A stretch of 64,000 nt of DNA from Verticillium longisporum (taxonomy: Eukaryota > Ascomycota > Sordariomycetes > Glomerellales > Plectosphaerellaceae), in the NCBI GenBank assembly GCA_019188255.1, contig JAETXT010000004.1:1-64000 (forward strand), in the 5' to 3' direction. A model generated the notes under the pieces. That model saw only the letters and a program-made list of their open reading frames with translations, was not told where the DNA came from and ran no database searches. Position 1 is the first letter of the stretch, and the number at the start of each line of letters is the position of its first letter. Made by a program: the position numbers and the translations under genes. Below, piece after piece: positions 1-64,000 of the stretch.

Positions 1-25
1 CTAACCCTAACCCTAACCCTAACCC
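1..25. repeat. Telomere repeats (CCCTAA/TTAGGG type)
   Basis: Four CTAACC units plus one C begin the window, followed at once by unique sequence at base 26. This is the C-rich strand of the TTAGGG repeat used by most filamentous fungi, so base 1 is the physical left end of a chromosome. Only about four repeats remain, probably because the assembly was trimmed. No separate subtelomeric repeat lies between the telomere and the first gene fragment. Confidence 0.97.
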
Positions 26-127
26 GAAAACACCGTCAAGGAACTCAAAGTCATACTCAATCTTTTCGTAGCCGCAGACCTGAAAGCCATTGGCGTTTTC
101 CGTGACTGACGCATTCATGTCTGACAT
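26..127 (-). pseudogene. 2-demethyl-4-deoxygadusol synthase (DDGS) N-terminus, cut off by the telomere
   Basis: Reading the minus strand from the ATG at 127, 34 codons stay open until the telomere repeat begins after the TTC codon at 28-26. Residues 15-34 include the block GYEKIEY (19-25) followed by DGVF (31-34). As I recall it, this block is diagnostic of the N-terminus of the sugar-phosphate cyclase DDGS (MysA of mycosporine clusters), which reads nearly the same there. DDGS converts sedoheptulose 7-phosphate to the cyclitol precursor of mycosporines. The NAD-binding and metal-binding parts, roughly 90 percent of a protein of about 400 residues, are missing, so this copy cannot work. The identification rests on about 20 residues but is supported by the MysC-like ATP-grasp gene next door. 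The promoter side faces the O-methyltransferase gene. Confidence 0.75.
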
Positions 128-977
128 TGTGGCGGTACACCGTAGGAGCTGTAGATTGCTTTATTGCAGGGCTTAGAGCTTAATCCTGAGAAAGGGGCAC
201 CATTGATCAGGCTTTATATAAGCGCTGTCGTAGTAGAGGATCCGAGCTTGACAATGATGCATCATGATCTTGAGAACTATGAATCCCAATGATTCACTAC
301 GAATGCAAGGGCGCCTAAAGCAAAACTCAATAAATTTCACATGTTGGTGGAAAAAATAGCTCCCTGGTAGATCGGGTGCAGGCACGAATCCTTAGGGTAG
401 TGTGTTCAGCCCATCTGGTACCTGAAGGCACACCCGTGATGGTGTGTTTGTTGGTGCAACCCCGCAGTAGATCTGCATTCAGCTCGCTCAAATCATATGA
501 GGAGCCTCGCGGTGTATGCAATTGTGACATCACCCCAACTCTGGGCATGGCTACGCTTGCGGCAGTTGATTCGATGAAACTCCGACCAGATTGTCTAGAT
601 CGATCTTCCCGCATCTTTGAGCCGCAACCTTGCCGCAGTAGGAGCAGAATATGATCTTGATGAATCATCGCGCGTTAAGGTGAACGTGCTTATTGCCCAT
701 GGATATGTTTTGCCCATGTTGGCCGGATGCAAATCTGCATGTATACGCGTCATCGAATTTGTAGAATCACGACATTTTCTACCATTCGCATCGGCGGTGA
801 AGGGAATTATCATTGTTGCCTGGATTGATTGGGTGGTTTTGTCTTTGTCGTTTTCGTATTGAATTGAAACCTCGTCTCGCATCTCCTTCCCCTGATTCGA
901 GTTCGTTGGCCTTGTCTGTGTTATCACTCGGTTTTCAGGAAATCATACTTACCACCTGCGACTTTTCAAAAGAAACG
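128..977. promoter_or_regulatory. Divergent intergenic region between DDGS remnant and O-methyltransferase
   Basis: This 850-base stretch separates two head-to-head genes and holds no convincing coding frame. The arrangement suggests a shared bidirectional promoter, but I recognise no specific binding site. Confidence 0.4.
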
Positions 978-1893
978 ATGGCCGGCTTCGATTCCTCCAA
1001 GGCTTATGCCGAGCAAGAGGACGTATATTTCAACGATGGACGCGAGGTCGAGCTCCAGCGCTTCGTGTGCTCTCGCCCGAGTCTTGAGAAATTGAAAGGA
1101 TCGCCTCAAGAGGTTCTGGCTGCCATCGACGAATTTGGCAGGCAGCGTAAGTATCTTATGAACATTGGGTCTGAAAAAGGCGCCATTGTTGCCGACTTGA
1201 TCGCGAGCCTGAAGCCGAAAATAATGGTAAGCGAACCCGATATTGAATCCCTGGTGCAGATCAGTAGTCGTTAACCACGACACTGCAACAGGTCGAACTT
1301 GGAGGCTATGTAGGCTACTCGGCAGTCTTATTTGGCGATGCCTTGCGTAGCGCAGGTGGAGAGCGATTCATTTGCATCGAGAAGAATCCCGAGTTTGCCG
1401 CTGTCGCAAGGTCCATGGTCGAGCTGGCAGGATTGAGCTCCATCGTGGAAATCCATGTTGGCTCGGCAGACGAGACTCTCAAGCGACTGCATTCCAGCGG
1501 TGTTTTGGAATCCATCGATCTCTTATTTCTGGATCACGTTAAGCCAGCCTACCTACCGGATTTGAAGACCTGCGAAAACTTGCAATTGGTCCGGCCTGGC
1601 AGCGTGCTGGCCGCGGACAACGTCATTAAGCCAGGCAACCCGCCATACCTAGAGTATGTGAGGAGCACAGTGGAGGACAAGCAAAAGGCGGCACGCAATA
1701 GGACGATGGAGGACGCTGCCGCACGCGGTGATCCTAGTCTAATATACCAAAGTGAGCTCATCCATAGCTTTGAGCCTACTGGGATACCTGTGAGTCTACG
1801 TTGCCTTTCACGATGAAGACTGGCTCATTTGCGAACTTTTAGGATGGTGTGGAAATCACTAAATGTGTTGGGAAAGACGCGTTGCAAGCGTGA
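978..1893 (+). CDS. Catechol-type O-methyltransferase
   Basis: Three exons (978-1226, 1292-1789, 1843-1893) with GT-AG introns of 65 and 53 bases give 265 residues. The fold signature is that of animal catechol O-methyltransferase: the S-adenosylmethionine loop VELGGYVGYSA at 84-94, the metal and catalytic block FLDHVKPAYLPD at 162-173, and ADN at 191-193. The three expected metal ligands (Asp164, Asp192, Asn193) are all present, so the enzyme looks functional. No signal peptide is seen, so it is probably cytosolic. It sits between the DDGS remnant and a MysC-like ATP-grasp gene. By context it may methylate the cyclitol to 4-deoxygadusol, but it is of COMT type rather than the cyanobacterial MysB type, so that substrate is inferred. 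A catechol substrate is the alternative. Confidence 0.88.
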
Positions 1894-1915
1894 AAGCATG
1901 AAAGCATGAAAGCGG
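1893..1915. repeat. Short tandem repeat, GAAAGCAT-type unit
   Basis: Just after the methyltransferase stop codon an 8-base unit is repeated about three times, the last copy imperfect. It is probably neutral slippage in the 3' UTR. Confidence 0.6.
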
Positions 1916-2132
1916 GACCGATAAGCAACTAAGAAGTCAATCAGTCGGATAAACACCGCGTGTGCCAAAGTGTTGCCAAGATCACAAATGCGCAGACGGT
2001 TCTCCCAAGGTGCAGCGCATGACCGAGAGTTGCGAACGCTGCATGTCTATGACGCGCACTTCCCCTCTCAAGAAAAGAAATTCCAGGCGCTGTGACTGTT
2101 ATTACCTGGGCCAAGTACAAGTGTTCTTTCAG

Positions 2133-3704
2133 ATGGAGCTACTCCCTAACCCTACTCGTCCACCAGTAAACAGTGCATCGTCAATGGCTCTTCATCACAA
2201 ATCAGTGGCACCAATGATCCGGCACGTCATCAAAAACGCATTCCTTCTCTGCTTGAGCCTTACGTTCCTCCCATTCACCAGTCTTGTCGTTCTGGTCTGC
2301 CAGGTGTACACAATCTTGTCAACATGGCTGAACCCAAAACATGGGGCGTCAGGAGTCGTCAAGACCATCCTGGTCACTGGTGTCAACATGAATAAAGGCC
2401 TCTCGACGGCTAGATTATTTCACAGCCAGGGCCATCGAGTCATAGGTGCTGACACGCACCGCCTGTCACCGGCACGGGTTTCCGTGGCTCTTAGCCAGTT
2501 TTATGTCCTTCCCGAGCCGTGCGACACGGAGCTCGAGACTCTCAGCACTCACACTACGGCGTACGTAACCTCGCTATTGCAGATCATCAAGGCGGAGAAG
2601 GTTGATCTCTGGGTATCTGTGTCAGACGTCAACGCCGCCATACAAGATGCACAGGCTCGGCAGCTTATCGAGAACTGTACCAACACGAGGGTTATCCAAT
2701 TGCAAGAGTCGCAAGTCGAAATGCTGCACAACAAGGCATTGTTTATGAACCATGTTCATTCAATCGGTCTCAGGGCTCCGGAAACGAAGACTGTCTTGAG
2801 CGCTGCAGAGCTCATCGAGTTTCTATCAGCTCGAGGCGGTTTGTCACTCAGCATATCCGGCGGTACGCAATATCTGGTCAAACCGGTTGATATCAATGAC
2901 ATTGCCCGCTTCGGCATGGCTTTGGTGCCCCGGGATATCGAGCAAGACACACTACAGGCGATCAGCACGATCCCATTCAAGGATGGAAACCGGGTTCCGT
3001 CTTTCCAAATTCAAGAATACATTCAGGGCAGGGAGTACTGCACACACGCTTTGGTGATTGGAGGCCAAGTTCGTGCCTTCGTTGCTTGTCCTTCTGCAAG
3101 CGTCTTGATGCACTACTCGGCACTATCACCGTCTTCACATCTCAGCCAGAAAATGCTGCACTTCACGAGATCGATCATTGAGAAGGACTCCACGGATTGG
3201 ACAGGGCACTTGAGTTTCGACTTCATCGTCAGGTCGAAAGCCAGCAGCAATTTAGAGGAAGACCAGCATGCGGAGATTTACCCGATAGAGTGCAATCCAA
3301 GGGTCCACACAGCCGTTGTTCTCTTCAACGAAACACCAGGCCTGGTAGAAGATTACCTAAGTGTACTAGAGCCAGGTGTGGCTCACCAGCCAGTGGAACC
3401 TCGGTATCCTAGAACTTATCGAAAGTACTATTGGTTGGGGCAGGACTTCGTCGAGCTGGCTATGTTGCCCACCATTCGAGCGCTGCTCATGCCCAACGGT
3501 GGCGATACCTCAATTCAGCAGTCGTGGTGTAAGTTTTGGCATCATCTTTGCCACTGGAAGGATGCAACCTTCGAGGTTAGTGACCCGTGGCCATTTTGGT
3601 GGCTCTATCACATCTACTGGCCTGTCCAGTTTGCCTGGTCTTTGAGGACAACACGTTGGCAAATGATCAATGTGAGCACAGGCAAAGTATTCAAGGCGGC
3701 ATAA
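2133..3704 (+). CDS. ATP-grasp enzyme, MysC-like (mycosporine-glycine synthase family)
   Basis: Single-exon gene of 523 residues from the ATG at 2133. The frame is open back to 1962, but the upstream part is Cys/Arg-rich and unlike the family; ATG 2184 is also possible. A hydrophobic segment lies near residues 33-58. It is followed by an N-terminal nucleotide-fold motif TILVTGVNMNKGLSTARLFH, then GHRVIGAD, then the ATP-grasp core. This order (membrane segment, G-x-M-x-K-x-L-x-x-AR, GHRVI) matches MysC enzymes, which use ATP to join 4-deoxygadusol to glycine or another amine. It follows the O-methyltransferase on the same strand and shows no lesion. Another carboxylate-amine ligase role is possible. 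Confidence is high for ATP-grasp and moderate for the MysC role. Confidence 0.85.
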   Translation: MELLPNPTRPPVNSASSMALHHKSVAPMIRHVIKNAFLLCLSLTFLPFTSLVVLVCQVYTILSTWLNPKHGASGVVKTILVTGVNMNKGLSTARLFHSQGHRVIGADTHRLSPARVSVALSQFYVLPEPCDTELETLSTHTTAYVTSLLQIIKAEKVDLWVSVSDVNAAIQDAQARQLIENCTNTRVIQLQESQVEMLHNKALFMNHVHSIGLRAPETKTVLSAAELIEFLSARGGLSLSISGGTQYLVKPVDINDIARFGMALVPRDIEQDTLQAISTIPFKDGNRVPSFQIQEYIQGREYCTHALVIGGQVRAFVACPSASVLMHYSALSPSSHLSQKMLHFTRSIIEKDSTDWTGHLSFDFIVRSKASSNLEEDQHAEIYPIECNPRVHTAVVLFNETPGLVEDYLSVLEPGVAHQPVEPRYPRTYRKYYWLGQDFVELAMLPTIRALLMPNGGDTSIQQSWCKFWHHLCHWKDATFEVSDPWPFWWLYHIYWPVQFAWSLRTTRWQMINVSTGKVFKAA

Positions 3705-5374
3705 CTTCAGGCTTTCATCGAACCCCGTCTGCTCAACCGACATCGACCTCCAGCGCACCAGCGTCCTGCGCTCCGGCGACAGACGGCTTGGGTGGCAAAA
3801 CTTGTGAATGGCCCTGACATATTGTGCAGCCTTTTCGGTAGCAAGGCGGCGGTTGAGATGCCTCTCTCCGCACAGCGGCTGTGGGAATCAAAAACAACGT
3901 TGCGCGTTCCGAGACTGGGGCGCGAACTTGGGGTGTTGTTACCTCAACAAAGTCTTTCATGAATCCGATTCCCCGTTCATGGACATTGGGTTCAGCGCAC
4001 TTGACTGGGCCTGGGCCTGGAAAGGGGTCCGCTGGTGGGTAGTAAGCCGTTATTTAGGCCTCAATGACAATGTCAAGCTTGCTTGATAATGAGACGGTTT
4101 CCCAATGTGCTACGTGATGCGGCCTGGAAGATGCCGATAATTTGCATTTGGCATGTCACGAGTCACGACAGCACATGGAAACCACAATGTCCATCAACTG
4201 TCCCGGCCCCATGGCAACGACCCACTTGTCAAGCAGCAAAAGGCACGAAAGAGATCTCACCCGACCTACTAAGAGTCAGCTATGTGCAGGCTGCATTACC
4301 AGGTCGTTGCCGGCCGTGCCGAGCCAGCACATGTTGTGGCCGATCAAGTGCCCGCACGCCAAGGCCACACGCCAAGGGTGGAATCGCCATCGGCAGGATT
4401 CAACGCGTGCGAGGTGGCCCGAAAGGGCGCCCATCGCCGCCACATGCAGCCTGTTCGCTGATTAAAGGCGCGGACCGAGCTTGGCGGAGCCGAGCAGATG
4501 GGTGTCGGCGCGGACGCAGGCGAGGGCCAGGATCAAAGACGTACTATCTTCCAAAAAGAGCGATTTGGCATTACAATCAAAGGGCTTGATTGTAAGTATT
4601 CGAGAGACAGGAGCAGTAGTCCGTTGACCTTCAATGCCTGTTGATGCGATCCGCAATGGATGAGCAGAGGTAGCCGACTGCAGACGATTAGACTGCAAGT
4701 GCAATTGGTGGTCCACACTACGAACGGGACAGCCCATCGGACGAACGAGTGCCGACAGACAACTGATGACCCGGCGCGAAGCATCATGCCATGCCGCCAA
4801 TCCAGGCCTGGCAATCTCGCCGTGCTGCAATAAGGTTAATTGAGTCTTGGCGTATGAGATGAAGGTCGTCTCGGGTGGATTGCTCGCCTGCAACTGTGAT
4901 GGGCCACCGATTGAAACAGGCAACGTGCCGGGGCTGTGCCACAGGTCTGCGGTGGGCCCATGCCAATCACGATTGGGAGTCAAACAAAAGCTTATGAAGG
5001 CCAACGCCTACTGGCCAGTAGTGCCAAGCCTGTTGGGTCTTGACTCGGGAGGCTCTGACGCGACGGCCGAGTATGGTGTCTACCAAACCCTAAGCGGCTA
5101 CCATATCCGGTTTTTCGAAGGAATTGGACCCGAAGCTGGGGCAAAAGTGATTCGTGGGACACCCCCGCGGGGGGACAATGCGGGGAGAAGGAGATGGCTG
5201 AAGGGGAGGCTGATTCGTGGACCCCATGGGGGCCATGTGGGAGGGGACGCCCTGGGGATCTGCTCCACATGGCGAACATGTTTATCTTGAAGGCCTTTCC
5301 CTCCTGTCAGACTGACTCTGTTCCTCACCCCTTCACCCCAACTCGCGTCGCCAACCAATACACAAACCGACAAC
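3705..5374. other. Intergenic region upstream of sugar transporter
   Basis: About 1.7 kb with only short, overlapping frames on both strands and no protein family I recognise. Its right end is the transporter promoter and carries CreA-like sites (separate entry). Confidence 0.5.
5163..5185. promoter_or_regulatory. Cluster of CreA/Cre1-like hexamers
   Basis: Three matches to the carbon-catabolite repressor consensus SYGGRG lie within 23 bases: CCCCGC (5163-5168, reverse orientation), GCGGGG (5167-5172) and GCGGGG (5180-5185). They are about 190-210 bases before the transporter ATG. Closely paired sites are typical of functional CreA targets, and glucose repression would suit a sugar permease. 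This is prediction only. Confidence 0.45.
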
Positions 5375-7094
5375 ATGTCTGAGAAGGAGCAACCCGGACT
5401 CGCCCACGCCGAGAATGGCGTGTACAACCCCGACCTGGCTCTCATCGAGGCCGCACACAAGACGAGTGACGAAGAAGCCAACCTGTCTCGCAAGGAGCTC
5501 TTCTCCCGTTACGCGCCGGCCGTCATCTACAGTGGTCTGCTGAGTTTGGCTTTGGTCATGGAGGGTATGGATGTCGGCCTTATCAACAACTTCTTCGCCC
5601 ATCCTGCCTATCTGAAGAGGTTCGGCTGGCCTAACGAGGCTGGTGAGAACCATATCTCTTCGACCTGGCAGGCGGCTATCGGCAACGGTAACAATGCCGG
5701 CACCATCGTCGGCCTTCTCATCAACGGTTGGCTCCAGTCTCGCTTCGGTTCGCGCAAGGTTTACATGGGAGCCATGGTCGCCATGGGCGCCACGATCTTC
5801 TGCCTGTTCTTCGCTACGAACGTTGAGATGCTCCTCGCCGGTAACATTCTCTGCGGCATTCCCTGGGGTATCTTCCAGACTCTGACGACTGCCTACGCTG
5901 CCGAGATTTGCCCCGCCGCCATCCGTGGATACCTCACTGCCTGGGTGTCCATGTGCTGGGGTGCCGGATCTTTCCTAGCTGCGGGTGTGCTTCGTGGTTC
6001 TCTCGACCTGCCAGGAGACGCTGGGTGGCGTGTGCCATATGGCCTACAGTGGGTCTGGGTCGTGCCCCTATTCTTCGTCGGCCTCTTTGCCCCTGAGAGC
6101 CCCTGGTACTTGATTCGTCGTGGCCGTGTCGATGAGGCTGAGAAGTCGCTTCGCCGCCTCGCTCGAAAGGGACACTACACCGACCAAACTATGGCCGAGC
6201 TCATCGCGTTCATGAAGCACACAAACGAGATGGAGAAGATCGAAGCCGAGGGCGCCAGCTATAGGGACTGCTTCCACGGCACTAACCTACGCCGTACCCT
6301 CATTACCTGCATGACTTGGGTTGTCCAGATTCTCAACGGTCAGGCCCTTACCGCTTACGCCGCCGTCTTCCTCCGGGCTGGTGGTATGCCTACTCACCAG
6401 TCTTTCAACTTCAGCATGGGAATTCAGTCGACCAATATCGTCGGCACTATTATTGCCATTGTTCTGATGGGTCGTATTGGACGTCGTACCTTCTATCTCT
6501 ACGGTTCCTCGTTCATCGGCCTTTGCATGCTGATTATGGGAATCTTGGGCTTCATCAAGACTAACAACATTCCTATTGCTGTTGCTGTCATCCTGATCTT
6601 CGTTCAGCTGACCTTCAAGCTGTCGCTGGGTCCCGCCTGTTACGTCATTGTTGGAGAGATGTGCTCCAGCCGTGTCCGCGCTCAGACTCTTGTCCTCGGC
6701 CGCGCCGTCTACGTTACGGGTGTCATCTGTGTCCAGCAACTCAACCCCCGCATGCTTAACAAGGGAGGCGATGCTTGGAACTGGGGAGCCAGGGCTGGTC
6801 TCCTCTACTTTGGTCTCTGCTTCATTTGGGCTGTCTGGATCTTCTTCTGCCTGCCCGAGACGAAGAACCGCAGTTTTGCCGACATCGACTACCTCTTCCA
6901 GAAGAAGGTGTCTGCCCGAAAGTTCGCCACTACTCCCATCGACAGTAAGTTCAACATTCATCCCATGTCTGCTTGTAACCCTGCTAACGTTCTTTTTCCT
7001 AGTCTACGACCTTGCTGGTATCGGCCAGACCAACCACAAGCTGGAGGAGGACGACGCTGACGTTGTCGAGGTTCGCGAGGATAAGCGTCAGTAG
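5375..7094 (+). CDS. MFS sugar transporter, maltose/alpha-glucoside permease type
   Basis: Two exons (5375-6944, 7003-7094) encode 553 residues. A 50-residue cytosolic N-terminus precedes about 12 membrane spans. Family marks include GRIGRR after the sixth span, a glycine-rich LxxxRFGSRK stretch in the first loop, and PETKNRSFADIDYLF at the end of the last span. These place it in the fungal sugar porter family, closest to maltose permeases of the MAL61/MalP group. It would carry an alpha-glucoside or related sugar with protons across the plasma membrane. The short second exon encodes an acidic tail, DDADVVEVRED. Codon use is strongly biased to C-ending codons, suggesting high expression. CreA-like sites lie upstream. 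The actual sugar cannot be read from sequence. Confidence 0.9.
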
Positions 7095-7805
7095 ATTTCT
7101 ATAAGGAAGGGGGTTAAATGGTGGCGATGCATAGGCCGTGCTCTTGATTGAAAGTGTGGTAGATTAGAGCACTCAATACATCGTTCTATCATCCACATTT
7201 TACGCTGGATTCTATCTACTATATAGTGCAATCGTTTTCAGAGAGATGTGACGCATGGCTCTAATGTAGACGCTTTAGACGCTTAAACGGTTGGTGGGTT
7301 GGATGGATAGGCTGTGTGTGGTGATCAAATTCCAACAATGAATTTGGTTTCGATCCGAATTCACTTCTTTAATTACCCATGGACAGCAAAAGAGTTCGAA
7401 GACTTGCTTGTGATCGTGCATCCCTCTCAATCCGCATTTGTAGCTGATCGGTAGAGATGAGAGGCCGTGCCGGTGATCGTAATCGCATCAGCCCATTGCC
7501 TTTGCAGTCATGTTACCCTTGTGCCAGGCCGCGGTGTCGGCCTCAATCGCCCAAACATCTAAACGGCAGTGCCCGTCCTCTTTGATGGACCTAGTAGTCC
7601 TGCAGGCTTTCCAGCTCAGTGTGTTGGGTGGAACTGTCGAACTTCTGAGAGCTTCGCATTCGCAGGCTCTCTACAGCAAAGGTTTTCTTTTGGATGTCGG
7701 GTTTGATTTCTAAATTTGGTTTCATATAGTCCCTAAATTTTTGGCCCCTCGCTACATACTTATGCAAAGTCTTGAAATATTCTAGCCCAGGTTTCACGCA
7801 TTGTC
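7095..7805. other. Intergenic, convergent gene ends
   Basis: About 710 bases between the transporter stop and the permease pseudogene stop. It is AT-richer than the flanking genes. I see no gene or repeat in it. Confidence 0.5.
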
Positions 7806-9530
7806 CTACTGTGCTAGAGTCCTAACATAAGCAACAGGACCTTCGTACTGATGCGTGCCGCGCACGAGATAATAGGCCAGAGAGAACAAGGCGATGACAC
7901 TGTAAATGAGAATATTCCAATTCATCAAGTCGAGAGTGGGTTTTGGCGTTGGCGGCATAAAAGCCAGGACGAAGATGGCAACGAGAAACACAACTGAGGC
8001 AACGTTGATGGTTAGACCCCATCGACCGAGCCTGAACTTTGAGGGAAGTAGAGGACTATTGGTCCAGCGCCTCCAAATCATGCAGCCGATGGAGCAGATA
8101 TAGCTAGACAGAAGAGAAGTTGTCGCCAAGGATGTAATTGAATTCAGGGCGACGGCAGACCCAATGTTGATGAGCGAGAGAAGACTGGAAATGAGGAAAG
8201 TCGTAAAAATGGCGTTGAGGGGAACATCCCAGCCGGCGGGAACTTTAGCGAACCAAGGGCTCAGGGGTACGGCGTTATCACGCGCAAAAGCAAACAGCTG
8301 GCGCGAGGCAATGGCCACCATGGTGAGATTGGAGAATATGGCCATAGCGACGACAAAGACGGCCATAGCCGTGGCGCTGCTTGCTGACTGTGTCGAGTTG
8401 AGAAAAACCTGCATGAAGGGGTACCCAGTCGGTGTTTCGAAGACCTCAAAAAGGTCGCCAATGCAGAAGCAGTAGGTGATCATCATAAACCATTCTAGCC
8501 CACCGTTGATCACGGTGGTTATGATCATGGATCGGGGCAGCGTCCGCCCGGCGTTGCGCACCTCCTCCGACATGTGAACGGCGGCATCGGCACCAAGCAG
8601 AGGCAAGATACCAGCGGTGATGCCGACGAGAGCAGAGCCACCTAGACTTCCCCAGCCCCCACCGTCGAAGAATTCGGTGAAGACGGCTTTGGGCTCAGCC
8701 CGAGGAGACAGGACCCAGAGCGTTACGAGGATTCCGAAGAAGCCAAAGATACGGATAATGAGCACAAGAGCTTTGATGAGGGGTAGCTTTCTAGCCAGGA
8801 CCGTGTTGAAGAGGACCGAAAATGCGGCGACAGCAATAGTGAGCAGCGTGCCATGCCATGGCTGAGGAACGTAACCGGGGTAGTTCAGGACTATTAGCCC
8901 TTGGATCTGCGTGCCGGAAATGTATGCCGAGGACGCGCAAGACGTCTTCCAGCCAAGGACTCACATCCATCCCATCAAGTAACTGGTGAACTTTTGGTAT
9001 TGAGGCGGCGCGAATTCGGAAACCCAGTGGTATTGCCCGCCAGTTGTCGGAGCCCTAACAGTTATGTTAACAAAAATCTTCAAAGTTGGGTTGGGCGGCA
9101 ACAAACATGGACGCCATTTCAGCCATAGATATATTGACCAACATGAAACCGGCCCAGCAAGTCAAGTACATCCAGATGAGGCCAGCCGTACCTCCATTAA
9201 TGAGACCAATAGTCGAGACACTGTATGCCACGTTAGCTACTTTAGGCCTCAAGACAGCAACAATCTCTCCTCAAAGAGAATTCCCACGATGCCATTAGAA
9301 TCATGGAGAAGCCAAAGATCGATAGGAAGCGAAAGTTTCTCTACGGTACCATCATTAGTAGCTGTCAGGCTCAAATTCTAGTTTCACTGTTCTTACTTTC
9401 ATCTCCTGCTTCTTGCCCATGAGATACATGTCCGCCCGATCATTGGCATTGCCACGCTTCTCGTCGATGCCATCGCCATCAGGTCGGCGGCAGAGCCGTA
9501 CACCAGACGATCTTCCTTATCAGCGGACAT
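7806..9530 (-). pseudogene. GABA/amino-acid permease (APC family), disrupted
   Basis: The remnant reads as a fungal GABA/choline-type amino-acid permease. Its last 385 codons (8960 to 7806) are open and carry typical membrane spans, with the stretches GTQIQGLIVLNYP, PWHGTLLTIAV and VRNAGRTLPRSM. Upstream exons follow in order: 9397-9530, an intron 9341-9396, then LINGGTAGLIWMYL and GGQYHWVSEFAPPQYQKF. Two lesions are visible. A TGA at 8961-8963 interrupts GWM-x-VLGW, where relatives have Cys (TGC). One base is also missing near 9478-9484, which splits the N-terminal acidic region between two frames. The intron near 9260 has no clear donor. The intact gene would import GABA or another amino acid. 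Flanking genes are unrelated. Confidence 0.72.
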
Positions 9531-10424
9531 CGTTGCTTGAATACAGAAGGTAAAAAGAAAACTTCTTCAACGAAGGAACGAAAGGAATATGTAGAGCAGT
9601 AGGAGAAGCCGGGGAAACCACGATGGCAGGGAAGGGGGGGAACGGTCAGAGGTCATGCAGCAGCAGACGGCCGCCCTGGGCTGAAAGATGGTGTATAGAC
9701 CCCCCACGCTCAGTGCACCAGGATCATGGCTCGAAAAAGCATGCCGGCTTGTTGCGATGGTCACAGTTCTGGCCAGAACTGGGCTGCTGCATGGCGTGTT
9801 GGACTCTGGCCAGCGATAGAACCTTTGGTGCTGTGTTGTTGGCGTCCAACACGGCGCCTTGTGGATGGATAGCATCGGTAGTGGAGTCCTCAGAAATCTG
9901 TCTTTGCCCGTTTTGTGAAGCAGCCGAACCATAACAGGGGTCCTGGAACGTCTGCTGCCTGCAGGGGCTGGGCACCCTGGCTGCCAGGTCGACTTCTGGA
10001 TCGGTGCTTACACTTTTGTTACGCAAGATGATTCTACTGTCATTTCAATGTTGCAAAAAAAGTTTGTCATTGGAGAACCAGAGCCCGGCCGCCAAGGGTA
10101 GTGACGGGATACTATGTATACATGGTACATGGCAAGTCCCCCCCTCCCGGCCTCGCAGAACAGCGAGCTACCCTGTCAAGAGATCAAAGTCTAATCGGCG
10201 CGTGTCTCGCTGAAAAGCCTTGAGATTGGTCCGCCAGTAGAATGGAAGTGGCGTCTCATTCAGGAGCTCGTTCTTTGGGCCTCATCCCGAGCGAGAGGAT
10301 CGGGCTTCTCAGTACATGAAGAGACGCATGGCCCAACTCGGCGGACAGGTCTCTTGCATTGACGTACTCCAGAAGTCCGAAAAATTGGAATTCTTTTTCT
10401 GTATAGTTTTGACGGTTGTAGGCC
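9531..10424. other. Intergenic
   Basis: About 890 bases with no recognisable gene, repeat or RNA. Short frames occur on both strands without family resemblance. Confidence 0.45.
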
Positions 10425-11680
10425 ATGGATGGTCCTCGTTTTTCTCCAGTTGCATTTGACGACCATGCGGGCCAACTATGGATTATTTCCATTTTGGCCT
10501 TGATATACAGCGCGCTTGTGGTGGCTACCAGGGCTTTCATCAAATTTCGCATGTATGGGCTCGATGACCTCTTCATAGCGCTAGCTACAGCATTACACTT
10601 GGGTCAATCAATCGCCGTCTTCGCTGGCCTGAACAATGGACTGAGTAAATTCAACTCCAACACTTCCGAGATCCAATGGACTTTGTCTTCCAAGGTATGA
10701 TCCCCTTTAAAATATTGATAGAGATGCTAATAACTGCCACGGGCTTTCCTAGTTTCTGAGGTTTTATGTGTGCTCGCCCTGAGCTTGGCTAAATGCTCTG
10801 TTCTAGCTCTCGTGCTTCGCATCATCGGGTCAAAGACTGGGAAGAGCAGACCCATCTGTCTTGGCCTCATGGCCATCAGCGCTCTGTGAGGAGCTGCGGC
10901 ATGTGCTACGCTGCTGGTCAAATGCCGCTCTGATACACTGTTGGCGCTTGAGAATGCCTTGTTCTGCCCACACCAGGTAAGAAACTATTTTGTGACTTCG
11001 AATACATGTGCTAATCAATACCTAGAAAGCTCGATGCCTGGCCATCACAACCCTTGATATGCTTACCGAAATTCTCGGCTGGCTTCTTGTGGTGAAGCTC
11101 TGCTGGACCGTCAATATGTCGTTTGAACGGGAGTGTCAGGTGGTGCTGGCCTTCACATTCCGCCTGCCACTTATTGCGCTTTCGGCCTTTCATCTGTCAT
11201 ATTTTGACAAGTATTTGGAGTCGGATGAACCCCAGTTCGCCGTGAATAGCAGTCTCCTATTCCAACAGACCATGATCCTATGGTCTCTTGACTCGGCAAC
11301 GGTCCCCAACCTGAAAAATTTCATGAAATCTTTCTGCATTGGGATGGGCCTTCCGGCCGGTGGCTTTTGACATTAGCGGCTACGGATCTAGCAACCTGTA
11401 TGCCATGCGGTCATTGAAGAACAAATCTCAAGCCACGTCATCAGCCGTCGGGAGCGTCACCGCCACATCGTCAGGATTGATAAGAGACGACGTGGACACA
11501 GAGCACCGCGTCCGACCTCAGGCTTGGAGGCCCGACCAACTTGCTCACCGAACTACGATCATTAACCACACTGATGGTAGGCCCGACGAGGAGGAACAAA
11601 GCTCGAGGAATGGCAGTCAAGAGTTGATTATCAACAAGGAAGTGGTCTGGAGGGTCGAATATGATACTCAACGTGCATAG
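10425..11680 (+). pseudogene. SAT4/rhodopsin-like integral membrane protein, disrupted
   Basis: The fragments read as a fungal SAT4-type 7TM protein. Exon 1 (10425-10694) has WIISILALIYSALVVATRAF and FRMYGLDDLFI. Exon 2 (to 10976) has LAKCSVLALVLRIIGS. Exon 3 (from 11026) has LDMLTEILGWLLVV, QVVLAFTFRLPLIALSAFH and NLKNFMKSF. Introns lie at 10695-10752 (or to 10760) and 10977-11025. The Trp codon of ALWG has become TGA at 10887-10889. An extra T in the TTTT run at 11365-11368 throws the conserved FDISGYGSSN tail out of frame. If the usual TAG acceptor of intron 1 is used, exon 2 is also out of frame; a GAG acceptor at 10760 would restore it. Function of the family is unclear. Confidence 0.78.
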
Positions 11681-12227
11681 CAAGCAGCAGCAAGTAGCCT
11701 GCAGTGGGGTTTGTATGCGCATCATAACCGAAATTAACAGGAATCTCAGCCGATCTTCGTTTCCTACAGTATTCTGGCTCGTGATGAAGCGCCTAAATGA
11801 TTTGCCCCAGAGATAAAAGCTTAACATCGTTCGTCGTGCGCACATACTGTGGATATGTCGATTGCCAATTCAGGGACTATGTCCGCGGTTGCAGCCGAAT
11901 TTTTGGGCGGCTCACAGGGGTTTCCGCCCCGAACCAACCGGAACGCCGGATCAAATCATGAAGCCCCTTGGGCCCCCGGCGACAAGCTGATTGCTGGTGG
12001 TTCTGGTCATCGAACATGCTTGTTGACGGGACGGAGCGGATCGTCGCCAGAGGCGCTTGGCGCCCGCCTCGTCAGTGTTACCTGATGGTCTGGCGTGCCA
12101 AGCCGTCTCATATTCCCCTGAGCCTCCCAAGAATCAAAGCAAGCTGCTACGACGTTGTGGACAGCAGCATTTTCGCGACCTTCCCTCCCTTCCACGCATG
12201 ACACGCAAAGTCTGGTCCTGCAACAAC
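11681..12227. other. Intergenic, promoter side of GNAT gene
   Basis: About 550 bases. Nothing recognised beyond the presumed promoter and leader of the downstream acetyltransferase. Confidence 0.4.
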
Positions 12228-12983
12228 ATGTGCGAGATTGCTTTGCGCGATGCGCGCTACACTGAGCTGGCGGAGATCGCCCATGTTATGGCTACAGCAT
12301 TTTGGGAAGACAATCTGTTCGGCCAGCTCATCCATCCCCATCGCGACGAACACCCAGATGATGTAGACCTTTACTGGTTGAGGCGAGCACGCGTGAACTT
12401 CTGGGACTTTCGCTGGAAATGGCTGGTTGCAACGACTAAAGACGTCAACGGAAACGAAGTCATTGCCGGCATCGCACAGTGGGCCAGACTTGGAGATGGC
12501 GGCCAGAAGATGGATTGCTGGTACTTGGATCCCCGTACGTATATAAATATTTTTCTCGGAATTTTACAATGCTGATATTCCGTTCTAGGCAATTCGCTTA
12601 AACCCTTGTCATCTCTTGCGATGAAGGCTCATGCTTGGTTATGGCCGAGCCGTGCCGTCGATGCCAAGGAAGAAGATATCATCGAGCGGGCGTACCCTTT
12701 TTTTGATGATATTTGGACAGGCAAGCGCGCCGAGTCGTGGTATCTTGAAGCACTGGCGGTAAGGCCAGACTTTCAAGGCCAAGGTGTCGGCTACAAGCTC
12801 GTGCAATGGGGTATTCAACGAGCTCGGGAAGAAGGCATCTGCGCGTCAGTTGTGAGCGCCAAGGGGAAAGACGGGTTCTACACCAAGTGTGGCTTCGATG
12901 AACAATACGGCTCAGCCCGACAGGGCGAAGGAAATCCTTTGGCTGAAGTAGAGGGCGCAAATATGTTCTGGAAGTGGCCATGA
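12228..12983 (+). CDS. GNAT family N-acetyltransferase
   Basis: Two exons (12228-12534, 12589-12983) joined across a 54-base GT-AG intron give 233 residues. The start is taken at MCEIALRDARYTEL; an in-frame ATG at 12198 would add ten residues. The protein has the GNAT layout: an N-terminal strand with ALRDARYTELAEIA, then a long insert (WDFRWKWLVA), and the acetyl-CoA loop in EALAVRPDFQGQGVGYKLVQ, where QGQGVG is the Q/RxxGxG/A motif. The following YTKCGFDEQYG is the usual C-terminal segment. It transfers an acetyl group from acetyl-CoA to an amine that cannot be predicted. The frame is undamaged, unlike the two genes to its left. Confidence 0.85.
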
Positions 12984-13914
12984 GTCCAAGTCAAACTTGC
13001 CTATCTGTTGAAGTACAATACGTTCTTGTGGAACTTTCAGGTTGCTTTCAGCGCATTGGAGTCCTTTCCGAAGTTCTTTCTGGCTTGTATGAAAGCACAG
13101 CCTATCATTGACGATTGTCTGTATCAAAACCAATCTTGTCGGACGGGGGTCAGATCGCAGGCTTGAACGCTGCTAGGGCAAAGACAAACCAAGCAATCGC
13201 ACGATGGTGGAGCTGGCAATTGGAAGCCTGGTCGTCATGTCCGAAGCAACAAATTGGCTTTTTCTGAGTGAGAGATAGTCGGAATTACAACAGTCGAGAA
13301 TCATGTCGCCTACATGCGTCACTCGGCCTTTGCTGGTCCCATTGGAGTGTCCTCGATGCAATCAGGGGGGCACGACACTGATCGTGTTGCACGCGGGCTC
13401 TTTCTCCGAGCATGACAGTACCATTCTTTGCTGCTTGCTGTGCAGATCTTTTAAGGCTTGGAGAGCCATGGACCCTCCAAACGCCAGCCGCCGCGTTCTT
13501 TGCTGCAATTACGGTATACAGAATCGGCAACAACTTCCTTCGGCAACAATGGGCCAGAAAGTCTTGTTGAGGCCGCTCTTAGTAGTATGACCCCAAAATT
13601 CAAGCTGTATTCAGTAAGAGGTTTTGGGGCAGATCTACTTTCTCTCCAAAGGTTCCCTTTAACATAGGGTAATAAACGTTGACCCAAGCGATGATAGTCT
13701 AACAAACCTTGTTGATCAACCTAAGGTCGTCCGCTTGTGGATGGAAATTTTAATTTGAGTGTGAACAGCACGAGCTTTGGATTACGCCGAAATAGCGTTA
13801 TCAATTAGATGTCTAATTTGGGCCTGTGTATCTTGCATCCCACCTCATCAGCCCTGATGAAGTGGTTTGCGAAGTTTCTCCATTACAATAGGCTTACTTT
13901 TCTCTGCCCAAGGC
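12984..13914. other. Intergenic
   Basis: About 930 bases between convergent genes, with overlapping short frames only. No gene recognised. Confidence 0.45.
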
Positions 13915-15328
13915 TCATGTCAGCTTGGTCCCGGAGGCAGCTAGCCTCACGTAGAAGAGCTTGGTCTGTCCAGTAACGATCATGCGACCCTCGCCAGCGA
14001 ACTGAAAGTTGGCGGCAGTGGTACCTGTGTAGATCTTGCCAATGAGCTTGCCAGAGGGGTTGAAAACGTGGACACCATCGCCGCAGCCAGCGTAGACATT
14101 TCCGTTGGAGTCAGTGTGAACGCCTTCAACTACATCAGCTTGTGCCTTTGGTCAAATGACAAAATACATACCATCCGGAATGAAAGAGGCGGTGTAAGCA
14201 AAGGTCTTGCGGTTTTGCCAGGTACCATCACTGTTGACGTCAAAGGAGTAGCTAAGGTCGTCAGATATGCGGCCAGGTCTTTTTAAGGGGTGGGCGACTC
14301 ACACAGAGGCAGGAGACGAAAGATTACGGCCGTAGAAGCCAAGAGCGATGCCTGTGTCGGTCACGTAGGCACGCTTACCACCCGGGCCGAAGGTGATGCC
14401 GTTTGGCAAGGTGAAGTCATCAGCAACGACGGCCACTGCACCGGTATCAAAGTTGTAGCGGTAGACCTGATTCCTCAGACCGGGAACAGGGCGGAAGTCC
14501 TGAAGGTAGCCGTAGAGGGTGTCGGTAAAGTACAGCTCACCGTTGCGGGGGTTGATGGCAACATCGTTGAGCGAGTTGAACTGACGACCGAAGTAGTTAT
14601 TCACCAGGACTATGGGTTGTTAGACATCAGGTAACAGAAAGAAGATATGTCAGGTAACCCACCAGTGGTATTGTATGGAGCCACAGGATTCATCAGATAT
14701 AGCGCAGACGCAACGTTGGCACCTTGCCCTTCGCCGGCAAAGATTATTTGACCCTTGTAGTTGGTCCCTCCATTTGGGTTAATGACCTGAGGGTTGGATG
14801 GGACGACCGTAACCTTGACCTCGTCGGTCGTGTTGGCAGACAGGCGTACAGCCTCAGCATCAGCCAGCGAGATCTTCTGAATGATGGATGACTTATTCAG
14901 GCCGGTGCCAGCGGCCGGGGCCCCAGCGTTTTGGACGAAAAAGACCTCGTCCGTCGGAGGATACCACACGACAGCTTCGTGAAAGATGGGATCTGACTGA
15001 GACGTGGCGATGAGGGTCAAGGACGGGGCGTCGCCAATAACATCGTAAAATTCCTCGTCATATACGTGAAACGGTTTGGCAGTAAGCGACTCCTGGGTCA
15101 CACCAGGCCAGAGGAACACCTGCGGCGAAAGGTAAGCGGTGCACTCGGTCCACTTGGGAAATGGAAAGAACCTACCGTCGAGTCGTTGGCTTGCGACGGA
15201 GGGGGGACCGAGGGCAGGACATTGAATGTCTTCTGGTCAATGATTTGAGCCGTGGACGGGGGCTTGGCAGCCAGCGCGCCCGTATGGGCGAAGAGGCCGG
15301 CGGCGAGCACGGATACAACAGAAGGCAT
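13915..15328 (-). CDS. Secreted SMP-30/gluconolactonase-like lactonohydrolase
   Basis: Five exons (15176-15328, 14663-15119, 14303-14609, 14172-14251, 13915-14129) with introns of 51-55 bases (the last 42) give 403 residues. A signal peptide is evident (MPSVVSVLAAGLFAHTGALA). The body is a six-bladed propeller of the SMP-30/gluconolactonase/LRE family: FHEAVVWYPPTDEVFFVQN, FNSLNDVAINPRNGELYFTD, ANFQFAGEGRM and PNGITFGPGGKRAYVTDTG hold the expected metal-site Glu, Asn and Asp positions. Family members open the lactone ring of sugar or aromatic lactones. Several NxT/S sites suit secretion. It is intact. The substrate is unknown. Confidence 0.9.
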
Positions 15329-18056
15329 CGTGGGCAAGATGATCGTCGTGAAATTGGCTTGCCGTGTAAGACCTGCAGGTAGATGGGTTACATTTAAATA
15401 CGTTAGCCACAAGGTGTGCCTAGCATTCTTCTAGCTCACTTCGGTCTGGTGGAGTGACATCAGTGTAGCTTCGCCTGCACCAAGACATCACATTGAGGAC
15501 TCGGCAGGAAACAACCAGGCTACGACTCATGGGGCGGCGGGCAATTGGGTTCAGGGCCGACAGGGCTATCCCGTGCTAGGCTGACCCGCTATTGAGCGCA
15601 GGTGCCTATAACCGGTCGCCGGAGAGCTCGCTCAGCAGCATTGGCATGGGCGCAGCGCGGGGGAGCCAGGGTTGAACAGGCAAAGATCCGTGGGTCTGTT
15701 AGCTGGCTAATCGAGCTCGCCACGCATCCCAGCAGTTTGGCCGGCTCAGGGTTCGGGATGACGAGGATCGACTGATGGCTGTGGGGAGGGGCATCATACG
15801 AGCAGCAAAATTATAACTACTGTCGCAGAGTTTGGGCTTCAACTCAATGCGATGGGGCTGCCGCTGGGGTTGATGGAGCAGCTAGACTGCCTGAAAGGAA
15901 TGCAGTGCTGCTACATGAGAGCGATCAAGCTGCATTGTGGGTGCTCAAAGTTACATATACGTGGCCCGCGCATGGTTGCTCGATGAACGTGATCACGACA
16001 CCCACGTGAAGATGATGGGTGCATGTCGCGTGGTAGAAAAACAAGCCCACTCGCATTGCGCCATCAATCCAGGGCTCACGCATGCAGCCCCAAGGTAAAC
16101 GTGGTGCAGTAGCCGATAGAATAGCCGAAAGAATAGTGAACGGGCTATCCTGGACTGCGGTGGGGGAGGCAATAGCCTCCCACAACCATGTTCGTCTGAT
16201 GTGAGGAAGGTATGTCATTTTTAAGATCAGGTCGAACTTAGCTGCGTAATAAGCCACTGCCAAGCCCATCATTGTTGCACTCTGAAGGCCGAAGCTGCTT
16301 CAATAAGTCAAAGGTAACTATCACATTTCCGTGATAACCCGAAACTGACAGCGTACCTCGATCGCAAGGGAGGTCGCATAGACACTGCCTCGGGTTGATT
16401 TAAGTACCTCTATCACTATGCTCCTAAGCGAGACACAGTCCCCTCCCCCCCTCCCCCCTGTGCCCAAAGTCTAGCAGGACGAGTTGGCAAGAATAAATAC
16501 CATTTGACGGCAGATTCCGACCGCAAGAGGGAGACGCCCAGCTCTGCGGGGGGTCAGACAAGCAACGTGGATTGGAAGCGAGCAAAGTGGTTGCACTTAT
16601 TTGGAACAGCTATCAAAAGGCAAGGCACAATCGAGTTGAGGGAGAAGCCAGCTCAGCACACCTGATCACTGATCATAATCATCATGGGAAGGCTTCGAGG
16701 TGCACTTCCTCGCTTGCGGGTTGTCTAACGGCTCGTCACACTCTTCACGTCAGCCACGGTCGTTCGTACGGAGCAAGAGAGTCGACACAGAACAAAGCCT
16801 GACAGGTTCTCCATGAGCCGACAAGAGCGGGCCGACAAGAGCGGGAATTGGGCGATCCCTATCGAGTCCAGTTGTCGGACTTAGGCTGCGCCTCCCGGAC
16901 GGCATGGATGATGCGAGCTGTGGTGTGCTCATCTGCCAAGCTCAAGTTGCCAGGTTCTGGGGTCTGTGAAAAGGTAGGCACGTCGTTATGAACCCGAAGC
17001 CAGCCTACTTGTGGGGAAGTAGCTTCCGTTTATGTGTCTCCTGAGACATCAGGGTTGCGTCGGGCCGAGTGGAAGCGACTTGCCTGCTACATGTATGTTA
17101 GCGATTTGGTCCTGAGGATGAGGAGGAGGTTGCAGAATTGGTTGATATTTCAGAACGCACTAGCAGGGTGGCAGGGTCAAGTCCACCTCAGATCGCTCCA
17201 TACAGCCGAAGGACTCTGGGGGCGGGTAAGGTTAAAAGGGGGGCCGGCTGGCTAGCTAAAACTCAAAGACATTAGTTACCGGCACATGTGGACACATCTA
17301 CCGGCCGGCTGGCTAGGCGTCTTGCACACCGGACAATTATGGCGGCGAGGGCATCGCACGCCGTGACAGGAAGCGGAGTTAGTAATCATGAGTATGGTGA
17401 CATCTGCAGCGAAAGAGGAGCCTTGTTTCTCCCACATGTCAAATTACTCGCACCTTTTTACACGTAGGACGGCAACATTATGAGTCAAAATGTCGGCACG
17501 CATGCTGCACAGGAACCCGACGGGAACTGTTTTTGGTCGATCGAAATTGGTGCAATGACTCGATCCACTTCGATCTCGGGTAACCTCTGTTGGTTGAAAT
17601 GTCAGGCAACGTTTTCCCATTTGGCACTGATCCGGTCGTTAGGGCGAGTCCGGCAATTGACGAAGTAAACTTAAAAGACGGGCACCAGATGGGCGCACGA
17701 GCGGGGAACTGGGGGGTGCCGCATCTTTTGAGTGGCGCATCGATGCACAACCAGATGGAACGCAGAACGATGTTCCCTTGTGAGAAAAGTCTCTTCGACA
17801 TAGTGTGTCAGTAGAATTATGTGGGCGGGCGCATTGGGTTGGCGGTGGAAGATATATCAGCTACGAATTCTCTAGTGCGAAGATCAGAGACCCCCTTTTC
17901 AAGTCAAATTGATGGAACACCCGTTGATTTAGAAGACTCGGACACTCGGTATCTTCTGCCGCTCATTCCTCCTTTCTTTGTTGTTCGACCATTTCCTCCT
18001 TTTTGACTGGTGCTGTTGCTTGGCAAGCTACTGATACTCCAGAGACATCAGCCAGC
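15329..18056. other. Long intergenic region
   Basis: About 2.7 kb with no credible gene on either strand. It includes a C-rich pyrimidine run near 16436-16459. The left end serves as promoter of the lactonohydrolase and the right end of the 7TM gene. An unrecognised small gene or non-coding RNA cannot be excluded. Confidence 0.45.
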
Positions 18057-19169
18057 ATGGTAAACATCGACACCCAGAGCGGCACCGTCGCTATTATTAT
18101 TGCGGTATTCATTAGCATCGCGCTGTACAATGTTCTGGAGCTCAATTTCATCATCCTCGCTACATTCAATAAACGCAGCGGTCTCTACTTTTGGAGCTTC
18201 GTCGTAGCAACATGGGGCATCGCATTCAACGCAGTTGGCTACCTCCTAAGGCACTTTGGCAAGAACTTACAGCCCAATGTGTACGCGACACTGATCCTTA
18301 TCGGCTGGTGCACCATGATTACCGGTCAGTCGGTTGTGCTATACTCACGTCTGCACATTGTCATGCTTAACCAGACTCGACTGCGTCTTGTGCTGATCAT
18401 GATCATCACGAATGCTGTCTGGTTGCATTTACCCATCATTGTGCTCGTCTATGGCTCCAACTCGGCCAACCCTGAACCCTTCGTTCATCCATACTCAGTA
18501 TACGAAAAGATCCAGCTCAGTGTCTTCTTTCTACAAGAAATCATCATCTCGTCACTGTACATTTGGGAAACCACGAAACGTCTAAAGCTAGAGAAGAGCA
18601 TCGGCAACATGGGAACGCGAAAGGTCATGAACCATCTAATTCACGTCAACCTTCTTGTGGTTTTTCTCGACGTCTCTATTCTCGCCCTCGAGTTTGCGAA
18701 TCTTTTCGATATCCAAACAGCCTGGAAGCCGCTTGTCTACAGCGCCAAGCTCAAGCTCGAGTTCAGTATCCTCAATCGCCTCGTCCAGCTTACACGAAAT
18801 TCGAGAAACGGGAGCTCCTATACACGCAGTCGGAATGCGACAAACGGTGGTGTTGCCCTTGAAACGTTTAATGGCGAGAGAAATAAGCAGCTGGGCGATG
18901 AAAGAGATACAGCGGCTGCATACGAAGTTCATGTTGGACGGGGCAAGAACGGGGAGCCCAGCTTTGGACAAGACTCCAACGTTATCAAGACGACGGAGAT
19001 TACAGTTCACAGCCACCGGCGGCGGAGAAACAGTGACATAGATATGGAGAGTCTGGATGGCAGGTCCGGAGCGACTGGTGATATAGGATCAGCACAGACG
19101 CGTGACCCAGTTCGAGGCAGTGCCTCGTCCGCATCATCAGAGGTGCAGTTTGCAAAATTTGGAAACTAA
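18057..19169 (+). CDS. Seven-transmembrane protein, DUF7703-like
   Basis: Single-exon gene of 370 residues from the ATG at 18057. About seven hydrophobic spans fill residues 10-245, with family-like stretches YNVLELNFIILATF, GLYFWSFVVATWGI, GQSVVLYSRLH, PYSVYEKIQLSVFF and LQEIIISSLYIWETTKRL. It ends in a roughly 120-residue hydrophilic cytosolic tail rich in Ser, Arg and Asp, including HSHRRRRNSD. This fits a fungus-specific family of uncharacterised integral membrane proteins (DUF7703 as I remember it). A receptor-like role is possible but unproven. A solo LTR lies 39 bases after the stop codon. Confidence 0.82.
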   Translation: MVNIDTQSGTVAIIIAVFISIALYNVLELNFIILATFNKRSGLYFWSFVVATWGIAFNAVGYLLRHFGKNLQPNVYATLILIGWCTMITGQSVVLYSRLHIVMLNQTRLRLVLIMIITNAVWLHLPIIVLVYGSNSANPEPFVHPYSVYEKIQLSVFFLQEIIISSLYIWETTKRLKLEKSIGNMGTRKVMNHLIHVNLLVVFLDVSILALEFANLFDIQTAWKPLVYSAKLKLEFSILNRLVQLTRNSRNGSSYTRSRNATNGGVALETFNGERNKQLGDERDTAAAYEVHVGRGKNGEPSFGQDSNVIKTTEITVHSHRRRRNSDIDMESLDGRSGATGDIGSAQTRDPVRGSASSASSEVQFAKFGN

Positions 19170-19208
19170 CGTCGTGGAAACTAAGAGTAGATGATTAACC
19201 GCACTATC

Positions 19209-19432
19209 TGTCAGGACCCTGCGGAACCGCCCAGGGCCTGCCAAGCCAGGGGGCTGGCCAGGGGCTAAGGGTCACGAGAGAATGTATATATAGGCCGCGG
19301 AGGGCCCCCCAAAGCTGCGGAGGGCCAGAATTCAGATGTATTCCTATCCCATACCTATATTCTAAACTACCTGCGGACCCTGCGGAAGACCCCTTCACTC
19401 TGTTCTAAACAACGCTCTGACACTATCATACC
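19209..19432. mobile_element. Solo LTR, copy 1
   Basis: A 224-base element begins TGTCAG and ends CTGACA, the inverted TG...CA ends of an LTR. It is flanked by a perfect 5-base target duplication, CTATC at 19204-19208 and 19433-19437. A TATATATA box near 19285 would be the LTR promoter. Copy 2 (24220-24423) is nearly identical apart from about 20 extra bases here, a local repeat of a CTGCGGACC-like unit. No internal gag-pol sequence is next to it, so it is a recombined solo LTR. No autonomous parent element is present in the window. Confidence 0.88.
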
Positions 19433-20590
19433 CATTGAAGCTCTTTCGTTTGTACTGGCCCTTGATACACCCCAGCCCGCGTTCTGACACCTGAATCCAT
19501 TGTTGCAACTGGCCTCTTCGAGCTTGAGGAACACCAGCTTCGAAAGCGGTTCTGCTCTGGAGCTCTTCCGGCGGTCTGACCCTGTCCTGAGCAGGCTAAG
19601 GCGGCGAGTCCAGGCCGATGCGGGCACTCCTGTTGATCGCGAAATCTAAGTCCGGCATTGGACGCAGCTTATGTGTGCCTGCATTAAAACGGATGTTAAA
19701 AACTTGCACTGGATGGCTCAGGAAGCCCCTTAATAATCACCAGGGCTCAACCATGTCTGCCGTTCCCAGTCATCGGAAAGGCAATGCGCACAACTTTGTG
19801 AAAGTGGGGCCTGTGCTAATAGCTCCATCAGCCAGGTTCAGGCTGCAACTGTTGGGCTACATTGAGCAAGGCCCATGAGGTGCTGACCCGCCACTATCCC
19901 GCCCTACATGAAACAATCGTAGTATGAAGAACGTTGTTGCTTGGGGTAAGCCCAGGGTGTCCCCAGAATCTCCATCTAGCATGAGTCGAAGTCGAAAAAG
20001 GCATCCGATATGCCGGATCAGCAGTAATACGATGTGGTGGAGAATCCTGTATATGATGTGCCACATGAATATCATCGACATATCTGTGCTTTCCAGTCAT
20101 CAGCCTTTGGTTTGGGTGAACCCTTTGCGCAAACGAGGATCTTCTGGGCCCCAGCGTAACACCCGAGGCAGCATTTTGACTTGACATCTCAAAATGTAGA
20201 GCACAAGTTTACGTCATACTGAGTCCCAACAGCTGTCCGTAACGACTGTCGATGATGAACAGCCGTCGATTGTTTAGGGATTGATTAATACCACTTCATG
20301 GTGTAGGAATGGGAACAGTCAGTGATTTATGCCTGGATCGAAGTCTTCATTTGGTTAGTAGGCCAAGGCTCGAATCATACTCTTCCCCCACAGGGTTCAT
20401 GATTGAATGCAACTGAAGAAACAAAGATTGGAAGCATGAGGCTTTGAAAATTGGGGGATCTTCTGCGTCTATACGTCATAGTTCTACCACTACCTTGCTT
20501 GTATGAATTCTTGGGCTTCGTTTGTTGCAAGGGCATTAACATCGAGCAGCTGGCCCATCCAAAGTAGTGGCCCCACTTCTCCTCAGGCTC
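19433..20590. other. Intergenic after LTR copy 1
   Basis: About 1.2 kb. Bases 19440-19650 show a mostly open, codon-like frame (for example LQLASSSLRNTSFESG) interrupted by stops. It may be a remnant of an unidentified gene. The rest is featureless. Confidence 0.35.
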
Positions 20591-20618
20591 CCGGTCCGGC
20601 CGGCAGTTGGCCGGACCG
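20591..20618. promoter_or_regulatory. Inverted CCGGTCCGG / CCGGACCG pair
   Basis: CCGGTCCGG (20591-20599) and CCGGACCGT (20611-20619, 8 of 9) can form a stem and are themselves CGG-rich near-palindromes of the type bound by Zn2Cys6 dimers. They lie about 200-230 bases before the start of the first zinc-cluster regulator. The same motif recurs upstream of neighbouring genes. Confidence 0.5.
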
Positions 20619-20819
20619 TTTTTTGTGGCGATAATACAGATATCATGGCCCAAGTGATGCAGAGATCCGGCTTTTCTATTTACGGGACTCGCACTTCTAG
20701 CATCGGTGCATTTCAGCACTTCAGCACCTTTGTCCTCCACACTATCTCCGACCAGATCCATGATATTACTCACCCAGCCTCAAGGGTCCCGGAAACAGAA
20801 CGATTCAATCGATTACACC

Positions 20820-23567
20820 ATGAGAACACCACAAGTCAATGCGGCTGGCAGAATCGTTCGCAGGCGAGCGGGCGTGGCATGCGTTCACTGCCGGAAACGG
20901 AAGGTCCGATGCGATGTATCTCAACGCGGTGCACCTTGCGCTATCTGCTTTCTTGATGACCTCGACTGTCAAGTTCGTCCTAGAGCAAATAGGAGAAAGT
21001 AAGCAACCTGAAGGATGACTGTTACCCGATTTCTTACTAATGCGAGCAATCTGCAGCCAGAATCTTTCACGAGCCGATAATACATCACAGGCTAAGGCAC
21101 TATCCCCATCCGAGGCATGCCTCGGCTCACCACGCCATGCACATTTGTCGTCCACAGCCCGAACAGCTCCAATACAAAGAGGAAGGCCTATCGGACAAGA
21201 CAAGCAAGACTCCATCAGAAATCATGTTTTCCAGGACGATACCGCTGAAGGGGCTGGCAATGCTAATGCTTCTTCTTCCCGCGAGGCAACGGACGAAGCA
21301 CACAGTCTGGTGACAGATGGCTGTGCTCCGCGATTGGATCATGAACTAGGTGCCTTGTTCTCGCCTTCAGCCAGGCGATGCTCAGATGTCCTTTACACCC
21401 ATCATTGTTTCTTAAACTTTGATCATCTTCCGAAGCTCCCTGTACGCGATGTCAATGTGCTCGAAGCACAGGGATGTCTAAGAGTTGCCACCCGCAGCAT
21501 ACTCGACGAGTTTGTTGAGCAGTACTTCCGCCACGTGCACCCATTTCTCCCGATACTTCACGAAGGCGACTTTTGGGGCAAATATTGCGATAGCATGCCA
21601 AGCGGGACCTTCAAAGATGGAATATCGCTGCTGCTACTTCAGGCTATGCTTTTTGCGTCATGTAACGTATGTTGTCAGATACATTTTGACTGAGTAAGGC
21701 TGATGACTGGAAGTTTGTGTCGCTGAGTACTCTTCGGGCGCTTGGCTATGACTCTATGCAATCAGCACGAGCAGAATTGTACCGAAAGGCTAAGGTAAGA
21801 TTTGAACTCCTTACCAAACATGCACGAAAATAACATCGAGAAGCTTTTGTATGACTTAGGGGGTGAACCGTCTTCGGAAGTCCTTGGCCAGTCCTCGCTT
21901 CTTCTGTCATTCTCCTATACGCCAGAGGATCCTCGAAGTCGTCAGTCCAATACCTCATGGCTTAGGCGTGCTATCAATCATGCACGCCTTGCAGCAGCTG
22001 ATCCTGATGCCGTCGAAAGTGAGGATGAACAACCAGCCATTTCAGAACGCGCAAGCCATGGGAACGTGCTTAAAAGGCTATGGTGGTCTTGCATCATGCG
22101 TGACCGCGTAATAGCGCTGGCTCTGCGGAGGCAGGCCCTCATCACAAAAGAGACTCTCGACCTTCAGATCTATCCTGGCTTGGAAGCCAAAGATCTTTTG
22201 GACGAGGTGCATAAATCAAAGGTATACGATAGCAACACGAAAAAGGAGCTCATCGAAGTGACTTGCAGATTGTCGAGTCTTTGTATCATCGTGACCGACC
22301 TGCTCAGCCTGATGGCTTCTCAAAAATCCGACAAATCGCTGCGGCCAAGTCACGACCTTGAGAGAGACGCGCAAAGAACGTTGAGACTTGAGAAAGACCT
22401 ACAATCTTGGTACGAGGATGCAAGTGAACGATTCCCCCCCGCATCTGGCACCGGCGCAGCATCCCAACTTGGGGGGTTCCAGGCGAATTGTGTCAAACTC
22501 TTCAGCCACACGGTCTACTTATACTACCAGTAAGCTAGCGTTTCAGTCAGTTACAACTAAAAGGTACTTACACATCATCGCAGCTCGGCTCTCGCGCTCC
22601 TATCCCAAAATTCTATTGTTCGAGCGATGATGGCAACATCACCACCCAAGAAGCCACCGACTGCGGAAGGGTTCCGCAAGCTACAGTATGCCGTCTCCTG
22701 CTTTACCGATTGCATGCAGGGCTTGACAGAGATGCGGTTGGTTCGCTGGTTACCCATGAGCACGTAAGAGCCCTTGTATCATTGGTTTTTCATCCAGCAT
22801 TCAATTCTTGATACCAAGCTAAGAGTAAACGTAGTATTGCCTTTAGCGTATTGCCGCTGATGATCTACACTGTAAATTCACAAACAGGCAGGCATCCCGA
22901 CTGCCCATGTTCTGAAGCGCTCGGAAGAGACCGGTTACGCCAGGACAGCCAACTTAGTCTTCTGACTGAAGCCATGAATACTATTGGTGCTCAGTACGGT
23001 GGTATCACCTGGTTTGGCGCTATCGCACGCCGAGCTAGTGAGTTGGCTCAACCATGGGCCCTTGATAAGTTTAGCAGTGACTCGGACGATGGAGTCGCAC
23101 TGCCTCTACCATCCACCGAACCATTCTTAAGACTTGTCATTACAGCAGACCTCAGTCTTAGCACCGGCAACTGTCCTGAGAGAGATCAGTTGTCAAAAAT
23201 TCTTAATTTATCACCGAAATCGGAGGAACCTCGAATCGACGACGTCTTCCGAGGATACTCATATGCCATGAGTATGAATCCAACCGACATCTTGAGCTGG
23301 ACAGAATTGGACAACTTTCTTGCTCTTGACTGGGCTACTCCTCTTCCCTCAGAAAATGCAGTCATCAATCTGTCTGTCCCTGAACTGGGGGACGGCACCG
23401 AGCATGGAGCTCAGGAAGGATTGGTGCATTCGCCAGATCGAACGCCTCTGTCCGTTTGGACAGCTGGAGAAAGTACCCTTACGGACTCGCTGAGTGGACG
23501 TACAGATATTACAGTTGAGCTAGATGGCGATTTGATGAGCTGGGAATCAGGGTCTGTGAGTTGTTGA
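20820..23567 (+). CDS. Zn2Cys6 transcription factor with fungal-specific TF domain (1)
   Basis: Six exons (20820-20998, 21057-21666, 21714-21794, 21841-22529, 22584-22763, 22835-23567) give about 823 residues; the acceptor at 21840 could equally be at 21843. The zinc cluster CVHCRKRKVRC...CAICFLDDLDC occupies residues 20-49 (C-x2-C-x6-C-x8-C-x2-C-x6-C), preceded by a basic RRRAG stretch. The middle holds the fungal_trans domain: FVEQYFRHVHPFLPILHE, then LLLQAMLFASC and KRLWWSCIMRDRVIALALRR. It should act in the nucleus as a dimer on CGG triplets. A CCGGTCCGG element lies upstream, and an MFS transporter, a second zinc-cluster gene and an acyl-CoA synthetase lie downstream, suggesting a pathway regulator. 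It is intact. Confidence 0.9.
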
Positions 23568-24219
23568 CGATTGACATTAACCCCCTCCCGGCACCACCAG
23601 CCAGGCTTCGGGTAATTTGGCATGACGTCGTTTGTACGTTCTGTAGAGCTTAGTTCCTACCTAATGGCAGCTTGTAACATAGCTTCTTCGTTGAGTGGTG
23701 CAGATTCCGGCAAAGGGCCTTCCCGATTGGCAGTTGCAGGCCGGTCCGGCCGGTCCGGTCTACAGGTCCTCGTCTCTCTCGGAACATGCAACTGTAGCGA
23801 TTACCCCTTTGACGCTGGAATTGAACCTCAGTACCTCATATGATCGACAGCCATGGCAGGAAATGGATATTGCCAATTGAATTATAGGATATTACGAACA
23901 TTACATCTGCATGCCTGTACGTTAACTATTCTTTAAATAGGCCTACCCGCTATAACCATGTACTAGATGTCAAGATCCACATTAGAGCTTTTCGGGCAGG
24001 TGGTCGTTAGTTCATGTACTGAGGTTTAATTTCGGCACTAAAGGGATGGCCACTTCGTGTAAGATAAGCTCGAACATCGTTTTGCTTTTGAAAGTGGTAT
24101 TTTACAGGAATCAAGTAGACGTGGTTGTAATCATGCTATAAATCCGCCTGTGGCTCGTATCAATTCGCAGTACTTCTTCAAATCTAAGAGGCTTGATGCC
24201 ATCCGATTCCATCAATGAC
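23568..24219. other. Intergenic with tandem CCGGTCCGG
   Basis: About 650 bases between two convergent genes. It holds no gene. The tandem motif at 23741-23758 is listed separately. Confidence 0.5.
23741..23758. promoter_or_regulatory. Tandem CCGGTCCGG x2
   Basis: Two perfect, directly abutting copies of CCGGTCCGG. They lie 174 bases after the first regulator's stop and are not in an obvious promoter, so a role is uncertain. They match the motif upstream of the neighbouring genes. Confidence 0.4.
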
Positions 24220-24423
24220 TGTCAGGACCCTGCGGAGCCACCCAGGGCCTGCCAAGCCAGGAGGCTGGCCAGGGGCTAAGGGTCACGAGAGAATGTATAT
24301 ATAGGCTGCGGAGGGCCCCCCAAAGCTGCGGAGGGCCATAATTCAGATGTATTCCTATCCCATACCTATATTCTAACTGCCTGTGGAAGACCCCTTCACT
24401 CTGTTCTAAACAACGCTCTGACA
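24220..24423. mobile_element. Solo LTR, copy 2
   Basis: A 204-base element with TGTCAG...CTGACA ends and a perfect 5-base target duplication ATGAC (24215-24219 and 24424-24428). It is nearly identical to copy 1 at 19209-19432 and carries the same TATATATA segment. It is inserted only 13 bases past the stop codon of the minus-strand MFS gene, so that gene's 3' UTR and poly(A) site may now lie inside the LTR. Confidence 0.88.
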
Positions 24424-24436
24424 ATGACCCTGTCCG

Positions 24437-26079
24437 TCAGATGGTGAAGCGGAAGAAAGTAGCGTTGTCCCCCTTCTCGCGCTCGAGTTCTCGTTGCTCT
24501 TCTGTATACTCGTCGGGAGGACCATAGATCCGGTCGCGTCGTGCGTTCTCTCGCCGAAGATAGGCAGTCATACAGACGCAAAGAACAAGAGCGAGAACAT
24601 AGAGACCAAGAAGACTACTAAGCCCCGGTAAGTGCCTCGGGCTATACTTTGGCAGAAACAGATACGACGAGATGATGCCGCTGATGTTACCGAATCCAAC
24701 ATGCATAGCAATACCAATTCCCCTCTTGAGGCCACCGCCGATGTTGTTGCCATTCCAAGCTACGCCCTGGGGGACGCTTGGATAGATGCCAGCAGCAGCA
24801 AAGAAGCAGCCGACGTATCTCACAGCCACGTTTTCCACAGCGGTGAGCATGATGAGGCCAATGATTCTGTAGATAATCAGCGACATTTCAACAAGCACCA
24901 AGCAAGAAAAAAAGATAGAAAAGAAAAGTTCTTACGCAACAAACATGAAGACTATCATAAAGACTCCACGTTGACCGAGCCTGTCGGCATACCACCCTGC
25001 CAAGACGCAGATGATACAGGCTACCACGAATGGCGGGACAGTCATCAGTTGAGCTGTGCGACTTGTATATCCAAGATCGCGAATGATGGTTGGCAAAAAT
25101 AGTGAATACGAGTAGACCCCAGTGTAAACACAGATGGTTGTGACGACATGGACCCAAATCTTCCAGTCCGACAATGCGTGACGAACGTATTTCATGTCGA
25201 ACTCGTTCGCAAGCGAGGATCGATCTTGTTGAAGACGTTCAAGTACCACCTTCCGCTCGCTTTCGGTGAGGAACTTGGCTTTTTCAGGGTAGTCCTGCAT
25301 AACCTTTACAGCGACGCACGCTGGTATTCCGTCAGAAAGCACTGCTCCGGTATAAGAAGAGGTGTACTGACCGACGAGAACTGTCGCTATGCCCTCAATG
25401 ATGAATAGCCAACGCCAACCGGCAAGACCAGCAACACCACCCATTTCTAGAATTCCACGAGCCAAGAGCCCCCCGAAGGCACCAGCGAGCGTGGCAGCTG
25501 AGAAGAAGATTGCTAGTCGGAGACCACACTCGTGACGACGGTACCACATAGTGATGCTATGTTCGAAGAAGATTTCAGTTCCGATTTCCCGAGAGATGCA
25601 ACCGGCAACACTTACAAGTAAGCAATGCCTGGAAAGAGACCGCCCTCAGCTAGACCAAGCATAGCCCGCGCAGCCAGAAGTCCTTCATAGCTCTGTACGA
25701 TTCCCATTAGGGTACAGACTATGCCCCAGCAGAGCATGATGAATGGAATCCAGAGCCAGGGCGCGAATCTCTTCATTGCGATATTCGAAGGAATTTCGGC
25801 AATCACGTAAAAGGGGAAAAAGATGGCTAAGGCATTGTTGTACATGATTCCTGTCATATTGAGGTCGGCTTCAAGCGTGTCGAGTCGAGCATTACCGATA
25901 TTGGTTCGATCGAGGAAAGAGAGCAGGTACAAGAGAGTGAGAAAGGGCAATAGGGTCCAGTCGATCTTCCTCATAAGCTTTTTATTGTTGACTGGCTCTT
26001 CGAGGCTTGAACACCCCGAGACGTTCCCACCTTGGTCAGAGGACTCGGCGAGCTCCACATTTTGATCCGATTTGTCCAT
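24437..26079 (-). CDS. MFS transporter, allantoate permease/anion:cation symporter type
   Basis: Four exons (25616-26079, 25372-25556, 24936-25320, 24437-24866) give 487 residues. The 51-base intron 25321-25371 has no in-frame stop and is easily missed; removing it restores the family reading ATVLVACVAVKVMQDYPEKA. Marks of the Dal5/Tna1 group are DWTLLPFLTLLYLLSFLDRTNIGNA in the first span and FYVIAEIPSNIAMKRF. Others are GLAEGGLFPGIAY, AGWRWLFIIEGIATV and AWNGNNIGGGLKRGIG. Relatives carry allantoate, nicotinate, other carboxylates or vitamins with protons at the plasma membrane. Its promoter, shared divergently with the second zinc-cluster gene, contains CCGGACCGG. The neighbouring acyl-CoA synthetase hints at an organic acid substrate (inference). 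Confidence 0.9.
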
Positions 26080-26730
26080 GTTCAAGGGAGTTTCTGGCTG
26101 GCGTTAAAGGTATTTGTTGTTGGGGCAGAAAACATGTGAGGTAGTCAAGGTGTCGCGAGACACGTTGCCAGAAACTTGTCCGCTCGGCAACTGACTACAT
26201 AAGGGTTTAAAACTATCATCGGTTCAAACGCCAGGCACTTCAGTGGCCTGGCACGGCGGTCTGAAAGCAAAGTTCCCGGACCGGCTGAGACAGGTTGGTA
26301 ACTTGACATCATGTGGAACTTCCACTACTGTTGACCTGCTTCCTCATCCGGATTAGCATCCAAGCCGCATGGACCACCGGGTTCATCCTCGGACCGGCCG
26401 GCTTGGAGTGTCGACCTAGGGACCACTCACTTCGCGGGGTAATTGCTTTCGCTGGTCGGGGCACGCAATCTCTCATGATTCCAACAGCCGCATGATCTAG
26501 AAGAGATCCGTACGTCTCTTCGCAGCCTGGGCGTGAGGTTGATCGCGCTATCCGATCGAGTGGCCCACCCCCCGATTTATCAGCAGAGCGGAGATCAAAC
26601 GCGGGGTTTGCAGTCGCCACACCTGCGGAGGACCATCTTGCCGGAAGGAGTGGGTTCCCTCTCCAAGACCAATACATCCGCCACGGACCGACTCATTATG
26701 ATATTGTCCTAGAGAGAGAAACCTTTGAAC
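26080..26730. promoter_or_regulatory. Divergent promoter between MFS transporter and regulator 2
   Basis: A 651-base head-to-head intergenic region. It contains CCGGACCGG at 26276-26284 (197 bases before the MFS ATG) and a near match TCGGACCGG at 26389-26397 (about 335 bases before the regulator ATG). No coding region is seen. Confidence 0.5.
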
Positions 26731-29119
26731 ATGGCAAACAGCAGCCGCAGCGAAAGCCCCGGCAGCGTTGCCGGTGCCGCTCCGGGGCCTGCGTACCGAC
26801 CGATACGACGCATAAACCAGGCATGCATCGCATGCAGGTATGACCTCCCGAATTGAAAAGAAGTGCGTGCATCTTGCTGACTGGAGACCTATCTTCCAGA
26901 AGGAAGAAGTCTCGGTGCACAGGTGGTCACCCATGCCGGAGCTGTAGACGACTATCGGAACCGTGCCAATATCCTGCTCCCGGCGCCCCTCGGGCGCGGA
27001 CATCGTCGCGCCTACCAAACGATCCATCGTCGCAGATTTCCGAGACATCGGAACGTCCTGTGAGCATGTCCCGTTTCTCGGTTTGACTCGGTCAGCTGCT
27101 GACGTCTTCAGCTCGCTGTCGCCGACAGACTGAGCGTGCTCGAGTCAGCACTGGATGGCATAGCTCAGCAACTTGGCCATTTGACGGAGCTCACCAGGCA
27201 GATATGTGCTTCTGGTGGCGGAGGCTTCTCGGTCGCAGGCGGACCCATCATGACTGCAGGTGCCATGAGCGAGAGGAGCCTCGATCACTCGTCGCCTGGG
27301 TCGGAAGTCACGAGAACCATCGCGGCGAGACAAGCTGAATATGGCAGTTATAACGACCCTTTCCACCCGCAGCATTGGACCGTGTAAGAGCAACGTCTCG
27401 CCCCTCAGCACAGAGGCTAAACAGTACCAGCAAGATGAAACATCTCATACCCGACAATGTTATGAGGGCAGTCTTTCGGAATTACTTTCAGTACGCACAC
27501 AACCAGCCGTATTCGTTCTTTCATGAGAGCAAATTCTGGGAAAAGCTTGACGGTGGCAGTTGGCCTGATCACCTGCTCCTCGCCGTGCTTGCCCACGCCG
27601 TGCGATTCTCGGAGGATCAATTCTTCAGGGGTCGTACCAAGCAAATGGCTCAACTCTTCGCGAATATGGCGTGGAAGGCAATTGTCAATCTCTACTTCCA
27701 TGAGCGAGGAGACGCAGATCTTGCCACGGTACAAACAATCACGTTATTGTCCATCTATGATTTTACCGGTACGTTTCCGAACATTGCCTGTATTCCCTTC
27801 GTCTGACGCTCTACTAGCTGGTCATGATCGGCATGACTCGGCCTGGGTGAAGATTGGGCTCGCCGTCCGCGTGGCCCAGGACCTCCGCCTCATGATGGAT
27901 GACCAAACAACCCTCGACAACGCGGAGAAGGAGGAGAGACGGCGAGTATTCTGGTCGGTATACATCCTGGACAGACTTGCGTCTTGCGCCAGAGCAAGAC
28001 CGCCTGCGGTGCTTGAAGCGAGCTGTCACCTGTCCCTTCCATGTGAAGAACATCTCTGGAGAGCCGGCTTTCCTTCAAATGGCTACAAGCTCGAGGATGT
28101 CGCTCAGAACAGGCTCCTGGTTGGCCAGCATCCCGGCCACCCAGCCCTTGTCGTGGCCATGACATCTATCCTCGGCCGATGCACACAATGCATGATGCAG
28201 AATGTGAGTGTCCGCCCTCGCCAAGCTCCGTGGGACGGCAGCTCGGACTATGCCACAATATCATCCGAACTACTTACCTGCGAGGGGTACTTTGAGCAAC
28301 CCATTGAGGAAGCACTCGCACTTTACTGTACTGGCAGCGAATCTGATATTGATGCTGCACTGGCTGGACCTCTTGTTTTCTCGCATGTCCTCTTCATGCT
28401 GAGTCATTGCATCTTAAGTCAGCCCTTCCTCTTATGTGAGCGGGTGAGATCCAGCCTAGGGAAACCCCCGAGCACTTTCTTGTCTCGCGCCTTGGACAAC
28501 GGATACGAATATGCCAAGAGAATCACGCATTTAATCCGGGATGCGAAGCTAGCTGGTTACGCCGCCCACGGGTCTTTCTACGGGTATTGTACATTAATGG
28601 CAAGCACCATACACGCAATAGGTCTCTTCTCTGCCCGAGAAACAGTCCGAGAAGAATCTGCCGCGTGCCTTTCGATTTGCCGCGAGATTCTCGACGACCT
28701 ATCGCCATACTGGGAGAGCTGTCAGTCAATGGTAGGTTCACACCTGATAAACTCGAAGACCCGTTCCTGATGGTTTACAGGTTCACGCTCTCAAGAAATT
28801 GTCAAAACGAGCCCATCGCTATGCTCGATTGAATAATCCTGCCAGCCTTGCTGAGCCCTTGCGACAGGCTGACTGTGATCTCATGTGGTCTATCTTGGAT
28901 TACAGCACCTGCTCGAGTGCACCCGACGGATTTTGGTCTGCCGAAACTAGACCACCATCTCCTACATCTTGGGCTCCATCGGCAGCTGACGTGCATGCCA
29001 TGCAGCAGGAGGGCCTGGGCCATTTTTTCCCAGCTGTGACAGATCCTGTTCTTGATGGTGAACCTTCGCGGGAAGGGATGCAACAAGACACGCTCTTGAT
29101 GTTAGATTTGCTGGGTTAG
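26731..29119 (+). CDS. Zn2Cys6 transcription factor with fungal-specific TF domain (2)
   Basis: Six exons (26731-26837, 26900-27059, 27112-27383, 27425-27768, 27818-28731, 28781-29119) give 711 residues. An intron splits the zinc cluster CIACR/RKKSRC...CRSCRRLSEPC (residues 32-59; C-x2-C-x6-C-x5-C-x2-C-x6-C). A leucine-rich dimerisation stretch (LAVADRLSVLESALDGIAQQ) follows, then the fungal_trans domain with YFQYAHNQPYSFFHE, LAVRVAQDLRLM and EERRRVFWSVYILDRLASC. It would bind CGG pairs in the nucleus. It is divergent from the MFS transporter and tail-to-tail (59 bases) with the acyl-CoA synthetase, so it is a good candidate for their local regulator. It is intact. Confidence 0.9.
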
Positions 29120-29178
29120 TCACAAGTTGTTCAGCCACACTACTTATATCTATGGCTTTCATGGCGTTGTGTTCCTGC

Positions 29179-31144
29179 CTAGATCTTTGCTTTGGTTTGT
29201 CCACTCCGTTCCCTCTCACGTAACTTGGCTCGCTGCACCTTTCCACTCACAGTTCGTGGGAAGAAGTCCTTGCCCACAAATTCTATCCTGCGAGGATACT
29301 TGTAAGGTGCCGCTGTCTCTTTGCAATGGTCTTGAATCTTCTTGGCCAGCGCCTCAAGATCGTCATTCTTCGCAGCATCTGTAAGGACGATGAATGCCTT
29401 GACAACATCACCCCGTTCCGCACTTGGTGATGCAATCACGATAGACTCTAAAACAGCAGGATGCTCCTGGAGCACTGCCTCGACCTCGGAAGGCCCTAGA
29501 GCCTGTATTAGCAAGCTGTCTCAATGTAATGAACTAAAGACTCACCAATTCGGTATCCGGCGGAGTTGATAACATCATCTGCACGGCCGATGAACCAGAA
29601 GTAACCTTCGCCGTCACGTTTAGCTCTATCACCTGTAAGGTACCATTGGCGGAGTTTCCTTCCTTCCTTGGGATGGCTTTCTCGCTTCAGCTTGATACAC
29701 GTTGTACCGTCAGCTTGGAGATAGCCGTCGTAGATACCCTTGAGCGGTATGCCATCTATGTCGTGTGTCGCCACGGCAATATCACCCTCTTCGCCAGCGT
29801 CACACTCATCGCCATTGTTATCCACGACACACAACTGAGTGCCAGGAGTAGGCAGGCCCATGGAACCCAGCTTGACTTTGTTCCCCGGAAAGTTGCCACA
29901 CAGCAATGTTGTTTCGGTTTGACCATAGCCTATGAAGAGTTCCCGTTAGTCGTGTCTCCTTCAGATCGGCCTGTGCCATTTCATAGCTCACCATCTTTGA
30001 TTTCAATGCCTGTCATGGATGCCCATGTTCTGACGAGCTCGCCCTCGAGCGCCTCTCCGGCCGCTACACAATGTTCCAACTGCAACGGCGGAAGATCTTG
30101 GATCAGTGCTCGAATTTCCGGCAGCACTAGCCGACGGAAGGCCGTTGGAGGCGCACACAACGTTGTGATAGGGTACTTGTGCAAGGTTTCTACGAGACCT
30201 TGAGGCGAGAAGGCTCCCTGCATCTTTTGCACAAAGAGTGCAGCACCAGTATTCCAGGCCGCAAACCAAGCCCTAACAGGCAAGTCAGTGTTGTTGGAAA
30301 TTGATCACATTTAGTAGCCAGACTTACCAAGCTGCCTTGGCCCATCCCTGCTCGGCCAACGACCAGTAAAGCTTGCCAGGTCCAAGCAGAAGCCAAGCTT
30401 GACCAGTTGGTACATGACCTAGGGATGTCAGGTGAGTACTTGAAGCAGCTCGTGGCCCAACAAGGGCTACGTACCTAAGGGGTAAAGGTGGTTATGGACG
30501 ACCATTTTTGGTGGACCGGTAGTCCCAGAGGTAAAGAACAGGAAGGCGGAGTCTGTAGACTTGGTATGGTCTCCCAAGTATCGGGCATCTGGATCATAGG
30601 TTCCGATCAACTCATCATACTGCGCCACCCCCGGCACGGGTAGTCCATCGGCTTGCAGTATAGTCTTCATGGAAGGACAACTGTCGCGTACGCGTAGAAA
30701 CTTTGTAATAGTTTCTGTGTCGCCGACAAATGCAGCAGCTTTTGAAGCTTGCGCACGGAAAGCCATGTCTTTGTGGGTGGCTAAAGTGGTGCATGGCGAT
30801 ACAACGATGCCGGCTCGCAGTGCTCCCGTTGCTATTTCCCACCTGTCTACTGTCAGCCACTGCTATCAGGGTTACGAACAGGCTTCCTACCATGCTGGGA
30901 CTCGCGGCAGAAGTATCATCAAAACGTCACCTTTCTGGATGCCGAGATCGTTGAGCAGCTGTGCCGAGGAATGCGACTTTTGAGAAAAGTAGCGAAATGA
31001 TAAGTCCAGAGTTCGAGACTCATCATCCGTCCACAGCATGGCCCGGCGGTCTGGTGTGGATAGCGCCTGCGCATCTACGACATCGATGGCGAAATTCGAA
31101 TTCGTCAGGGGCCCAAGGGGGCCTGCGATCTCGTTCGCTGCCAT
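29179..31144 (-). CDS. AMP-forming acyl-CoA synthetase (medium-chain type)
   Basis: Six exons (30891-31144, 30475-30842, 30328-30418, 29992-30272, 29546-29929, 29179-29495) give 564 residues. All core motifs of the ANL superfamily are present: FFTSGTTGPPKMVVHNH (P-loop), YGQTET, WYLTGDRAKRDGEGYF, GRADDVINSAGYRIG (hinge), and the C-terminal catalytic Lys in FFPRTVSGKVQRAKLRER. It activates a carboxylic acid with ATP through an acyl-AMP and forms the CoA thioester. The overall layout (GYRIGPSEVE) is that of medium-chain or xenobiotic acyl-CoA synthetases. No clear mitochondrial or PTS1 signal is seen; the C-terminus is KAKI. CCGGACCGG lies about 210 bases upstream. It is intact. Confidence 0.92.
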
Positions 31145-31764
31145 ATTGTGCTGTTAATGTGCGTTGTGTGCAGGAGGGATTAAGACGGGTTTATTGAAAA
31201 GAGAATATAGACGCGGCTATCCTGGCCTGCCAACAATCGTTGTTCAGGTCCATGTGGTACATATAATTAGTATGAAACCGCGACAGGTTGGGTGGGACAG
31301 TCGCGGTCCGGAGGTCCGATTAGTAGTTAGCCGGCCATGAAATCCTCAGAATCCGGACCGGCGCAGGATCAGGCCCCTAGGCCGGGCACCGGAATGTCAC
31401 CAATGAGAGATCATACATGCGACCACCTGACTGCCTCTGTCAGTGTACTTGTTCAACTGCGGCTATTGTCTCGCGCACCGGATTATTGCGAATCGACCTT
31501 ATTCATGGTGCTGGGTCCGTCCGGCTTCGAGGCAGACGCCTATGATAGGACTAATGAAAATCACCCCAGTAATTTGACAAAAGCATGTCGTTCTCTCGTT
31601 CGGCTTAGGAAGGACCGATGTTCAAAGTCATTCAGTATTCATTACCAGTCTATCCTGCGAAGCACGTCAAGCTGCGCCCAGCAAGGTGTGTAAGTTGGGT
31701 ATCAACATGATGAACAGACGCCGCGCCAGCCCAGTAGCAAGTCAGATGAGTCGTTAGAGTCGTC
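31145..31764. other. Intergenic, promoter of acyl-CoA synthetase and 3' side of helicase
   Basis: About 620 bases without a gene. It contains the CGGWCCGG motifs listed separately. Confidence 0.5.
31304..31361. promoter_or_regulatory. CGGTCCGG and CCGGACCGG motifs
   Basis: CGGTCCGG (31304-31311, one base short of the full motif) and CCGGACCGG (31353-31361) lie 160-217 bases upstream of the acyl-CoA synthetase ATG. The same CGG palindrome stands before the MFS and regulator genes of this segment. Confidence 0.5.
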
Positions 31765-33507
31765 TTAAGCCCGTCCACCCCTCCGTCCGCGCCCACCTCC
31801 ACCGCCGCCGCGCCCACCTCCACCACCGCCGCGGCCCTGCTTCGGAGGGTCTGGAACAACAACGAGTCCGCGCGTACCACGCAGGCCCATCTTGCCGGCG
31901 GTCGTCTTGGCGATAGCGGGCGTTTCGGGGCACCCGAGGCCATCACGGGCATAGATGTTACCCTGGGCAACAAGCTCCTCCTTGTCCCATTTCAGAGCCT
32001 TCATGTGATTGTTGTAATAACCGAGCCAAGCCTGGTAGATCTTGGCCTTCTCGCCCTCTTCCATAGTATCAATGATGGCCGATACCTCGGCAGCAGACGA
32101 GGTATCGGCGTCGTGCGGCACAAAGGTGATTTCTTTGAGTGTCCACTTGGGAAACCATGCTTCAGCCTCGGAGACGATGAAGATGCCGCGACCCTCAGCA
32201 CTAGCGCGGGCAGTACGGCCGAGACGATGTATGTAGCTCTGCTTATCTGCGGGGATGCCAACCTGGAAGACGGTAGTAACACCGGGAAAGTCCATACCGC
32301 GAGCGACTACATCGGTGGCGACAAGAATAGCGGAGCGTGAATCGCGATAGTCGTTCGTCACCTTGGTGCGCTTGTTCTGGGAGATGCGTGAGTGCAGGAT
32401 CGAGACTGGCGGCAAGCCGGCAATCTTCTCGAGCACGAAACCGTAAAGATCGGCAAGGGCGGCTGTTGGAGCGAAGAGAATGGCCTTGAATGCCTCATGC
32501 TGGCGAGCCTCCTCACGGATGGAGCCAACCATGGCGGCAGAGACGGATGAGAAGTAGGGAACCTTGATGAGCAGTTGAGGTACACGCTGATGGGTGTTGA
32601 TCTCGCCGGCGGGGATGGTCGAAATGAACTTGTAACCGGGAGACAGAACCAGGCCAGCGACCTGCTCGACGTGTGGGGCGATGGTCGCGGAGAAGAGCAT
32701 ACCCTGACGGTTGGTTGCCTTCTTGTCAGGCAGCTGGCCAACGATGTCGCGAAGAGCCTTCATGAATCCCATATCCAACAGACGATCAGCCTCATCGAGG
32801 ACAAGAGTATCAAGATGACGCAAGGCCCAGAGCACATTCTCATTAGACATGTGGTCGAAGAGGCGACCAGGGGTGGCGATGAGGATGTCGCAGCCGCCGA
32901 GGATAGCTCTCTCTTCACGATCCTTGTTGGTGCCACCGATGGCAATGCAGACACGGTGTTTCGGCAGGCGTTGGAGCAGGTTGGTAGCCTCTTTGGCAAT
33001 CTGCATAGCAAGCTCGCGCGTAGGCGAGATGACGAGCAGGGAAATACCGGTATCAGCGCCACGGTTCTGCGTGATCATGGTCTGTAGGGCGGGTAGTAGA
33101 AAGGCGATTGTCTTGCCGGTACCAGTCTTGGCCTGAACCAGGCAGTCGCTTCGGTTGGGAGGGAGTAGTTCGTGAATGGTGGCCGCCTGAACGGGCATCA
33201 TGTGGTCGAACTTGAGGTCCTCCGTGATGGTCTTGACAATGGTGGGGTGAACAACATTCAGATCCGCGAAGCGAGGGGTGTCCTGGGGGACAGGCTCGGT
33301 CAAAGGAGGTCTATCGTTGTCAACGGACATTTCTCTGCCTAGTTGAGGCTCGGAGTCTTCGGCTGAAGGCTGGATCGGCTGCTGAAATTCGTTGGGATGG
33401 TTGTTGTTGCTCCTGCCACCATGGCCATTTGTGTTTCTGGGACCGCGGGCCCGTTGGGGTCCACGTCCCCCGCGGCGGCGATCGCCACGGCGCTTCTGTT
33501 GGTCCAT
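31765..33507 (-). CDS. DEAD-box ATP-dependent RNA helicase (Mss116-like)
   Basis: Single-exon gene of 580 residues from the ATG at 33507; the frame is open further upstream, but no ATG precedes. An Arg/Gly-rich N-terminus (QQKRRGDRRRGGRG) leads into a complete helicase core: FDHMMPVQAATI (Q motif region), AKTGTGKT (I), SPTRELAMQ (Ia), TPGRLFDH (Ib), VLDEADRLLDMGF (II), FSATI (III), ATDVVARGMDFPGVT (V) and HRLGRTARA (VI). After a C-terminal extension (YYNNHMKALKWDKEEL) the protein ends in RGG boxes. The extension and RGG tail resemble mitochondrial Mss116/CYT-19 helicases that remodel group I/II introns. No obvious mitochondrial presequence is seen, so localisation is open. It is intact. Confidence 0.93.
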   Translation of the reverse strand: MDQQKRRGDRRRGGRGPQRARGPRNTNGHGGRSNNNHPNEFQQPIQPSAEDSEPQLGREMSVDNDRPPLTEPVPQDTPRFADLNVVHPTIVKTITEDLKFDHMMPVQAATIHELLPPNRSDCLVQAKTGTGKTIAFLLPALQTMITQNRGADTGISLLVISPTRELAMQIAKEATNLLQRLPKHRVCIAIGGTNKDREERAILGGCDILIATPGRLFDHMSNENVLWALRHLDTLVLDEADRLLDMGFMKALRDIVGQLPDKKATNRQGMLFSATIAPHVEQVAGLVLSPGYKFISTIPAGEINTHQRVPQLLIKVPYFSSVSAAMVGSIREEARQHEAFKAILFAPTAALADLYGFVLEKIAGLPPVSILHSRISQNKRTKVTNDYRDSRSAILVATDVVARGMDFPGVTTVFQVGIPADKQSYIHRLGRTARASAEGRGIFIVSEAEAWFPKWTLKEITFVPHDADTSSAAEVSAIIDTMEEGEKAKIYQAWLGYYNNHMKALKWDKEELVAQGNIYARDGLGCPETPAIAKTTAGKMGLRGTRGLVVVPDPPKQGRGGGGGGRGGGGGGRGRRGGRA

Positions 33508-34244
33508 GGGAAAGTAGGAGGCTGGTTGGCAAGTGTTTTCAATTGATTGGGAGGAATTCGTCGTCGTCGTAATATTCGCGTCGATGGCTGTGCAATCGAA
33601 AAAGAGAGTAGAGGGAGGGAACAGATGCAACAGGCAGTGATCGCTTGTTCGTAAGGGAATCTGAAATTTCTCCCAAACAAAAAAAAGCCCATATCTGACT
33701 TGCTGACGTACCTACTGCTGATTGGGCTACCTCAGGATGCTTCTGGACCCTTGGCTCGTGCACTGGGCGTAGCAGTGGGGATGGGGTCCACTGGAACTAA
33801 GGAACCAAAGCAGACGCCTGCGACTACGAGGGTCCAAGCGCGCGCGACAGTATATTCCAACATCGTCGAGTCGATTCTTGCCACTGAAAACAACTCGGTG
33901 CTCCAGGCGCGCTGCCGTACATCACCCCCTCCTGGGACTCTCCTGGGCTCCCGATACACCTTCTCAATGTAGATAGCCATACAAGTTCGTGGCACCAAAA
34001 ATGTTCACGCCAGTCCGCGTGACATACAACTAACCAAGGTAAGGTAGGTGGGTAGGAAGCGTGAGATGGATCAACTGGCACGCGTCTGAATTGTGGGCTT
34101 ATTATCTCGACCTTCCCGAAAAGCGCCCTATTGGCATATGATCTATCAGAGGAAGCAACGCAATGGCACGGCGCGACGGAGTCACGTCGAGAAGCCCCGC
34201 ACAGTTGATCTCACGGCTGGATTCGCTGCGTGAAGACGTTGTAC
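33508..34244. other. Intergenic
   Basis: About 740 bases holding the helicase promoter and the 3' side of the hydrolase gene. No additional gene seen. Confidence 0.5.
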
Positions 34245-35197
34245 CTAAGCCCACGCCTTGAAGAACCGAGATGCCTGTGCAAAGGCCTCTTCCTTGGCAA
34301 ACTTCTGCTGGGGTTCGGAGACATTTGCACGGACCGCGAAGCCGTGCCTGACGCCACTATACAGGGACGCCGCGAAGCCATGGCCAAGGTCGCCCAGAAT
34401 GATATTCGTCTCGGTTTGCTGAGCCAAGGTGAAAGCCGGATCGTTCTCTGCCCAATGTCAGTATAGAGCAGGAGATTCGGGGCAAGGAAAATGGGAGCGG
34501 TCTGCCTTACGGGCATTAGCGAGGCCGAGTGGCTGTTGGACTGCCCTGACCTCTTCCGTGGTGACAGCTGTTGGATGGGCGGCAAATCCAGCGTTCACTG
34601 CGTGCTGGCCATTGAGCACGCGAATGGCATACCGTCCGCCATAGCAGTATCCCGAAGCTGCAATCTTCTTGACTTTGAGCTTATCCTGGAGAAAGGAAAT
34701 GGCAATGTCGACAATCGGATCTGTGACAGCGGGAGGATGTTCGCCGAGGAACTTGGTCACGTTGAAATTAGGGTCACCCAGGACGGCTGGTGAACCATCG
34801 AAGAGATCGGGAGCTACAGTCACGAACCCCTCACGAGCGAAGCCGTCAACGAGACTGCAACGGTTCAGTGGTCGTTCAACAAGAGGGGGCTGGATGACGC
34901 TAACAGTTTGTTCTCGGCTGCCTGGATACCAGTGATGTCTGTCAGGAACAAGACAGCGGCAGCGGCGCTCTTTCCACGGTGTTTTGCACTGGGCGTTGAA
35001 ACGTAGAACTTGACTAGACAGTCACTTAATCATAGGTTCAACTTGTAGACAGTCGAGTGAAGCTTACCACCCTGGTATGTCACTTCCTTCCCAACTGGTT
35101 TACCGTTGTGTAATTCAGAGGCCGTGTCTGCCAAAGCCCCGTGAAGGACAGTGGCTACCATGCCCATGAGAATGGTGAGTGTGCGGAAGGACCTCAT
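34245..35197 (-). CDS. Dienelactone hydrolase family protein, secreted
   Basis: Four exons (35068-35197, 34905-35013, 34511-34854, 34245-34447) with introns of 50-63 bases give 261 residues. The N-terminus is a signal peptide (MRSFRTLTILMGMVATVLHGALA). The alpha/beta-hydrolase body has the dienelactone hydrolase triad: nucleophile Cys in SGYCYGG, Asp in the QNDPAF loop spanning the last intron, and His in RHGFAVR. These enzymes open dienelactones during aromatic ring breakdown, though many fungal members act on other esters. It lies near other secreted hydrolases but is not obviously clustered. It is intact. Confidence 0.9.
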
Positions 35198-35948
35198 TCT
35201 TTTCTGTCGCTATCTATCGCCTGTGAAAATTCCCGTGACGGTAAATGAGCTTCCAGCGTAGGAGCTTGCCGCGGGAGGACCGGCCTATATGCATGCTTGA
35301 GTGAGAGCCAGCTTGCAGATTACAAATCTCCACCGAATCGGCCGGCAGTGTAAGTGCATCACTCTCTAGGGCCTGACTCAATGACGTCCTTAATCAATTC
35401 TGGAGATAATCTAAACCCCGCAACGGAAAATCACTTTCCGCGCTCGGCGCTTTTACCAGAAAAGGTACTTCCCGGGGTGGCTTCGCTGCGGCCACCATAG
35501 AAGATGCAACGGTACCTACCATGTGTGCTTCGGCAGATAGATAGAACACTGCGCGCTGCTCCTAAGATCCATGAAATTTAGCACATGCCAAGTCTCCCAT
35601 GCCAAGTACGGATTGGTTACCAAGCTACATATGCTGGCTGATGCCGCAGTGGGCGCAGGGTGGCGGCTTGGCCATTCTGGTTTTACTCACGCCATATTAC
35701 ACCATACGTTCGGGATGCTGGCTGACATTCCACAGGGCATGTGTTCATGGCTTAACGATGGCTACGTCATTGGTAATTAAATCCTCATGTTTCAAGCCAA
35801 GACATCCATAAGCTATAGCTTATAGGAAGACTCAAGTGCCAATACTCTGCCATACTCTCACCCGCAAAACGCATCAACGACAGTTCACCACTCAAGTCCA
35901 GCCGAGCGCTGTAAACAGCCCCCTGTGGTCCCCGTTCGCGCTAACTGG
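35198..35948. other. Intergenic
   Basis: About 750 bases, the hydrolase promoter region. No gene or repeat recognised. Confidence 0.5.
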
Positions 35949-36659
35949 TCAGTTATTGACCCATCTGCCCTCCCTGGCGAGGAAAACAACGATATAAGTG
36001 ATGTCTCGTGGGAGTCTTAATCTGTGGGTAGCAGATGTCTGTGCGATTGATGTTCCAAGATTTCGGCGCCCTAGAGATCTTTGGTACTTTCGCGATGAAT
36101 CCCATTGTAACACTGTGATATGTTGTCCGTTTCATTTTGGCAAAAGTGCTCGTAAAAGAGCCCCCCAAGTTGTTGGGGGTCGCCTTGCTGGCTCCATATA
36201 TCATTAAAGGATCTGAGTTGCCCGTCTTGGCAGTGTTGGTTGAGATATTGATGATTCTGCCTTCCTTCGGATTAAATAAGGCAAGAGCATGGTAGTAAGA
36301 GAGAGTGATGCGTAGACAAGAGCCTGCATCCCCCGCAAGAAGCCTCCGAGTGTCATCTTTTTGACCGAATCTGCCATGCTTGGGCCTCGCGTAGCGGTAG
36401 CATGGACAAGAATTTCGGTTGACGTTGTTCTGGGGTCTTGAAGAGCTTGTGTCATGACTTGAGGGCCAAACCTGGGATGGAGCAAGTCTACTTGTATAGC
36501 AGTTATATATGTCACGCCAAGCTTTCTGCACAAGTCTATGGTTAGCTGTGCCCGATCGCGGCTCGTAGCGAATCGGACAACAATCTTGCTGAAACCTTTG
36601 TGCACACAGTAGGTAGGGGGTGATATCCCGCCTTTACTACGCGAGGTCCTAATGACCAT
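35949..36659 (-). pseudogene. Short-chain dehydrogenase/reductase (FabG-like), disrupted
   Basis: Fragments of an SDR lie in several frames. Bases 36659-36270 read GFSKIVVRFATSRDRAQ...ILVHATAT...TTMLLPYLI. One missing C near 36269 moves the continuation PKEGRIINIS...MIYGASKA (catalytic Tyr-x3-Lys) into another frame. A second shift near 35990 moves the tail FLAREGRWVNN, which ends at 35949. The N-terminal glycine-rich NAD(P) motif TGxxxGxG is not recognisable (replaced by SKGGISPP), and the usual NNA is HATA. It is therefore a clear pseudogene of a fungal NADP oxidoreductase. No related pathway gene adjoins it. Confidence 0.8.
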
Positions 36660-37396
36660 GGCTGTTTCCCCCGTGAGCGACCATGGTCGACTGGAAATTG
36701 GTGGCTGGGCTGTATTGTTGGGCTACGAATTTTATGTTGCTGAAGATGAAGGCTGACACCGAAACATCATGTGCAATATTCCAACATCACTGTCCCTCTT
36801 ACAGAGAAACGGATAGTTACAGATTGTCCGAAGGTCTGCCAGCAGGGAGCACGGGTGAGCTTGATCGCGTACATCTCCACCGGCTTCACGGACTTTTGGC
36901 GTCGATCATGACATGTAAATAACTGAGGCATGAGGTTGGCTGGTGTGTTGTTTGTTTGTCATCAGAGATGGGGAGTGAGATGTAGCGCACCACATTTAAT
37001 TCCCCTGCTCGAAATGCCATGGAGTTACGTAGCGCTTGAAAGTCTATTGGTGACATCAAAGTTGTGAAATGGCATAGGATTCCATGACACAGGATATTTG
37101 ATGACCAAACTCTCTCGTGATTGCGCTCTGAAGTCTGCATCGAGGAGGGTCGTGTGAATAAGTAGTGAATATATAACAACACCTACGTCAAAGTAAGCTC
37201 TATAATTAATATTGTTCTTCGCGCGCCACCTCGTCATGATATCAATGGTAAGGTACGTGGTGCCACGGTGTTTCACACCTGGTGATTCTACACGCTCAAT
37301 ACTTCTAGGGCCACGACAGGAAGGTATCAAGAAATGACAGTCTACGCCGTGCGCCAGTACTAACATATGGACCAAAACTTATCATCCCAAAAAATT
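36660..37396. other. Intergenic
   Basis: About 740 bases, AT-rich in the right half. Nothing recognised. Confidence 0.5.
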
Positions 37397-38682
37397 TCAT
37401 GCTACTCCCCCCATGCTGAAGAGGCCCCGAGCAGTGCACACCCTAAGCGCATCATACACGGCCTGGCTCTCCGTCCGCCGAGCATGCTCGTCTTCTAACT
37501 TCTCCTGTGCTTGCAAAATCTCGGCCTTGGAGCGATCGAGCTTTTCAACCCGCGCTTGGCAGGCGCGCAACGCGGCGTCGGCCGCCTTGCAATCATCCGT
37601 GGCTTGTACGAGTGCCAGTTCCATAGAGCCTGCAAGCTCTTTCCGTGTCTTATCCGTCAGTCCGTGGTACTCTCCGACTAGGCGATCTCGTATCCCGCGC
37701 AAGGAGGCTACGTTCTGCTCCTGCGCCTCAAGTTCCGTCTGCGCTGCCGCTTGCTCGGCTGAAGTAATGGAAAGTCGGTCCCGAAGCTCCTCAACCGTCT
37801 CAGCTTCGGCATCACTAAACAGCTTCGCGAGATGACGAGTCTGCGCATCGATCTTCAGATCAAGGTCAGTGTTTTGCGACTCGATCGTTGTGACAACTAT
37901 GGGTAGCCTGGCAGCGGCAGCGGCGACATGTCGGCCGAACACGGGATCAATGGTCGCCAGATAGGCACCAGTTGAACGGGTCGAGTCGCTGGCAACGCTA
38001 TCGTTGGTGCCGTTCGTCTTCTCCCGTACTGGGGCTTGGGCTGACACGGGTATCGAAACCAGAGGTGAAGAAGACGGCACAGTTCCGGACTCACGGCGGC
38101 GGACCGGAGGTTTGGCGAACATTGGAGATGATGAAACGGCCGTGAGGCTGGGTTTGGCGCTTGAGAGACGTGGAGGGATTACGGCACCTGGGGTGCGCCC
38201 GGCTCTGTCAATGCGCTGGCGCTTGTTGCGACCGCTGGGCGTCTCTTCCTCGATGGCGTCCCTGCTGCTGCTGTTCCGACTGCGACGACCGGGTCTTCTC
38301 GGCGGCTCAAGGATCTCGTCCAGGTGCTCGATGCTCATCGAGACTTCGTCTTCATCCTCAGCGCCGGCTTGCTCGCGGAGAATCGCTGACTGACTGCGCA
38401 CATTGCGCTCGGCGCTGGAACGCTGGCTGAGGGGTCTTGGGATGAGATGCTTGGCTTCATCCGACTCTTGCGACACCACGGCCATGATTGAGGGGGTGTT
38501 TGTGGCTTGCTGAGCGGTAATGTGCTGGCGCGTTGAGAGTATGGCTGTCGTTGAATCGAGGAGAAGGCAAGGGCCTCAAATTCCAACTCGGCGTCACTGG
38601 CGTCGTCGTCGTCGTTGCGACCGAGAGAAAGGAGGCTCCTACCGCGTGGCCTATCATTCAAGCCACCGAGGTGTGAGCTCAT
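37397..38682 (-). CDS. Hypothetical nuclear coiled-coil protein
   Basis: The long exon is open from 38544 to the stop at 37397. An upstream exon at 38643-38682 (MSSHLGGLNDRPR) can be joined across a 98-base GT-AG intron in frame, giving 395 residues. Starting at the ATG at 38485 gives 362. The N-terminal half is Ser/Pro/Arg-rich and disordered, with a likely nuclear localisation signal (GRNKRQRIDRAGR). Roughly the last 170 residues are a long coiled coil rich in Ala, Glu and Leu (for example EELRDRLSITSAEQAAAQ). The layout recalls kinetochore or chromosome-structure proteins, but I do not recognise the family and assign no function. Confidence 0.7.
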
Positions 38683-39376
38683 GTCGTGCGTGGCGGATCT
38701 GGGTAAGGTGTTGCAAGCAATCAACAGATGCCTGAGAGGGGATGTAGCTCGGGCAATGAGGTCTAGCGAAGATGGTTTTTGAAACAATGACTCGAAGCAC
38801 AATAAGATAGGGATGTTTAGAAGCGCCTATGCACCGTTTGCTTAGTCTTGGTGATTGGGACCGTGGCGATCATGAGGGTGGCCGTTTGATGACCTCGCCA
38901 GGCACGTTCTGCTGGCCTTCGGGGTGAAGATTCATGCCTAAAATTGCAGGACTGTGGCTGACTAAGCATACACACGCGTCGACCAGACAATTTACGCGCG
39001 ACACCGCGAACTTTCGCGTACCCCTGTCACCAACGCCTGTCGTCCGTACCTAGGTACGGAGCATGAGCAACAAAGGCATGATCCATAATCGAATGTGTTC
39101 AGTCGTGAGTATCGAATCTATGGCAAGCTGGCGGCGCATCAATTATAAGGCCGAAATCGAGCAAACTGTTTTCCACCACTAAGCAAGATCACCTTGCTGC
39201 CCCATGAAGCAGACATTCGCCGTTGCGGATGTGGCTCCTGCCAACTTATCGACTCCACTCTGTCTCTCTAGCCAGTCTCTCAATGCCAACCAGCGCCTTG
39301 CAAAGTATGCTTGATTGGGGGGAATGGGGAAAGTGCTCCCCATCGGTAGCCCCCTCATCCCGGTGCTTGCGGCGAC
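38683..39376. other. Intergenic
   Basis: About 690 bases between two minus-strand genes. No gene recognised. Confidence 0.5.
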
Positions 39377-39787
39377 CTATGCGCGCTTCTTGTTGACTGC
39401 CGCAGCTTTGGGCATAGTAAGCGCTTGTTCTGAGAAAGGCAGAGGAGCTTCTCACTTACTCTCTTCATCAGCCATGTGGTTGCGCTTCTTGCTGGCTGGC
39501 CGGATTTCCCGACTGATAAGAGAGCTGTTGCTATCGAGAGCAGCCTGGGCCTCACTCTTGATACGGCCAAACACGTGTTGCATGGCCTTGGGCGTACGAC
39601 CAGGAAGCTTGATTCTCGCCATGTCGATCTTTGCAGGAGGATTTTGGAGGATGATCTGGATGAGGAGTTGAACCTTGGGATACTGTGAGTATGTGCAGTT
39701 GCACCATTGGAGAAAATAAACTCATACCCGCTCTTTATCAGTCCAGCTACCGGACTTGGGAGTCTCCGAGGGAGTGTTGCTCGACAT
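39377..39787 (-). CDS. Small Myb/SANT-like DNA-binding protein
   Basis: Three exons (39728-39787, 39460-39682, 39377-39405) give 103 residues; introns are 45 and 54 bases. The sequence opens SGSWTDKERYPKVQLLIQII and continues KIDMARIKLPGRTPKAMQHV, the one-repeat Myb-like layout (W...LPGRT.KA.QH) of a small fungal family. It ends in a basic tail (VNKKRA). The protein is probably nuclear and DNA-binding, with unknown targets. The first exon carries Trp15, the first conserved Myb tryptophan. It is intact. Confidence 0.85.
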
Positions 39788-40407
39788 ATTTAAATGACGT
39801 GAAGTGATTAGATGGGTTAATTATTGCTTATGAGAGTCCAATGGGAGTATTGAGTCGCTGAAGTTGAGGTAATATGGAAATGATGGCAAGACGCTCTGCT
39901 GAAGGTTCGGGAAGGGGATGGTTGGAAGGGGAAGAGAGGACCTAGAGTAATAACAAGTAGTGGCGTTATGGGGTTCCAGTTTTGGTGCTGCCTGGACAAG
40001 TACTTCAGGTTCAGCAGGGACTTAAAAGATCTTGAGAGTCCCGAGAGTAAGAGCAGTGGCACATTCTCCAGAGTATCACTTCACTGGTGGCTAAGGTATC
40101 TCGTGTTGATGAGAACTGCCGCCACTGTTGCCTACCTAGGTGTTCCTTTTGATTGGCGTATAATCCCAATCCACCTCTCAGATGATGATGGCTCTTGCCA
40201 TACACCTACCTATTCTAAAACCCTTGACTGCACGACTGCGGCTCCAATACCACGACTCTGGGCTCTTTGCCGTTTTGTTGCCCATTCCCAACCCTTTGTC
40301 CAGTAAATTTTGGGTGCGTTCTTTTGTAACCCTCGAGACATTGAACAGTCCCTTACTCACGGCCTGCGTCTAGCACTTCATCATTGATTGTAACCCAACT
40401 CGGTCAT
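39788..40407. other. Intergenic
   Basis: About 620 bases upstream of the Myb-like gene. Nothing recognised. Confidence 0.5.
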
Positions 40408-41290
40408 TCACCCAATATGTGGCCTGGGGATGGGCCGTTGACGACCCTGACATCGACTCCTCCTTGCATGCCTCTATTTGCGAGTCGATTAGATCAGGTC
40501 CTTTCAGACAGAGTATAGTATCGAAGGCCGCAACCTAGCGATATAAATGGAAAAAGGCCAACTTACCAACAGAGCATCTCTTCTCGCAAATTCTTCGTGG
40601 CAAAGGCCGCAGGTGAAACGTTTCCCTTCACCATGTACATGCATGTGGCGCTTCCTATCATGCTTTCTTTGGAATTTGAGTCCACATATTGGGCAGCTGA
40701 ACGGCCGCTGTGGAACTGGAGCCGGCCGGTGGCGGGACAGCTGGAGTAATGATTCCCCTTGATGAGGGACTCGGCGGTACATCTGGTGGACCCATCGACC
40801 CCACAGGCATAGCTAGATTGCGGTGCTGTGGGTTGTGGTTCGGATGTAAGCTTGGAAAACCGGGCGCATACTGGGCCAATGAGGGTATAATCCCATGTCC
40901 ATTTCGGAAAGTATAGCTTGCATCAAGTCCTGGGTACTGTCGTTGCCCCTGCGTTGGAATTTGCGGGTATGCCCGAGCTTGCCGCTGGTATGGTACTTGG
41001 GACGGGAACGGGCCTGGCGTCTCTGTTAGCGGCTGCCTGAAGGCTAAATAGCTTTGATGCTGCTGCTGAAAGAAAAACCGAGCTTGGACATGGTACGGCG
41101 CTTGATGACGAGCAGGCGCTGGTACCTGCATCTGCTCCTGTGTAGGCGCCTGCGTCTGGGCCTGCGCCGACGCCAACATCGGTGGCTGGCGAGGTGTGGG
41201 AGGTCGGGCGTTGCTAATTTCACCTGCATTCGAGTATGTTTCTTGCCGGGGGATGTCCTGGAATGGCATGGAGGATGACCACTGTGCCAT
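40408..41290 (-). CDS. C2H2-type zinc finger transcription factor
   Basis: The gene starts at the ATG at 41290 with a Gln/Pro-rich region (SAQAQTQAPTQEQMQ). The finger exon lies in another frame: FSCPICGLKFQRKHDRKRHM is finger 1, and FTCGLCHEEFARRDALL begins finger 2. A 93-base intron (40474-40566, GTAAGT...TAG) joins it to a last exon beginning RHARRSRC, which completes finger 2 as a C2HC type; the stop is at 40408. The change of frame near 40700-40790 needs either a short intron (for example a 64-base GTGGGG...CAG, or 40 bases from GTACCG) or a one-base frameshift. An intron seems more likely because everything else is clean. About 240-260 residues; targets unknown. Confidence 0.68.
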
Positions 41291-41696
41291 AGTACCGGCT
41301 ATGAATCGAAACTAGAGTCGTTTGCGGCCAAGTCGTACAGTTCGGTATCAAGATAATCGACTTGCATAGTTGTGACGCCCATCTGCAAGATTTAAGACGA
41401 GAATCAACAGTCAGAAAATGCATTTATAGCTTGCGCATATGTGCGGGTCTTGTATGCTTTCGGAGACGCTGACAGCAAGGTGTAAACACTCTGGAACTTT
41501 AGATCCCACACACTGTTCTGGTCACAAGCTGCAAGAAAATTTTCACGATACAATTCTGAACCATCAGGGTCCAGGCATCGCTACGAAAACACGCAAAAGA
41601 GCCCGATCATGGGCCCGATCATGGGCCCGATCATGCAACATGTCTCTTTCCTGGATGCGAAAATGTTTTAAAATATCGATTTTAAGGCGTTGTTCC
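41291..41696. other. Intergenic with short tandem repeat
   Basis: About 400 bases between the zinc-finger gene and the xylanase stop. It contains the 12-base tandem repeat listed separately. Confidence 0.5.
41601..41634. repeat. 12-base tandem repeat, three copies
   Basis: The unit GGGCCCGATCAT is repeated three times (first copy one base short). It lies about 65 bases past the xylanase stop, in its probable 3' UTR. The unit contains GGGCCC and GATC palindromes. Confidence 0.75.
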
Positions 41697-42787
41697 TCAC
41701 GCAGAAGTGATGCCCCGAAGAATGCCCTTGTAAGCAGGCTTCTTGTTGTACTCATCGTCCCAGGCAAGCGCCGCACCTTCGCCGTCAAAGGTATAAGGGA
41801 TCCAAGAGTACTTGTCCGAGATGCCCTACAGAGGTCAGCAAAAGTCATGACGGAGAGGCGAGACCAGACGCAACCTACCCAGAGGGTAACACCGATACAC
41901 CGGTCGTTGGACATGCAAGAGGCGAGGACGCGCTCGTACTGGCGAGCCTGCTCCTCGAGCTTGGCGGGCGTGGCGGGGGTATTCATGCGGATGTCAATTT
42001 CAGTGTACTCGACATCCACCTCGAGGTCGGTGAACTGTCGGAGAGCACCTTCCAGGGTATTCTGGTCCGGAGTGGCCACAGATTGAGTGGGAGTCTCCTC
42101 AACGACAAGGTGGCCCTGAAGACCGACGCCGTCAATGCGTACGCCGTAGGACTGGACGAGCTTGACGATGCGAGCGGCAGCAGCCGTCTTGGCCTCGTTG
42201 TACTCGAGGTTGTAGTCGTTGTACCAAAGACGAGCGTGAGGGTCGGCCTTGGCGGCAAGGGCAAAGGCGATGGGGATGTAGGCCTCGCCGATGGTGTTGT
42301 AGAAGACACTCTTGCGATACGAGCCGTCTTCTTCGAGGGCTTCGTTGACCACGTCCCAGTGTGTGCACTTGCCCTTGTAACGGCCAGCGACGCCGTTGAT
42401 GTGGTCCTCCATGATCTGGATGAGTGTGGCGTTGTCGAAGCCACCCTCGGAGACCCAAGGGGCGAGCTGGCTGTGCCACACGAGGGCGTGGCATCTCAGG
42501 TCCTTGCCGTGCTCGACGGCCCAGTTGACGTGGCGGTCGGCATCAGCCCACTCGAAGGCGCCGCGCGCAGGCTCGGTGTAGGCCCACTTGAGAGCATTCT
42601 CGGGGGTGACGGCGCCGATCTCGAGGTCGCTCTCGAGGATTGCGTTCTCGAGGGGCTCATCGCGAAGCGTCAGGGCCGACCCGCCGTGCTCCTTGCCCTG
42701 GCCACGAATGCCCGCATTGGGGCCGGTGCACTTGGGCTTGGCAGCCGCGAGGCCAGCAAGACCGAGGGTGAGGAGGGAGAAGCGCAT
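41697..42787 (-). CDS. Secreted endo-1,4-beta-xylanase, GH10
   Basis: Two exons (41879-42787, 41697-41825) joined across a 53-base intron give 345 residues. The N-terminus is a signal peptide (MRFSLLTLGLAGLAAA). The GH10 barrel is complete: GAVTPENALKW, LRCHALVWHSQLAPWV, WDVVNEAL with the acid/base Glu, LWYNDYNLEYNEAK, and VEYTEIDIRM with the nucleophile Glu. The second exon supplies the conserved GISDKYSWIPYTFDGEGAAL end. There is no cellulose-binding module. It cuts the xylan backbone outside the cell. GGCTAA and CreA-like sites lie upstream. It is intact. Confidence 0.95.
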
Positions 42788-43149
42788 GGTGGGGGAGAGG
42801 GGCAGGTATGGGGGGCGATGATGCGAGGCAAGTCGAGTCGGTGCTCAGACTCTAGGATAGAACTTGCCACGATGAGCAGGAGGTGTCCTCTTTGTAGGCC
42901 CGGCCTTGCCTTGGTCTTGCGGGGCTCTCTCGACACCGACAGACATCAGGCTGTAATGTTGCCATCGGCTGGTACCGAGAGATTGCCCCTGCGCATGCAG
43001 CCAGGTCGCTGCCCAGCGTGGGATAAAGTCGAGGTCGGGGCACATTGCTGAATCTGGGGATGGCGATGGGGTCGATGGAGTCGATGGAGAGGGGACAAGT
43101 CCGCTTGGCGTTGGGGATTTTCTGCGCCGGCGTCCGGGTGAATGCAGTT

Positions 43150-43155
43150 GGCTAA
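43150..43155 (+). promoter_or_regulatory. XlnR/Xyr1-type GGCTAA site
   Basis: GGCTAA, the core site of the xylanolytic activator, lies about 365 bases upstream of the xylanase start. A six-base match is weak evidence by itself but fits the gene. Confidence 0.35.
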
Positions 43156-43510
43156 TATGGGGTAGTCTGGGGGCGATGTCACACTGCCGGGCCCGCTCCT
43201 CAATTAGCCATGCCACCTCCATTTAGGCAATACGCGGCCCCTGAGAATGGTGATGTTGCTAGGTCACGAGAGAAGCTGTGTGGTTGGTCTCCGACTCCGT
43301 TGAGACCCAGTCGAGCGGTCGGGCTCCCACACTGCCCCTGGCGCCTTCTCCGCACGAGAGATGAGAGACGCATTATTTGTTTGTTCCTGCTTGTTGACCT
43401 CGGCTCTCCCACATTGTCGTCATGAAGTGCGGGCAGGAATTGCAAGTCCGCATAACATTCATTACCAAATCTACGCCCAACGCCAATACCATCCAGATCT
43501 AGGAAGTCTA

Positions 43511-43569
43511 CACGCCTCCAACGCCATTCAAGAACACGCCTCCAACGCCATTCAAGAACACGCCTCCAA
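43511..43569. repeat. 24-base tandem repeat, about 2.5 copies
   Basis: The unit beginning CACGCCTCCAACGCCATTC (24 bases) occurs at 43511-43534 and 43535-43558, with a partial copy to 43569. It ends about 30 bases past the carrier gene's stop codon, in its likely 3' UTR. Confidence 0.8.
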
Positions 43570-43600
43570 TATCCTTCCTCCGAAACAAACGCGGGAGACA

Positions 43601-44590
43601 TCACTCCTCCTTGTGAATCTCGATGCCAGCTGGAGCCCCCACCAGTGCCTTGCACTGCGCGTAAATAACAAACTGGCCAGCGACGAGGCCGCACGTCATG
43701 AACACCCTTGGCCCCAGTCCCGTCAACAGCAGCCTCTTCGGGCCAAACTCCTTGGCGAGTTGGAACATGCGGCTCGTGGCGCTCTGCTTGGGGTCGCCGG
43801 CTCCTTTGTTCATGGCAGAGAGCAGTGTGTCGGCTGGGTGAGATAGCACAGCGGCGGCCACACCAGCGACTATGCCCGACGACAACTCAACGCCCGTGTT
43901 TTGCAGATGCGTTAGCTTCTCCTTGCGTTCCGAGCCGATGGTGCGGTAGATGGCCTCGACAGCAGCCTCGTGCACGGAGAACTGGCCCACGGCGTAGGGC
44001 ACCTGCTTGAATAGCAGCGGCACGAAGCCCGAGTAGAACCCCTTGAACCCTTCCTCTCGCGCGAGTCTCGCGAACCCGGAAGTCAACCCGTTGGCGTAGC
44101 CGCGCTGCGAGACGAGGCGGATGCGCGTGGCCTCTAGGGGGCACAAGAGGATATCGGCGAAGAACTCGGCTGCCGCGCTGGCACCAAGGTAGATGGCCGT
44201 GCGCTTCTCTGTCGCCAGGCTGGGCCCTCCGGCCGCCGCGATAACTGCTTCTTGAAGAACTCATAGCCGGCGAACTTGCCTCCACCCTGTACGAGGTATC
44301 CGACGGCTGTAGGACCGAAGCCCGTCAACAACGCCGAGGCGCCTTCCTTCGCGACAATGGTTCGTCCCGCTCGCACCATGTTGTAGCCCTTGAGCGCGTC
44401 ATCGACCTGGATTCGCGTTTTGACGACATCGATTGGCGTGGCAGCCTGGTACATTTAGCTTCAGCTGGGGGGCAGAGAGAGAAAGCAGGAAACATACGCC
44501 ATGGGTAGAGGTGGCTGCGAGGGCACCAGCTCCGAAGAACTTGACATAGTCGCCAATGGTGAAAGTCGGCAGCTCGTCCTTAGTCGCCAT
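43601..44590 (-). pseudogene. Mitochondrial carrier, phosphate-carrier type, with one-base frameshift
   Basis: Exon 1 (44498-44590) begins MATKDELPTFTIGDYVKFFG; a 52-base intron follows, then one long exon to 43601. Three carrier repeats are visible with signatures PIDVVKTR, PLEATRIR and PADTLLS. The pattern, including GYANGLTSGFARLAREEG and FKQVPYAVGQF, is that of the mitochondrial phosphate carrier (Mir1/Pic2). The exon is 845 bases, one short of a multiple of three. The reading EFFKKQ must shift one base at about 44242-44245 to continue IAAAGGPSLATEKRTAIYLG. The rest is intact, so this is either a very young pseudogene or a one-base assembly error. The restored length would be about 312 residues. 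Confidence 0.82.
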
Positions 44591-46413
44591 CGTGTCGTGT
44601 TCGTTAGAGGAAAAGAGGACTGGGTCAAAGTAGGAGGCTTTCGCGCAAAGTTGCAAGAATGCAAATAATAACGAGGCAGCGTTATCTACGATGGTGTGTG
44701 AGAGCAGCCTGGAGCGAGAGCTTTGCTTGCTTCCAAGAAGAAGAAGAATAAGAAGCTTGACAAGGGTTTATCCTCAATTGATGATGCAAACCGCCAGTGA
44801 CGTCACATGTCCGATGGCCGAGCAGCCCGTATGCGAGGTCCCGCCAGAGCCCGCTGGACACCCACTAAAAGCTCCCTCTGAACTGTTTGCTATTCCCGGG
44901 GGCCGGGTCGGCTGGCCTGACACGTTCTCCTCAACAGCATGTGCCTATGTTGTCAGTGAGGGCATTCCCACTGTTGGTGCCGTCTATCCGGTATCCCTCC
45001 GACGGCGTCCCATAGCTTTACCTTCGTAAAACCCGCCATCCACGCCATCTCGGGATGCGCGGGCGCTTGGGGATCGACTCGGCAATTGAGCTGCCGCATC
45101 AAGAAACAAATCTGCTGGAAATCGTACTCTGGCGTCATCCTCCCCACCTTTCTTCAACTCACACCTCTCCGTCGGACATCGCGACGAACAGTCTGCCATG
45201 AAGCCCGACACCGACGTAGGCACAGACAAACCGTACATGTGCTTCTCAAGTACAAGCATTTCCAGAGGCTGACGCTGGTTCCATTTGTCTCAAGAAGGCA
45301 CCCCAAGACTTCACAGGGCCCGTTTTGGAAGCCCTCGCCAGAATGTTTGACCCCTCATGATAATCCAACACACTACGTTCAAAGGACTCCACCTGGCAAT
45401 GAGCTACACTGGAACCTGTCGATTCTCTTGATCACTGTACAGACCAGCTTCTGGCAAGCGCCTAAATGTTCATCTCGGCCACTCCCTTCACCCCTATTGA
45501 ACATTGCATAAATAACCGCTCGAGAGGTCTCATGACACATTGTTGGTGATGGACTGGGGAGTGTGTGGCTCAGATGGCCTATGGCTGGCCCAATAAACAA
45601 CAGCAATTGTCGCACCCACCGCTTGACTCGATTGGTCTTTAATCATCATGATCATTCTGTCTGTCTTTTTGTTGGTTGTTTACTCCTGTTGATTGAAGAG
45701 CGAGCCCAGCTCAAGCTTACAGCAAACTCTCAAAGGCAGGTCATCATCTCATGTGAAGCTCTTAGACTACCAAGCGTGTTGTTCACCCGCAGTGAACAGT
45801 GATGCGTACCTATGATAAAGATACCCTGCACACCCAGATGATGGCCGTTGTCGAAGATCACACCATATCCAGCAGAACTAATGTGCGCCATGAAATCACA
45901 GGTCTACATTGATGAGTTTGAGTATCAGCATCATTAGGCATAACTACTGCGCGCCCGAGACTTCATCGCATTCAAGGACGAGCGCCGTATCTGGACGGAT
46001 AGTTGATAATATCACAGGAAAAGTCAGTACCAACCTCGCGCATACTTAGAGATTGATATATGACCCTATCTTCAACTCTCCAGCACACTGGACGCTCACC
46101 TTAGGGCCTTTCAGCTCACCAGCTGATCATGCATCCCGATTCGTCCGCCATCCGTCCGGTGCCCGCTTCCCGGTGTCCGCTTCCCGGTGCCCACTCTCCA
46201 GTGCCCGTTTCCGGTTCTTTCTATGGAGTCCCGGTCCGGGGCCCGCTTGTCATCTTGATCCCCGTCCGGCGGTCGTCCTGGGAACCTTCTTCGATCTTGA
46301 TATCACCCTTGCAAAGGGGAAGTCACTCAATCCTTCCTGTCTCTATCTCTCTCAAAGCCTTCCTCTGTTCTCGTCTCCTCCTTCGTCATTTTCACCTCCC
46401 CGCGACCTTGACC
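44591..46413. other. Long intergenic region with leader repeat of SRA gene
   Basis: About 1.8 kb with no recognisable gene. The right end is the promoter and leader of the SRA gene, with an imperfect repeat of GTGCCCGCTTCCCG-like units at 46157-46214 and one CCGGTCCGG at 46231-46239. Confidence 0.45.
46157..46214. repeat. Imperfect ~14-base tandem repeat in SRA gene leader
   Basis: Units resembling GTGCCCGCTTCCCG recur about four times with substitutions, roughly 200-260 bases before the SRA start codon. The stretch is pyrimidine-rich on the plus strand. Confidence 0.6.
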
Positions 46414-47541
46414 ATGGCTTCTGCGGCAGCTCCTGCTGCCACTGGAGACTCGATCGAGCTTCCCATCGTGGACAACGACCAGAACTTCATCATCCGGGAG
46501 TGCAGCAACGCGATTGCAAAGCTCATCGTTCTTTCTAAGAGGCAGCAAGCGCCTACCGATGAGGTTCGCCGAGTTATTCTCTTCTTCAACTGGCTGGAGA
46601 CTCGGACTTGGGGACCGTATCACGTTACAGCAGATATCAAGAAGAAGCTCATCAATAGTCTTGCCGCCATCAACAACAATAGCCGTCCTGAAGGCCTGCT
46701 ATACTTCACACCCGAGATTCGGACTCGGGCCGAGGCTCTCCATACACGCTGGACAGCTACCAACGTCGAAGACGGGATCGTTGCCGCTGGTTCTGACAAC
46801 GGCGGCGATGATGGTGGTAGCGGCACCGAGGTTATCGTAGCCTCTTCGACCAGGAACCGTACCTCTGCGACTTCCAACACCGAGACCCTGCGTTTGCCCC
46901 ATCGCGCCCATCCCATCTTTGGTCGAAATGGCATCATGCATGGCCTCTTCATTACTGGTTCAAAGCGCAAAACATACGGAATCAACCCTATCTACAAGAA
47001 CGAACAGCGTGACTCCTCCCCAATCGGCGACAACGGGCTCACCGCCGGCGACTGGTGGCCTCTTCAATCGGCGGCCGTTTTCAACGGCGCTCACGGCTCG
47101 TGGTCCGGCGGTATTGCGGGCAAAAAGGAGGGCGGTGCCGTCTCGATCGTCACCTCGGGCCATTACGAGGACCTTGACCGAGACGACGGGGACACTCTTT
47201 TTTACTCGGGCTCTGGTAGCCACGACAACACGGACCCCAACGTCGTCAAGGATACCAGCGGAACCCAGCTGATGCGTACGGCCCAGAACAAGGGTAACCA
47301 CATTCGCGTACTGAGGTCGTCCTCGGGCGGCGGCGGTTCATGGTGCCCTTCCATCGGCATTCGCTACGACGGCCTTTATCATATTGTCGGCAGACGAACT
47401 CTCAAGAACAGGCTGGGCGGAGTGTACGAACAGTTTGAACTCCACCGCCTGCCCGGGCAGCAAACTCTCAACACTATTCGGCGTCAAATTCCGACAGGCC
47501 AACAGAAGCGTCTGTATGAGGAGATGAAGAACGGTTACTAG
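46414..47541 (+). CDS. SRA-YDG domain protein
   Basis: Single-exon gene of 375 residues from MASAAAPAATGDS; the frame is open farther upstream without a better start. The first ~110 residues are a helical region (FIIRECSNAIAKLIVLSKRQ), followed by a Gly/Asp/Ser-rich linker. The SRA-YDG domain fills residues ~160-340: HPIFGRNGIMHGLFIT, AAVFNGAHGSWSGGIAG, GAVSIVTSGHYEDLD (YDG-like), GDTLFYSGSG, GTQLMRTAQNKGNHIRVL and IRYDGLYHIVGRRTLK. In animals and plants SRA domains bind methylated cytosine (UHRF1, SUVH). Here no RING, PHD or SET domain is fused. It is probably nuclear and may read methylated or damaged DNA in this fungus (inference). It is intact. Confidence 0.88.
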   Translation: MASAAAPAATGDSIELPIVDNDQNFIIRECSNAIAKLIVLSKRQQAPTDEVRRVILFFNWLETRTWGPYHVTADIKKKLINSLAAINNNSRPEGLLYFTPEIRTRAEALHTRWTATNVEDGIVAAGSDNGGDDGGSGTEVIVASSTRNRTSATSNTETLRLPHRAHPIFGRNGIMHGLFITGSKRKTYGINPIYKNEQRDSSPIGDNGLTAGDWWPLQSAAVFNGAHGSWSGGIAGKKEGGAVSIVTSGHYEDLDRDDGDTLFYSGSGSHDNTDPNVVKDTSGTQLMRTAQNKGNHIRVLRSSSGGGGSWCPSIGIRYDGLYHIVGRRTLKNRLGGVYEQFELHRLPGQQTLNTIRRQIPTGQQKRLYEEMKNGY

Positions 47542-48311
47542 GGGCTGTCGGGAAATGTCTTGCGAGGCTGTCACTGAATCAAGGGACTTCGAATGGCATG
47601 GCTATGGAATGGTTTCGTATTTTGGTCTTTTTTCCAAGGTTATTCTCGTTACGGGTCTCATTCTCTGGGTGAACTATAGGAATCTTGACTTGTTCGTCCT
47701 CAGTCAGCATCAATGATCAAAATCGTTCGGTTATGTACTGGCACACTACGGCGCTTCGAACTGTGACTCGCAATGAGCTCCCATGCCAGCATTAGCCCAA
47801 CTCGTGGAGACCAGAGTTGATCAGCGAAAGAACAACAGTCTCCTCTGGACACTAAGTAGGTTGTACCGCTACTTGTGGCTGCGAACCCCTGAAACTTAAA
47901 GGCACCTTGAGTAGGTAGGGAAGAGGTGATGTTGAAATTTACGGGAGTTCTGCTCGCGATTTGGACACAGTGTTGGTCGTTATCAGAAGTTGTAAAAACC
48001 CGATATATCAATCACGTATGCACGTGCGACAAGACTCCCTCTTGACCGACAAGTGACGAGCGACTCATACAAAGCAAGCATTGGGTGTCAATGAGCATCT
48101 CGAATAGAAGGATTCACAGTGCGATCCGTTCCTTCCTTACGGTGCAATGACCCCACGATAAGGAAGGCGGTGGGCGATAAAGGGAGCCTGGCGGCTCGGC
48201 AGAAAGACACTTGTTCAATCTTGGGAACATGCCCTCGAGGACAGCGAAGCAGCCAAGTAGGACTCCAGCTTCCATACACCTCGACTTTACGCCTGTTCAA
48301 TATTCGCAGCC
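47542..48311. other. Intergenic
   Basis: About 770 bases between two plus-strand genes. No gene recognised. Confidence 0.5.
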
Positions 48312-49125
48312 ATGGTATGCTACCCAGTTGATAACTCCACGGAATTCTCGCTGATGCTTCCAGAACGTCACCTACAACTCTTCGCTTCGACAGAGCAAGG
48401 CACTCCGTGCCGACATCGACCGCCTGTCAACGGCAACCCAGGACCGAGTACTTACACCAGCCGAGATTGGCAGCCTCTCTGCCTCGCTTTCGTCCTTCTC
48501 CAAGACGGTCGATGAATATAATGGTCTGGCACGCCAGGAGCTTGTGCCAAAAAAACAAGAGGAGGCACTTGAGCGAGTCAAGCGATTCAAGGGGGATCTG
48601 ACAGACTTTCGATCGCGCATCGACACCCTGAAGAGACAGCGCGAAGATGCCGCCCACCAAAATAATCGAGCCGAGCTCCTTGGTCGGCGTCCGTACTCTG
48701 ACGCTACGCCAGAGAACCCCTACGCCAACAACAGCACCGCAAACCCGTCCTCATCCTTGCACGCGAGGGGTGCTTCGATCGGCGGTGCTGAAAGGGGCGC
48801 AGGCGGAGGGGGCTACGGCATGGGCAGCGGCGAGCCGTCCCGAGAGCAGCACGCCTTTCGGGAGCAAACGTTCTTCGCCAATACGAACAACGCACTTGAT
48901 GAGTACATTGCCCGCGGGCAGGCTGTGCTGGGAGATCTCGGGGCTCAGAGGGACATGCTCAAGAACACACAAAAGAAGCTCTATTCAGTGGGCAACACGC
49001 TGGGCATATCCGGCGACACAATCCGCATGATCGAGCGCCGGGCGCGGGAAGACAAGTGGATATTCTGGGCGGGCGTCATAATCTTCTTCGTTTTTTGTTG
49101 GCTCTGCCTGCATTTCCTTAGGTGA
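48312..49125 (+). CDS. BOS1: Golgi SNARE Bos1-like
   Basis: The best model has a first coding exon that is only the ATG (48312-48314), then a 49-base GTATGC...CAG intron, then an exon from 48364 to the stop at 49125. Together they give 254 residues beginning MNVTYNSSLRQSKALRADID. It contains the N-terminal helical domain, a Gly-rich linker, the SNARE coiled coil (EYIARGQAVLGDLGAQRDML, then KKLYSVGNTLGISGDTIRMI with the zero-layer Gln), and one C-terminal anchor (WIFWAGVIIFFVFCWLCLHF). This is the layout of Bos1/membrin, a Q-SNARE for ER-to-Golgi vesicle fusion. It is tail-to-tail with the thiamine pyrophosphokinase gene, 102 bases apart. Confidence 0.88.
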
Positions 49126-49227
49126 TGGCTGCTCTTTTGCTTTCGACGGCATGGGCAGCGAGGCGCACGGCGTTTGAAGGCAGGCTTTTTCTCGATACAA
49201 TACCATTGCGACTCTGAAGTCAGCGCC

Positions 49228-50103
49228 CTACTCCGTCCCCGCAAGTGCAATGGTGAAGATGACCTGATTCGTCGTCTCGACTATTACTGTCTTGGTCTCT
49301 GGCAGCACGTGATTGCTGGTGCTGATGCGACCGCCAAGATGTGTCTCCCAGTTCTCAACATCCCATTCAAGGCCATGAGTCGAGATGACACTGGGTTCGC
49401 CGAGAGGCACAATACCGACATGCTTTGCAAACACGTCGCCGCCGCCGCCGTCACGGACGTGGATCGCATGCTTGCCGGGCTTCAACAGGAACGTCAGGCT
49501 CTGGCCCGACAAGAGGAAGACTCGGCCCTGTTCGTAACGGGGTCCCGGCTGGAAGAGATACAGGTGATGGAGTTGGCTGATGCCTTGGTCAACGCGGCCA
49601 CCTAGACCACCGAGCGCTACTATATCGACGTTCGCGCCGTTCTTTGACCGGGCCCAAGAGACAGCCTTGGTAAAATCCGTGGATTCTTGATCGCTGTCGT
49701 GAATAATTTCCGCCGGCTCATCTTGGAATGCATAGTGGTTGCGGACATTCGGTAGAAGGGAATCTAGATCGCCGATGATGGCATCGAGATTGTTCTGGCT
49801 ATATTAGTATGAGGAGGAGTTTCTAGGTCTCAAAAACCAACATATCGTCTTGTAGCATTCTGCCCATCCAAGTCAAATAGACGGTTCGCCCCGCCATCAG
49901 CCGCTATGCGCACGAGTGCTTCATCACGTTAGTACTGGACTGCAGAAGTTTTACATTGAAGTACCATTTTCCCACAACGTTCCGAAAGCCTGATTCTGTC
50001 TGAGGGGTTGGTTGAGAATGACGAGCGAAAATGGCGCCCGTGGCTGTGAGTCTGGTGTTTGTCTAAAGAGCACTGTTGGGTGCCACTCAAAGTCTTCTGA
50101 CAT
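49228..50103 (-). CDS. THI80: Thiamine pyrophosphokinase
   Basis: Three exons (49965-50103, 49842-49918, 49228-49794) with 46-47 base introns give 260 residues. Motifs are RIAADGGANRLFD, AIIGDLDS, DQESTDFTKAV and GGLGGRVDQ (substrate and Mg/ATP site). The C-terminal thiamin-binding part is HVGIVPLGEP, GLEWDVENW and STSNHVLPE. The enzyme moves pyrophosphate from ATP to thiamine to make thiamine diphosphate in the cytosol. Its length matches yeast Thi80 relatives. Intron 1 has the donor GTACTT and acceptor AAG with a TACTAAC branch site, an unusual pairing, but it restores the frame exactly. It is intact. Confidence 0.93.
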
Positions 50104-50505
50104 CTTGAGTGAAGAAGGGCAATGCGGATGCTACGTATGGCGACACACAAGGAAAGGATGTACTCAACCGAGGTCATCCACTCGCCGCGTCAGGTACGTT
50201 AAATATAAACTCGACCGCGATCTTACCTCTTGTCTAGGTATAGTAGCAGCTAATTAGTGAAATGCCGATACTGAGCGTATTCTCGCAAGGTCTGCCCCAC
50301 CACCTTAACCTTGCGAAGGTAGCTCACACTTGCGCCGGTTAAACATCGGCTAACACATGGAGCTGGGATTTTCTTTCCCCGAGCCATCTATCAATGATGA
50401 TTACCAACCGTGGACCTCCTTGGCTATCCTTCGATCCGTACCTGCGAGAATCGAGAGTTTCCCTTGACGTCTCCTTACCCGACATTCATTTCGAAAGCTT
50501 GCGCA
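50104..50505. promoter_or_regulatory. Divergent promoter of THI80-like and MIA40-like genes
   Basis: About 400 bases head-to-head. No specific motif recognised and no thiamine riboswitch seen in the leader. Confidence 0.4.
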
Positions 50506-51604
50506 ATGTATCGTCACACCGTCCGATCAGCAACTCGCGCTGCCAGCGCCCTCCGCCAGACGACTCTGCGGTCTACGCCACGCCGATTTGCATCCACAGC
50601 TCCCGCCGACAAGCCACGGACATGGAAGGGCAGCGCCTTGCGCTGGGGTTTAGCTGGTGCCGCCGTCTACTACTACAACACGAGTCCCATCTTTGCCGAT
50701 GAGCCGGCGCGTATGCAACCCAGTCTCCCATAGGCCTTTGGCCCTGCTAACAGAGGAATAGCTCGCACGATACCGGCACCTTCAGATTTTGCCGCTTCGG
50801 ATCTCAAGACGGTTGACGCCGTGATCGAGGAGAAGCGCCAGAAGACAATTGTTCAGCCCAAGGAGGCTGCCCCCGCCGCGACTTCCGCGGCTCCCATTTC
50901 GTCAAGCGAGACTGCCTCCGAACAGTTGACAGCTGCACCCGGGTCTCCTGAGGCGCTCGAGCAAGAGGCTGGCCAGCAGGGCGCCTTCAACCCCGAAACG
51001 GGCGAGATCAACTGGGACTGCCCCTGTCTTGGAGGCATGGCCGATGGGCCCTGCGGCGAGGACTTCAAGGCAGCATTTAGCTGCTTCGTATATTCGACCG
51101 AGGAGCCCAAGGGAATCGACTGCATCGAGAAGTTCCAGTGAGTGAACTACATGGATCGAGGGAGATTCAAACTAATAGATGAATAGGGGCATGCAGGACT
51201 GCTTCAAGAAGTATCCCGAAATCTACGATCCCGAACTTTCCGACGACCGCGAAGACGAGCCTGTGGCCGATGGCAACGCTGGCGCCTCGCACGAGCCTAA
51301 GCTTGCTGCCCAGGACCACATGACCGAGACTATTGCTGCCAAGGTCAATGATGCTGTTGAGCAGACGACCGAGAAGGCCGGAGAAGTTGCTGAGAAGACT
51401 AAGGCTAAGGTTGCCGACGTGAAGGAGAAGGTCATCGAGAAGGCCACCGAGGCCAAGGACAAGGTGTCCACAAAGTCCAAGCCGACCCGGATCCAGTCTG
51501 CAGATGACACCGACCCAAAGCAGGCCGACGAGGCTATCGAGGCTGACATCAAGCCCGCCTTTTCTGATGCGACGGCGGCCAACGACGAGGCTGCAAAGCT
51601 GTGA
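50506..51604 (+). CDS. MIA40: Mitochondrial intermembrane-space import and oxidoreductase Mia40/Tim40
   Basis: Three exons (50506-50710, 50762-51137, 51187-51604) give 332 residues. A basic presequence ([18 protein letters not shown]) and one membrane span ([15 protein letters not shown]) anchor it in the inner membrane. The catalytic domain has the redox pair in DCPCLGG and two CX9C structural pairs, [11 protein letters not shown] and, spanning intron 2, CIEKFQGMQDC, followed by [12 protein letters not shown]. It oxidises cysteines of small imported proteins with Erv1. A long acidic, lysine-rich C-terminal tail of ~130 residues with [18 protein letters not shown] coiled repeats is characteristic of filamentous fungi. 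It is intact and probably essential. Confidence 0.94.
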
Positions 51605-52222
51605 GACGAGTATGTATGATGGGGACTAGGACACGGAAAAACAATGCATTATACTGCGGGGAGCCTGGACATAATGTATTATATGTACAGCCTTGTACAA
51701 CTGTAACACAAGCAACAAGCCACGATAGACAACACCTTTCGACACCTTAAGTCTTCAACCCTCTGAACAGACTATTCGGTCTCGATCCGCTTTTTGCAAA
51801 GTGATACAGAATGATGACTGCTAAGGAAGGTCTGGGCTTCAATATGGAGCACTACGATGAAGCACTTGCCGTCGTTGAAATCTGTCTATCAATTCCATAT
51901 GAACTGAAGTACCTCAATCATGAGAGACAACAGGGGCTATTCCGCGGATGCAATGCCCCGTCGCCCCACCTGATTGGCCCACCCAGCTCGCCAAGCTGCA
52001 CGAGCCGCAGACGTCATCACATGTGCCCAAAAGCAGCAAGTTGGCAGCAGCCAGTCGCACCACACCAACCTACGTCGTGTCCCGGTTTTCCCCTTCACGT
52101 GGGAGCTCTTGTGATCTTCATCCTCAATCACATCACCATCACTCTCAACTGTCACCTACCGCGCCACTCCTCTGCAATACCGAAACACCCTCCAGCCATC
52201 TCCCGATATCCAGCTGCTCAAG
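51605..52222. other. Intergenic and leader of OM14-like gene
   Basis: About 620 bases. No gene; the right part is the presumed 5' UTR of the next gene, whose start codon is split by an intron. Confidence 0.5.
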
Positions 52223-52911
52223 AGTATGTGTTGGTGTCCAACGCCGTGGTCAACCATTTACTGACGACACCACAGTGTCCGGATCTGAATCGTGGGCCGA
52301 CGTCGCCTCCAAGGGCCCCCAGCAGACCGCCGAAGAGGTAAGTCGCGTGATATACCTGCGTTCGCCGTTCGTCTGGTCCAAGCACTGACATTTCAGGCCC
52401 GCGCGCCCCCTCCCGTCGAGGTCCAGACCGACGCCGAGACGTCGACCTCGTCCCTCGTCGACGTCGACAGCGAGTCCGTCCGCACTGTCCCCTCCGATTA
52501 CCTCCAGCAGGAGGTGCAGACCGAGACGCAGGCCGATCGTATCGATCGCGAGGAGAAGGCTCGTGCCGAGGCCGAGCTCGCCAAGAAGAAGGCCGCTCAC
52601 AAGGCCCGCCGTGCCGACAGCTGGCTGACGCGGCAGTTCTCCTCCCTCAGCGACGGCAGCGCTGGCGCCCTCGCCATTGTCAACCTCGTCGGCGTCGTTG
52701 GCCTCAGTGGCTTCCTTGGCTACCGCGCCTGGGGTCTGTACGAGCGCGGTCGCCTGAGCTGGCAGAACGTGGGCGTCGGCCTGGGCGTCCTGGGTGTGGT
52801 TGGCGTCGTTGAGGGCATTTTCGGAGGGTGAGTAACCCGATTCCGTATCATTGCGTGCCTAACCGTGCTGACCCTCGTAGCTACCTCTACAAGACGAAGG
52901 GTAAGAAATAG
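52223..52911 (+). CDS. OM14-like mitochondrial outer membrane protein, start codon split by an intron
   Basis: Four exons (A at 52223, then 52276-52337, 52397-52827, 52881-52911) give 174 residues. No in-frame ATG exists in the second exon. Splicing GTATGT (52224) to CAG (52275) joins A with TG to make ATG, then SGSESWADVASKGPQQTAEE. The protein has an acidic N-terminus, a charged amphipathic helix (EEKARAEAELAKKKAAHKAR), and two or three C-terminal spans (ALAIVNLVGVVGLSGFLGYR, VGVGLGVLGVVGVVEGIFGG) ending YLYKTKGKK. This matches the OM14 C-terminal domain family. OM14 sits in the mitochondrial outer membrane, where yeast Om14 helps dock ribosomes. It is intact. Confidence 0.82.
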
Positions 52912-53613
52912 ACGAAGCACGTCCGCGATTGGTGGCATAATACAGGGTCCTTCCAAGAGAAGCCGAGCGAAGTGTAGCCTCATGCGACCCGAGACTGAGA
53001 TGAGCGTCTGAAAGCAGTAGGTTGCCATTGATATTGGTGTCAAAGGGCACAGTAAAGCGACAAATGGCACTCTTCTCAGTTTGGTGACGCTTGACGTAAT
53101 TTGGAGCCTGGGTGGCAGGTGCTTTCTACTCGGTCAATTGTTTGGGATTTCGGTGTACACTAGGTGTTCAGGACAATTCACGTCTTTCCGATTACATTCC
53201 TGTGGACTACTGCTTCTGGTCAAAACGACAAGAGGGGAGAGGGCTGAAAAGACAAATCGTGAAATTCATTGACACGAAGCCACTGATGAAAAGCCTCAGC
53301 GACAGAGTCCTGCTATCTGTCTGTCCCCCTCTCCACCCCTCTCTGCCTCTTCTCTCTCTCTCTCTCTCTCTCTCCATCTCCAAGAAGATTCCAACAACCG
53401 CTGATCTGCTACTATATAGTTCAGCACTTTGGCTACCGAGAAAAAAAAAGAGTCGAACGCCCATACGCCTGCCGCGCCCGACCGAGATAATCCTTACATC
53501 CCCGAAGACCTGCCCAATACAATCACCTCGCTGGCGACACCCTCCCGCACTCGCACTTCCACTGGCACCAGCAAACTTGCGCTCCCCGTGAAGCAAACGG
53601 CCTTCCCCTGGGT
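52912..53613. other. Intergenic with (CT)n microsatellite
   Basis: About 700 bases between convergent genes. It contains a CT dinucleotide run at 53351-53374. No gene recognised. Confidence 0.5.
53351..53374. repeat. (CT)n microsatellite
   Basis: About 12 TC/CT units without interruption. It lies in non-coding sequence and is expected to be length-variable between strains. Confidence 0.85.
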
Positions 53614-55055
53614 CTAGGTCACCCGGTTGTTGTGCACCTCGCGCAGGCGCTTGACCCAGTGCTTCCGCAACGTAGCGGGCATCTTGCAGAAAACCATGGC
53701 CTTGTTCTCGTCGGCGAGGGCCTTCTCGGCAATCTTAAGCTGAAGGTCCATGTCTTCGTCGGCAAAGTCGCGGAAGAAGATGTCCATGGCCTGCTCGGGC
53801 CAGCGCGGCGGCGAGCGGGCCTTGAGCGCCTCGGCGATGCGCAGCAGGCCATCCTCCATGAGCTGCTTTCCAGCAGCTGCCATGGAGGCAGTGATGGCGT
53901 CGCTCTGCGTCGTGAAGGCCGGGGCCGGGGCCGAGGCGGCATTCACGGAGCTCCCTGGTGTTGAGACGCTGGCGCTGGAATAACTCGAGATGCGACGTCG
54001 CTTCTCGGGGGGCTGGCCGGTGCCGATCGTCGTGGGTGGGCCCATGGGAGCTGCCGGGGCCTTGTTGGCTTCGCCGGCGGGTGGTTGTTGGGCTGCGTGG
54101 TTGCCGGGGAATCTCCTACGACCAACAGCCGTCTCTTCAGGTGGTGTGAGGGCGCTGGTTCCCGCAATGTGGTTACGAGGGGGGATGGCGGTGGATGTCG
54201 GACGTTGCGCTTGCTGCTGCGCTTGCTGCTGAGCTTGCTGCTGTTGTTGGGCTTGCTGTTGGGCCTGTTGCTGCTGCTGCTGCTGGGGCATGGACATTTG
54301 ATGATGGACGACAGGGGACGGCTGGCCCATCGACGATCGAGGCTGCTGGGGCATGGCGGGTTGCGAGGGAGGGCGATATGGCGAGTCGACTTGTAAGTCG
54401 AGCACGCCGGTGCCGGGCATCTCGATGCCATCGTCGGGACCCTGGATGACGTCTGGGCCTTTCCGCTTGGGCTTCATGATGCGCTTCGGTGCGCCGCCCG
54501 ATCCAATGACGTCGGGGTATAAAATCTCCATAAACTCCTCGTGCTCAAATGAGCGCCCGCGCAAAGCGCGCGACAGAGGCTCTTTCTGGATGGCGAGTCA
54601 GCGACAACTCCAACCGAAAAACCTCAAAACATAACCGAGAAACAGAAAAAAAAAAAATCAAAACACAGTGCACAGCGACTCACCTCGATATGTGACCTCC
54701 AGGCTTCCTCGGTCGCCGTGACAGTTCGCGTATTAGGATTGTATAAGAACTCGGGGTCTTCGCGCAAGCCTCTCCATAGACGAAACTTCTTCCGCGCGTT
54801 ATCGGACTTGTTGACAAGGTGATTCTTAGTCGGATAGGCGGCGTGCTTCTCCTGCAGAGCGGCGGCAGCGCGATCCCAGGCCTCCGCCTTGAAGCTGTGA
54901 TTCTCGCGCAGGCCGAGCTGGACAGCCTCGCAGAGGGCGCGAAAGAAGGTTGCCTCGTAGGCTGGGGTCCAGCTGAAGCGCGGCGCACGCTTGTCGCGAT
55001 CGGACGAGGCGGCTAGGCCGGACGGACCATCGATGGAAAACTCGTCGTCCGACAT
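53614..55055 (-). CDS. Myb/SANT-like transcription regulator with poly-Gln tract
   Basis: Two exons (54684-55055, 53614-54585) joined across a 98-base intron give 447 residues. Residues ~20-120 form a Myb/SANT-like DNA-binding domain (RFSWTPAYEATFFRALCEAV, WDRAAAALQEKH, NARKKFRLWRGLREDP). The middle is disordered with a long Gln/Ala tract encoded by CAG-rich sequence at 54197-54290. The C-terminus is a compact helical region (WPEQAMDIFFRDFADEDMD, MPATLRKHWVKRLREVHN). The basic PPEKRRRISS stretch near its start could be a nuclear signal. It is likely a transcription regulator with unknown targets. Confidence 0.83.
54197..54290. repeat. CAG/CTG-rich tract coding poly-Gln/Ala
   Basis: Imperfect CTG/TTG/GCTTG repeats on the plus strand encode runs of Gln with interspersed Ala in the minus-strand Myb/SANT gene. 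They are expected to vary in length. Confidence 0.8.
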
Positions 55056-55355
55056 GACGGGGCGAGGGAGCACCGGGCGAGGCGCGATGCCGGTATAGAG
55101 TGCCGGCGAAGGGCGGACGGGGCGGGATGAGGCTCAATGTGGATGTTGGTCAAGGGGATCGTCACAGGTCGGGACCGAAGCCGCACGCGCGGCGGTCGTC
55201 GGTCGGTCGATGGTGGCGAAGAAGTGGAGGAGATGAATGGGACACCGGTGGCGATGCAGTATTGGGTCACGGGTCGTGGGGGGAGGGGATTCGTTTCGGG
55301 GGGGGCACCTGTCGCAATGTGGCAGGCAGGGTCTCGTGGCCGTAGCTCGCTCTTC

Positions 55356-55401
55356 AGGGTCGCGGGTTGCAGGGTCGCAGGGTCGTAGGGTCGCAGGGTC
55401 A
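55356..55401. repeat. AGGGTCGC-type tandem repeat
   Basis: About five imperfect copies of an 8-10 base unit (AGGGTCGCAG / AGGGTCGTAG). It resembles telomere repeats only superficially. Confidence 0.65.
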
Positions 55402-55800
55402 GACGGAGACGGTTGAAGGCGAAATCAGCGAGGCTGGTCCTGATGGAGCCCCGACAGCGTTCCCTGCAGCGCGCAGCACCTTGAACGCCTCAGTGGTACT
55501 ACCCAGGACAGGTGAGGTAAGGCAAGGCAGAGGCAAAATAGGTGGGCAGGGTCCGAGGGTCTGTCTGAAAGGCCTGAGGGCCTGAGGAGAGCCGCCTGGA
55601 GAGGCTTGACAGCGGCGAGGGGAGCGGGGCAGACAGCGAAAGGGCCCGCGGCAGACAGACGCCGACGCTGGGTGGGTGGGTGGCCCCGGTCGGGGAACGA
55701 GTCTGGTTGGCTGGCATTCAATCGACCAATGAGAGAACTGGACGCGTCAGAAGGAATCACGTGGCCTGTCATGTTTCTCTCCGGAACTCCGCTGTCGCTT

Positions 55801-55834
55801 GCTCTCCTTGCTCTCCTTGCTCTCCTTGCTCTCC
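55801..55834. repeat. 9-base tandem repeat GCTCTCCTT
   Basis: Three perfect copies and a partial fourth in non-coding sequence. Confidence 0.8.
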
Positions 55835-57772
55835 CCACCTAGTCGTTCTTCGTCAACGCCGAATCAGAAGGCGGGAGTCAGTTCCTTCTGGTGGCCCTCG
55901 GGTGGCTGACACGAATCGCTCCTACCGGCTGAGCGGCAGAATATCGGTTGTTCGCTGGAGATGGGATACCTGGGTCTCGTCTCGACTCGACTCGATTCAT
56001 TTCTCCTCACCTGAATCCCTCATCGTTGAGGCTTGTATCGTCCAGGTTATCGATTTCACCGCCAGCGACTGCATGAAGCTTCTTGAGCAATTGCTACTTC
56101 GTGTTCCGTGAGAAGTGTCCTAGCGAAAGCTTCCCTTGCCGTGGAGCTGGAACTCGTCGTTTCAAGCCAGGCAAGCCTGAGTCAAGACAAAGAAGGGGGA
56201 AAAGGAACTCGTGCGCCGCCAGCAGTCAAGCCCGTCTGCTAAGCGTCCGTTGGCCTGTCGTTAAGGCCACTTCGTGGACCAACTTGCGGTCAAGCAGCAT
56301 TCGACAACGATGGCTGTGGCTTCTTGATTGCGAGTAGCAATGGAAGAGCATGCATCGCCGAAAAAAGGCCATGCCGAGGCCTCCTGTTGAAGTGTCAGTG
56401 CGAGACTGACCCCTGGACCTTGCTTGCCCCGGACTGCTGGGAGACCAGCAGCCACACACATGTTTACGACGGCATCTCGTTTCCGCCGCTGTTGTTCTTA
56501 ACTATGCATTTCCCACAGGATTCGCCCTTGCGCTGGGTAGAACGGCAAAGGCCATGATGCTTGGAGCCCAGTTATTAGCAAAAACAGTTTCGGAAGCATG
56601 ACGAGGCCATATGCCGTCACCCCCTTGCGTGAGGCCAGCCCCACGCAACAGAGGCATTGGTCGTCTATCGCGGCTAATCGGCTCCCTCAAACACGCTTCT
56701 CGACGGGATCCCGACTTCGCGACAGATTGACCACGCACGCAGAAGGACGAACACCTGCCTGATCGATGCCGCGTAGAAGGAAGGGTACTGATTCTTTGTT
56801 CTCGATGGTGAAGAAAGTAGTTCATCGGATGCTTTGCTAGGCCTAACCAGGCTGGCTATCCCATTCCGAAGCGGATTTCACGTCGACAATGAGAACCGCC
56901 GCTGAGCCCCAATACCGACTCAACACAAGGGACACTCAGCATCCTGGTCCTGCTCCATTGTGTAGGAACAGCAGTTGCGAGTCAATCGCCATGCAGCATT
57001 TCCCACTCGGAGATTTTTTTCATCGCCATCCACTGCACTACACTGCACTAGACAACCTGCCTCAGAGGAGGGCAGAGAGACACCTAACGACTGGCCATCC
57101 ATCACCGCTCGCCATGTTCTAGCGCTGAACACTTGCATCCAGCCCGCACGCCGGCCGCCCAGCCAGATCGCTGCAACCCCTGAGCGGCTCTCCCATGGTG
57201 GGGGGCACCAACCCCTGGCTAGCCGATCTCGATGCACATCCCAAACACCCTCCCCGCCCTCCCACGGCTCCCTGATCCCCTGTTTCGACGCTGACTGGGT
57301 AGGCAGGCTTTGCCGTCGAACGACAATCCTTGATGGTCCGAAAAGAAACACGCAACACGGCCGCAAGCACAGTCCGTGGTCCTGGCCCGCTTGGCCGTCC
57401 AATCTGAGACTTGGCGGTCGTCAGCCTCCCTGCTAGGCGAACCACCTCGTCCGATTCCTGCAACATGTAAATCCGTCAGATCCCCGCAGTCTTGAGGCAC
57501 TGCTGCCCTTTCTCATTCTGTTTGCTCCAGAGCTGTCGGGTTTGGTGATATCTTGAGGGTGTTGCTTTCTTACTTTTGACCCATTTCCATTCTTTCCACG
57601 TTCCGTATTTGTCTTCTGCTTCCACCCGTTTCCTTCACTGTTTGGAACCTTGGTGATAGACTCACCAGGTTCGCTTTATTTCGTTGTCCTTGTCCACCTG
57701 GCGTGGCATGACATCCTCTCCTTCCGATATCTGACTATAGAACTTCACTCACTTGGATCTTATCCAGTCAAT

Positions 57773-59307
57773 ATGCGTTCACCGGTCCATTCACTGCTCT
57801 TCTGCTTGGGTCTGTTTGTCCTGCTCGCCGAGGCGTCCCCTGTTCGGCCCGACACCCGGAATACGGTCCAGAAACGCTCCTTCCTCGTCCCGCGTGTCAA
57901 GAACGAGAACTTCCAAGGGCACAATGGGCCCCGTCAGCTTCTGAGAGCCTACCGCAAGTACAGCATGCCTGTGCCGCAGGGCCTCGAGGAGACTGTTGCT
58001 CGACAGACGGCACAAGCCAAGCTCAAGGCTCGCCGGGGCAACGGCACGGGGGGGGTCAAGGCTACTCCTATCCGCAACGATGTTGAATATGTCTCGCCCA
58101 TCAAGATTGGCGGCCAGACGGTTACTGTCGACTTTGATACCGGGTCTTCTGACCTCTGGGTCTTCACCTCCCAACTCGGCAGACAGGCACAGGCTGGTCA
58201 CGAAATTTACAACCCTGCCCGGAGTAAAACATTTTCCATGCTTCGCGGAAACAGCTTTGATATTTCATATGGCGACGGATCTGGAGCCGCGGGCAACGTC
58301 GGCACGGACGTTGTCGATATTGGGGGCGCCACGGTCACGCGGCAGGCTATTGAGATGGCGACAGCCCTGTCCGCCTCCTTTGTCGAGGATACCGCGAACA
58401 ATGGCCTCATGGGCCTCGCTTTTTCCAAACTTAACACAGTCAAGCCTCAGAAGCAAAAGACCTTCTTCGACAACGTTATGCCGAGCCTCGCCGAGCCCGT
58501 TTTTACCGCTGACCTGAAGAAGGCCGCCGTCGGTGCGTACGAGTTTGGCCGTGTCGACCCCGCCAAATTTGTTGGTCAGATGACGTACGTTCCGGTCAAC
58601 ACTTCGAACGGCTTCTGGCAGTTTCCGAGCGAAAGCTTCTCGGTCGATGGTGGCGCCCCTCAGCCCGGCCAGGCCGGTGGCCAGGCCATCGCTGACACGG
58701 GCACAACCATCATCCTCGCCAATCCCGTCACCGTCGAGGGCTACTACGCAGCAGTTCCCGGCGCCGTCAACGACCAGCAGCAGGGTGGTTTCACGTTCCC
58801 TTGTGCGACGCAGCTGCCTGACCTGGCACTGGACATTGGCGGACTGTACATGGCGCGCGTCAAGGGGAGCGACATCAACTTCGCCCAAGTGAGCGACACG
58901 AGTAAGTTCCCTATTGATATGACGGCTGTTTATAGAATTGACATGTTACAGTGTGTTTCGGTGCTCTTCAGGCGACCACTTCGGACGTTCAGATTTACGG
59001 CGACGTCATGTTCAAGACGCAGTTTGTGGCCTTCAATGGCGGCAACAACTCTCTCGGTTTCGCCGAGCACGCAGACGGTCAAGGCCGGCCCACGCAGCTG
59101 GGTAAGCAGCAGCAGCAAAAACAGGGGACGGGCGAAACGCAGCCCCTACGAGGGTGAGTCGCGAGAGTGCTAGCGACCAACCCTCAGCCGAGCTAACACT
59201 CGCGCAGTGTGGTCAATGAGAGCTCGGCGGGGCCCGCAAGGGCTGCGAGCTTAATTCTGGTCGGCGCCGTGCCGGCGTTGACGGTGATACTTGGGTGGTA
59301 CATATAG
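57773..59307 (+). CDS. GPI-anchored pepsin-type aspartic protease
   Basis: Three exons (57773-58901, 58952-59153, 59208-59307) give 476 residues. A signal peptide (MRSPVHSLLFCLGLFVLLAEA) and a propeptide with basic sites (RARR-like KARRGNG) precede the enzyme. Both catalytic motifs are intact: DFDTGSSDLWV and IADTGTTII, with the flap in ISYGDGSG. Typical pepsin structure continues to IYGDVMFKTQFVAFN. After a Gln/Lys-rich linker (KQQQQKQGTG), the last exon adds a small-residue site and hydrophobic end (SSAGPARAA, then LILVGAVPALTVILGWYI), a GPI-attachment signal. The enzyme should sit on the plasma membrane or wall, like yapsins. It is intact. Confidence 0.92.
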
Positions 59308-59669
59308 ATCTTCTTATTTATTCTTATGAATGCATGACGTCTGCCTCGTATGACTGGCAAACAAATCAGCGTGCGCGATCGTGATTTTGACCTCACCCAA
59401 CATGCCTCAAGGCGTCTGAAGTCATGACTTGCGTTCAGGGCAGTCGATTTGCTCCTCGATGCTGTGAACCCGAGACACACAACTACCTCTGCTCTTCACC
59501 GAGATTGGTCTTGAAAAACTAAGCAGTGCGGTAAATAAAGTGTTCACAGAGAGATCAACACGACAAGGCGCATCCTGAAACACATTTCATGGCGGTTTAT
59601 CACAAGAAAAGGCAGCAAGCAAACGACGGTCTGGTGATATTATGACACGGTTCGTGACCTGCAGAGAAG
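59308..59669. other. Intergenic, convergent
   Basis: About 360 bases, AT-rich. Nothing recognised. Confidence 0.5.
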
Positions 59670-61036
59670 CTACTGCTTGTATTCACCCTTGGCAATCCTC
59701 TCGCAGACAGCCTTGAGCGTCTCGCCAGCCCAGACAAAGTCATCGAGACCAAGGTAGACCTGCGCGCTGATGCGCGCGTACCAGCGCCCACCATGGACAC
59801 CAACAGGGACAAACGTCTTGTACTCCTCCCTGAGCACCTCGATGACGAACGCCGCAATAGCAGCCTCGTCCTCGGCCGGCGCCTCGATGGGCAGGAACAC
59901 GTTGACCATGGCACAGTGGTCAGGGTGCCCGCGGCATTTTCGAGCACCTCGGTGCCCAGGACCTCGGCCGTCTTGCGACCGCCCTCCTTGGCCAGCTTCC
60001 ACAGGTAGTCGACGATGCGCTGCTCGCCGCCGAGGACCTCCTTCCGCCACCGGACCGAGTCCTTGACGCAGCAGTAGGGGCTCACCTCCCAGGCGCCGAT
60101 GAAGGCGAAACGCTCGGCAAAGGCGGCGGGGTCGACCTCGTCGGTGGACGCGCGGGGCTTGGCGTTGGGCCCCGTCTGGGTGACGTAGCTGTGGCTCGTG
60201 GGCAGCGTGCTCGTGATGTGGGCGTGGTTTCGGACGGGCACGTAGACGACGGCGCAGCCGCGGGGCACGTGGAGCCACTTGTGGCAGTTGCTCAGGAAGT
60301 AGTCGGCGTCGAGGGCGGTGAGATCGATGGGCACCATGCCGATGCCCTGCGCACCGTCGACGAGACTGACGACGCCAAGCTCGCGGCAGGCCTTGGTGAC
60401 GGCCTCAAAGGGAAGCGCACGCCTGGCTGGGACGTGACAACGTCGTAGATGGCGACGCGCGGACGCTTACCCTCGCTACGGGACTTTTCAACGGCTGCAC
60501 GGAAGAGATCGACGATGGTGTCGTCTTCGAGGGGGTACGTCAGTGGGATTGTTCGCGAGGAGAGGCGGCCCGGGTTCGTATCGACTAGGTACTCGACCGT
60601 CTTCTCGCACGAGCCGTAGATGGTGCTGAAGGAGATGACCTCATCTTTACCATCGTCAGCCCAGATGAAGTTGCGAATAATAATGTTGAGGGCCGTCGTG
60701 GCGTTGGCTGCCAGGATGAGCGTCTCAACCGGAGCGTTGAGGTGCTCAGCGAGAGCAGCTCGAGACTCTTCCAGGAGAGCGGGGTACTGGTGGCGGAGGA
60801 AGATATCAGACTGCGCTTCGGCACGGGTAAGGTACTCGAGGCGCTTCTCATGCACAGCCCTGGGATATGTGCCGAAAGAGCCTGTCCAGTCAGCAACCTT
60901 CATCCGTTATGAGGGGACGTTATCACGGACCATGGTTGAGGTTGTGATACTCAGGGTCAATCAGAAATTCCTTGAGCAAGGCGGGGCCAAACTCAACGGG
61001 TGTCTTGGACACGGTCCTATCCACAAGGGTGGTCAT
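59670..61036 (-). pseudogene. Class V aminotransferase (isopenicillin-N-epimerase-like), two one-base frameshifts
   Basis: Exon 1 (60931-61036) reads MTTLVDRTVSKTPVEFGPAL...DPEYHNLNHG. A 49-base intron joins it to SFGTYPRAVHEK. The PLP fold follows: NATTALNIIIRNF, STIYGSCEKTVEYL, then DADYFLSNCHKWLHVPRG with the PLP lysine, and the C-terminal GGRWYARISAQVYLGLDDF. Two single bases are missing: one in the AAAGGG run at 60407-60412 (RFP/FEAV), and one at 59915-59921 (between GTLT and CAMVNVFLP). Each moves the frame by one, so as sequenced the enzyme is truncated. Restored length is about 439 residues. Relatives are cysteine-desulfurase-like lyases or epimerases, including ergothioneine Egt2-type enzymes; which one is not certain. 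Confidence 0.82.
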
Positions 61037-62806
61037 GGTTCTGGCGATTGGGTTCGTGAACGGTTGGGCAAGTAAACAAGCTTGAGCAGACTTTTCGATT
61101 GCGTCCCTGAGGCTCGAGTCGCAGGTTATACGAGCTTCACAGCGTTGTTCGTGACTCACTTACGCATTGTTGTCGTGTTGCAGAGTCATCCTCCTAACCC
61201 CATATTCAGCACAGAGGACGACACATGATTCGCCGCGCGGGGTCGTCATCATGAAGGGCGTGCCGACCCGACTGCATCGGCACGACGATAGGACAAGCGT
61301 CGTGACCAACTCGGTCTTTGAACGCACCGTCTGACATTTATGTGAATCTGGCGACTACGTGATTACAAATGCGAGCGATTCGAGGTGCTATGTGGCACTC
61401 TCTCGCTCTACACGGGGGACTTGGCAAATGCCCATGTTAGCTAGCTTCAGATCAGTCAATTGTGTTTTTGAGGGAATAAGAGGATTGCCCAAAGCCTGGA
61501 ACTGCCTGGCTCACGGTTTACGTTTGCGACCCACCGACCCAAAGATATCATCATGCTTGTACAAGGGCAATCAAGTCAAAGCGAAGCAGCCATGCTCTAG
61601 GTGTTCAAGTTCAAACCAACTGCCGGAGTGCGGTGACCACCGGCTTCTTCGGTGGTAGGCGGGTCCCTCTGAGGAAAGATGAGCCTGGATAACTCTAAAA
61701 CTCAAAAAAACGAGAAGCTCCCCTCTCAGAAGCCTCCGAGATTGCCGAGCCGTGTCATTGAGCGTGCCAGTGCCACCCAGATCGGGGCCAGGGGAGAGCT
61801 CGCGGATGATGTGCCAAGCCATGCGAATCGGCCTCATTCCGGCTTCTGCCAGATAGATAGTGCGCGAACAGGAGGCAAGAGAACGATGCGACGCTATGCA
61901 GACCTCGGCGATTCGACGTGCCATGGGGAAAGTGTAGAAGGATACTCTGAACATACAGCGCATCCCCCTGAATCGAGCAGGGATCCCTCAAGAGGGGGAG
62001 CCTATAGACATGGCCTATGGGCGCCCCTCAAAACCGAGGCACACCAAATGCCGGTGCGCGCCAGCACAAGAGGCACAACCACATGTAACTATGTAGTGCC
62101 CCCAAGGTCGTCGTCCACGTTTGATTATCCTTGATGCCTCCCCCGCATACAAAGTCCAGTATAGTAGACATTTCCCCCTCTTCTTGGCTCGCTATCCCCC
62201 GCAATGACGATCCCTTTTTACACCCCCTGGCCATGGCCCTGCCCCTGACCTTGGCTCTGACCTCCGGGGCCACCCCTTGCGGGAGTCTCCTTCCGCGGTC
62301 CTCCGTGCTGCCTCTACAAGCTGCAAGATATACCCTTCCCAATCAAATCGAGGGCAACCCGGCCCGCGGACCACGACCGCACCAAGCCGGCGCAAAGTCT
62401 CCCGAGCCCACAACCGCAGCGACGCTGTTTGCTGGCGCACATCCTGCCTGTCCTGGCCGCGGGACCAAGACGAGAGCCAAGGCCGTCCGGACGTCACGTT
62501 GCCAGGTTCTAGCTGCAATCACTCGGCCCTTTATATTTGCAGCCACACAAGCGTCCAACTTTGATTGACGGCATTTGGCGGCAAGCAGGCATGGGATACG
62601 GGAATGCAGACACCGCAGCGTGGACGCCTGGGTAAACCTTGACCCACGCAATGGGGACGTCCGTCTGCCTATAAGACGAGCACTGGCTTCGTTGAGGACA
62701 TCACCGTACCTCCACCCTCCCCCCAAGGGCAGCGATCTCCCGAGCAGAACATACAGATCCAGGTCATCTACCATCGCTGGCCTTCAGCCCCTCCCCCTCT
62801 CCCACC
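61037..62806. other. Intergenic, divergent promoters of aminotransferase and GH3 genes
   Basis: About 1.77 kb. Only short overlapping frames are present. A TATAAG sequence at 62670-62675, about 135 bases before the GH3 ATG, may be its TATA box. Confidence 0.45.
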
Positions 62807-64000
62807 ATGCACGTCAACAAGCTCCTCGCCGTCCTAGCGGCGTCGACCCTTCAGGCCCTTGCGCAAACGAACAATGCAGCCTGGGACGCAGCCTATGCTA
62901 AAGCCGAGGCGGCCCTCGAGAAGCTGACGCAGGAAGAGAAGATCGGCATCGTCACCGGCATCGGTTGGAATCAGGCGCCCAACGGTCCCTGCATCGGTAA
63001 CACGAGCCCCGTGTCATCGATCGGCTACCCCTCGCTCTGCCTGCACGATGGACCCCTCGGAGTGCGCTGGGGCAGGAGCATCACGGCCTTCACGCCAGCC
63101 GTGCAGGCTGCCTCGACGTGGGACGTCGAGCTCATCCGCCAGCGCGGCGCCTACCTCGCCGCCGAATTCAAGGGCACCGGCGTCAACGTCATCCTCGGTC
63201 CGGCCCCCGGCGCTCTCGGCAAGAACGCCGAGGGCGGCCGCAACTGGTAGGGGTCCGCCCCCGACCCATACCTCCAGGGCATCCCGTCGCAAGTGACCGG
63301 CGAGGCTCTGCAGGCGGGTGGCGTGCAGGCGACAGCCAAGCACTTTATCGTCAACGAGCAGGAGATCAACCGTGAGCAGATCAGCAGCAATGTCGACGAC
63401 CGCACCATGCACGAGCTATACCTGTGGCCTTTTGCCGACACGCTGCGCGCCAACGTGGCAGCTGTCATGTGCTCTTACAACCGTGTCAACGGCACCCACG
63501 CGTGCGAGAACAGCGGCGTCCTCAACGACCTGCTCAAGACGGAGCTCGGATTCCCTGGCTACGTCATGAGTGATTGGTTCGTGGCCCAGCAGACGACATC
63601 GGGCGCAGCCAACGCCGGTATGGACATGTCGATGCCCGGCTCCGGCTGGGCCGGCGGCGACGAGCTCTGGGGCCCCAAGCTTCAGGCTGCCATTGACACC
63701 GGAGATGTCGAGCAGTCGAGGCTCGAGGACATGGGCCGCCGCATTCTTGCAGGTTGGTATCTCCTCGGCCAGGACGGCGGGTACCCGCCGGTCAACATCC
63801 AGGCCAACGTTCAGGCCAACCACGCCGAAAACGTGCGCGCTTGCGCCCGCGACGGTACCGTGCTCCTGAAAAACGAAGACGCTATCTTGCCTCTCAAGGC
63901 CCCGGGCAGCATCGCCGTCATTGGGTCATCATCGATCCAGAACCCCAATGGCATCAACTCGTGCGTCGACCAGGGCTGCAACGAGGGCGCCCTTGGCATG
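62807..64000 (+). pseudogene. GH3 beta-glucosidase, in-frame stop, runs off window
   Basis: The frame starts with a signal peptide (MHVNKLLAVLAASTLQALA) and continues as a GH3 beta-glucosidase. Marks include LTQEEKIGIVTGIGW, LCLHDGPLGVRW, AAEFKGTGVNVILGPAPG, QATAKHFIVNEQE, NVAAVMCSYNRVNGTHAC and GYVMSDWFVAQQT, with the catalytic Asp in MSDW. A TAG at 63248-63250 (codon 148) replaces the Glu of GRNW-E-G in GRNWEGxxPDPYL; the frame is otherwise open to the window end. Only about 398 codons of an expected ~750-860 are inside. The intact enzyme would split cellobiose and other beta-glucosides outside the cell. It is either an early pseudogene or a base-call error. Confidence 0.85.

What the first reader, a model, noticed from the sequence alone, without database searches (positions are those of the whole stretch)
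1..127. Telomere directly caps a truncated mycosporine-pathway DDGS gene
The TTAGGG repeat follows codon 34 of a minus-strand frame whose residues 19-34 (GYEKIEY...DGVF) match the N-terminus of 2-demethyl-4-deoxygadusol synthase. No subtelomeric repeat lies between. This looks like a chromosome break inside the gene healed by telomere addition, a snapshot of pathway loss at a chromosome end. The junction offers only a G or GGG of microhomology to the telomere repeat.
Basis: partly seen in the sequence, partly recalled or inferred. Interest (0 to 1): 0.9.

Follow-up and report, generated by a model that had tools for sequence, protein, structure and literature searches.

The report
Telomere capping a beheaded mycosporine gene
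At one chromosome end of what looks like a hybrid plant-pathogenic Verticillium fungus, the telomere sits inside the first gene of a sunscreen-compound pathway, a known kind of chromosome-end loss that also appears at a few other ends of the same genome.

Summary
Bases 1-25 are a perfect telomere array at the terminal base of contig C11. Bases 127-26 (minus strand) are codons 1-34 of a DDGS gene, 34 of 34 residues identical to V. alfalfae, whose best solved relative is 5TPR. The next two genes are the other pathway enzymes, both open: O-methyltransferase (978-1893) and ATP-grasp (2184-3704). No second DDGS or ATP-grasp copy was found in the assembly, which fits V. longisporum PD589 in size. 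On the homeologous end (C9, 94% identical inside about base 27,500) this segment was not found.

It is not unique. Of 32 contig ends 23 carry arrays, and at 4 of those 23 at least the array abuts a recognisable truncated frame: DDGS, pectinesterase, GH32 enzyme, transposase. For the GH32 case, related copies in the same assembly continue past the junction. Similar truncations are documented in Magnaporthe. This array is the shortest of the 23 and no reads could be checked, so an assembly artefact is unlikely but open.

The parts
1..25 (.). Telomere array, 4.2 units of CTAACC (TTAGGG on the minus strand), at the terminal base of contig C11
   Evidence: the shortest of 23 terminal arrays
26..127 (-). 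Codons 1-34 of a truncated DDGS (mysA-type) gene; codon 34 TTC is followed by GGG TTA of the array
978..1893 (+). O-methyltransferase gene (mysB-type), 265 aa; exons 978-1226, 1292-1789, 1843-1893, splice sites set by me with P0003 as a guide
   Evidence: P0003 matches 84/84 and 120/121 residues of the first two exons; PF01596 in P0003
2184..3704 (+). ATP-grasp gene (mysC-type), 506 aa, one exon
   Evidence: 424/428 residues identical to P0003 of V. dahliae VDG2; many of the listed homologues are named ATP-grasp domain proteins; no Pfam hit at E<=0.001; no second copy in the assembly

Best explanation
This is a real chromosome end made by terminal truncation. The chromosome once ran further out, through a complete DDGS gene and beyond. 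It lost its end, by a break or by erosion after telomere failure, just after codon 34 of DDGS. Telomerase then added TTAGGG repeats directly to the exposed 3' end, probably priming on a single G. The O-methyltransferase and ATP-grasp genes just inside survived, so the mycosporine pathway is cut at its first step. Shown: the array, the identity of the fragment, the open neighbouring genes, and that no other DDGS was found in the assembly. Inferred: the former longer chromosome, the telomerase step, the one-base seed and the loss of product.
For: 34/34 residues identical to the V. alfalfae DDGS, which in that species is 474 aa. Exact array at the terminal base. Bases 26-1000 unique. PF01761 and full-length protein searches find no rest of the gene, only two places at 27% identity in long frames that fit AROM, plus this fragment. 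Three other ends show the same anatomy; for one of them (GH32, C15 right end) a 96% identical copy on C6 continues past the junction. In Magnaporthe 19 of 24 new telomeres grew from 1-4 nt seeds (PMC7367193, passage), and nested end truncations are described (PMC8381367, passages).
Against: The array is only 25 bp, the shortest of 23; 18 of the 23 are 104-117 bp. No reads were available. The junction was not found in the protein collection (44 candidates, none related), although short open-ended frames may simply not be in it. PMC8406199 says contigs under 100 kb were dropped (passage), so the rest of the gene could lie on a dropped contig if the genome is indeed PD589. No sister-strain chromosome with the full gene in this place could be examined.
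Confidence: 0.8

Rival explanations
1. Assembly artefact: the contig ends by chance in DDGS, and a short telomere tract was put at its end from mis-joined or rare reads; the chromosome really goes on.
For: Short array (25 bp). The assembly is scaffolded and has a telomere array beside a run of N inside C4, and 9 of 32 ends have no array.
Against: An exact 25-base array at the terminal base; no other such array in the window; four other ends also have shortened arrays of 38-78 bp, as expected from trimmed consensus ends; the rest of DDGS is not found in the assembly.
Confidence: 0.1
2. Telomere capture: the broken end was repaired by copying another chromosome's telomere (break-induced replication) instead of by telomerase priming on the break.
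For: Capture of internal sequence onto failed ends is reported in Magnaporthe (PMC8381367, passages).
Against: No donor subtelomeric sequence lies between array and gene. Some ends of this genome do share subtelomeric sequence, and none of it is in the first 13 kb of the window at the sensitivity.
Confidence: 0.08
3. Chance resemblance: the 34-residue frame is not DDGS.
For: Short fragment with no Pfam hit of its own.
Against: 34/34 identity to two Verticillium proteins, start codon included; O-methyltransferase and ATP-grasp next door; 5TPR the only PDB hit.
Confidence: 0.01

Closest known systems
Terminal truncation with de novo telomere formation in Magnaporthe (Pyricularia) oryzae (PMC7367193, PMC8381367; passages)
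   Same: A telomere joined directly to formerly internal sequence, with short 1-4 nt seeds; genes near ends lost (AVR-Pita loss is named in PMC8381367).
   Different: Many described cases there concern rDNA or telomeric retrotransposons, and some arose in culture; here a metabolic gene in a probable allodiploid, seen once in an assembly without reads.
Loss of the telomere-side part of the aflatoxin cluster in Aspergillus flavus (PMC5005231; passages)
   Same: A subtelomeric biosynthetic cluster is lost from its telomeric side with a partial gene (aflJ in group B) left at the edge.
   Different: The passages that I saw do not show a telomere joined to the partial gene; the metabolite is a toxin, not a UV-absorbing compound.
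Fungal DDGS / O-methyltransferase / ATP-grasp mycosporine cluster, as named for Xanthophyllomyces dendrorhous (PMC9409151; passage)
   Same: The same three enzyme types together.
   Different: Here DDGS is reduced to 34 codons at a chromosome end.

Membership tests
Fungal DDGS (MysA-type sedoheptulose 7-phosphate cyclase) | N-terminal sequence of the family | tested here: met
   34/34 residues identical to P0122 and P0123; 5TPR the only PDB hit
Fungal DDGS (MysA-type sedoheptulose 7-phosphate cyclase) | DHQ-synthase-like catalytic domain (PF01761, PF24621) | tested here: not met
   Starts at residue 85 in P0123; the remnant ends at 34 and has no Pfam hit. It is a remnant of a DDGS gene, not a working DDGS
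Fungal mycosporine gene cluster | O-methyltransferase and ATP-grasp genes beside DDGS | tested here: met
   978-1893 and 2184-3704
Fungal mycosporine gene cluster | Makes a mycosporine | not testable with these tools
   Needs chemistry
Terminal truncation healed by a new telomere | Canonical repeats joined directly to a formerly internal sequence | tested here: met
   that the gene was internal here is inferred from its full length in V. alfalfae
Terminal truncation healed by a new telomere | Reads that span the junction and none that run on | not testable with these tools
Terminal truncation healed by a new telomere | A longer chromosome with the full gene in a sister strain | not testable with these tools
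   No sister genome is held; full-length protein is known from V. alfalfae only, and members of that protein cluster are not listed
Terminal truncation healed by a new telomere | Short telomere-like seed at the junction | tested here: inconclusive

The most novel reading that the evidence does not exclude
In this young allodiploid the second set of genes relaxes selection at chromosome ends, so telomere healing inside genes has built up genome-wide (at least 4 of 23 capped ends here); and the beheaded cluster, with its O-methyltransferase and ATP-grasp genes still intact, is a natural test of whether fungal mycosporines can still be fed from 3-dehydroquinate without DDGS.
Probability: 0.2. Interest if true: 0.6.

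Novelty: new member of a known kind. Interest (0 to 1): 0.42.

Why it matters
It is a base-resolved example of how a subtelomeric pathway is lost: one cut removes the first enzyme while the next two genes stay open. The same genome offers at least three comparable junctions, one with related longer copies in the same assembly, so healing inside genes can be counted and compared between Verticillium strains and between hybrids and haploids. It also points to a strain in which the two proposed origins of fungal mycosporines (sedoheptulose 7-phosphate or 3-dehydroquinate; PMC9409151, passage) could be told apart chemically.

Tried and rejected
Chance match rejected: 25 exact telomere-phase bases at the terminal base of a contig and 34/34 residues.

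2-epi-5-epi-valiolone synthase, the name the V. alfalfae protein carries, rejected as the activity: P0123 scores 475 bits to 5TPR against 243 to the cyclase 4P53. This rests on similarity only.

A complete DDGS elsewhere in the assembly: not found. A homeologous copy of the window's outer 27.5 kb: not found, with limits. C9 matches window 27,501-33,699 and 57,600-61,000. Window 19,500-27,450 hits C9 only in dispersed repeats (in which 40 of 286 candidates were scored). The last 10.5 kb of C9 give no match to the window at E<=1e-5 (repeated). C9 7,179,543-7,185,000 could not be read, and window 6,001-19,499 was covered only.

Led nowhere: the 20-kb query did not list its own place, so it says nothing on absence. 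The junction protein search gave one unrelated hit at E 7.3. NCBIfam gave only hits below its cut-offs. No PDB relative of the ATP-grasp protein at E<=0.1. PMC12044074, PMC5576322 (passages) and a further passage of PMC8381367 did not bear on the junction. Whether V. dahliae has a complete DDGS could not be told, because the members of a protein cluster are not listed.

Full report
What is there. Bases 1-25 are a perfect telomere array. From base 127 down to 26 the minus strand reads ATG plus 33 codons, and the frame runs on into telomere-coded GLGLGL. The 34 residues are identical to the start of the V. alfalfae VaMs.102 protein P0123 and of V. nonalfalfae P0122. The padded search with the fragment returned 6 proteins from 6 candidates; all 6 are fungal and carry PF01761, and one (Cladobotryum) is named demethyl-4-deoxygadusol synthase by its source. 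The fragment's only PDB hit is 5TPR. P0123 is far closer to 5TPR (475 bits) than to the cyclase 4P53 (243) or to DHQ synthases (114 or less).

The neighbours. Facing away from the fragment lie a three-exon O-methyltransferase (978-1893, 265 aa) and a one-exon ATP-grasp gene (2184-3704, 506 aa), neither with a premature stop. Against P0003 of V. dahliae VDG2, a record in which the two are one protein, the O-methyltransferase matches at 84/84 and 120/121 residues and the ATP-grasp part at 424/428. DDGS, O-methyltransferase and ATP-grasp are the enzymes named for a fungal mycosporine cluster (PMC9409151, passage). So the cut removes the first enzyme and leaves the next two. The Pfam DHQ_synthase domain begins at residue 85 of P0123; the remnant has none of it.

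Is the rest elsewhere? A PF01761 search of the assembly gives two places, on C10 and C14. The full-length protein gives the same two at 27% identity and this fragment. The two frames are 1577 and 1073 aa long; that they are AROM is inferred from length and from the AROM hits. The ATP-grasp protein has no second copy. In bases 1001-6000 only the sugar-transporter part (from about 5400 on) has other DNA matches.

Which genome. Size and number of contigs fit V. longisporum PD589 (72.0 Mb, 16 pseudochromosomes; PMC8406199, passages). This is an inference. The other chromosome-level V. longisporum assemblies that I saw described are 72.2-72.7 Mb in 15 pseudochromosomes or about 73.4 Mb in 34-46 contigs (PMC13248723, whole text). 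The homeologous region is the right end of C9, 94% identical. Homology begins near window base 27,500; the outer part was not found on C9, within the limits given under Tried and rejected. The 99% protein match to V. dahliae suggests that this end comes from the dahliae-like parent (inference).

Other ends as a control. Of 32 contig ends, 23 carry a terminal array of at least 20 bp. The C11 start array is the shortest at 25 bp; 18 of 23 are 104-117 bp and the other four 38-78 bp. At 4 of the 23 the array abuts a recognisable truncated frame: DDGS here; pectinesterase at C4 right (profile positions 122-277 of 298); GH32 at C15 right (positions 141-278 of 307 of the N-terminal domain); DDE transposase at C14 left (DDE_1 positions 3-122 of 177). 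This is a minimum. Only the longest frame in 680 bp of each end, if at least 90 aa, was printed (15 frames), and 14 of those 15 were scanned. A remnant as short as DDGS would be missed by that scan. Frames open to the junction at C5 left, C9 left and C9 right have no Pfam match. For C15, C6 holds two 96% copies. In the one that I could read, similar sequence continues past the junction: C15 reads GGGTC then TTAGGG, C6 reads GGGTC then ATAG, and further GH32-like sequence follows. That C6 copy shifts frame just beyond the junction, so it is not a clean intact gene, and C15 lacks one base relative to it further in. For C4 no second DNA copy was found. C14 bases 68-1116 match C2 1138-2186 at 99.9%, but what C2 carries further out was not examined against the junction.

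The junction. Codon 34 is TTC, then GGG TTA. Verticillium relatives have D next (GAY), so one G is probably native and the following base departs; an intron starting there with GT would also leave one shared G. In Magnaporthe, 19 of 24 new telomeres grew from 1-4 nt seeds (PMC7367193, passage).

How it works, most likely. The end was lost just after codon 34 and telomerase added repeats to it. A single break and gradual erosion after telomere failure cannot be told apart here; the authors of PMC8381367 favour telomere failure for Magnaporthe ends (passages).

Limits. No reads, no sister-strain DNA, a short array, and a scaffolded assembly with at least one telomere array beside a gap inside C4. 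I saw nothing on this junction in the titles and abstract starts listed, and the word stem 'telomer' does not occur in the main text of PMC8406199. That is not a proof that it is unpublished.

Verdict. Its interest lies in the clean cut of a pathway and in being one of several such ends in what is probably a hybrid genome.

Noticed in passing
G000 C4 right end (L063), C15 right end (L074), C14 left end (L052): Telomere arrays directly abut truncated frames of a pectinesterase, a GH32 enzyme and a DDE transposase.
   Followed up: partly
G000 C4:384431-384498 (L055): A 68-bp telomere array inside C4 directly beside a run of N; it looks like a telomere-ended contig joined into a scaffold.
   Followed up: no
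G000 C6:5458-6150 (+) and C6:69177-69869 (-): Two GH32 copies in opposite orientation 64 kb apart, both 96% identical to the C15 end; C6 has no array at its left end. Either a large inverted duplication or a fold-back in the assembly.
   Followed up: no
window 19208-19422 and 24220-24423: A dispersed repeat of about 205-215 bp with some twenty or more listed copies on many contigs at 83-99% identity.
   Followed up: no
window 27501 and C9:7179542: Homeology between the C11 and C9 ends starts abruptly here, 100 bases into the query and just before a frame with a fungal transcription factor domain (27523-28770); the outer 27.5 kb and C9's last 10.5 kb are unlike.
   Followed up: partly
P0122 (V. 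nonalfalfae): The DDGS record is only 286 aa and departs from its relatives near residue 273; a gene-model error or a separate loss.
   Followed up: no
P0003 (V. dahliae VDG2): O-methyltransferase and ATP-grasp are annotated as one protein named GPN-loop GTPase 2-like, which looks like a wrong fusion and a wrong name.
   Followed up: no
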